Position numbers and translations under genes: made by a program. From the NCBI RefSeq assembly GCF_016722925.1, contig NZ_JAEQNC010000025.1:1-35255 (forward strand): 35,255 nt of DNA, given 5' to 3'. The stretch comes from Phytoamicus setariae (GTDB lineage: Bacteria > Pseudomonadota > Alphaproteobacteria > Rhizobiales > Rhizobiaceae). How positions within the stretch are numbered: the first letter of the stretch is position 1; every line of letters begins with the position of its first letter. Below the pieces are notes generated by a model. The model ran no database searches, had not been told where the DNA came from, and saw only the letters and a list, made by a program, of their open reading frames with translations. Shown in pieces: positions 1 through 35,255 of this stretch.

Positions 1-1
1 G

Positions 2-289
2 GAGGGTGCCCGCCAGCTTGCCGAACGCCATCCGCTGATCGGCGACGTTCGCGGCCACGGGCTCTTCATCGGCATCGAGCTGGTCCATGATCGCGGGAGT
101 CTCGAGCCTGCCGCCGATGCGGTGGATTTCGTCCTGGCGGAGATGAAGCATCGACATCATATTCTGCTCTCCAGCGAGGGGCCGCTCTACAACGTGCTGA
201 AGATCAAGCCGCCGGCTCCCTTCAGCAACGACGACTGCGACCGGTTCCTGACGGCACTCGATGAGGTCTTGACGCGATTTTCCGCGTAG
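2..289 (+). CDS. Class III PLP aminotransferase, C-terminal end only
   Basis: An open frame enters from the left edge and ends at TAG 287-289. About 95 residues are visible. They include GDVRGHGLFIGIEL, a hallmark of the small domain of class III (fold type I) aminotransferases, and the C-terminal LKIKPPAPFSNDDCDRFL, typical of the alanine-glyoxylate aminotransferase 2 / ethanolamine-phosphate phospho-lyase-like branch. The catalytic lysine and PLP site lie outside the window, so the substrate cannot be stated. The gene ends 38 bp before the left inverted repeat of the IS6 remnant, so its link to the sulfur-metabolite genes beyond the IS is doubtful. Family assignment is firm; specificity is unknown. 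Confidence 0.85.
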   Translation, partial: EGARQLAERHPLIGDVRGHGLFIGIELVHDRGSLEPAADAVDFVLAEMKHRHHILLSSEGPLYNVLKIKPPAPFSNDDCDRFLTALDEVLTRFSA

Positions 290-327
290 GTGCGGGGCGA
301 AGCCGCCTGCTTTCCTTGCTGGCAGCA

Positions 328-1140
328 GGCACCGTAAACTTAGTGCTGCCAAGGGAGTTGTCATGTCTGGATGGCGCCCGTTTGGCAATGTGATTTTGGA
401 TGATGGTTGAGCTGGTAGCGTCGCCTTAACTTTGGTGGGGCACAGGATGGCCATCATGGTGCCAGTTTATGCCGCCATCGACAGGGTGATTTCGCTCCAG
501 GTGTTCATGGCGGCGTTTCACAGTTTGCGATGTTCAGCAGGGGTCGTCTTCTTGCGTTGAAGATGGAAGAGGTTTGCGATCGGGCCATGGATGGAGATGA
601 AGCGCTGGCATTGCGCTGCCGACTTGAACCGGATCATGCCTCGCTCTCGTCGTCGAACAGCCCGATGCGAATTCTCCGCCCGGTTATTCAGGCCCTTATG
701 CGAGCGATGCTCGACACTGGGCATGATTTCTCTTCTGGCTACATTGTAGGATCTGAGCTTGTCGGTGATCATGACACGTGGCGCGACGCACTGGCCCTTC
801 AGTAGCTTTCGCATCAATCGAAGGGCCGCCGTCTTGTCGCGACGGCTTTGGATCAGGGCATCGAGAACATGACCATCAGCATCGACGGCGCGCCACAGCC
901 AGTATTTCTTGCCCTTGATAGCAACGACCATTTCGTCCAGATGCCATTTGTCGGCCAAACTTCCCCTGGATCGACGTCGGATGGCACGGGCAGATTCCCG
1001 GCCGAACTTGGCAGCCCATTCGGCGACTGTTTGGAACGAAACTGCCATGCAAACATGGTCCGATATCGCTCGCCTTCACGCCAACTGAACGAAAGCGATA
1101 CGCCCACTTTCCAGCCTGAGCGCGCTAAGTTTACGATGCC
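328..1140 (-). mobile_element. Degenerate IS6-family insertion sequence (813 bp)
   Basis: The ends are matching inverted repeats, 328-346 (GGCACCGTAAACTTAGTGC) and 1122-1140 (reverse complement GGCATCGTAAACTTAGCGC), with 17 of 19 bases identical. The length of about 0.8 kb and the single DDE transposase inside fit the IS6 family. The 8 bp outside each end (320-327 tggcagca, 1141-1148 tctctaag) do not match, so there is no target-site duplication. This fits an old insertion or a recombination product, common for IS6 elements acting in cointegrate formation. The transposase is broken, so the element should not move by itself. It sits between the aminotransferase gene and the ergothioneine cluster and may mark an island edge. 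Confidence 0.8.
467..1107 (-). pseudogene. IS6-type DDE transposase, frameshifted and nonsense-interrupted
   Basis: The frame 1048-518 carries the catalytic core: first Asp in KWHLDEMVVAIKGK, second Asp in ITDKLRSYN, Glu in NNRAENSHRAVRRRER. Upstream, the expected N-terminal HTH piece is recognisable only in another frame (LSFSWREGERYRTMFAW near 1100-1045, then a shift into VSFQTVAEWAAKFG), which implies an indel around 1045. Downstream, TGA at 518-520 follows HRKL, but the same frame continues with NAAMNTWSEITLSMAA to a TAA at 467-469. That is the usual C-terminal tail of this group, so the TGA looks like a CGA-to-TGA nonsense change. Two lesions make this a pseudogene. The exact 5' limit is uncertain. 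Confidence 0.78.
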
Positions 1141-1193
1141 TCTCTAAGTGTTCTCGACCGCCGTCGCGCACGACGGCAGCGGCGGCTCAGAAC

Positions 1194-1213
1194 GCGGAAA
1201 TAATTTCTGCATT
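1194..1213. repeat. Imperfect palindrome GCGGAAATAATTTCTGCATT
   Basis: This 20-bp site differs at one base from the perfect palindrome at 35017-35039 near the other end of the window. It lies in the 133-bp gap between the IS6 remnant and the end of the ergothionase gene, where no gene is seen. It could be an operator for an unseen regulator or a relic of a rearranged promoter. The function is unknown. Confidence 0.5.
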
Positions 1214-1273
1214 CTAGTACCGCTCAAAATCTACCGCCTTGATAGGATTCAAACGGCGCCTTGGGACGCAGAG

Positions 1274-2821
1274 CTAAACGGCATTTACCTTTGGCTGCAT
1301 CGAAATGTCGTATTTGCTGATCATTGCCACTATCTGCGTGATGTCGCCACTCAACACGCTCAGGTCGTCGAGTGAACCCACACGGTCGCGAACGGCCTTG
1401 TAGCTGGCTTCAGCGCCTATGCCCAGCTTTTCAGGCATGCCCCTGAGTTCGAGCGCATGGGCAGAGACCAGCAGTTCAATCGCTACCAGGTAGCGGAAGC
1501 GTTCGATGATCGAGCCGGTCTTTTCCACGACACGCGGTGCCATGGAAGCCTGGTCTTCGATGCTGTCCGACACGGCAATCGGCGCCAGTGAAATCGGGTT
1601 GGCCAGATGGCGAATGTCGGCTTCCATCGCCGCAATGGCCTTTTGCAGAACTGCAAATCCGCTTCGGTTCTGTCCTTCCGGCACCAGAAAGCGCGGCAAT
1701 TCGGATGTGGCGGGGGACATCAACTTCATCAGCCGATAGGCCGTACCTGTCGCACAGTGTGCGATGGCCTGCCCAAGGCGCTCCCACGACAGCACGAACG
1801 CCACTATGTCGAAGTTGCCGTTGGACAGAATTTCTCCCTCGGCCGGCAGCACTACGGGGTTGTCGCCGGAACTTGCTAGTTCAATTTCCGTCGCAGCGCG
1901 GACTTCATCGATTGCATGTCGCAGCGCGCCCAGCACTTGCGGGACGCAGCGATAGCTCAGCGGGTCCTGAATGCGCCTCGCGGCTCCGTCGTCAAACAAA
2001 GCGCTGCCCGCCAGTAGGCTGCGAAGTTGCGCGCCGACGACTCTCTGTCCGAATGCGGGCCGCGCGGCCAGCACACGATCGTCAAGTACGGTGAGGTTGG
2101 CGCGGAACGCCTCAAAATTCAAAGAAATCGCCTTGAGCGACCAGTCGAAGACCTGCTCTATGTCCTCGATCTTCAGACAGGCCTGCCCGACGGAAAGGCT
2201 GTTGGCCCCCACCAGCGCATGCCCATCCTTGGCGCGAATATTGAGCGGCTTCAGGCCCGTCCGCTCAAGCGCGACGGATGCCGGCAGGATTTCCCCGCCA
2301 TATTCGACCTCGCCATGACCGAGAAGCGCCATGCCCATATGGGCAAGCGGAGCCAGATCAGCCGCGCCGATCGAACCCCATGACGGAATAACCGGATGCA
2401 CGCCGGCGTTCAACGCCGCAACGAGCCCATGGAACACGCCGGAAGATACGCCGGTGCCCCCTCTCGACATGCAGGCAATGCGCACCGCCATGATCGCGCG
2501 AACCTCATCCTGCGCAAGCGCGGGCCCGACGCCGACCGCGTGGCCATGCGGCACGCGCAGCTGAAACTCGATCAGATCGTCTTCGCTCAGCCGCGTATCT
2601 ACACCCGCGCCCAATCCGGTGTTCAATCCGTATACCGGCAGGTTGAGTGCCAGATGACGCTCGACGACGGCACGCGCTGCATTGACGCGCTTGTCCGCCT
2701 CGCTGGTGATGACGACAGAGTGATGTCTCCTGGCGATCGCGGCAATTTCCTCGATCTTTGGCGGCGTGGCGCCCAGGGAAATGATCGGCGGCACAACCAG
2801 GGATACAGGATGGGAGGTCAT
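1274..2821 (-). CDS. Ergothionase (histidine ammonia-lyase superfamily, no MIO triad)
   Basis: Likely removes trimethylamine from ergothioneine to give thiourocanate, a cytosolic first step. The 515-residue protein matches the HAL/PAL fold family in length and motifs: YGLNTGLGAG at 64-73, QLRVPHGHAVG near 87-97, and GSIGAADLAPLAHMGMALLG near 149-168. In true HAL the last motif reads GASGDLAPL and Ala-Ser-Gly cyclises to the MIO electrophile. Here it is GAADLAPL, one residue shorter and without the Ser-Gly pair, so MIO cannot form the usual way. Ergothionases are known HAL relatives whose trimethylammonium leaving group makes MIO unnecessary, and every other enzyme of that pathway lies next door. 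The start at 2821 (MTSHPVS) follows AAGGA about 9 nt upstream; an open extension to 3094 has no family similarity. It is divergent from the operon at 3239. Confidence 0.85.
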   Translation of the reverse strand: MTSHPVSLVVPPIISLGATPPKIEEIAAIARRHHSVVITSEADKRVNAARAVVERHLALNLPVYGLNTGLGAGVDTRLSEDDLIEFQLRVPHGHAVGVGPALAQDEVRAIMAVRIACMSRGGTGVSSGVFHGLVAALNAGVHPVIPSWGSIGAADLAPLAHMGMALLGHGEVEYGGEILPASVALERTGLKPLNIRAKDGHALVGANSLSVGQACLKIEDIEQVFDWSLKAISLNFEAFRANLTVLDDRVLAARPAFGQRVVGAQLRSLLAGSALFDDGAARRIQDPLSYRCVPQVLGALRHAIDEVRAATEIELASSGDNPVVLPAEGEILSNGNFDIVAFVLSWERLGQAIAHCATGTAYRLMKLMSPATSELPRFLVPEGQNRSGFAVLQKAIAAMEADIRHLANPISLAPIAVSDSIEDQASMAPRVVEKTGSIIERFRYLVAIELLVSAHALELRGMPEKLGIGAEASYKAVRDRVGSLDDLSVLSGDITQIVAMISKYDISMQPKVNAV

Positions 2822-3238
2822 ATGGTCGTCCTTACAATTCAGTATTTCGAATTCACGCCGCCGCATGGCGCATCGCTCACGTCGTTCTTGCACTTCCACG
2901 CCGCACACCCGGCCCGCCCCTGCCGGCCAAGGCAGGGCAGTCAATCCCGAGACTATTGGTGATCCGGCCTTGATAACCGTTCGCGCATCCTGACATCGGC
3001 GCAGCCGAAAGCACGGATCGTGTAGACACCGACTACCACGGCTCCCTCCACCGACAGGATATCCCAAATCCTGTATGGGCCATGTCGCAGCCACCGCTAA
3101 AACAGCAGTTGCAAAACCACATATTTTGTCCAGAAATTGGGATATCCCGCATCAGTCCCGAGCCGCCTAAGGTGGCTTGACCGGCTCCACAGCTTTCCAT
3201 GCGAGCAGCCGTAACATGGCTTATCCCAAGGAAGTCTC
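2822..3238. promoter_or_regulatory. Divergent promoter region with two inverted TTGGGATATCC boxes
   Basis: This 417-bp gap separates the start codons of ergothionase (minus) and hydantoinase (plus), so both pathway arms must be transcribed from it. It contains GGATATCCCAA at 3057-3067 and its exact reverse complement TTGGGATATCC at 3137-3147, about 80 bp apart, each with the palindromic core GGATATCC. Paired boxes in a divergent promoter suggest operators for one regulator, and the LysR-type protein at 8704-9909 is the nearest candidate. No convincing sigma-70 hexamers could be fixed by eye. The part nearest ergothionase (2822-3050) is open in its frame but has no recognisable protein similarity. 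Confidence 0.55.
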
Positions 3239-4621
3239 ATGTCCGATTTTGATCTCGTTCTCAAAGGCAAGCTGGTGCTCGCCGATCGCATCGTCCCATC
3301 GGGATTTGTGGCTGTGCGCGACGGCATTGTCGCCATAATTGGGCAAGGCGCGATGCCGGGTGCGAGCGAGAGCCACGATCTGGGTGAAGCCCTGATCATG
3401 CCGGGCGCCATCGATGCCCAGGTTCACTCGCTCTCGCAGAAAAACCAGGAAGACTTCATCTGGTCGACCCGCGCAGCCGCAGCCGGCGGCATCACGACGA
3501 TCGTTGACATGCCCTATGATGAAGGCAATCTCGTCTGCTCTGCGGCTTCATTCAAAAGCAAGGTCGTGCATGCGGAAAAGCAGGCCCGGATCGATTTTGC
3601 TCTTTATGGCACAATTGACCCGGAGGAAGGTGCTGTACGCATTGCCGAACAGGCAGCAGCCGGCGCGGCGGCCTTCAAGTTTTCGACGTTCGGCACGGAC
3701 CCCAAGCGCTTTCCACGCATTCCCGCAGCGCTGATGGCCGAATGCTTTGCAGAAGTCGCCAAAACCGGACTGACAGCAGGCGTTCACAACGAAAACGATG
3801 AATATGTGAATACGGCAATGGCTGCGGTGAAGGCGGCCGGCATCACCGATTACACCGCCCATGGCCTGTCGCGGCCACCGCTGACGGAGCTTCTGGCCAT
3901 GCTGGAAATTTATGAAATTGGTGCGGCGACCAATTGCCCGGCCCATGTGGTCCACTGCTCGCTCGAACGTGGCTATCAAATCGCCGCCAACTACCGAACC
4001 CAGGGCTATGCCGCCACGGCGGAATGCCTCATCCACTATCTAATGCTTGACGAGGAAACCGATGCACGCCGCCTGGGCGGGCGCTCCAAATGCAACCCGC
4101 CGCTCAGACCCCGTGCAGAAGTCGAAGCCCTGTGGCGTCAGCTGGCCAGCGGCAATGTCACGCTGCTGTCCACCGATCACGTCAGCTGGTCGCTCGATCG
4201 CAAGACCAATCCGGATATGCTTGCCAATGCATCCGGCCTGCCCGGACTGGAAACCATGGTCCCGCTGTTCGTCAAAGGCGCGATGGAACGTGGGGTGCCG
4301 CTTTTCTGGGGCGCACGCCTGATGGCTTATAATCCGGCCCGCCATTTCCGCATCGACCACGTCAAGGGCGCGCTGGAGCTCGGCAAGCATGCCGACATCA
4401 CCGTGCTGACACCGGAGCCTTATGTCTATGACGCGGCCAAGAGCGGCAACAACATTGCCGGCTGGTCGCCTTTTGACGGCACGACATTGCCCTACCGCGT
4501 TGCCGCGACCTATGGCCGTGGCCGTCTTGCCTACGACGGGACGAATGTGGTGGCCGAGCCGGGATGCGGCGCGTTTGTCCGTCCTCCCGCTTCAATCCGG
4601 CTCGATGAGACGCGGATATGA
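3239..4621 (+). CDS. Hydantoinase / dihydropyrimidinase-like amidohydrolase
   Basis: Predicted to open the hydantoin ring (hydantoin-5-propionate to N-carbamoyl-glutamate) late in ergothioneine breakdown. The 460-residue protein shows the cyclic amidohydrolase layout: IMPGAIDAQVHSLSQK near the N-terminus, the candidate carboxylated lysine in AAFKFSTFG, VHNENDE, HVVHCSL, and the final Asp in STDHVSW. The first metal motif reads QVH instead of HxH; a QVH form also occurs in some dihydroorotase-like proteins, so it is not proof of inactivity. SLSQK replaces the FREPG seen in dihydroorotases. It is the first gene of a plus-strand operon and overlaps the M20 hydrolase by ATGA. Allantoinase or dihydropyrimidinase activity is possible on sequence alone; the neighbours point to the ergothioneine route. 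Confidence 0.82.
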   Translation: MSDFDLVLKGKLVLADRIVPSGFVAVRDGIVAIIGQGAMPGASESHDLGEALIMPGAIDAQVHSLSQKNQEDFIWSTRAAAAGGITTIVDMPYDEGNLVCSAASFKSKVVHAEKQARIDFALYGTIDPEEGAVRIAEQAAAGAAAFKFSTFGTDPKRFPRIPAALMAECFAEVAKTGLTAGVHNENDEYVNTAMAAVKAAGITDYTAHGLSRPPLTELLAMLEIYEIGAATNCPAHVVHCSLERGYQIAANYRTQGYAATAECLIHYLMLDEETDARRLGGRSKCNPPLRPRAEVEALWRQLASGNVTLLSTDHVSWSLDRKTNPDMLANASGLPGLETMVPLFVKGAMERGVPLFWGARLMAYNPARHFRIDHVKGALELGKHADITVLTPEPYVYDAAKSGNNIAGWSPFDGTTLPYRVAATYGRGRLAYDGTNVVAEPGCGAFVRPPASIRLDETRI

Positions 4622-5874
4622 GCGGCAAGCGCAATCTTGCCGTATCGGCAGAGCGCATCGGAGCCGATCTGGATGCGCTGGCTGCCATCACCGAAGAAGG
4701 CAGGCCGTGGACGCGCCGCGCTTTCACGCCGATGCACCTGGAAGGGCGCGCCTATCTTGAGCGGCGTTTCCGCGATGCCGGCCTGGACACGCATATCGAC
4801 GCCAGCGGCAACCTGATCGGTCGTCGCAACGGAAAAGACCCGGCGCTCGGCGTGATCATGCTCGGCTCACATTCCGATACGGTGCCTGACGGTGGCCGCT
4901 TTGACGGTGTCGCAGGCGTTGTGGCGGCACTGGAAGTGGCGCGCGCGTTGGCGGAAGCCGGCGTTCAGCTTGATCATACATTGGAAGTCGTCGACTTCCT
5001 GGCCGAGGAGGTTTCCATCTTCGGCGTTTCGTGCATCGGCAGTCGCGGCATGGCGGGGTTGCGCCCCGCGGAGTGGCTGAGCAGGGAAGCCAGCGGCATG
5101 ACCTTGGCCGAAGGGCTCGCGATCGCCGGCGGCAATCCGGATCAGTTGATGAAGCGCGCCGATGTCAGGGGCTTTCTCGAGCTGCATATCGAGCAAGGGC
5201 CGATCCTCGAAGCGGAACACTGCAATATCGGCATTGTCACCGCAATCGCCGGCATCACCCGGATTGAAGTCACAGTCGAAGGGCGTGCCGATCATGCCGG
5301 AACCACGCCGATGAACGCCCGATGCGATGCGCTGAGCGCTGCCATGCGGCTGGTTCTCGGCATCGAAACAAGCGCAGCAACGCTTGCCAAGGGGCCGTGC
5401 CATTTCGTGGCGACTGTCGGTGAATTTGCGATGCTGCCCAATGCGGCCAATGTCGTGCCATCGCATGTAAGGCTTCTGATCGATGCCCGCTCGGAGCTGC
5501 GCGACGATATCGAAGCGTTCACGGCACAGCTTGAAGCATTGTGCGCTGAGGTCACCGCCACCTCCGGCGCCGTCATTGCCGCACGGCCGATCTCGGACGC
5601 TTCGGCGGTGCCTATGCATACCGATGTTATCGATCTTCTCGGTCAAAGCGCGGATGCGCTTGGCATCAGCCAGCGCCTGATGGCGTCCGGCGCAGGACAT
5701 GATGCCGCCTTTATGGCGCGGATCTCCAAAGCGGGAATGGTTTTCATCCCCTGCCGCGACGGGCGCAGCCACGCGCCTGAGGAATGGGCCGAAAACGAAG
5801 ACATAGCCTTGGGAACCGCCGTGCTCATGGAAACGGTGAGAACACTAGACCAGCAATTGAAGGAAGAAAAATAA
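4618..5874 (+). CDS. M20 hydantoinase/carbamoylase-family amidohydrolase (N-carbamoyl-glutamate hydrolase)
   Basis: Likely hydrolyses N-carbamoyl-L-glutamate to glutamate, CO2 and ammonia, the last step of the pathway. The 418-residue protein has the dizinc signatures of the beta-ureidopropionase / N-carbamoyl-L-amino-acid hydrolase group: GSHSDTVPDGGRFDG (metal His and bridging Asp), DFLAEEVSIFG (paired Glu), LELHIEQGP, the dimerisation-domain motif ADHAGTTPM, and SGAGHDAAF near the C-terminus. It overlaps the hydantoinase stop by ATGA and runs into the DUF917 gene by TAATG, so the three should be translationally coupled. A hydantoinase followed by a carbamoylase is the standard pair that ends pyrimidine or hydantoin degradation. 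The family call is strong; the glutamate assignment comes from context. Confidence 0.85.
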   Translation: MSGKRNLAVSAERIGADLDALAAITEEGRPWTRRAFTPMHLEGRAYLERRFRDAGLDTHIDASGNLIGRRNGKDPALGVIMLGSHSDTVPDGGRFDGVAGVVAALEVARALAEAGVQLDHTLEVVDFLAEEVSIFGVSCIGSRGMAGLRPAEWLSREASGMTLAEGLAIAGGNPDQLMKRADVRGFLELHIEQGPILEAEHCNIGIVTAIAGITRIEVTVEGRADHAGTTPMNARCDALSAAMRLVLGIETSAATLAKGPCHFVATVGEFAMLPNAANVVPSHVRLLIDARSELRDDIEAFTAQLEALCAEVTATSGAVIAARPISDASAVPMHTDVIDLLGQSADALGISQRLMASGAGHDAAFMARISKAGMVFIPCRDGRSHAPEEWAENEDIALGTAVLMETVRTLDQQLKEEK

Positions 5875-6965
5875 TGGGACGCATTCTCACTGAAAAAGAT
5901 GTCGAGCCGGCAGTGCTCGGCGGTTCGGTCTATGCTGCCGGCGGTGGCGGATGGGCCGATCACGGCCGCAAACTTGGACATGCCGCCGTTTGCGCTGGCC
6001 AGCCGGAACTGATCGATATTGAAGAACTTACCCCGGACGAGTGGGTCGCCACCGCCGCAGCGATCGGCGCACCGGCATCGACCACCGCATGGGAGATGCA
6101 GGGCATCGATTATGTCAAAGCCGTTCGGATGCTGCAGGATGAGCTTGGCGAGCGCGTTTCCGCCTTGATGGTCGGGCAGAACGGCAAATCCTCAACACTG
6201 AATGCCTGGCTGCCATCGGCAATCCTCGGCACCAAGGTTCTGGATGCCGTCGGCGACATGCGCGCCCATCCGACCGGCGATATGGGGTCCATCGGCATGG
6301 CAAGCTCGCCCGAGCAGATGATCCAGACCGCCGTCGGCGGCAACAGGGCGGAAAACCGCTACATCGAAGTGGTGGTGCGCGGCGCCACGGCCAAAGTGTC
6401 GCCGATCCTGCGCACGGCGTCGGACCAGTCCGGCGGCTTTATCGCATCGTGCCGCAACCCGTTGCGCGCCTCCTATGTCAAGCAGAATGCCGCGCTCGGC
6501 GGCATCAGCCGCGCGTTGAAACTCGGCGAAGCGATGATCGCGGCACAGGGCCGCGGTGGTCATGCCGTGATCGATGCGATTGTTGCCACGACCGGCGGAT
6601 CGATCCTGATCGAAGCGGACGTAACGGCAAAGTCGGTTGTCTATACGGCAGAGGCATTTGACGTGGGCACGGTCACGCTCGGCAGCGGTTCTGGCGCCAT
6701 GACCCTGCACATCATGAACGAGTACATGGCCGTCGATACCGCCGATGGCACGCGCCTGGCGACGTTTCCTGACGTGATCACCACCCTCTCGCCGGATGCC
6801 GAGGCGCTCAGCGTCGGCCAGTTGCAAATCGGCCAGCGCGTTTTCCTTTTGCATGTGCCAAAGACAATCATTCCGCTGGCATCCAGCGTAAAGGACCCGG
6901 CTGTCTATCCGGTTGTCGAAAAAGCACTTGGCATTTCAATCGCCGAATACGCCCTTTCGAAGTGA
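5874..6965 (+). CDS. DUF917-family protein, probable thiohydantoin desulfurase
   Basis: The 363-residue protein starts at the ATG inside TAATG at 5872-5876, giving MGRILTEKDVEP. It carries DUF917 hallmarks: GGSVYAAGGGGWADHG near the N-terminus, VGQNGKSSTLN, DMRAHPTGDMGSIGM around residues 125-140, and a C-terminal domain with TLSPDAEAL and QIGQRVFLLHVP. DUF917 is poorly characterised and often sits beside hydantoinases. In the reconstituted ergothioneine pathway, a new enzyme type removes sulfur from a thiohydantoin intermediate between thiourocanate hydratase and hydantoinase. This gene fills that one otherwise empty step, so it would release H2S and give hydantoin-5-propionate. The reaction is inferred from position and process of elimination; the catalytic residues are not identified here. 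Confidence 0.78.
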   Translation: MGRILTEKDVEPAVLGGSVYAAGGGGWADHGRKLGHAAVCAGQPELIDIEELTPDEWVATAAAIGAPASTTAWEMQGIDYVKAVRMLQDELGERVSALMVGQNGKSSTLNAWLPSAILGTKVLDAVGDMRAHPTGDMGSIGMASSPEQMIQTAVGGNRAENRYIEVVVRGATAKVSPILRTASDQSGGFIASCRNPLRASYVKQNAALGGISRALKLGEAMIAAQGRGGHAVIDAIVATTGGSILIEADVTAKSVVYTAEAFDVGTVTLGSGSGAMTLHIMNEYMAVDTADGTRLATFPDVITTLSPDAEALSVGQLQIGQRVFLLHVPKTIIPLASSVKDPAVYPVVEKALGISIAEYALSK

Positions 6966-6999
6966 TTGCTGCTGCCTGTGAATGACAAGGATCGATACT

Positions 7000-8658
7000 A
7001 TGCCTAAACCCAATCCTCGAAATCCGCACTTTCCCATCCCTGCAGGTCCGGAGCTTCGCGCAAAAGGCTGGCGACAGGAGGGACTGCTGCGCCTCCTCGA
7101 AAATGTCCTGTCGGTTGGCGAGGACCCAGATAATCTGGTCGTTTATGCCGCCCTCGGCAAGGCCGCGCGCAATTGGGCTGCCCATGATGCCATCGTGCGG
7201 ACGCTGAAGCATATGGACGAGGACCAGACGCTGGTGATCCAGTCCGGCAAGCCTGTCGCACTCTTGAAGACGCACAAGCAGGCACCGCTGGTGATCATGG
7301 CGAACTGCAACATCATCGGCCAATGGGCGAACGCAGAAAACTTCTATGACTACCAACGCAAGGGGCTGATTTGTTGGGGTGGCCTGACGGCCGGAGCGTG
7401 GCAGTATATCGGCAGCCAGGGTGTTATTCAGGGCACGTATGAAATCTTCATGCGGATCGCCGAAAAACGCTTTGGCGGCTCGCTTGCCGGACGCTTCATC
7501 CTGACCGCCGGCTTGGGCGGCATGGGCGGCGCGCAGCCGCTCGCCGGGCGCATGGCGGGGGCAGCGATCCTTGTTGCCGACATCGACCCCGAACGTGTGC
7601 GCAAGCGGAAGGAAATCGGCTTTCTGGACGAGGTCGCTGCTAGCCTTGATGAGGCGCTGGCGATCATCGATCAGGCGGTTGCCGACAAGCGTGCCGTTTC
7701 CGTCGGCATCGTCGGCAATGCCGCCGATATCTACCCGGAAATCGCCGCACGCGGCATCGTGCCGGATATAGTCACAGACCAGACTTCGGCCCACGATCTG
7801 GTTTACGGCTATGTACCGCGCGGCCTGAGCCTCGAAGAAGCGCGCAGCATGCGTGAAAGCCGGCAGGCGGAACTGATGGCGGCTAGCCGCGCCTCCATCG
7901 CCATCCATGTTCAGGCCATGCTCGACTTCCAGAAGAAGGGGGCTGAGGTTTTCGACAACGGCAACCTGATCCGCACCCAGGCCTTTCAGGAAGGCATAAG
8001 CGATGCCTTCAGCATTCCGATCTTTACCGAAGCCTATCTGCGGCCGTTGTTCTGCAAGGCAATCGGTCCCTTCCGCTGGATGGCGCTTTCCGGCGATGAG
8101 GCCGATATCGCGCGGATCGACGATCTCGTCATGGAGATGTTTGCCGACAATGCGGGCGTTACCAACTGGATCCGGCTGGCACGCGCCAATGTTCCCTTTG
8201 AAGGGCTCCCGGCGCGTATTGCGTGGCTCGGCCACGGCGAACGCACGCGGCTTGCACAGGCGGTCAATGAACTGGTGCGCAATGGCGAGCTGAAGGGACC
8301 GGTTGCCTTCTCGCGCGATCATCTCGATGCGGGCGCGATGGCACATCCGAACATCATGACCGAGAACATGAAGGATGGATCCGACGCCATTGCCGACTGG
8401 CCGCTTATCAACGCCATGACGCTCTGCGCATCCATGGCCGATCTCGTTGTCATCCATTCCGGCGGCGGCGGTTATGCCGGATACATGACGAGTTCAGGCG
8501 TTACTCTTGTAGCCGACGGCACGGAAGACGCCGATCTGCGGCTTGGCCAGGCGATCACCAACGATACATCGCTCGGCATTATCCGTTACGCGGATGCCGG
8601 ATATGACGAGGCGATAGAGGCCGCGGCAACCCACGATGTCGGGCATATCGCCAGCTAA
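7000..8658 (+). CDS. Thiourocanate hydratase (urocanase paralogue)
   Basis: Predicted to hydrate thiourocanate after ergothionase has acted. The 552-residue protein is clearly urocanase-like: SGKPVALLKTH, TAGAWQYIGSQGVIQGTYE, the NAD-binding TAGLGGMGGAQPLA, DQTSAHD, FSRDHLDAGAMAHPN, MKDGSDAIADWPLINA. It departs from histidine-pathway urocanases at active-site positions. The motif LPARICW, whose Cys (Cys410 in P. putida HutU) is essential, reads LPARIAW with Ala at residue 408, and DQTSAHDPLNGY reads DQTSAHDLVYGY. These changes fit a different substrate rather than decay, since the rest is intact. ATG 7000 was chosen because AAGGA lies 8 nt upstream; the in-frame ATG at 6982 has no ribosome site. 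It follows DUF917 by 34 bp and ends the operon. Confidence 0.85.
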   Translation: MPKPNPRNPHFPIPAGPELRAKGWRQEGLLRLLENVLSVGEDPDNLVVYAALGKAARNWAAHDAIVRTLKHMDEDQTLVIQSGKPVALLKTHKQAPLVIMANCNIIGQWANAENFYDYQRKGLICWGGLTAGAWQYIGSQGVIQGTYEIFMRIAEKRFGGSLAGRFILTAGLGGMGGAQPLAGRMAGAAILVADIDPERVRKRKEIGFLDEVAASLDEALAIIDQAVADKRAVSVGIVGNAADIYPEIAARGIVPDIVTDQTSAHDLVYGYVPRGLSLEEARSMRESRQAELMAASRASIAIHVQAMLDFQKKGAEVFDNGNLIRTQAFQEGISDAFSIPIFTEAYLRPLFCKAIGPFRWMALSGDEADIARIDDLVMEMFADNAGVTNWIRLARANVPFEGLPARIAWLGHGERTRLAQAVNELVRNGELKGPVAFSRDHLDAGAMAHPNIMTENMKDGSDAIADWPLINAMTLCASMADLVVIHSGGGGYAGYMTSSGVTLVADGTEDADLRLGQAITNDTSLGIIRYADAGYDEAIEAAATHDVGHIAS

Positions 8659-8668
8659 AACTGCTAAC

Positions 8669-8695
8669 GAGGGCCTTTCGCAACGAGAGGCCTTC
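8669..8695. terminator. Hairpin between convergent operon and LysR gene
   Basis: GAGGGCCT (8669-8676) pairs with AGGCCTTC (8688-8695) over 8 bp with one G-T pair and an 11-nt loop. It lies in the 45-bp gap where the plus-strand operon and the minus-strand LysR gene converge, so it could stop transcription both ways. No T-run follows, so it is a weak candidate. Confidence 0.4.
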
Positions 8696-8703
8696 GGTTG
8701 CCA

Positions 8704-9909
8704 TCACATTTTCAGCAGGGACAATGCTCTGTGGAATATCGACTGCGAGGCGGCCGTTGCGCCACTGACGAGTAGAAGCTGCATGTCGTATTCCGGGGGG
8801 AGAGGCAGACTGTCCAACTGGTCACTATAATCACTCAACGCTGATTGCGGCAGGACCGTGATATAGTCATGATCCATCACCAGATTGGCAATGACTGGAA
8901 TAATATCCATTTCGGTGATCGATATCTCCCCAAGCATGTCCTTGGACAGGGTGTCGCTCAAGTATTGCATTGTTTTTTGGCGAAGCCCGTTGCGCGCACT
9001 TGGCAACACCAGCTTGCCGCTGGACAGAAGGCCGGGAATGTCGAATTGTCCGACATGTATGCGCTCCGAAGAGCCGACAATGGCCAGCGACGAACGAGAA
9101 ATGATGCAGCTTGGCAGCTCTTTGGGCACCATATCGGTGTCGATCAGTGCCAGATCGTAGTGTCCATTCTTCAATCCATGCAGCAGTTCTTCCGCAGTGC
9201 CCGAGGAAACGAATAAAGGAGTCTGTGGTCGGTTTCGGCTCCATTCTGCTACCAACGTCGCAGACATCCGGGCAATTCGGCTGCCCGAACTCAACGGGCT
9301 GACCGAACCAAGCCGGACGGTCCTGTGCAATCGCCGAAACCGGTCGGACGAACCCTGCGACATCTTCAGCCAGATATCATCGAGTTCTTCGGCAATTGTC
9401 AGCAACGCCGCTCCTTGCGGCGTGAGACTTATGCCATTTTGGCTGCGCTCCAGCAGCACGGTACCAATTTCACTCTCGATATGTTTGATCTGGCGGGTGA
9501 GTTGTGGCTGGCCCATGGGGATTTCCATCGCAGCGCGACGGATACTGCCACAACGTGACGTAACGATAAAACGTTGAAGTGCAGGGAGCGAAATCGTCAG
9601 CTTCGCACTCCGCTTTTGCAGCGCGTCGTCTGACTGATGGCTGCTGGTTTCGTCGCAATCGTCCGATAACTTGACGATCTTTCTGACAAGTTCAGCTGCT
9701 CGCGACAGGATGGTCGTAATTCGTTGCCCTTCGAGAGTCGCCAGGATGCGATTGCCTGATGTGATGGTCAAAGGCATCGCAATGTTCGATTGCAAACGGA
9801 TCAGCGCCGCCGAAACGCTGGAAACCGGCTTTCCCAGTTTTTCAGCTGCCTTGCGAACGCCTCCACAAACCAAGACCTGGTGCACGATGATGAATGTGGA
9901 AATATCCAT
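8704..9909 (-). CDS. LysR-type regulator with two tandem N-terminal HTH domains
   Basis: At 401 residues it is about 100 longer than a usual LysR regulator, and the extra length is a second HTH. Residues 3-62 resemble a LysR wHTH (FIIVHQVLVCGGVRKAAEKL, then VSSVSAALIRLQ). After a linker at 63-103, residues 104-170 form a canonical one (ALQRFIVTSRCGSIRRAA, QPQLTRQIKHIESEIGT, LTPQGAALL). The rest is the periplasmic-binding-protein-like effector domain (VRLGSVSPL, DLALIDTDMVP, HDYITVLPQSAL). It is convergent with the ergothioneine operon and lies 129 bp downstream of the ABC transporter on the same strand, so it may regulate either or both. The 9909 start has only a weak ribosome site (TTGAGAA). 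Ligand unknown. Confidence 0.85.
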   Translation of the reverse strand: MDISTFIIVHQVLVCGGVRKAAEKLGKPVSSVSAALIRLQSNIAMPLTITSGNRILATLEGQRITTILSRAAELVRKIVKLSDDCDETSSHQSDDALQKRSAKLTISLPALQRFIVTSRCGSIRRAAMEIPMGQPQLTRQIKHIESEIGTVLLERSQNGISLTPQGAALLTIAEELDDIWLKMSQGSSDRFRRLHRTVRLGSVSPLSSGSRIARMSATLVAEWSRNRPQTPLFVSSGTAEELLHGLKNGHYDLALIDTDMVPKELPSCIISRSSLAIVGSSERIHVGQFDIPGLLSSGKLVLPSARNGLRQKTMQYLSDTLSKDMLGEISITEMDIIPVIANLVMDHDYITVLPQSALSDYSDQLDSLPLPPEYDMQLLLVSGATAASQSIFHRALSLLKM

Positions 9910-10038
9910 TTCTCAAACTTTCAGCACGGCTGAGGACAGGCGTGGAAAGGAGATCACTCGGCTCCCGCCTGCTTCTTTTCCGGGATACCCCGCATTAAGC
10001 TGCCTGTTGAGTGTCCAGCTTTGTCGCGATGCCGGCAA

Positions 10039-11682
10039 TCATGCCGGCTCGCGTCGCTTCTCAAGAACCTCATCGAGCCAGTCGGCGCGCATTTCGGGGA
10101 TCGATGACAACAACAGTTCCGTGTAGGGGTGGTAAGGTGGCGCGAAGACGACAGGCGTCTTGCCATAGGCGACAACCTGCCCCTTGCGCATGACAGCGAC
10201 CTTATTGGCAACGCGGCGAACCGTGCTGAGGTCATGCGTGATGAACAGATAGGCAAGCCCGAACTTGTCCTGCAGGCGCCGCAACAGCAGCAGAATGTCT
10301 TCCGCCACCAATGGATCAAGCGCCGAGGTCACCTCATCGCATATGATGACATCCGGTTCGGCGGCGAGTGCGCGCGCGATGCAGACGCGCTGCTTCTGCC
10401 CGCCTGAAAGCTCGGTCGGACGACGCGTAATGAAATGCTCCGGCAGTTCGATCTGCCGCAACAGTTCCAGAACGCGCTCGCGTACTTCCTTCTTCGACTT
10501 GCGGAAATAGAACTCGATCGGGCGGCCGATGATTTCCAGCAAGGTCTGGCTCGGGTTCAGCGCCATATCCGGCATCTGGTAGATCATCTGGATACGCCGA
10601 AGCTCTTCGCGCGAGCGCTGCTTTATCGCCCGTGACAATTCCTTGCCCTGAAAGACGAGATTTCCGCTTTCGCGAGGCAAAAGTCCGACAATGACACGCG
10701 CCAGCGTGCTTTTGCCCGAACCGGATTCGCCCACGACAGCCAACGTATCGCCACGCCTGAGTTCCAGCGTCACATTGTCGACGACCCGCGAAAGCCCGCT
10801 ATAGCTGGCGACGACCTGGTTGATATCGAGAACGACAGGTTGATCGGCGTCCACGTCCTCGACGAAGTTCTCGATCGTTGCTGCCTGACGTTCGGCGACC
10901 AGCCGCCTGGTATAGTCTTCGCGCGGCGCCTGAAGAATGCGTTGGGCATCGTCGAGCTCGACCATCTTGCCATGACGCAGCACCATAATGCGATCGGCGA
11001 CCTGTGCGACAACAGCCAGATCATGCGTGATATAGAGAGCTGCAGTGCCGGTGTCGCGGATCAGCCTGCGGAAAACCAGCAAGACTTCCACCTGTGTGGT
11101 CACGTCGAGTGCGGTGGTCGGCTCGTCCATGACAAGCAGATCCGGCTTGGCGATCATCGCCATCGCCGCCATGGCGCGCTGAAGCTGGCCGCCGGAGACC
11201 TGATGCGGATAGCGATGACCGAACGTCTCGGGATCGGGCAGTTCGAGGGCGCGAAACAGCTGTACAGCCGATTCCCAGGCCTCGGCCTTGGTCTGCAGGC
11301 CATGGCGCACCGACACCTCGCAAACCTGCCTGCCGATGGTCAGGGCAGGATTGAATGAGGCCGCCGCGCTTTGGGCGACATAGGCGATGCGGACGCCGCG
11401 CAAGCCGCGCCGCTGGGTGCTCGACAGGTCATCCGTATCCTCGCCGGCAAAGATGATCTTGCCGCCGGTAACCGTGCAGCCGGGTCGCGAATAGAGCAGG
11501 CTCGACAGGCCGATGGTGGACTTGCCGGCACCAGATTCGCCAATCAGCCCCAGCACTTCGCCACGTTTCAGCGAGAAGCTGACATCGTCGACAAGAACCG
11601 TGACCGCTCCTGACTGACTTTGCGCCTCGATACGCAAGCCTTCGATCCGAAGCAGGTTGTCATCTTGAAAAGCAGTCATCAT
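10039..11682 (-). CDS. Peptide-type ABC transporter, fused tandem ATP-binding protein (DppD-DppF-like)
   Basis: The 547-residue protein carries two complete ABC ATPase domains. The first has Walker A GESGAGKST at 48-56, signature VSGGQLQR and Walker B LLVMDEPTTALD. The second has GESGSGKST near 317-325, signature LSGGQKQR and Walker B VIICDEVTSALD. This fusion replaces the separate D and F subunits of dipeptide/oligopeptide/nickel importers and would energise uptake at the inner face of the membrane. Its start overlaps the DppC-like stop by ATGA (11679-11682), so it is the last transporter gene of the operon. A GCCGGC-ATGATT-GCCGGC hairpin overlaps the stop codon and may slow read-through towards the LysR gene. 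The substrate is not readable from an ATPase. Confidence 0.9.
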   Translation of the reverse strand: MMTAFQDDNLLRIEGLRIEAQSQSGAVTVLVDDVSFSLKRGEVLGLIGESGAGKSTIGLSSLLYSRPGCTVTGGKIIFAGEDTDDLSSTQRRGLRGVRIAYVAQSAAASFNPALTIGRQVCEVSVRHGLQTKAEAWESAVQLFRALELPDPETFGHRYPHQVSGGQLQRAMAAMAMIAKPDLLVMDEPTTALDVTTQVEVLLVFRRLIRDTGTAALYITHDLAVVAQVADRIMVLRHGKMVELDDAQRILQAPREDYTRRLVAERQAATIENFVEDVDADQPVVLDINQVVASYSGLSRVVDNVTLELRRGDTLAVVGESGSGKSTLARVIVGLLPRESGNLVFQGKELSRAIKQRSREELRRIQMIYQMPDMALNPSQTLLEIIGRPIEFYFRKSKKEVRERVLELLRQIELPEHFITRRPTELSGGQKQRVCIARALAAEPDVIICDEVTSALDPLVAEDILLLLRRLQDKFGLAYLFITHDLSTVRRVANKVAVMRKGQVVAYGKTPVVFAPPYHPYTELLLSSIPEMRADWLDEVLEKRREPA

Positions 11683-12503
11683 GCCCCTCTGTTCACTTGC
11701 GTTTGGGTTGACACCAGCCAGTCAACCAGCAGGTTGATACCGATGGTCAGCAGCGCGATTGCCCCAGCGGGATAGAAGACCGCAGGCACGCCCAGCATGA
11801 TCAATTGCGAATAGTCCTTCACCATGCTGCCCCAGTCTGCAAAGGGCGGCTGAATGCCAAGACCAAGGAAGCTCAAGGCCGAGATAAACAGGAAGGTGAA
11901 GCAGAAGCGCAGGCCGAATTCGGCCACCAGAGGCGGTAGGGAATTGGGCAGGATCTCGCGGCGGACGATCCACCACAATCCTTCCCCGCGCATGTGGGCG
12001 GCTTCGACATATTCGAGCGATGCGATGTTCATCGCCAGCGCACGGCTCACCCGGAAAATGCGTGTGGCATCCAGAATGGAAATCGTAACGATGAGCACGA
12101 TCAGATCGGTGCCCATGACCGACAGGACGACCATCGCAAAGATCAGAGCCGGCATCGACAGCAGCAGGTCGACGATGCGCGACAATGCGACATCGGCCCA
12201 TTTGCCAAGCACCGCCGCGGCAAAGCCGGTAAACACACCCATCGAGAACGACAGGGTCGTGATGATCAGCGACAGGCCGATTGACAGACGCGCGCCGTAG
12301 AGCAGGCGCGAAAGCACGTCACGCCCCAGATTGTCGAGCCCCAGCCAATGCTGGGCGCTGGCCGGAGACCAGGCGTTGCCGACGATCTCCGATTCCGAAT
12401 AGGGGGCGAGAACAGGGACGAACACTGCAATCAGAACATTGAGGGTCACGATCAGCAGGCCGATCTGTGCTCTCAGGGACATTTTATGACCAAACAACCG
12501 CAT
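11679..12503 (-). CDS. Peptide-type ABC transporter permease (DppC-like)
   Basis: The 274-residue inner-membrane protein has the features of the DppC/OppC group: an N-terminal membrane segment (IGLLIVTLNVLIAVFVPVLAPY), the HWLGLDNLGRDVLSRLLYGAR stretch typical of DppC proteins, further membrane spans, and an EAA-type cytoplasmic loop (EYVEAAHMRGEGLWWIVRRE, then ILPNSLPPLV) that docks on the ATPase. The start at 12503 has GAGGT just upstream. Only 3 bp separate it from the DppB-like stop, and it overlaps the ATPase start by ATGA, so the three membrane and ATPase genes form one translational unit. Confidence 0.9.
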   Translation of the reverse strand: MRLFGHKMSLRAQIGLLIVTLNVLIAVFVPVLAPYSESEIVGNAWSPASAQHWLGLDNLGRDVLSRLLYGARLSIGLSLIITTLSFSMGVFTGFAAAVLGKWADVALSRIVDLLLSMPALIFAMVVLSVMGTDLIVLIVTISILDATRIFRVSRALAMNIASLEYVEAAHMRGEGLWWIVRREILPNSLPPLVAEFGLRFCFTFLFISALSFLGLGIQPPFADWGSMVKDYSQLIMLGVPAVFYPAGAIALLTIGINLLVDWLVSTQTQVNRGA

Positions 12504-12506
12504 GGT

Positions 12507-13454
12507 TTACCTCGGATGCCGCAAGCGCGGATTGCTAATCAGGGCGAGGATGTCGGCGGTCATGTTCAAGGTGATGAACGCCGTGGCGAAGATCAGACCA
12601 CAGGCCTGAACGACAGGGACATCGCGCTTGGACACCGCATCGACCATCAACTGGCCAAGACCGGGATAGACAAAGACAACTTCAACCACCACGACGCCAA
12701 CGATCAGATAGGCCAGATTGAGCGCTACGACGTTGATGATAGGGGCCAGTGCATTGGGCAGCGCATGCTCGACGACGACACGCCATTTCGGCAGTCCCTT
12801 GAGAAGCGCCATCTCGATATACGGGCTGGACATCACGGCCAGAACCGACGCGCGGGTCATCCGCATCATGTGGGCGATGATCACCAGAACCAGCGTCAGC
12901 ATCGGCAGAAACGACAGATAAAGCCGCTCGAAAAAGCTCGTGTCGGGCGTCACGCTGGCCAAAACCGGGAACCAGCCGAGCTGAACCGCAATCCATTTAA
13001 TCAGCAGGTAGCCGAGAAAATACTCCGGCAGCGAAATGGCCAGCAAGGTTGCCGCGTTCGCGACGCTGTCAAACGCGCTACCCTGCCATGCAGCCGCCAG
13101 AACGCCGAGCAGCACGGCCAGCGGCACGGCGATCAGCGCCGCATAGATGGCCAGGAAGAATGTGTTGTGCAGACGAGGTGCAAGGTCTTTGGCGACATCG
13201 CGCTGGTTGACCAGCGACGTGCCGAGGTCGCCTTGCACGGCCTTGCCAAGCCATTCGACGTAGCGTTCCACCGCCGGCCGGTCCAGGCCAAGTTCGTGGC
13301 GCATGGCAGCGACATTCTCGGGCGTAGCATTGTTCTGCAACACTGCCTGCGCGAGGTCTCCGGGGAGTATTTGCGTACCGGCGAAAATCAGCACTGACGC
13401 TGCCCACAGGGTTATCAGTCCCAGTGCAGCCCGCCGTATCACGAGTGTAAGCAC
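12507..13454 (-). CDS. Peptide-type ABC transporter permease (DppB-like)
   Basis: The protein belongs to the DppB/OppB permease group. It has a first membrane span (LGLITLWAASVLIFAGTQIL), then LPGDLAQAVLQ, the external domain with HELGLDRPAVERYVEWL and GDLGTSLV, further spans, and an EAA loop (PYIEMALLKGLPKWRVVVEHALPNAL). I chose GTG 13454 (MLTLVIRRAALG) because AGGAAGGATGGGGGA lies directly upstream and the family begins with a short basic segment before the first span. A TTG at 13487 in the same frame is possible but gives an atypical 11-residue leader. With the DppC-like partner it forms the translocation channel. A 218-bp gap with a strong hairpin separates it from the binding-protein gene. 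Confidence 0.88.
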   Translation of the reverse strand: MLTLVIRRAALGLITLWAASVLIFAGTQILPGDLAQAVLQNNATPENVAAMRHELGLDRPAVERYVEWLGKAVQGDLGTSLVNQRDVAKDLAPRLHNTFFLAIYAALIAVPLAVLLGVLAAAWQGSAFDSVANAATLLAISLPEYFLGYLLIKWIAVQLGWFPVLASVTPDTSFFERLYLSFLPMLTLVLVIIAHMMRMTRASVLAVMSSPYIEMALLKGLPKWRVVVEHALPNALAPIINVVALNLAYLIVGVVVVEVVFVYPGLGQLMVDAVSKRDVPVVQACGLIFATAFITLNMTADILALISNPRLRHPR

Positions 13455-13593
13455 GTTTCCCCCATCCTTCCTATCGTTCAGTCCCAAAGCGCGGCGCGTT
13501 CAAAACGGATCACCACACCCACTCTCATTGTTCGATTTTTTGCATTGGCATGGCCACGCCAAGCGTTGCCGTTCGCCGTGTAATGCTCCAGCA

Positions 13594-13631
13594 GAGTGGT
13601 CGCAGCAGCCATAGGCTAACTGCGACCACTC
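13594..13631. terminator. 12-bp perfect hairpin between binding-protein and permease genes
   Basis: GAGTGGTCGCAG (13594-13605) and CTGCGACCACTC (13620-13631) form a perfect 12-bp stem with a 14-nt loop. The hairpin lies after the substrate-binding-protein stop and before the permease start on the transcribed minus strand. Structures at this point commonly stabilise the binding-protein mRNA and lower downstream expression, giving excess binding protein. There is no T-run, so attenuator or stabiliser is more likely than full terminator. Confidence 0.55.
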
Positions 13632-13672
13632 AACGTCTTTAGTGTCGACGGGCTTGGAGACGCCAGTCAGTT

Positions 13673-15232
13673 TCAGGCGTCGAGCCATACCTTTTCGCAC
13701 AGCCGACCATTGTTGAGGTCGAACTGGGTATGAGGCGTGTGGCCCTTTACCTTGATGTTGTGAGCGTCGACCCAATCGGAGAATACCGGGATCAGAGCGC
13801 CGCCCTGATCGGACAGCATGGCCTGCATTTCCCAGATCAGCGTCTTGCGCTTTGCTTCGTCAACTTCGGCCTTGGCGTCGCTGAGCAACTTGTCGAAGGC
13901 GTCGTTTTTCCAATGGGTCTCGTTCCAGCTGGCGCCGGAATAATAGGCCGATGCCAGCATGTCGGTTGCTGAGGCGCGGCCCGCCCAATAGGACGTGCAG
14001 AACGGTGCCTTCAGCCAGACATTGCTCCAGAAACCATCGTGCGGCTCTTTCTTGGCAGTGATGTTGATGCCTGCCTTCGAAGCCGAGTCTTGAAAAATGA
14101 CACCCATGTCGACGGCGCCGACATAGGCCGCATCGGAAGCCGACAGGACGATGTTGGTGTCGGCCAGGCCAGCCTTCTTCAGGTGGAACTTGGCTTTGTC
14201 CAGATCATAGGGGCGCTGTACCAGTTCGGTGTTGTAGAACGGGTCCGAAACCGGGATCGGCTGGTCGTTGCCGATGCGGCCGAAACCGTTGAACAGCGCA
14301 CCGAGGATTTGTTCGCGGTTGCAGGCATATTTGAGAGCCAGGCGGAAATCCGGATTGTTGAATGGCGCGACATCGGTTTGCATCGCCATGATCGTGTGCC
14401 AGCCACCAGGTGCCTGCACCAGTTCAAGGCTCGGCGCCGCACTCAGCAGGCTGACGGTCCGCTTGTCGACGTCATTGATGACGTCAACCTGTCCCGAGAT
14501 CAGCGCATTCATGCGTTGAACGATGTCGTTGACGACAGTGATTTCGACGCGCTCGACATTGCCGCGGCCCTCTTTCCAGTAGTTGCCGACATTGCGCAGC
14601 ACGCAACGGACACCCGGATCAAAGCTTTCGACGGTGAAGGCGCCGGTGCCGATCGGGTTTGCCCAGTCGGTGAAGCCTGCAGGCACAACGAGAATGTGGT
14701 AGTCGCTCAGTGCGTAGTGCAGATCGACGTCGGCTGCGGTCAGCGTGATCTTGATCTGATTTTCGTTGAGCTTGGTGATTTCTTTGACATGCTTAAGTCC
14801 GGTCGCAGCAGCCGATTTGCTGTCCTCGCCGACATGCAGTGAAAGCGAGTAGATGATGTCATCGGCAGTCATCGTCTTGCCGTTGTGGAAAACGATGCCC
14901 TTTCGGACGTTGAACACCCATTCCATCGCCTTGTCGCCGATTTCCCAGCTCTCGAAAAGCTCGGGGCGAGGAACGCCCTTTTCGTCGATTTCGATCAGGC
15001 CGTTCATGACGCTATAGCCGACGAGCAGCGGAACGGCATTGGAATACGTGGTCGGGTTCAGGCTGTCGGTGGTGCTGCCGCCGCGCATGCCGATCTTGAG
15101 CGTGCCGCCCTTCTGTGGCGTTTCCTGCGCGCTGGCCGAGCCGATCATGTAGGGCGCCATCGCAGCCGACAGGGTAATACCCGACGCTGTCTTTAGAAAG
15201 TTCCGGCGTGACTGTGAATTCCAAAGCGTCAT
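13673..15232 (-). CDS. Peptide-type ABC transporter substrate-binding protein, Tat-exported
   Basis: A member of the SBP_bac_5 (peptide/nickel) family, about 519 residues from ATG 15232 (MTLWNSQS), which has GGGAGTTGAG upstream. In-frame starts further up (TTG 15262, ATG 15247) would only lengthen the leader. The N-terminus carries a twin-arginine signal, SRRNFLKTASG, a hydrophobic stretch and a likely cleavage site after GSASAQ, so the protein folds before export. Mature-protein motifs fit the family: GGTLKIGMRGG, NPTTYSNAVPLL, MEWVFNVRKGIVFHNGKTMTADDI (read in parts), and PIGTGAFTVESFDPG. It binds a ligand in the periplasm for the two permeases downstream. Candidate ligands from context are ergothioneine, a sulfur amino acid or a small peptide; none can be proved from sequence. 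Confidence 0.88.
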   Translation of the reverse strand: MTLWNSQSRRNFLKTASGITLSAAMAPYMIGSASAQETPQKGGTLKIGMRGGSTTDSLNPTTYSNAVPLLVGYSVMNGLIEIDEKGVPRPELFESWEIGDKAMEWVFNVRKGIVFHNGKTMTADDIIYSLSLHVGEDSKSAAATGLKHVKEITKLNENQIKITLTAADVDLHYALSDYHILVVPAGFTDWANPIGTGAFTVESFDPGVRCVLRNVGNYWKEGRGNVERVEITVVNDIVQRMNALISGQVDVINDVDKRTVSLLSAAPSLELVQAPGGWHTIMAMQTDVAPFNNPDFRLALKYACNREQILGALFNGFGRIGNDQPIPVSDPFYNTELVQRPYDLDKAKFHLKKAGLADTNIVLSASDAAYVGAVDMGVIFQDSASKAGINITAKKEPHDGFWSNVWLKAPFCTSYWAGRASATDMLASAYYSGASWNETHWKNDAFDKLLSDAKAEVDEAKRKTLIWEMQAMLSDQGGALIPVFSDWVDAHNIKVKGHTPHTQFDLNNGRLCEKVWLDA

Positions 15233-15330
15233 TTTCTCAACTCCCATTTGTTGAACTCCCAATTACTTGTTTGTTTTTATTGAGATTGTGTCGTGGCCGA
15301 TAACAGCGACGCGATCGGCCGGCGGGTCGT

Positions 15331-16539
15331 CTAGTTGCCATTTTTCGCGTCAAGCGCCGCGAACAAATCGTCAATCAGATCTCTGGTGGCTTCGACGCCG
15401 GCCGATAGCCGGAGCAGTCCTGGATCGACATGCGAATTGGGGCCTTCGACCGCCTCGCGCCGCTCGATCAGGCTTTCCACCCCACCCAGCGATGTCGCCG
15501 GCTTCCAGATTTTTGTCCGCGTCATGATGCGCTCGGCCTCTTCGGCCCCGCCTGCGACGATAATGGAGAGCATGCCGCCAAAGCCCCCGGCCATCTGACG
15601 GGTCGCCAGAGCATGACCCGGATGCGTTGGCAGACCGGGATAAAACACGGCGTTCACCGAGGGATGATCTTTGAGAGCCTCGGCCAAAGCCATCGCCGAT
15701 TCACAAGCCCGGGCAACGCGTAGATGCAATGTGCGCATGCCGCGCATGAGCAAGGCCGCTTGGAACTGGCCGAGAATACCGCCGTGATAATCACGGTTGA
15801 ACAAGACCCGTCCCCAGAAATCATCGACGGTCGCTGTCAGCGCCGCCCCGGCCAGAACGTCGCTGTGGCCATTGAGATATTTGGTAGCAGAGTGAACGAC
15901 GATATCCGCGCCAAATGCCAGCGGCCTGGCAAGTATCGGCGTAGCAACCGTATTGTCGACGACCAATCGAGCCCCTGCCTTGTGCGCAATCTCGGCCAGA
16001 GCCGCAAGATCGTAGATCTGCCAATGGGGGTTGGACGGGGTTTCAGCCCAGACCAGACGCGTCACGCCCGGAATCACGGCTTGGCGAACCTTGTCCAGAT
16101 CGGTCATGTCGACATGGTCGAACCGAATGCCCCAATGGGTCGAAAAGCCTTTCAGCCAGGTCCTGAGGCCGTGGTACATGTCGATGGGAAACACGCAGTG
16201 ATCGCCCGGTTGGAGGGCCATGACAACCGCGGTCATGGCGGACATACCAGAACTGAACAAACGGCAGTCCGCAGCGCCCTCGAGGACCTTCAACGTCGCC
16301 TCGGGCATTTCCAGGCCGGGATAGCCGTAACGGCTATAGCTCCATCCGGTTGGCGAGTAGCCTTCGGGTGGACGCAGGAACGTCGTCGCCAGATGGATGG
16401 GAGGAACAACGGCGCCGGTGGGGTCATGCTCGTCACAGTAACCTTGGGCGAGTGTTGTATCTGCGACGTAATGCGACATTCGATTCTGAGATCCATTAGA
16501 AGGCGCTGAAGCACCTGAGGCGCTGGAGCCGATAAACAT
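15331..16539 (-). CDS. Trans-sulfuration-family PLP enzyme (cystathionine gamma-lyase/synthase-like)
   Basis: A 402-residue fold-type-I PLP enzyme of the Cys/Met metabolism family. Visible landmarks are VVPPIHLATTF, LFSSGMSAMTAVVMAL, AETPSNPHW, VVDNTVATP, and the Schiff-base lysine in HSATKYLNGHSD. Two active-site regions are unusual: the common YSRTGNPT reads YSRYGYPGLE, and the common LYGGT reads MYHGLRTW, so the substrate may differ from cystathionine or methionine. The start at 16539 has GGGAA upstream; an internal ATG (MSHYVADT, 16479) matches the family N-terminus and is an alternative. It is divergent from an Lrp gene and lies 98 bp upstream of the ABC binding-protein gene on the same strand, so enzyme and importer may share a transcript. 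Confidence 0.82.
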   Translation of the reverse strand: MFIGSSASGASAPSNGSQNRMSHYVADTTLAQGYCDEHDPTGAVVPPIHLATTFLRPPEGYSPTGWSYSRYGYPGLEMPEATLKVLEGAADCRLFSSGMSAMTAVVMALQPGDHCVFPIDMYHGLRTWLKGFSTHWGIRFDHVDMTDLDKVRQAVIPGVTRLVWAETPSNPHWQIYDLAALAEIAHKAGARLVVDNTVATPILARPLAFGADIVVHSATKYLNGHSDVLAGAALTATVDDFWGRVLFNRDYHGGILGQFQAALLMRGMRTLHLRVARACESAMALAEALKDHPSVNAVFYPGLPTHPGHALATRQMAGGFGGMLSIIVAGGAEEAERIMTRTKIWKPATSLGGVESLIERREAVEGPNSHVDPGLLRLSAGVEATRDLIDDLFAALDAKNGN

Positions 16540-16593
16540 TTCCCGACTATGCCACCAGTCCTTTCGACGGTTTTCTCTATTTCGGCGCGCGAC

Positions 16594-16612
16594 GCGGTAA
16601 ATTTATAACCGC
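16594..16612. promoter_or_regulatory. Palindromic AT-core site, candidate Lrp operator
   Basis: GCGGTAAATTTATAACCGC has inverted GCGGT/ACCGC arms around an AT-rich centre containing TAAATTTA. It lies in the 192-bp divergent gap between the PLP enzyme gene (minus) and an Lrp/AsnC gene (plus), 55 bp from the PLP start. Lrp-family proteins typically bind dyads with AT-rich centres and often control the divergent neighbour. The assignment is by position and shape only. Confidence 0.45.
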
Positions 16613-16731
16613 CAGGGTCGCTGTACGCATAAAACTGTCATTCCCAATTGACTTGGCACGCCGCGGCCGGTCTTGCTCTGGGGAGAAGTTACGTCTAGAT
16701 GGGCAATCTCGGTGGCCACATGGAGTGCTGA

Positions 16732-17214
16732 ATGTCTTCCGCAAAAGTGGTTCTGGATCGCATAGACCGCAAACTGCTGAACCTGCTTCAGCAGTCCAGC
16801 CAGGTGAGTGTCCAGCAACTGGCCGACAAGGTGGGCATTTCTCAACCCGCATGCCACCGGCGGATCCGCCGCCTGCGCGACAATGGCGTGATTATCGGTG
16901 ACGTGTCGGTCGTCAGCCGGGCGCATGCCGAGCGGAAAATGGCAATCTGGGTTGAAATCTCGCTGTCGTCACATCAGCTCAATTTGTTCAATGAGCTTTT
17001 GGACGTGCTGAGGGCTTCGCCCTATATTTCGTCGTGCGATGTCATTACCGGTGACACCGACATACTGGCCTGTGTCAACGTGACGGATATGGACGAGTTT
17101 CGGGAAGTATCGCGCGAATTCATGCGAAGATGCCCTATCATCAAGACATATCGCTCCATTACGGTCGCGCAACATATCAAGCTGCAGCCAATTCATCTCT
17201 TCGACGAGAACTGA
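16732..17214 (+). CDS. Lrp/AsnC-family transcriptional regulator (first copy)
   Basis: A 160-residue regulator starting MSSAKVVLDRIDRKLLNLL. Residues about 8-67 form the HTH (QVSVQQLADKVGISQPACHRRIRRL), followed by a RAM/AsnC effector domain with SPYISSCDVITGDTDILACVNV, the usual allosteric-site region, and a beta strand with YRSITVAQHIKLQPI. Lrp proteins assemble as dimers to octamers and sense amino acids. It is divergent from the trans-sulfuration PLP gene, the arrangement of a local amino-acid-responsive regulator. A second, distinct Lrp gene lies just downstream in the opposite orientation, with a 46-bp convergent gap. The likely effector is a sulfur amino acid or product of the neighbouring enzyme, by context only. 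Confidence 0.9.
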   Translation: MSSAKVVLDRIDRKLLNLLQQSSQVSVQQLADKVGISQPACHRRIRRLRDNGVIIGDVSVVSRAHAERKMAIWVEISLSSHQLNLFNELLDVLRASPYISSCDVITGDTDILACVNVTDMDEFREVSREFMRRCPIIKTYRSITVAQHIKLQPIHLFDEN

Positions 17215-17260
17215 TTGACCTGGATCGGCGTCCGCGACAAGAGGATTTCGCGCCTTTCTC

Positions 17261-17758
17261 CTAGCGACGATCACGCAGGCGGACAAGATACTCCAGCGGC
17301 AAGGCCGTCTTGTACTTGACCTGTTTCAGCGAAAAGCTCGAGCGTATGTTCGCGACGCCCTTGGCCTTCGAGAGGTGTTCGACGATGAAATGCTGCAGCG
17401 CCACCGTGTCCCGCACCACGACCCGCAGCAGGTAATCTGAATCGCCGGTCATCAGGTAGCACTCCATGACCTCCGGAAACCGCATCATCGTGGCCTCGAA
17501 AACCTCGAGAACCGATTCAGTCTGCCGTTCGAGCGTCACCTGGATGAACACGCTTATATTGGCCCCAAGCTGAACAGGATCGAGCAGTGCCACCCGGCGT
17601 AATATGATCCCGGCCTCCTCCAAGGCGCGCACCCGTGCCAGACATGGCGACGGCGACAATCCGACACGTGATGCCAGCTCGACATTGGTCAGACTCGCAT
17701 CCATCTGTATTTCATTCAGGATGCGGATGTCTGTGGCATCCAGTTCGAATTCACGCAT
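17261..17758 (-). CDS. Lrp/AsnC-family transcriptional regulator (second copy, MdeR-like position)
   Basis: A 165-residue regulator from ATG 17758 (MREFELDATDIRILNEI), with GGAG about 8 nt upstream; an open extension to 17815 lacks family similarity. HTH motif: LTNVELASRVGLSPSPCLARVRALEEAGII. Effector domain: FPEVMECYLMTGDSDYLLRVVV and the terminal SSFSLKQVKYKTALPL. The sequence is not a close copy of the Lrp at 16732, so the pair did not arise by recent duplication. It is divergent from the dehydrogenase operon, with 132 bp between start codons. In Pseudomonas putida an Lrp-type regulator, MdeR, is divergent from genes for methionine gamma-lyase and a 2-oxobutyrate dehydrogenase E1; the layout here is similar. 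Confidence 0.88.
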   Translation of the reverse strand: MREFELDATDIRILNEIQMDASLTNVELASRVGLSPSPCLARVRALEEAGIILRRVALLDPVQLGANISVFIQVTLERQTESVLEVFEATMMRFPEVMECYLMTGDSDYLLRVVVRDTVALQHFIVEHLSKAKGVANIRSSFSLKQVKYKTALPLEYLVRLRDRR

Positions 17759-17890
17759 AAAGCACTCCAAAAGTGAAATTTTGCGGCACACTATGCCGAT
17801 ATGGTGGGAAGCCACAACATCTAAAGCAGGAAATGCTTTTTCAATTTCGATACCTTCCAGTGCAAATTCGAAAGGGAACTGGACGGTACC
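17759..17890. promoter_or_regulatory. Divergent promoter gap: Lrp / E1 operon
   Basis: This 132-bp gap must hold promoters for the second Lrp gene and the E1-E2-E3 operon. Several A/T-rich stretches (GAAATTTTGCGG near 17773, TTTTTCAATTTCG near 17836, AAATTCGAAAGG near 17864) could form Lrp sites, but no clean dyad or clear -35/-10 pair stands out. Confidence 0.4.
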
Positions 17891-20584
17891 ATGCTCAATA
17901 AAAATTCTTCTGTGTCTTCGGGAAACGGGCAGATCGCATCCGCCGATGTCGATCCGTCGGAAACACTGGATTGGCTCGCCTCGCTGGAATCACTGCTGGC
18001 CAATTCGGGCCGCACACGCGCGGAATTCATCCTCGACGCACTCGACCGCAAGGCCAAGGATCTCGGCATCGTATCGGATACGCTTCCCTTCATTCCCTAT
18101 CGCAACACCATCGCGCTGGACAATCAGCCGCCATTTCCTGGCGATATTGCCATGGAAGAGCGCATCACCGCGATCATCCGCTGGAACGCGCTGGCCATGG
18201 TCATGCGCGCCAACAAGGCCTATGGCGAACTCGGCGGCCATATCGCAAGCTACGCCTCGGCGGCAGAAATCTTTGAAATCGGCTTCAATCATTTCTTCCA
18301 GGGCAACTCTTGCTCCGACAGCGGCGACGTCGTGTTTTTCCAGCCGCATTCTGCCCCCGGTGTCTATGCCCGCGCCTTCCTCGAAGGCCGCCTTTCGGAA
18401 GACAATCTGAAGCGTTATCGCCAGGAAATCGGCGGCAACGGGCTTTGCTCCTATCCGCATCCCTGGCTGATGCCGGACTTCTGGCAGGTTCCGACCGGCT
18501 CGATGGGGATAGGACCGCTCACGGCCGTCTATCAGGCCCGCTTCATGCGCTATCTGCGCGACCGCGATCTGGTCAAGACCGATGGCCGTCATGTCTGGGG
18601 CGTGTTCGGCGATGGCGAGATGGACGAGCCGGAATCCATTGCCGGCCTGTCGATCGCCGCACGCGAAAAGCTCGACAATCTGACCTTCGTGATCAATTGC
18701 AATCTTCAGCGTCTCGATGGTCCGGTGCGCGGCAACGGTCAGATTATCCAAGAACTCGAAGGCACGTTCCGCGGCGCTGGCTGGAATGTCATCAAGGTTC
18801 TCTGGGGATCGGAATGGGATGCGCTGTTTGCACGCGACAAGCAGCATGCGCTGCTGCGCCGTTTTGCAGCAACAGTCGACGGCAAGTACCAGACTCTCGG
18901 CGCCAAGGACGGTGCTTACAATCTCACCCATTTCTTCGAGGAGGATCCGCAAGTGCGCGCGCTGGTGGCGCATATGTCGGATCAGGACGTCGACGCCCTG
19001 AAGCGCGGCGGCCATGACTTCAAGAAACTGTTCGCCGCCTTCGAGGCCGCCAGGAACACCAAGGGCCGCCCGACCGTCATTCTTGCCAAGACCAAGAAGG
19101 GCTACGGCATGGGTGGCGCCGGCGAATCCCGTATGACCGCCCATCAGGCCAAGAAGCTCGATGTCGCAGGCTTGCTGGCATTCCGCGATCGCTTTGCCCT
19201 GCCGCTTTCCAACGAGCAGGTCGAGAATCTCGATTTCTATCGCCCGGCCGAAGACAGTGCCGAACTGAACTATCTGCGCGGTCGCCGCGAAATGCTGGGC
19301 GGCTATCTCCCGTCGCGCCGCAGAAATGCCGACGCCGTGCCGGTTCCGGCCCTTTCAGGCTACGCCGATTTTGCGCTGAATTCCGACGGCAAGGAAATGT
19401 CGACCACCATGGTGGTGGTGCGGCTGTTCTCCAACCTGTTGAAGGACAAGGCGCTCGGCCCGCGCATCGTGCCGATCGTTGCCGATGAGGCGCGCACCTT
19501 CGGCATGGCCAACCTGTTTCGCCAGGTCGGCATCTATTCGCCGGTCGGCCAGCTCTATGAGCCTGAAGATGCGGGCTCGATGCTCTACTACAAGGAATCC
19601 AGGGACGGCCAGTTGCTCGAAGAAGGCATTACCGAAGCCGGCGCGATTTCGTCGTGGGTTGCGGCCGCCACGTCCTACAGCGTGCATGGCTTGGGCATGC
19701 TGCCGTTCTACATCTATTACTCTATGTTCGGCTTCCAGCGTGTCGGCGACCTTATCTGGGCCGCTGCCGACCAGCGCGCGCGCGGCTTCCTCATCGGCGC
19801 CACCGCAGGCCGCACCACGCTTGCCGGCGAAGGCCTGCAGCATCAGGACGGCTCCAGCCACCTGATCGCCGCCACGATCCCCAATTGCCGCGCCTACGAT
19901 CCGGCCTTTGCCTACGAAATGGCTGTTATCGTCGATCACGGCGCCCGCGCCATGATGGAGGAAGGCAAGGACGAATTCTACTACATCACCGCGATGAACG
20001 AGAACTACGCCCAGCCAACCATGCCTGATGGCGTGGAGAAGGATATCGTCAAGGGCCTCTATCGCTTCGAAAAGCGTCAGCCGCACAAGACTGACGGTTG
20101 CGTGCGTCTGATCGGTTCCGGTGCGATCCTGCCACAGGTGATCGAAGCAGCCCGCATGCTGGAAGAAGACTGGGGCGTGGCGTCGGAAGTCTGGAGCGCC
20201 ACCAGCTTTGCCGAACTGGCGCGCGATGCCCAAGAGGCCGAACGCCAAAACCGCTACAACCCGCTGCAAAAGCCGGTCGAGAGCCATTTGCAGGCATGCC
20301 TTCCAGGCAAGATGCCGGTTATTGCCGCAACCGATTATGTCCGCGCCTATCCGCAACTGATCGCCTCTTACGTCGAGGCACCGTTTACCGCGCTCGGCAC
20401 CGATGGTTTTGGCCGCAGCGACACGCGCACGGCGCTCCGCGATTTCTTCGAGGTCGATCACCGGCATGTGACGGTTGCAGCCCTTGCAGCATTGGTGGCG
20501 GAAGGATCGTTGAAGCCACAAATCGTCGCCGACGCCATTGCCCGTTACGGCATCGACACGGTCGATGCTCCCTGGACGCGCTGA
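17891..20584 (+). CDS. aceE: Homodimeric 2-oxo-acid dehydrogenase E1 (AceE family; MdeB-like)
   Basis: Thiamine-diphosphate-dependent decarboxylation of a 2-oxo acid and reductive acylation of lipoyl-E2. The 897-residue length matches AceE (887 in E. coli). Motifs: ELGGHIASYASAAEIFEIGF, FFQPHSAPGVYARAFLEGRL, the ThDP/Mg motif GDGEMDEPES from residue 240 with VINCNLQRLDGPV, GRTTLAGEGLQHQDG, and LGTDGFGRSDTR. Where E. coli AceE reads FQGHISPG, this reads FQPHSAPG, a possible sign of a different 2-oxo acid. Alphaproteobacteria normally use the split PdhA/PdhB E1, so a homodimeric E1 suggests a transferred, specialised complex. With an Lrp gene divergent and a PLP lyase nearby, 2-oxobutyrate (as for P. 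putida MdeB) is a good candidate substrate; pyruvate cannot be excluded. Confidence 0.9.
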   Translation: MLNKNSSVSSGNGQIASADVDPSETLDWLASLESLLANSGRTRAEFILDALDRKAKDLGIVSDTLPFIPYRNTIALDNQPPFPGDIAMEERITAIIRWNALAMVMRANKAYGELGGHIASYASAAEIFEIGFNHFFQGNSCSDSGDVVFFQPHSAPGVYARAFLEGRLSEDNLKRYRQEIGGNGLCSYPHPWLMPDFWQVPTGSMGIGPLTAVYQARFMRYLRDRDLVKTDGRHVWGVFGDGEMDEPESIAGLSIAAREKLDNLTFVINCNLQRLDGPVRGNGQIIQELEGTFRGAGWNVIKVLWGSEWDALFARDKQHALLRRFAATVDGKYQTLGAKDGAYNLTHFFEEDPQVRALVAHMSDQDVDALKRGGHDFKKLFAAFEAARNTKGRPTVILAKTKKGYGMGGAGESRMTAHQAKKLDVAGLLAFRDRFALPLSNEQVENLDFYRPAEDSAELNYLRGRREMLGGYLPSRRRNADAVPVPALSGYADFALNSDGKEMSTTMVVVRLFSNLLKDKALGPRIVPIVADEARTFGMANLFRQVGIYSPVGQLYEPEDAGSMLYYKESRDGQLLEEGITEAGAISSWVAAATSYSVHGLGMLPFYIYYSMFGFQRVGDLIWAAADQRARGFLIGATAGRTTLAGEGLQHQDGSSHLIAATIPNCRAYDPAFAYEMAVIVDHGARAMMEEGKDEFYYITAMNENYAQPTMPDGVEKDIVKGLYRFEKRQPHKTDGCVRLIGSGAILPQVIEAARMLEEDWGVASEVWSATSFAELARDAQEAERQNRYNPLQKPVESHLQACLPGKMPVIAATDYVRAYPQLIASYVEAPFTALGTDGFGRSDTRTALRDFFEVDHRHVTVAALAALVAEGSLKPQIVADAIARYGIDTVDAPWTR

Positions 20585-20614
20585 TCCCGCCGGTTGAATT
20601 GCGAAAGAATTGAC

Positions 20615-21898
20615 ATGAGCCAGACAATGGAAATCAGACTGCCCGACATCGGCGACTATAAAGACGTGCCAATCATCGAAATTCTGGTCAAGCCCGGCGA
20701 TGTGATCGCCGTGGATGACCAGTTGATGACGGTTGAATCCGACAAAGCCACACTGGAAATCCCGTCGCCGTCCGCCGGCACGGTGAGAGAGATCCTGATC
20801 GAGATCGGCACCCGCGTCTCGCAAGGCGCGCGGCTGCTGGTAATCGAACCGACTGCAAACTCCGTCACAGCACCAGCTCAGGAAGGAGCGCCGGCAACGG
20901 CAGTGGCACCTCCGGCGGTCGTTATCGCCGAAGCACCTCAGCAAAAGGAAGCGCCGGTCGCAATGCCTGCACCTGCTATCGACATCGCCCCCTCTTCGAC
21001 TGCACACGCAACGCCGTCGGTGCGCGTTTTCGCACGCGAACTGGGTGTCGATCTGGCTGCGGTCAAGGCAACCGGTGACAAGGGTCGCATCCGTCGCGAA
21101 GACGTGACTGCCCATGTCAAGCAACGCCTGTCGTCCCCCCCATCCGGCTCCGTCGTTTCTTCAGGCATTGGCGCTGGCCTGCCCGCGTGGCCGTCGGTCG
21201 ATTTCGAGAAATACGGTCCCGTCGAACGCCAGCCTCTGTCGCGTATCCAGAAGATCTCAGGCGCAAACCTGACACGCAACTGGCTGACCATTCCCCATGT
21301 CACCAATTTCGACAAGGCCGATGTCACCGGGCTGGAAGAGTTCCGCAAGGAGCTCAACGCGGCATCGAAAGACGCCAAGTTGACCATGGTCGCCTTTCTG
21401 ATCAAGGCATCCGCCCTGGCGCTCAAAGCCTATCCCCGTTTCAATGCCTCGCTCGACGGCGAAGAACTGGTGATGAAAAACTACGTGCATATCGGCTTTG
21501 CCGCCGATACGCCGAAGGGACTGATGGTGCCGGTGATCCGCGACTGCGATCGCAAGGGTGTGCTCGAAATCGGCACTGAAATGCGCCGCCTCGCGGAAAA
21601 GGCGCGCGAAGGTGCTTTGGGTGCCGCCGATATGCAAGGCGGCTGTTTCTCAGTGTCCTCGCTTGGCGGCATTGGCGGCGCGGGCTTTACCCCGATCATC
21701 AATGCTCCCGAAGTGGCCATCCTTGGTGCTGGGCGCTCGGCGATGGAAGCCGCCTGGGATGGCGCTACCTTCCAGCCACGCCTCATCATGCCCGTTAGCC
21801 TGTCATGGGACCACCGGGTCATCGATGGTGTCGCTGCGGCTAAATTCCTGGGCCATATCGCTGCCCTTCTTGGCGATTTCCGCCGCGCGATCATCTGA
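20615..21898 (+). CDS. aceF: Dihydrolipoamide acyltransferase E2
   Basis: Moves the acyl group from E1 to CoA. From ATG 20615 the protein has 427 residues: one lipoyl domain with lysine 44 in VESDKATLEIPSP, an Ala/Pro-rich linker at about 88-132, a peripheral-subunit-binding domain at about 135-172 (RVFARELGVDLAAVKATG), and a catalytic domain ending in the active-site SLSWDHRVIDG. A single lipoyl domain is shorter than the three of E. coli AceF and resembles complexes in which E3 also carries one. A TTG at 20594 is in frame but unneeded. It follows E1 by 30 bp and is separated from E3 by 8 bp. Confidence 0.92.
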   Translation: MSQTMEIRLPDIGDYKDVPIIEILVKPGDVIAVDDQLMTVESDKATLEIPSPSAGTVREILIEIGTRVSQGARLLVIEPTANSVTAPAQEGAPATAVAPPAVVIAEAPQQKEAPVAMPAPAIDIAPSSTAHATPSVRVFARELGVDLAAVKATGDKGRIRREDVTAHVKQRLSSPPSGSVVSSGIGAGLPAWPSVDFEKYGPVERQPLSRIQKISGANLTRNWLTIPHVTNFDKADVTGLEEFRKELNAASKDAKLTMVAFLIKASALALKAYPRFNASLDGEELVMKNYVHIGFAADTPKGLMVPVIRDCDRKGVLEIGTEMRRLAEKAREGALGAADMQGGCFSVSSLGGIGGAGFTPIINAPEVAILGAGRSAMEAAWDGATFQPRLIMPVSLSWDHRVIDGVAAAKFLGHIAALLGDFRRAII

Positions 21899-21906
21899 GG
21901 CCCAGC

Positions 21907-23622
21907 ATGCGCAATATCACTGAAATCAGGGTGCCGGAACTGGGCGATTTTGCCGATGTCGGCGTCATCGAAATCCTGATCAAGCCCGGCGACGACGTCG
22001 CGCTCGAACAGTCGCTCATCGTGCTGGAATCCGACAAGGCATCGATCGACGTACCGTCACCCGTCGCCGGCCGCATCGTATCGGTCGAACTCAGCCTCGG
22101 CGGCCGGGTCTCGACCGGCGGTTTGATCGCCACCATCGAGACCGCTCAGGCGAAAGCGCCAGAGGCAACCCCGGCGCATCCAGCGCCCGCGATCGCTCCA
22201 CAGCCCGTCGCCGGCAATGTCGATTGCGATGTCTTGGTGATCGGCGGCGGTCCCGGCGGCTATTCCGCTGCATTCCGAGCGGCGGACCTTGGCCAGCGCG
22301 TCATCCTCGTCGAACGCGAGGCGACGCTTGGCGGGGTCTGCCTCAATGTCGGCTGCATTCCATCAAAGGCGCTGCTGCATATCGCCGCCGTCAAGGAAGA
22401 AGCCGAACGCCTCAGCCAGCATGGCGTCAGCTTCGGTGCGCCCAGCATCGACCTCGACAAGTTGCGCGGCTTCAAATCGGCGACCGTCGGCAAGCTCACC
22501 GACGGATTGAAGGCCATGGCAAAAATGCGCAAGGTCGACGTAGTGCGTGGCACCGCCCGCTTTGCCGATGCCACCGCAGTTCATGTCGATCTGCACGACG
22601 CCAGGACGCGCCGCATTACCTTTGCCAAGGCGATCATTGCCGCAGGCTCGGCGCGGGTTCATCTGCCGTTCCTGCCGAGGGATCCACGCATCGTCGATTC
22701 CACCGGCGCACTCGAACTGCCATTCATCCCCGAGCGCATGCTGGTGATCGGTGGCGGCATCATCGGGCTGGAAATGGCGACGGTCTACAGCGCGCTCGGC
22801 GCACGCATCGACATTGTCGAAGTGGCCGACAAGCTTCTACCCGACGTCGACCGTGACGTGGTGGCGATCTGGCGCAAGCGCAATGCGCACCGTTTCGATA
22901 ACATCCTGCTTGGCACCCGCGTGGAAAGCGTCGAGGCAACGCCGGAGGCGCTCGTGGTCAAAACCGGCGGTGAAGGCGCTGGCGAGCACTGCTACGATCT
23001 GATCCTTCAGGCCGCCGGGCGCCGCCCTGCCGCCGAAGCGCTCGATCCCGCCGCTGCTGGCCTGAACATCAACGCCCAGGGCTTCATCGAGGTAGATGCG
23101 CAAATGCGTACGACTTCGCCCACTATCTTTGCGGTCGGCGATGTCACCGGCAATCCGATGCTGGCCCACAAGGCTGTGCATCAGGCCCATGTGGCCGCGG
23201 AAGCCGCAACCGGCGCTAAAGGCTTCATGGACGCCAAGGTGGTGCCGTCGGTCGCCTATACAGACCCTGAGATTGCCTGGGTCGGGGTGACCGAGGATTC
23301 GGCAAAAGCTGCCGGCCGCACCGTGAAGGTCGCCAGGTTCCCCTGGGCCGCATCGGGACGCGCCATCGCCAACGGCGCGGATTACGGTCAGACCAAGCTT
23401 ATTTTCGATGCCGACACCCACCGGATCATCGGCGGATCAATCATCGGGCCTTCGGCCGGCGACATGATCGGGGAAATCTGCCTGGCAATCGAAATGGGGG
23501 CCGATGCCGTCGATATCGGCAAAACTATCCACCCGCATCCAACCCTCGGAGAAACCATCGGCATGGCCGCGGAAGTGGCCGAAAACACCTGCACTGACCT
23601 GCCGCCCACTTCAAAAAAGTAG
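21907..23622 (+). CDS. lpdA: Dihydrolipoamide dehydrogenase E3 with N-terminal lipoyl domain
   Basis: Re-oxidises dihydrolipoamide with FAD and NAD+. At 571 residues it is about 100 longer than plain E3 because of an N-terminal lipoyl domain (lysine 44 in VLESDKASIDVPSP) and a Pro/Ala linker at about 80-105. Next come the FAD fingerprint VIGGGPGGYSAAF near 111-123, redox cysteines 145 and 150 in GGVCLNVGCIPSKAL, the NAD fold VIGGGIIGLEMATVY, the FAD-binding FAVGDVTGNPMLAHKA, and the C-terminal HPHPTLGE with the catalytic His-Glu pair. Lipoyl-E3 fusions are typical of aceE-type operons in beta- and some gammaproteobacteria, which again suggests the operon was acquired as a block. Confidence 0.93.
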   Translation: MRNITEIRVPELGDFADVGVIEILIKPGDDVALEQSLIVLESDKASIDVPSPVAGRIVSVELSLGGRVSTGGLIATIETAQAKAPEATPAHPAPAIAPQPVAGNVDCDVLVIGGGPGGYSAAFRAADLGQRVILVEREATLGGVCLNVGCIPSKALLHIAAVKEEAERLSQHGVSFGAPSIDLDKLRGFKSATVGKLTDGLKAMAKMRKVDVVRGTARFADATAVHVDLHDARTRRITFAKAIIAAGSARVHLPFLPRDPRIVDSTGALELPFIPERMLVIGGGIIGLEMATVYSALGARIDIVEVADKLLPDVDRDVVAIWRKRNAHRFDNILLGTRVESVEATPEALVVKTGGEGAGEHCYDLILQAAGRRPAAEALDPAAAGLNINAQGFIEVDAQMRTTSPTIFAVGDVTGNPMLAHKAVHQAHVAAEAATGAKGFMDAKVVPSVAYTDPEIAWVGVTEDSAKAAGRTVKVARFPWAASGRAIANGADYGQTKLIFDADTHRIIGGSIIGPSAGDMIGEICLAIEMGADAVDIGKTIHPHPTLGETIGMAAEVAENTCTDLPPTSKK

Positions 23623-23653
23623 GACGTCTGAACGTAAAACTGGTTCAAACAAT

Positions 23654-23686
23654 GCCCAGGAGCGGTCGGTCCGGCCGCTGCTGGGC
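23654..23686. terminator. Hairpin after the dehydrogenase operon
   Basis: GCCCAGGAGCGG (23654-23665) pairs with CCGCTGCTGGGC (23675-23686) in a 12-position stem with one mismatch and a 9-nt loop, 32 bp after the E3 stop. No T-run follows. A smaller CCGCC/GGCGG hairpin at 23822-23840 lies just past the stop of the minus-strand isomerase gene. These are the only structures seen in this 236-bp convergent gap. Confidence 0.5.
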
Positions 23687-23858
23687 GACCGGCTTCGAAT
23701 GGACAACCTACAGTAAGATCACGGCTAGCCGCGTCGCTCCCTTGCCATCCATCTGCACCGCCTCCGGGCAATGGGGCATTGGAAATCTGTCGCACGCGCA
23801 GCAGCACCAGCGAGACACTTGCCGCCATGCTTTGAGGCGGATCTTCTGCCGAGACTCC

Positions 23859-24920
23859 CTACAGAACCGCGTCAAGCACCACAGTTGGTCGGTCGAAATA
23901 GGCTGCGACGGCATCTGGAGCGAAATCACCGCGGTCGGTCACGATCCGGCGCACGAGGCGGGGCGGGACGATGTCGAATGTCGGGTAAAGCCCAGTCGCA
24001 GCGAGCGGCGCCGTGCGCTGGCCGAGGAACTCCACGACTTCGCGTCCTTCCCGCATCTCGACATGGATGTCGGACTCGTCGCGGCTGTCGGGGTCCGGTC
24101 CACTCTGGCGCAAGACGATGTAGGGCTTGTCGTTGTCTGCGCATGCCAGCGCATATTGATAGGTCCCGATCTTGTTGCAGACCGTGCCGTCCAGGCACAC
24201 GCGGTCCGCCGCCGTGATGAAATGCGAAACGAAGTTCTCGCGCATCAGGTAGCCGCCCATGCCGTCGGTGATGACATGGGTGGGAAAGCCGAGTTCGGTG
24301 GCGACCAGCGCCGTCAACCGCGCGCCCTGCAGGTAAGGGCGGGTCTCGCTGCAGACGATCGTGTAGTGCTTGCCCTCGGCCTTTGCCGCGAGCAGGAGAT
24401 AGGCATAGGACCTGTCGGGAAAACAGTGCGTCAGAATCGTCGCCCCGTCGGGAATGAGGGCGCAGGCGTTGCGGCCGGTTTCGTAACCCTGCCGCGCCAG
24501 CGCCGCCGCTGCGCGATCGGTCAAGGCGACGATGGCCGCCGCTCGGTCGGTACCGACCGTCCGTGCTGCCGCCAGCGCCGCGTCCAGCATCCGGCTGAGT
24601 GCCAGCCCGGTCGGCCGTGTCGCCCGCAGCATGGCGGCGGTCGCTTCGATTTCCGCCATCGTTGCATTCCGCGCACCCAGCGCCAGGCCGTAACCTGCCG
24701 CGATGGCAATCGAAAAGGCCCCCTGGATTACCATGTCCCGTATCGCGGCCGCGACTTCTTCGGCCGTAGTGCAGTCGACATAATCGACCCGTCCCGGCAA
24801 TTGCCGACGGTCGAGGATCCTGACCCGGTCGCCCAGCCAGTCCGCCATGCCGGAACGACGGATCAGCCGTGGCAGATCGTCCTCGGCGAAAATCCCTTCC
24901 AGTCCCATGTTGCGATCCAT
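23859..24920 (-). CDS. MtnA/eIF2B-like sugar-phosphate isomerase (divergent)
   Basis: Related to S-methyl-5-thioribose-1-phosphate isomerase, an aldose-to-ketose isomerase of methylthioadenosine salvage. From ATG 24920 (GAGGAGG upstream) it has 353 residues. The MtnA catalytic pair appears conserved: Cys166 in ILTHCFPD and Asp239 in TAADRVCLDG, with ETRPYLQGARLTA and NKIGTYQ also typical. It departs at two sites. The motif VRGAPAIG reads IQGAFSIA, losing an arginine linked to substrate-phosphate binding, and THCNAG reads THCFPD. The substrate may therefore be a related sugar phosphate, not methylthioribose-1-phosphate itself. It is the last gene of a three-gene operon (PLP enzyme, TPR protein, this) and opposite a nucleoside phosphorylase and class II aldolase, which suits a nucleoside-ribose salvage role. 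Confidence 0.78.
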   Translation of the reverse strand: MDRNMGLEGIFAEDDLPRLIRRSGMADWLGDRVRILDRRQLPGRVDYVDCTTAEEVAAAIRDMVIQGAFSIAIAAGYGLALGARNATMAEIEATAAMLRATRPTGLALSRMLDAALAAARTVGTDRAAAIVALTDRAAAALARQGYETGRNACALIPDGATILTHCFPDRSYAYLLLAAKAEGKHYTIVCSETRPYLQGARLTALVATELGFPTHVITDGMGGYLMRENFVSHFITAADRVCLDGTVCNKIGTYQYALACADNDKPYIVLRQSGPDPDSRDESDIHVEMREGREVVEFLGQRTAPLAATGLYPTFDIVPPRLVRRIVTDRGDFAPDAVAAYFDRPTVVLDAVL

Positions 24921-24930
24921 TCGTTCCTCC

Positions 24931-26169
24931 TCAACCGTTCGAAAGGCGTGCGTTTGCGGCTTCGAACGTGTCGGCAACGAGACGGCGTTGCGGGTTCGAG
25001 CCGCCCAGCAGCACCGCACCGTCAAGCGCCGGGGCAAGCAAGGCCGTGGCCGCTCGATAGCGGCCCTCGGCAAAAGCGAAAAACGCATCGCAGAGGGTGA
25101 CGAGCAGTTGGCCGGTTTCCGTACCTTCCTGTTCGCACTGACGGCGCAGGTCGCGCGCGAGTGCATCCTTGCGGTCGACGCCGCCATCGAGCGCCGTAAT
25201 TGCGATGCGGTGCAGATCGGCGAAGGCGAAGCCGGAAAATGCGAAATGCCTGTCCATATAGGCAAGGGTTTCGGCAACGGTTTCCGGCGGGGGCACAATT
25301 CCGCGCAATGCCATTCGCCACAGGAACGAGGCATTGTCCGAAAAGGTGGAGAGCGGCATAGGATCGCAGACCGCAGCGCTCATCCTATCGGCGAAATGCC
25401 GGTGCAGGTGTCCGGCATCACCCGTCTTCAGGTCGAACTCGAAGACCGCGGCATGCCAATTGATATGATGGCGCATGTCCGAGTTCCCGCCGGAACCCGC
25501 AAGCCAGTTATGTGCGAAGCGCAGGCCTTCATCCTTCATTCCCAGTTCGAGCTGCGCGTGGCTGATCGAATGCACCGCGAGGCCGGTCTCCTTGAGAGCT
25601 AGCGCGTATTGGCCGGTTTCGAGCGCCTGTGCCGACTGGCCCGCTTCGGCCTGCGAGAAGGACAGATTGGAGACAAACCACCAGTCGTCCGCCGGCAGGG
25701 CAGAGCGATAGTGCTCCATGAGTGCAAGGCTCACCTCGCGCCAGTCGCGTCGGCCCGACGAGGAAAACAGTCCGAACGGCCCGATGAGAAGTGAAAAGAC
25801 GATCACGTCGCAGGGCCAGTTTTCCAGGTGCTCGAGCGCCCCCACCAGCGCTGCTTCGCGATCCTCCATTGCGAGGTCGAGCAGTCGAACAGTCGAAGCC
25901 TCGCGCTTCGTGCTTGCGGCATTCAATGTCAGGGCGCGCTTCATGGCCGCGCGCCCGGATGCGCGCTGGCCGTGGATGAATTGCTGCCGGCCGAGAAACG
26001 CATGTGCCAGCGGAAAGCCGGGATCGGCCGCGACACTGGCTTCGAGCGCGGGAATGCCGCTGGCATCGAAGCTCAGCGCATCGGCAAGGCCGGCCAGGAA
26101 ATGCGGAACGGCTGCCGGATCAGCCGCGAGCGCATAGCCGTAGGAATCGAACCCCGTCATGGCCATCAT
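24931..26169 (-). CDS. TTC38-like tetratricopeptide repeat protein
   Basis: A 412-residue, largely alpha-helical soluble protein that matches the TPR-38 (TTC38) family in pattern: an N-terminal FDSYGYALAADPAAVPHFLAG, repeated helix pairs such as FPLAHAFLGRQQFIHGQ and AAMKRALTLNA, and the family-like HHINWHAAVFEFDLKTGD. No signal peptide or membrane segment is seen. The biochemical role of bacterial TTC38 homologues is not established; a conserved His/Trp-containing motif makes either a scaffold or an unknown enzyme conceivable. Its start overlaps the PLP gene stop by ATGA and it ends 10 bp before the isomerase start, so it is firmly part of that operon and probably needed for the same pathway. 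Confidence 0.75.
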   Translation of the reverse strand: MMAMTGFDSYGYALAADPAAVPHFLAGLADALSFDASGIPALEASVAADPGFPLAHAFLGRQQFIHGQRASGRAAMKRALTLNAASTKREASTVRLLDLAMEDREAALVGALEHLENWPCDVIVFSLLIGPFGLFSSSGRRDWREVSLALMEHYRSALPADDWWFVSNLSFSQAEAGQSAQALETGQYALALKETGLAVHSISHAQLELGMKDEGLRFAHNWLAGSGGNSDMRHHINWHAAVFEFDLKTGDAGHLHRHFADRMSAAVCDPMPLSTFSDNASFLWRMALRGIVPPPETVAETLAYMDRHFAFSGFAFADLHRIAITALDGGVDRKDALARDLRRQCEQEGTETGQLLVTLCDAFFAFAEGRYRAATALLAPALDGAVLLGGSNPQRRLVADTFEAANARLSNG

Positions 26170-27434
26170 GCCCGATCCAGCGCCTGAAGGATGTCGGTCG
26201 CCAGGTCCTCGATACTCTCGATGCCCACAGACAACCGGATTTGGCCATCGGAAATGCCCGCGGCGCGCTGATCCTCACGGCTCATATTGCTGTGCGTCAT
26301 CAGGGCGGGGCATTGGACCAGGCTGTCCACTGAGCCCAGGCTGATGGCGATCGACGGAATGGACAAGCTATCCATGAACCGCTTGGATCCGGCAAGGCCG
26401 TCCTTGAGTTCGAAGGTCAGCAGGCCTCCGAATCCGCCTCGCATCTGCGCGCGGGCGAGGTCGTGCTGCGGATGGGCCGCGAGCCCCGGATAGGAGACCG
26501 AATCGACCTTGGGATGGCCATCGAGCAGTTGCGCGATGGCGAGTGCGTTGGCCGAATGTCGCATCATCCTCAGTTCCAGCGTCTTGAGGCCCATGTCGGT
26601 CAGCCAGCAGTCGAAGGGGCTCGGCGAGGCGCCGAGTTCGATCGCATGCTTCCAGAAATGGCTGTAGAGGCTAACCTCCTCGGGCCGGCGCGAGATCACG
26701 GCGCCGCCGATCGTCGCGCCATGCCCGGAAATGAACTTGGTCAGCGAATGCACGACATAATCGGCGCCGAGCGACAGCGGCTGCTGAAGGTAGGGCGTGG
26801 CGAATGTATTATCCACAGCAAGGCGCGCGCCGGCGGCGTGCGCGATGTCCGCCAGCGCCCGGATGTCGTGGATCTCCATCGTCGGGTTCGACGGTGTTTC
26901 GATATAGACAAGCTTTGCCTTGGGATGCATTTCCAGCGCGCGCACCCAGTCCTCGGGCAAAAAAGAAGAAACGAACCGGACCTCGACCCCCATGCGCGGG
27001 CAGATTTCCTTCATGAAGCTGAAGGTGCCGCCATAGAGGCTGGCCTGGCTCAGCACGACGTCACCCATGGAAAGCTGCGAGGAGAGGAGCGCTGAAATCG
27101 CCCCCATGCCGGAGGAAAAGATCCGCCCTGCCGCCACCGTGTCGACCGAATCCGCCCCGGTCTCGGCCATGAGGTCACGCGCTTCAAGCCAGGAAAGCTT
27201 GCGAGCCAGATCCTCGGCATTGGGGTTTCGGCCGCGGGAATAGACGAAGCTCTCATTGTCCTCGCCGCCGAACGCCCTGAGCGCGGCGTCCGTGCTGGGG
27301 AAGGAAAACGTGCTGGTCTGGAAGATTGGCGGCACGTGGCTGTGCAACGGCGTGTCACGGCTGGAGGTGACGATGGAACTGACTCCGGTCAGCCGGTTTT
27401 TCTGCCGGTCGGGTCCGGGGGACGTGTCACGCAT
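26166..27434 (-). CDS. Trans-sulfuration-family PLP enzyme (gamma-lyase / sulfhydrylase-like)
   Basis: A 422-residue fold-type-I PLP enzyme. Start ATG 27434 (MRDTSPGPDRQ) has GGAGG upstream; an open extension to 27500 is not family-like. Motifs: VPPIFQTSTFSF, YSRGRNPNAEDLARKL, IFSSGMGAISALL, SLYGGTFSFMKE, YIETPSNPTME, AVDNTFATPYLQQP, and the PLP lysine in HSLTKFISGHG. It is closer to ordinary cystathionine/methionine gamma-lyases than the PLP enzyme at 15331. At the position of methionine gamma-lyase Cys116 (LYGCT) it has Gly, so strict methioninase activity is not assured. It heads an operon with a TPR protein and an MtnA-like isomerase, divergent from an amino-acid importer. It could split a nucleoside-linked sulfur amino acid or recapture methanethiol as an O-acetylhomoserine sulfhydrylase. 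Confidence 0.85.
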   Translation of the reverse strand: MRDTSPGPDRQKNRLTGVSSIVTSSRDTPLHSHVPPIFQTSTFSFPSTDAALRAFGGEDNESFVYSRGRNPNAEDLARKLSWLEARDLMAETGADSVDTVAAGRIFSSGMGAISALLSSQLSMGDVVLSQASLYGGTFSFMKEICPRMGVEVRFVSSFLPEDWVRALEMHPKAKLVYIETPSNPTMEIHDIRALADIAHAAGARLAVDNTFATPYLQQPLSLGADYVVHSLTKFISGHGATIGGAVISRRPEEVSLYSHFWKHAIELGASPSPFDCWLTDMGLKTLELRMMRHSANALAIAQLLDGHPKVDSVSYPGLAAHPQHDLARAQMRGGFGGLLTFELKDGLAGSKRFMDSLSIPSIAISLGSVDSLVQCPALMTHSNMSREDQRAAGISDGQIRLSVGIESIEDLATDILQALDRA

Positions 27435-27483
27435 GGTTTCTGCCTCCGATTGGGGCGTGAAATTAAAAAAAAGCGCCCTCGAT

Positions 27484-27519
27484 TTGACGAAGGTTGACAA
27501 AATTAGACTAACTCGTCAA
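27484..27519. promoter_or_regulatory. Inverted repeat TTGACGA-N22-TCGTCAA in divergent promoter
   Basis: In the 137-bp gap between the PLP operon (minus) and the ABC-importer operon (plus), TTGACGA (27484-27490) and TCGTCAA (27513-27519) form a perfect 7-bp inverted repeat with a 22-bp spacer. A consensus -35 TTGACA (27494-27499) lies inside it, though no clear -10 follows. Binding here would control both operons. The HTH protein encoded at 31588-32265 is the obvious local candidate. Confidence 0.5.
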
Positions 27520-27571
27520 GTTCACTCAGCGCAAATGCCGCGCTTAAAACAAGAGCACTGGGAGGCGTTCT

Positions 27572-28408
27572 ATGAAATTCATTACAGGCCTGACCGCGGT
27601 CGCAGCCGCGATCCTGGTTTCCTCGACACCGGTTTCCGCCGCTGGTTGCGCCGACGGCAAGACCATGACGTCGGGCGTTCTGACCATCGCAACCGGGAAT
27701 CCCGCCTATTCGCCCTGGGTGATGAACGATGCACCCGAAAGCGGTGAAGGCTACGAGGCGGCCGTCGCACTGGAACTCGCCCGACGCCTGGGCTTCGAAA
27801 AGAGCGCCGTGGCCTGGGTACGCACGAGCTTCGACGAAGCGATCCAGCCGGGGCCGAAAAACTTTGACTTCAACCTCCAGCAGTTCTCGATCCGCCCCGA
27901 GCGGGCGCAGGCGATCGACTTCTCCGATCCCTACTATTTGGCCGGCAAGGCGCTCGTCGTGCGCAAGGATGTGGCAGAGCGCCTGGGCAGCGACCTGTCG
28001 GCCGAAAAGATTCGCGATCTGCAATTCGGCGGCGCGAGCGGCCAGACATCGGCAATCTTCATCTCAAAGGTGATCAAGCCGACCAAGGACGTGCTGCTTT
28101 ACGAAGATCTCTCCGACGTTCAGGCCGCGATGATGGCCAACCAGGCCGAGGCGACGGTGGTGGATGTGCCGACCTCGCTGTTCCTGACCGCGGTGCGCTA
28201 TCCGGACGGCCGTATCGTCGGCCAGTTCGCAAAATCGAACGATGAGACCGACGACAAATTCGGCCTGCTCTTCGCCAAGGGCAGCCCGCTCAAGGACTGC
28301 GCCAACAAGGCATTGGCAGATATGAAGGCCGACGGCACGCTCGCCAATCTCGAGGCGACCTGGCTGAACAAGAAGGCTGGCATCCCCGTCATCGACCTGG
28401 GGAAATGA
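27572..28408 (+). CDS. Polar amino-acid-type ABC transporter substrate-binding protein
   Basis: A 278-residue periplasmic protein of the SBP_bac_3 (histidine/glutamine/polar amino acid) family. A Sec signal peptide (MKFITGLTAVAAAILVSS, cleavage likely after PVSAA) is followed by TMTSGVLTIATGNPAYSPW, SGEGYEAAVALELARRLGF, QFSIRPERAQAIDFSDPYY and a C-terminal KADGTLANLEATWLNK, all typical of the family. GGGAGG lies 8 nt before the ATG. The stop overlaps the permease start (ATGA). The ligand should be amino-acid-like; with a PLP gamma-lyase divergent and nucleoside enzymes downstream, a nucleoside-bearing amino acid such as SAM or SAH is worth testing. Confidence 0.9.
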   Translation: MKFITGLTAVAAAILVSSTPVSAAGCADGKTMTSGVLTIATGNPAYSPWVMNDAPESGEGYEAAVALELARRLGFEKSAVAWVRTSFDEAIQPGPKNFDFNLQQFSIRPERAQAIDFSDPYYLAGKALVVRKDVAERLGSDLSAEKIRDLQFGGASGQTSAIFISKVIKPTKDVLLYEDLSDVQAAMMANQAEATVVDVPTSLFLTAVRYPDGRIVGQFAKSNDETDDKFGLLFAKGSPLKDCANKALADMKADGTLANLEATWLNKKAGIPVIDLGK

Positions 28409-29261
28409 CTATGGCCTCCCTGCCGCTGCGCCATGAGCGCGAAGGCGTGACATTGAGCCCACGGGCCGCCTATGAGGCGGCCCTCCGGCGCAAGTCCATT
28501 CGCCTGGCCGTGGTCAGCTCTCTGGCCTTCGCCGCCGCCGTCGTCATTTTCGTGCCCATGGCGCCGGGCTGGGAAGCCGTACGGACGGCCTTCTTCAATT
28601 GGGACCTGCTGGTCGAGACGTTTCCGAAACTTCTCCAGGCCTTTCTGATCGACCTGATGCTGTTTGCCTGGTGTGCGCCGGCCATCCTGGTCCTTGCTTT
28701 GGTCATCGCACTCATGCGCAACATCTCGTCTCCGACGCTGTTTCCGCTAAAGGTATTCGCGATCTTCTATACCGACCTTTTCCGCTCGGTGCCGATCATC
28801 CTGACGGTCTATATCGTCGGCTTCGGCATTCCCGGCCTCGGGCTGCAAGCGCCCTGGAACAGCCCCTATCTCTGGGGTTCGGTCGCGCTGACGCTGACAT
28901 ATTCCGCTTATCTGGCCGAGGTCTACCGCTCGGGCATAGAATCCATCCACAAGAGCCAGACTTCCGCCGCGCTCTCGTTGGGCTTCTCACAGGGCGATGT
29001 GATGCGCTTCATCATCCTGCCGCAGATGGTGTCGCGGATCATGCCGGCGATCATGAATTTCATGGTCTCGCTGCAGAAGGATGTGGCGCTTCTCTCTTTC
29101 ATCGGACCGATCGAGGTGCTGCGTCAGGCCAATGTCTTCAAGGCGCTTTATGCGAATTTCACGCCTTATGTGGGGGCGGCGATCCTGTTCCTGTGCATCA
29201 CCATCCCCGCAACCCGCTTTTCGGATTACCTGATTGCCCGCGAACGGGCGCGGAGGACCGG

Positions 29262-29265
<4 letters not shown>
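28405..29265 (+). CDS. Polar amino-acid-type ABC transporter permease
   Basis: A 286-residue HisM/GltK-type permease. A cytoplasmic N-terminal stretch of about 35 residues is followed by a membrane span (LAVVSSLAFAAAVVIFVPMA) and four or so further spans (for example LMLFAWCAPAILVLALVIAL and VALTLTYSAYLAEVYRSGIE). The EAA loop is around SLGFSQGDVMRFIILPQMV. Only one permease gene is present, so the channel is probably a homodimer. It overlaps the binding-protein stop and the ATPase start by ATGA on both sides, so the three genes are translationally coupled. Confidence 0.9.
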
Positions 29266-30002
<737 letters not shown>

Positions 30003-30053
30003 GCGGCGCGAAGCGCCGGAATCACCTCAAACATGCAAGCGAATGGAGCCGTC

Positions 30054-30854
30054 ATGCTCGAAACCATCTGGGATACCGCCAACCGTCGGCAAGTCGAGCG
30101 CGACAGCCCCGAACGCGCCGCCTGCCGGGCGACGCGCTGCCTGCCCGGCGAGATCGCGCCTCATGTTCTGCTGCCGGGTGATCCCGGCCGCGCACGGCTG
30201 ATCGCCGAACAATATTTCGACAACGGCCAACTCGTCATGGCGAACCGCGAGTTCCATTCCTATACCGGCACTTATAAGGGCCTGCCGGTTTCGGTGATCT
30301 CGACGGGCCTCGGCAGCCCCGGCGCCGCGATGGTCATGCAAGACCTTCCCCGGCTGGGCGTCCGTGCCGCCATCCGCGTCGGCACCTGCGGCACGCCCGA
30401 TCCGGACTTGCGTCCCGGCGATGTCATCGTGGCGACCGGTGCGGTGCGCGACGAAGGCGCATCGAAGAAGCACATGCCCGACATCTTCCCGGCCGTCCCC
30501 GATTTCGACCTGACGGCGGCGCTGCTCGGCGCTGCTCGTACGCTCACGGACCGGGCCGCCTATGGCCTCGTACTCACCTCGGACGGCTTCCGCTATCCGG
30601 GCCTTGCCGAGGAAAGCGCCCTCTATGCCGGCGCCGGCGTCAGGGGCGTCGATATGGAATGTTCGGCGATCATGGTGCTGGGGCAGGTCTGCAAGGTGCC
30701 TTCCGCCTGCATCCTGTCGGTGGACGGCCATACCGGCAATGTCGCGGCAGGAAAACTGGCGCCCGACGGCGAGGCTCGGGACCGTGGCATCCGCACGGCG
30801 ATCACGGCGGCGCTCGACGCCTTCGTCGCGATCGGGCAATCCCACCATGGCTGA
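30054..30854 (+). CDS. Nucleoside phosphorylase (PNP/UDP family)
   Basis: Splits a nucleoside with phosphate to base plus ribose-1-phosphate. From ATG 30054 (GGAG upstream; ATG 30033 lacks one) the protein has 266 residues. Family motifs: VLLPGDPGRARLIAEQYFD, MANREFHSYTGTYKG, ISTGLGSPGAAMVMQDL, IRVGTCGTPDPDLRPGDVIVATGAVRDEG, and GVRGVDMECSAIMVLG, in which the Met-Glu pair contacts ribose. The layout resembles uridine phosphorylase and hexameric PNP more than classical MtnP. The next gene starts within its last codons (8-bp overlap with the aldolase), so phosphorylase and aldolase are coupled, as expected of consecutive steps with the MtnA-like isomerase between them. Base specificity cannot be read here. 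Confidence 0.88.
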   Translation: MLETIWDTANRRQVERDSPERAACRATRCLPGEIAPHVLLPGDPGRARLIAEQYFDNGQLVMANREFHSYTGTYKGLPVSVISTGLGSPGAAMVMQDLPRLGVRAAIRVGTCGTPDPDLRPGDVIVATGAVRDEGASKKHMPDIFPAVPDFDLTAALLGAARTLTDRAAYGLVLTSDGFRYPGLAEESALYAGAGVRGVDMECSAIMVLGQVCKVPSACILSVDGHTGNVAAGKLAPDGEARDRGIRTAITAALDAFVAIGQSHHG

Positions 30855-31536
30855 GATACCCACGGCAAAGCCATTGCTGGAGGAAGCGCGCCGGTCCGTC
30901 GCGGAGACGGCGCGCAAGCTTCTGACCAGCCGCCTGATCGTCAATACATCGGGCAATGTCAGCCAGCGCATCGGCGACCTCGTCGCCATTACCCCCAGTG
31001 CGCGGGACTATATGCAACTCGCGCCCGAGGACATATGCGTCGTCGATCTCGACGGAAATCGGGTCGACGGCAAATGGCTGCCATCCTCCGAGCTGGAACT
31101 GCATCTCGCTCTCTACCGGGATTGTCCGGACTGCGCGGCGATCGTACATACCCACTCCGTCCATGCGACCGCCGCGACCATGCTGACCGATGAACTGCCG
31201 GCGATCCATTACCAGATGTGCGACCTTGGCGGCGCTGTGCCCGTCGCGCCCTATGCCACCTTCGGCAGCCCGGAACTGGCACAGTCCGTCCTCTCGGCGA
31301 TTCCCGGCCATACAGCGGTGCTGATGGCCAATCATGGCTCGATCTCCTACGGACCGACGCTCGAAAAGGCACTGGCGCGCACGGTGCTGCTGGAATGGTG
31401 TGCCGAGGTCTGGTTAAAGGCTAAGAGCGTCGGCACGCCCCGCGCGCTGAACGACGGCCAGTTGCGCGAAGCAACCGACCAGATGAAACGTTACAGCTCG
31501 GCAAGGGCATGTTATCACTGCCACCCCAAGACGTAA
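30847..31536 (+). CDS. Class II (zinc) aldolase, FucA/Ald2-like
   Basis: A 229-residue zinc aldolase of the fuculose-1-phosphate aldolase / methylthioribulose-1-phosphate family. The metal ligands fit FucA: HTHSVH at 101-106 supplies two histidines, NHG at 162-164 the third, and Glu82 in LPSSELELHLALY is the catalytic acid. AIHYQMCDLGGAVPVAPYATFG is also FucA-like. In the bacterial DHAP shunt a protein of this family (Ald2) cleaves 5-(methylthio)ribulose-1-phosphate or 5-deoxyribulose-1-phosphate to DHAP and an aldehyde, after MtnP and MtnA steps. Here a phosphorylase is fused in translation and an MtnA-like isomerase is in the divergent operon, so the same logic applies. A dehydratase role (MtnB) is less likely because no downstream MtnC/MtnD genes are seen. 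Confidence 0.82.
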   Translation: MAEIPTAKPLLEEARRSVAETARKLLTSRLIVNTSGNVSQRIGDLVAITPSARDYMQLAPEDICVVDLDGNRVDGKWLPSSELELHLALYRDCPDCAAIVHTHSVHATAATMLTDELPAIHYQMCDLGGAVPVAPYATFGSPELAQSVLSAIPGHTAVLMANHGSISYGPTLEKALARTVLLEWCAEVWLKAKSVGTPRALNDGQLREATDQMKRYSSARACYHCHPKT

Positions 31537-31587
31537 GGCAGGCGCAAGACCGGCCGAAACGTGCTGTGCGCCAGGAAAAGCAGGGTC

Positions 31588-32265
31588 ATGACAAAGGACG
31601 ACTCCGAAGCAGAAGACAGCCCAAAGGGCCGGGTTTCGATCGATTTCTCCTGCGGCCCCGGTGCAGCGGGACGAAAGAGCCCGATCATCCGCGCCGCCGT
31701 TGCGCCGTTTGAAGCACGTGGCATCGCGGAACTTTCCGACGGTGTCGTCAGCCATTGCGAGGGCGAGATCGAAGCGATCGCCGACAGTCTTCGGGACTCC
31801 CTTCTTCAGGCGTTTCGTGCCGGTGCCACGCATTTTCGCGCCGTGGTCTATGCAAGGCCGTTGGATGAGGACGCCTGCCGCAGTTACATCGATTCCATGA
31901 CGCCAGTCCTGGCCTCATTGAATTCGGAGATCGTGCCGATCAATGAGTTGCGGCCGAGCGACGTGCCGCTGGAATGGAACGGGCGGCTGGTAGCCGGTGT
32001 CCGCGAACTCGCTGCAGCCCCGGAAACCGTCGATGTGGTCGATGACCAGCTCCGCAAGGCCCGTTCCATCTTCGGGCCACTCGAGAACCTACGCCGCAAC
32101 GAGCGGCTGAAGGTCCTTGCCTGGTTCCGCGACCAGAACGTCTTTCAACAGCGCCGCGCAATAGATCGCATTGGGGTGCAGATGCAGGTCAGCCGGGCGA
32201 CGATCTACAACGATATGAAGGCGTTGGACCGCGACGACTCAGATGTCAGCGCGAGCGGATTTTGA
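31588..32265 (+). CDS. HTH transcriptional regulator of unrecognised N-terminal type
   Basis: A 225-residue protein from ATG 31588 (MTKDDSEAED; AGGG close upstream; GTG 31561 is an alternative). The last 50 residues form a convincing HTH: LKVLAWFRDQNVFQQRRAIDRIGVQMQVSR followed by ATIYNDMKAL, similar to the C-terminal HTH of YheO-like regulators. The first 150 residues, with VSIDFSCGPGAAGR, FRAVVYARPLDEDACRSYID and PLEWNGRLVAGVRELA, match no domain I recognise; presumably they sense the pathway ligand. As the last gene of the importer-phosphorylase-aldolase operon, it probably regulates this operon and its divergent partner through the inverted repeat at 27484-27519. Confidence 0.7.
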   Translation: MTKDDSEAEDSPKGRVSIDFSCGPGAAGRKSPIIRAAVAPFEARGIAELSDGVVSHCEGEIEAIADSLRDSLLQAFRAGATHFRAVVYARPLDEDACRSYIDSMTPVLASLNSEIVPINELRPSDVPLEWNGRLVAGVRELAAAPETVDVVDDQLRKARSIFGPLENLRRNERLKVLAWFRDQNVFQQRRAIDRIGVQMQVSRATIYNDMKALDRDDSDVSASGF

Positions 32266-32427
32266 GTGAGTAATGTTCGCCCGGCAGCTGCGGCGAAGCG
32301 GCTTTCAACATAGAAACCGGCACGGTGATGTCAGGTTAACTTGAGTTGAGAGTATTAGATGGTAGTCGTCGGACATGGTTCAGTCGACTGAACCGTCCAG
32401 GGTTTGCCGGAGGCCGTTTGGTTTAAG

Positions 32428-33333
32428 TTATGCTGCCATGGCTGGTTCGTCCAGCATGGCGTAGTAGCGTTTATCGGCTTCGGCTGGTGGGATATTTCCG
32501 ATGGGCTCCAGAAGCCGTCGATGGTTGAACCAGTCTACCCATTCGAGTGTTGCGAATTCGACAGCTTCGAAGTTTCGCCAGGGACCGCGTCGATGAATGA
32601 CCTCGGCCTTGTAAAGACCGTTGATCGTTTCGGCCAGCGCATTGTCGTAGGAGTCGCCGACGTTGCCGACGGAGGGTTCTATCCCGGCCTCCGCCAGTCG
32701 CTCGGAATATTTGATCGACACGTATTGAACGCCTCTGTCCGAATGATGGACCAGCCCGCCGCGATGAACAGGCCGCCGATCATGGAGTGCCTGCTCCAGT
32801 GCATCGAGGACGAAGCTGGCATGATCGGTCCGGCTCACGCGCCAGCCAACGATGCGACGGGCAAAAGCGTCGTTCACGAAAGCCACGTAAACGAAGCCCT
32901 GCCAGGTGGCCACGTATGTGAAATCGGAAAGCCACAGCATGTTTTGCCGTGGTGCGCGAAACTGGCGGTTTACCCGGTCGAGCGGACATGGAGCCGCTTT
33001 GTCGCTGATCGTCGTGCGGACCGGTTTGCCACGAATGATGCCCTGAAGGCCCATCGTTCTCATGAGCCGGGCGACGGTGCATAGAGCGACATCGAAGCCT
33101 TCCCGCAGCAACCGCCGCCAGACTTTCCGCACGCCATAGACCCTGAAGTTCTCATCGAATACCCGGCGTATCTCGATCCTCATGGCCATGTCGCTGCGGG
33201 CGCGGACCGACAAGCGATCCACGTCCAGCCGTTGGGCGATGGTCTCGTAATAGGTGGACAGGGCAATCGGCAGCAGCTTGCAGATCGGCTCGACCCCGAG
33301 TACCGAACGGTGTTCATCGATGAAAGAAATCAT
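32428..33333 (-). CDS. IS3-family transposase OrfB (DDE integrase)
   Basis: A 301-residue rve-type integrase with the HTH_21-like N-terminus ([21 protein letters not shown]) and the DDE triad: first Asp in [19 protein letters not shown], second Asp in [13 protein letters not shown], and Glu in [19 protein letters not shown]. The C-terminal [23 protein letters not shown] is typical. The ATG at 33333 overlaps the OrfA stop (ATGA). The active enzyme is usually an OrfAB fusion made by -1 frameshifting in the overlap; I did not find an unambiguous slippery heptamer. Confidence 0.92.
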
Positions 33334-33659
33334 CGCTTCAGTGGGCGGTCGAGCTCCGCCTGGGCGAAATAAGCAGATGCTTTGAACAAAATCTCGTTGG
33401 CCTGACGAAGCTCGCGGTTCTCGCGCTCCAGAGCCTTCATCTTCTCGGCCATATCGCTCGGCAATCCGGCCCGCTTGCCAGTATCGACTTCCGCCCTCTT
33501 GACCCATTCATTGAGCGTATGCGCCGAGCAGCCGATCTTGGCCGCTATCGAGGAGACTGCTGCCCAACGGGACGGATGTTCGGCTTCGTGATCGAAAACA
33601 AGTCGCACGGCTCGGGTGCGGATTTCAGATGAAAATTTGTTCGTTGTCTTGCTTGTCAT
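33330..33659 (-). CDS. IS3-family transposase OrfA (HTH protein)
   Basis: A 109-residue protein starting [21 protein letters not shown]. It has an HTH ([26 protein letters not shown]) that binds the terminal repeats and a leucine-zipper-like C-terminus ([20 protein letters not shown]), followed by [18 protein letters not shown]. It directly precedes OrfB with an ATGA overlap. Length and layout are normal for the family, and no lesion is seen. Confidence 0.92.
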
Positions 33660-33709
33660 AGCTCCACTTTCTCACGAGTTGGAGCCTCCGACAAACCCGG
33701 GGCGGTTCA

Positions 33710-34733
33710 GTGAAGCCCAATCGAGCGACCTTTGAAAGAGCTCCAGACCTGTCAGCTTCGGACCGCGCCATTCATCGAAGAGAAACTGCGCACCCGCAAA
33801 ACGTTGAGAAGGGTTTTGGCTTGTGTTCGTGGCGACGCGGCTACCGTCTGGCCTTTCTTCACCGAGCCACACTTTGGCTTCTGTGAAAGCGAGGTCTTGC
33901 ATCGATACCCTGAGCTTCTCCGAACGAATTTTTTCATCGACACCGGCAATCCCAACCGGGTGGATCACGGTGTGCTCCGGAAGAAGGGGAGGTGGTATCT
34001 CATTTGCTGTTTTGGGCGGGGGTGTTGTCCGCGGTGTTATGGTTTCTTCAGGCGAAAGCTCCCTACCGGCCTATACGTCAAAACGATAGATACGCCGAAA
34101 TTCGCAACCGAGTGTCTTTGTCGCGTCCTGAGAAACGGAGAGGCCCCTAATACCCTTTTTGAGAGCGCCGAAGGCGTTGCGGCTGTCATAATTCTCTTCA
34201 GCATTGAGCCTAAGGATGAGATGATCCCGCCAGGCGCGGGGAATCTTGGCGGTTATTTTGGCGTGAGCCTGGGCTACTTCTTCTTTGGGAAGGCGTCGAA
34301 CCTCTATTTCCGCTTCGATATCGACGTCCCCGTAATCTTCGCGACCCGGCTCCAGTACACTGCCGAACAGCTTGAGTTCCTATACGCGAGCAAGGCGATC
34401 TGGATTGCTATTGATCGCCCGCGCCCGTTTGATGACCTCATCGATAATTGCATGAGCCCTATGAGGAGATATTCTAAGGCCGAAACCGTCAGCGACAAGG
34501 CGACGTCCATGCTCAGTCAGATCCCAATCTAAGCTTTGGCCATTCTTGCTGTTCCACTCGAGATAGCCAGCCATCGCAACTCGCGTAAGGAAAGCATTGG
34601 CTTCCTGAGCGGGGCATTTGAGGTCTTCAATGGTTGTAGCCAGGAGCGAACGACCCTGTCGTCTCTCATGTTTCAAGAAAAGGTTGCGGATCGTCGTGAG
34701 GTCCGTACCCGGTACAATTGGATGCTTGGACAT
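33710..34733 (-). pseudogene. wHTH + nucleotidyltransferase-like gene, two in-frame TAG codons, truncated by IS3
   Basis: One frame runs from ATG 34733 to the IS3 edge, broken only by TAG at 34380-34382 and TAG at 34071-34073. Segment 1 (117 residues) looks like a winged helix (LATTIEDLKCPAQEANAFLTRVAMAGYLEW, read in parts, then WDLTEHGRRLVADGFG). Segment 2 (102 residues) opens with LKLFGSVLEPGREDYGDVDIEAE, the GSxxxG...DxDxE signature of minimal nucleotidyltransferases. Segment 3, after a Pro-rich stretch (TPRTTPPPKTANEIPPP), holds DLAFTEAKVWLGEE and [13 protein letters not shown]. Continuity of one frame across both stops suggests nonsense mutations in one gene; separate genes or stop read-through are alternatives. 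The wHTH plus NTase mix recalls AbiE-like toxin systems, but the match is weak. Confidence 0.6.
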
Positions 34734-34770
34734 GTGAATAAAACAGCTCTTGGATAAAGCAAGCCTAGAT

Positions 34771-34788
34771 ATGCTAATATTTCCGCAT
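34771..34788. promoter_or_regulatory. Operator-like dyad upstream of the wHTH-NTase pseudogene
   Basis: ATGCTAATATTTCCGCAT (on the pseudogene's strand ATGCGGAAATATTAGCAT) has ATGC/GCAT arms and shares ATGCGGAAAT with the perfect palindrome at 35017-35039. It lies 38-55 bp before the start codon at 34733, where an autoregulatory operator for the encoded winged helix would be expected. Confidence 0.4.
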
Positions 34789-35016
34789 CCTGCAACCCAT
34801 GATTTTAAGGCAGGTTGGTCATTTTCATTTGGAAACTGGCTGCCATCCCAACCAAAGTTGGCGCTTGTCTCGGATGAGTCTGTAGGTCTCGGTGGAAGGC
34901 ATCGACGACCATTTCGACAAGTTTAGCATGTGGTTCTAATGAGAAAACAATAGCGTAGGTTCAGTACAACCTGTCGGCGGGTCGTATTGGTTCAAGACCG
35001 TCCCGGCTACAAGTCG

Positions 35017-35039
35017 AATGCGGAAATAATTTCCGCATT
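35017..35039. repeat. Perfect 23-bp palindrome AATGCGGAAAT-A-ATTTCCGCATT
   Basis: Eleven-base arms match perfectly around a central A. A 20-bp near-copy lies at 1194-1213, next to the IS6 remnant at the other end of the window, and a partial copy at 34771-34788. The size and symmetry suit a dimeric-regulator operator. The regulator is unknown. Confidence 0.6.
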
Positions 35040-35113
35040 TCTGCACACGACATAGCTGCATCCGGCTGAGTCAAGCCAAGATCGATACTTCCAGCTATGC
35101 TCATGTTTAGCGC

Positions 35114-35227
35114 CCCGATCGGGATGAAATGCCGATCAAATCGCGGCCAAACATTAAAATCATCCCGATCGGTTCTTCTCCTTGACGCAACATTGGCGAG
35201 ATGTCATTTTCGTCCCGAAAGGGATGA
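35114..35227. promoter_or_regulatory. Three CCCGATCGGGATGA-type operators around a candidate promoter
   Basis: CCCGATCGGGATGA at 35114-35127, its inverted copy TCATCCCGATCGG at 35160-35172 (13 bp identical), and the related TCCCGAAAGGGATGA at 35213-35227. TTGACG at 35182-35187 with CATTTT 17 bp later is a possible promoter between the second and third sites. The third site contains the likely ribosome site for ATG 35230. Multiple inverted CCC/GGG dyads upstream of a start are typical of Xre-family autoregulated operons such as hipBA-type modules. Confidence 0.55.
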
Positions 35228-35229
35228 TA

Positions 35230-35255
35230 ATGCATGTACTGACCGACAGCAAAAG
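35230..35255 (+). CDS. Start of an unidentified gene, possibly an Xre/HipB-like antitoxin
   Basis: ATG 35230 opens MHVLTDSK before the window ends, with AAGG about 9 nt upstream. Eight residues identify nothing. The three upstream dyads, one overlapping the ribosome site, suggest a gene that represses itself, as HipB-type antitoxins do. This is a guess from context. Confidence 0.3.

Follow-up and report, generated by a model that had tools for sequence, protein, structure and literature searches.

The window analysed here, i.e. the whole stretch of 35,255 nucleotides from the soil-type bacterium Phytoamicus setariae, carries five adjacent genes with a regulator gene on one side and an insertion element on the other:

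327..1141, minus strand: IS6-family element with 20-nt terminal inverted repeats (NF033587; arms 327-346 and 1122-1141)
1274..2824, minus strand: MIO-less protein of the aromatic-amino-acid-lyase family, 516 aa, proposed ergothionase / trimethylamine lyase (Pfam Lyase_aromatic; GSIGAADLAP motif; tree and AU tests; start codon and ribosome site)
3239..4621, plus strand: ErtD, hydantoin-5-propionate amidohydrolase (NF058538 over cut-off)
4618..5874, plus strand: ErtE, N-carbamoyl-L-glutamate amidohydrolase, M20 (NF058540 over cut-off)
5874..6965, plus strand: thiohydantoin desulfurase, DUF917 / S-Me-THD family (NF058529 over cut-off)
6982..8658, plus strand: thiourocanate hydratase (NF058530 over cut-off; tree; 51% to the genome's own HutU)
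8704..9909, minus strand: LysR-type regulator, start probably near 9600 (Pfam HTH_1 from residue 110; LysR matches in ert loci)

The five reading frames are where the initial annotation had placed them and are open throughout. Pfam matches for all five (E-values of 1.1e-134 for Lyase_aromatic, 3.6e-17 for the amidohydrolase, 4.7e-28 for peptidase M20, 1.6e-20 for S-Me-THD, the former DUF917, and three urocanase domains, the best at 2.3e-81) confirm that they belong to the named families, and the family match is enough to fix the fold. The lyase reading frame from GTG 3094 has about 90 residues too many at the N-terminus; the likely start is ATG 2824, with AAGGA upstream. The DUF917 gene probably starts at ATG 5874 and not at 5784, because the NCBIfam match opens at residue 33 of the longer frame. 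The lyase gene is read from the minus strand and points away from the four plus-strand genes at 3239-8658, so the five do not form a single operon. The order of the other four on the plus strand is kept in 74 of 80 related loci (the best 80 of 194, with median identities of 73, 62, 79 and 79%), so the arrangement is not due to chance. The LysR-type gene had been passed over when the set was said to leave no gene over. It is 39-48% identical to the LysR genes of those loci with a match above 35%, any match being found in 43 of the best 80 of 194, and it is likely to encode the regulator of the cluster.

Ergothioneine is a sulphur-containing antioxidant. Since a five-step bacterial catabolism of this compound was reportedly described by Beliaeva, Leisinger and Seebeck in 2021, the cluster belongs to a type that is already known. 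In the proposed pathway trimethylamine would be eliminated from ergothioneine to give thiourocanate, which would then be hydrated; sulphide would be removed, the hydantoin ring opened and N-carbamoyl-glutamate hydrolysed to L-glutamate.

The assignment of steps 2-5 by orthology is supported by four NCBIfam equivalog models over their cut-offs. ErtD scored 766 bits with NF058538 (cut-off 600) and 374 bits with the second ErtD model NF058539 (cut-off 650). ErtE reached 591 bits with NF058540 (cut-off 520), outscored by the unspecific 'Zn-dependent hydrolase' model NF009531 (632 bits, cut-off 486). The thiohydantoin desulfurase gave 571 bits with NF058529 (cut-off 440) and 287 bits with the S-methyl type NF058532 (cut-off 450), and the thiourocanate hydratase 1024 bits with NF058530 (cut-off 930), 751 with the S-methyl type (cut-off 880) and 699 with hutU (cut-off 375). 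In the urocanase tree 27 ert-type rows, including that of the window, are split from 9 HutU rows at an SH-aLRT value of 100. The nearest rows (L042 and L039, 86%) come from loci with a standard ert lyase (at 4321-5949 and 4294-5919, respectively). The genome has its own hutH and hutU elsewhere, on contig C33. No match to the EgtD model was found, and the substrate would therefore have to be supplied externally.

The initial annotation expected automatic pipelines to mislabel the whole set. This does not hold for the four genes, for which NCBI models now exist, but it does for the lyase and for the deposited relatives, which are labelled 'DUF917', 'urocanate hydratase' and 'hutH'. The lyase matched NCBIfam models only below their cut-offs, the best being hutH (381 vs 539 bits).

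The Ala-Ser-Gly triad that forms MIO in HutH is absent from the window lyase, which has GSIGAADLAP where GASGDLAP would be expected. The triad is also absent from the ergothionase structure PDB 6s7j and from 65 of the 66 standard ert lyases, and a passage in PMC13405746 describes ergothionase as lacking MIO. The best PDB match of the lyase is the Treponema denticola ergothionase (6s7j/6s7q, 276 bits), to which it is 32% identical, vs 35% to the HutH of P. putida. The two proteins share the lack of the triad and the equivalents of H83, K383, E411 and R280, but they do not form one clade, and the window lyase has G instead of S at residue 194.

The alignment as a whole shows Y53, H83, R280, H344, K383 and E411 to be present and S194 to be replaced by G; which of these residues are catalytic is our assumption, and most of them are common to the wider MIO-less clade or to HutH. 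K383, for instance, occurs in 51 of the 52 rows of the MIO-less clade and is therefore not diagnostic of ergothioneine. H83 is shared by the window lyase and all 22 other rows that are ergothionases or adjoin ert genes, and it is found in only 5 rows (the window included) of the window's own 29-row group; it is the HutH residue too. At residue 194 the 22 ergothionase and ert rows have S (21) or A (1), and the 13 nearest rows of the clade have V (12) or N (1).

In the trees the T. denticola ergothionase and the usual ert lyases of rhizobia form a clade to which the window lyase does not belong. AU tests rejected a grouping with the ergothionases both for the window lyase (p 2e-11) and for its whole clade (p 0.0025), and also a grouping of that clade with HutH (p 2e-71). 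All of these tests came after inspection of the first tree; two follow the terms on which the initial annotation would have been refuted, and one was framed afterwards. By phylogeny, then, the urocanase relative stands apart from HutU as had been predicted, and the lyase stands apart from HutH but also outside the ergothionase clade. Judged from its sequence, it is not an orthologue of the characterised ergothionase. In other words, steps 2-5 of the claimed ergothioneine-to-glutamate cluster are borne out by the four equivalogs, the urocanase tree and the separate hutH and hutU, whereas step 1 is a proposal, the lyase being neither HutH nor a member of the ergothionase clade and its closest kin being linked to other genes.

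The nearest kin of the lyase (about 64%) are on Rhizobium plasmids and are labelled hutH. Those of the Rhizobium leguminosarum group (L148-L150) are 63-65% identical, carry the same GSIGAADLAP motif and form one clade with the window lyase (100/100). They differ in having R83 and V194, and their neighbours, hutC and a betaine-type transporter, are unrelated to ert. A 65% relative is present in the genomes labelled G194 and G250, each with a standard-type ergothionase near the thiourocanate hydratase on another contig; since both lyase types occur together there, the usual substrate of the clade is probably something else. A common source of the lyase and the four genes was considered and rejected, as none of the best 80 of 194 loci has a close relative of the lyase (best 37%). 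Nor is the lyase marked as foreign by its base composition (GC 0.61 vs 0.60 for the window). In the Deinococcus locus L207 a third lyase lineage is placed in an ert cluster. Among the matches listed, no literature title concerned ert gene variants or MIO-less ergothionase relatives.

Within the Rhizobiaceae, 40 genomes have a thiourocanate hydratase. Thirty of these have a standard-type ergothionase, four have another lyase near the cluster and five have neither; only the window genome has the window-type lyase beside the hydratase. In this count the lyases were sorted by Pfam score, 225-315 bits being taken as the standard type; the limits of this range were taken from L189-L195, which are 52-55% identical to a standard ert lyase, and from L219 (genome G088, 52%), the other members of the 30 genomes being sorted by score only. 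One genome (G236) has a further lyase of 458 bits on another contig. From the coordinates, the standard-type ergothionase lies within 10 kb of the thiourocanate hydratase in 28 of the 30 genomes. The window genome, judged 99.9% complete, has just three lyases, i.e. HutH on C33, the window lyase and a distant one on C4, and hence no standard-type ergothionase.

The new point, as far as sequence comparison goes, is the first gene, a lyase of a different and little-known branch of the family than the usual one. The locus agrees with the five-step pathway of the NCBI 'Ert' models in its steps 2-5 by curated orthology, in a MIO-less step-1 lyase and in the five families named at the outset, and differs in that the lyase is of another lineage and divergent from the four genes. 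We consider it probable that this protein is a trimethylamine lyase which was recruited independently and fulfils the role of ergothionase. As an adjacent MIO-less enzyme whose lineage is sister to that of the characterised ergothionases, it would carry out step 1 in place of the usual enzyme. Trimethylamine being a good leaving group in itself, the MIO electrophile would not be needed.

Alternatively, hercynine or another betaine may be the substrate of the lyase. In the simplest form of this explanation hercynine would be converted to urocanate for the HutU encoded on C33, and the four genes would degrade thiourocanate supplied by neighbours or from outside. Several findings point this way. 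Members of the clade with H83 are also found at a distance from ert genes: the 20-kb regions around three such members (L154, L156 and L157) and around L162 contain none, and in G073, G155 and G217 the one urocanase-family match per genome is below the thiourocanate cut-off. The R83 plasmid members adjoin a betaine-type binding protein, ornithine cyclodeaminase and CoA-ester enzymes. Sets of the four genes that lack a lyase also exist, two of them beside TRAP transporters, and with five of the 40 genomes having the hydratase but no recognised ergothionase, the four genes can stand alone and the adjacency could be an accident. However, the lyase adjoins the cluster, which in relatives is the position of the standard-type ergothionase, and only the window row has G at residue 194 in its clade, so that we regard this explanation as rather unlikely. 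It is improbable that the cluster handles S-methyl-ergothioneine or ergothioneine sulfonate and not ergothioneine: NCBI S-methyl models exist for two of the families, and a sulfonate route is named in the title of a paper, but both S-methyl scores are below cut-off, and no sulfonate-route model appeared in the NCBIfam search of the window proteins. A duplicated histidine-utilisation or allantoin cluster, suggested by the hutH and allantoinase scores (381 and 247 bits, both below cut-off) and by hutU above its cut-off, can be practically dismissed, as the thiourocanate model outscores hutU, the lyase lacks the triad and its clade was rejected with HutH, and the real hut genes are on C33.

The IS6 reading frame (518-1048) scored 159 bits with NF033587 (cut-off 125), and the inverted-repeat arms are 90% complementary. 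The element ends some 130 bp away from the stop codon of the lyase gene and may plausibly have been the route of the gene's arrival. The Opp-type ABC transporter (10039-15262) was considered as a cluster-specific ergothioneine importer and rejected, as it travels with a PLP enzyme (15331-16539) and an Lrp gene on one Shinella and one Roseateles plasmid, where the 10-kb flanks show no annotated ert genes. What had suggested this role is that in four of the five g158 genomes (G345, G414, G442 and G488, but not G381) a lyase relative (49-51%) and a relative of the Opp-type binding protein (45-46%) lie no more than about 6 kb apart. For the amino-acid ABC transporter at 27572-30002, the ATPase has matches of up to 54% in the best 80 of 194 ert loci, the permease has two (the better at 30%) and the binding protein none; this transporter is left unassigned.

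If the recruited trimethylamine lyase indeed serves as ergothionase, similarity searches with known ergothionases can miss functional replacements, which would affect estimates of the organisms that convert ergothioneine to trimethylamine; a passage in PMC13405746 warns that divergent homologues go uncounted. A broader proposal, which we put forward tentatively and at slightly less than even weight, is that the MIO-less 'histidine ammonia-lyases' of Hyphomicrobiales form a broad clade, sister to the ergothionases, that cleaves quaternary-amine amino acids. One member, with H83 and G at residue 194 in the pocket, would have become an ergothionase of separate origin in a standard cluster, and the plasmid relatives, accompanied by CoA-transferase, MaoC and SDR genes, would make up a betaine pathway of legume symbionts not described so far. 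If the window lyase was recruited in this way, a set of genes without the MIO triad, some of them labelled hutH on deposited plasmids, would be candidates for betaine lyases.

Four adjacent plus-strand genes of the window score above their own cut-offs in NCBIfam models of ergothioneine (ert) catabolism, and the S-methyl variant models score under their own cut-offs against them.

Features of the window
327-1141, IS6 element with 20-nt inverted ends, about 130 bp past the lyase stop
1274-2824, minus strand, lyase, open frame of 516 aa, start ATG at 2824
3239-4621, plus strand, ErtD, 766 bits (cut-off 600)
4618-5874, plus strand, ErtE, 591 bits (cut-off 520)
5874-6965, plus strand, thiohydantoin desulfurase, 571 bits (cut-off 440)
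6982-8658, plus strand, thiourocanate hydratase, 1024 bits (cut-off 930)
next after the hydratase, LysR gene of a kind found near ert genes in relatives
10039-17214, module of Opp transporter, PLP enzyme and Lrp regulator
23859-25334, minus strand, IF-2B-family protein
30562-31536, plus strand, class II aldolase

The comparison with related ert loci covered the best 80 of 194, among which strong matches were found for ErtD in 76, ErtE in 79, the desulfurase in 80 and the hydratase in 77; 74 of the 80 have all four genes in the order and strand of the window. In the urocanase-family tree (36 rows) the 27 ert rows, including the window, are split from the 9 HutU rows (SH-aLRT 100), in support of the initial annotation's distinction of this gene from HutU. 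The window hydratase is closest to L042 (Rhizobium) and L039, sharing 86% identity. HutU of the same genome (G000) is 51% identical to the window hydratase and lies together with HutH on a different contig. We regard the orthology of the four plus-strand genes as established, and have high confidence in their assignment to steps 2-5. Two more DUF917-family genes (L210 and L211, contig C34) are adjacent to each other elsewhere in G000.

The top PDB match of the window lyase is Treponema denticola ergothionase (6s7j, 276 bits), followed by histidine ammonia-lyases at 245 bits and less; plain identity over the alignment is 32% to 6s7j and 35% to P. putida HutH. Identity to four standard rhizobial ert lyases is 25-29%, and no strong match to the window lyase was found in the best 80 of 194 ert loci. 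As with the gene families, it is directly observed that the window lyase lacks the Ala-Ser-Gly triad that forms the MIO cofactor, GSIGAADLAP standing in its place. Neither 6s7j nor 65 of 66 standard ert lyases have the triad; the remaining one, L055, is a shorter frame with no alignment across the triad region. In the literature ergothionase is described as lacking MIO, with the remark that divergent homologues are not counted (PMC13405746).

Aligned to 6s7j (chain numbering), the window lyase keeps Y53, H83, R280, H344, K383 and E411. The other 22 rows that are ergothionases or adjoin ert genes all have H83, and in the 29-row group of the window lyase it occurs only in the window, L121, L123, L125 and L127, with R elsewhere. 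We note that H83 is a HutH residue too, and that its equivalents there touch the ring. Residue 194 is G in the window, V (12) or N (1) in the 13 nearest clade rows, and S (21) or A (1) in the 22 ergothionase or ert rows. With H83 in place and a residue as small as G at position 194, the pocket would be compatible with an imidazole-thione ligand.

Lyase trees were built with 63 and 66 rows. Both contain a single clade, of 49 rows (100/99) and 52 rows (100/98) respectively, and the MIO triad is absent from 52 of 52 rows. In the 66-row tree T. denticola ergothionase, the standard rhizobial ert lyases and other ert-linked lyases (Burkholderia arboris and two genomes of group g96) form one group (98/93). 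The window lyase is in a separate group of 29 rows (94/88) that includes its Rhizobium plasmid kin, and an inner 10 rows unite it with these kin (100/100). AU tests rejected three groupings: the window lyase plus ergothionases (p 2.2e-11), its clade plus ergothionases (p 0.0025), and its clade plus HutH (p 2.2e-71). The initial annotation had set ergothionase against HutH: its exclusion of HutH holds, but the window lyase does not join the ergothionases and evidently represents a separate lineage. The deep placement is less sure because of the long branches of T. denticola, Burkholderia and Deinococcus. The trait of lying beside ert genes requires three changes on the lyase tree, at least two of them on starred branches; the third ert-linked lineage is the Deinococcus lyase, on a long branch.

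In the third lyase of G000 (L116, contig C4, 9388-10929), which adjoins Opp-type transporter genes, the MIO stretch is deleted differently (GSVG, then YLAHAAE); five related rows carry a deletion at this place as well. Together the six form the sister group of the 52-row clade (99/93), yet have the HutH-like N at 194; MIO loss in the two groups may reflect one or two events.

Thiourocanate hydratase is above cut-off in 40 of 297 genomes of the family Rhizobiaceae. A lyase of standard-type score (225-315 Pfam bits) is present in 30 of the 40, by listed coordinates within 10 kb of the hydratase in 28 of these 30. In four (G096, G170, G230, G284) a lyase scoring 409-412 bits lies some 5.5 kb away from the hydratase; the two that were read (L213, L214) group with T. 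denticola ergothionase and adjoin the four genes. Five (G049, G068, G152, G156, G236) have neither kind. G000 alone has only the window-type lyase beside its ert genes, and no standard-type ergothionase was found in its assembly (5.6 Mb, judged 99.9% complete; the window is its entire contig C18, 35,255 bases). Against an exchange of lyases, the window lyase has a 65% relative in both G194 and G250, away from the hydratase, while a lyase of standard type lies close to the hydratase in these same genomes. Among the best 80 of 194 loci, 14 have no lyase within the stretch, but their genomes do have one of standard-type score (15 of 15 genomes queried were positive, the 15th being that of L050, whose lyase is inside its stretch).

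By eye, the lyases at L213:5523-7265 and L214:4867-6609 and that of Burkholderia arboris (L205) have an N-terminal signal-peptide-like stretch and are possibly periplasmic. Six further loci (L204, L209, L215-L218) have four-gene ert sets with no lyase in the stretch read; in L204 and L209 TRAP transporter genes adjoin the set, which suggests uptake of thiourocanate or another intermediate.

The closest kin of the window lyase are Rhizobium plasmid genes (about 64-65%), annotated as histidine ammonia-lyase in the records examined. In three annotated examples the gene is flanked by hutC on one side and by a gene for an ABC transporter or its binding protein on the other, named glycine-betaine type in two of the three; other neighbours are genes for ornithine cyclodeaminase, CoA-transferase, SDR, and MaoC or a dehydratase. 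The cluster around the MIO-less 'hutH' of pRL12 (L148:6057-16738), L149 and L150, with hutC, betaine-type binding protein, ornithine cyclodeaminase, PhnD-type ABC transporter, CoA-transferase, SDR and MaoC, has the look of a pathway for betaine breakdown that is as yet undescribed; as a guess, its substrate could be a legume betaine, e.g. hypaphorine. Two relatives of the window lyase at 49-51% (L158 in G488, L159 in G345) have as neighbours a gene for an ammonium transporter and an Opp transporter akin to that of the window.

The 10039-17214 module is also present on two plasmids with no ert genes nearby, and the ert unit is therefore taken to end near 9,600-9,900. The region 15331-27500 probably serves sulphur amino acid breakdown: besides a pair of PLP enzymes of Cys/Met metabolism and a pair of Lrp-type regulators, it encodes E1 (TIGR03186; mdeB is the name given to relatives), E2 and E3. 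The IF-2B-family protein, which we take to be MtnA-like, shares the contig with the class II aldolase, and the pair is reminiscent of the methylthioadenosine DHAP shunt.

Four same-genus genomes in the sample have a single urocanase-family match apiece, under the thiourocanate hydratase cut-off, so the ert cluster is accessory within its genus. The five-step ergothioneine pathway is already known; within the literature searched, the new part is the lyase exchange. The window lyase likely performs step 1, with ergothioneine as its putative substrate. It would have replaced a former ergothionase, and the IS6 element may have been the vehicle that brought it.
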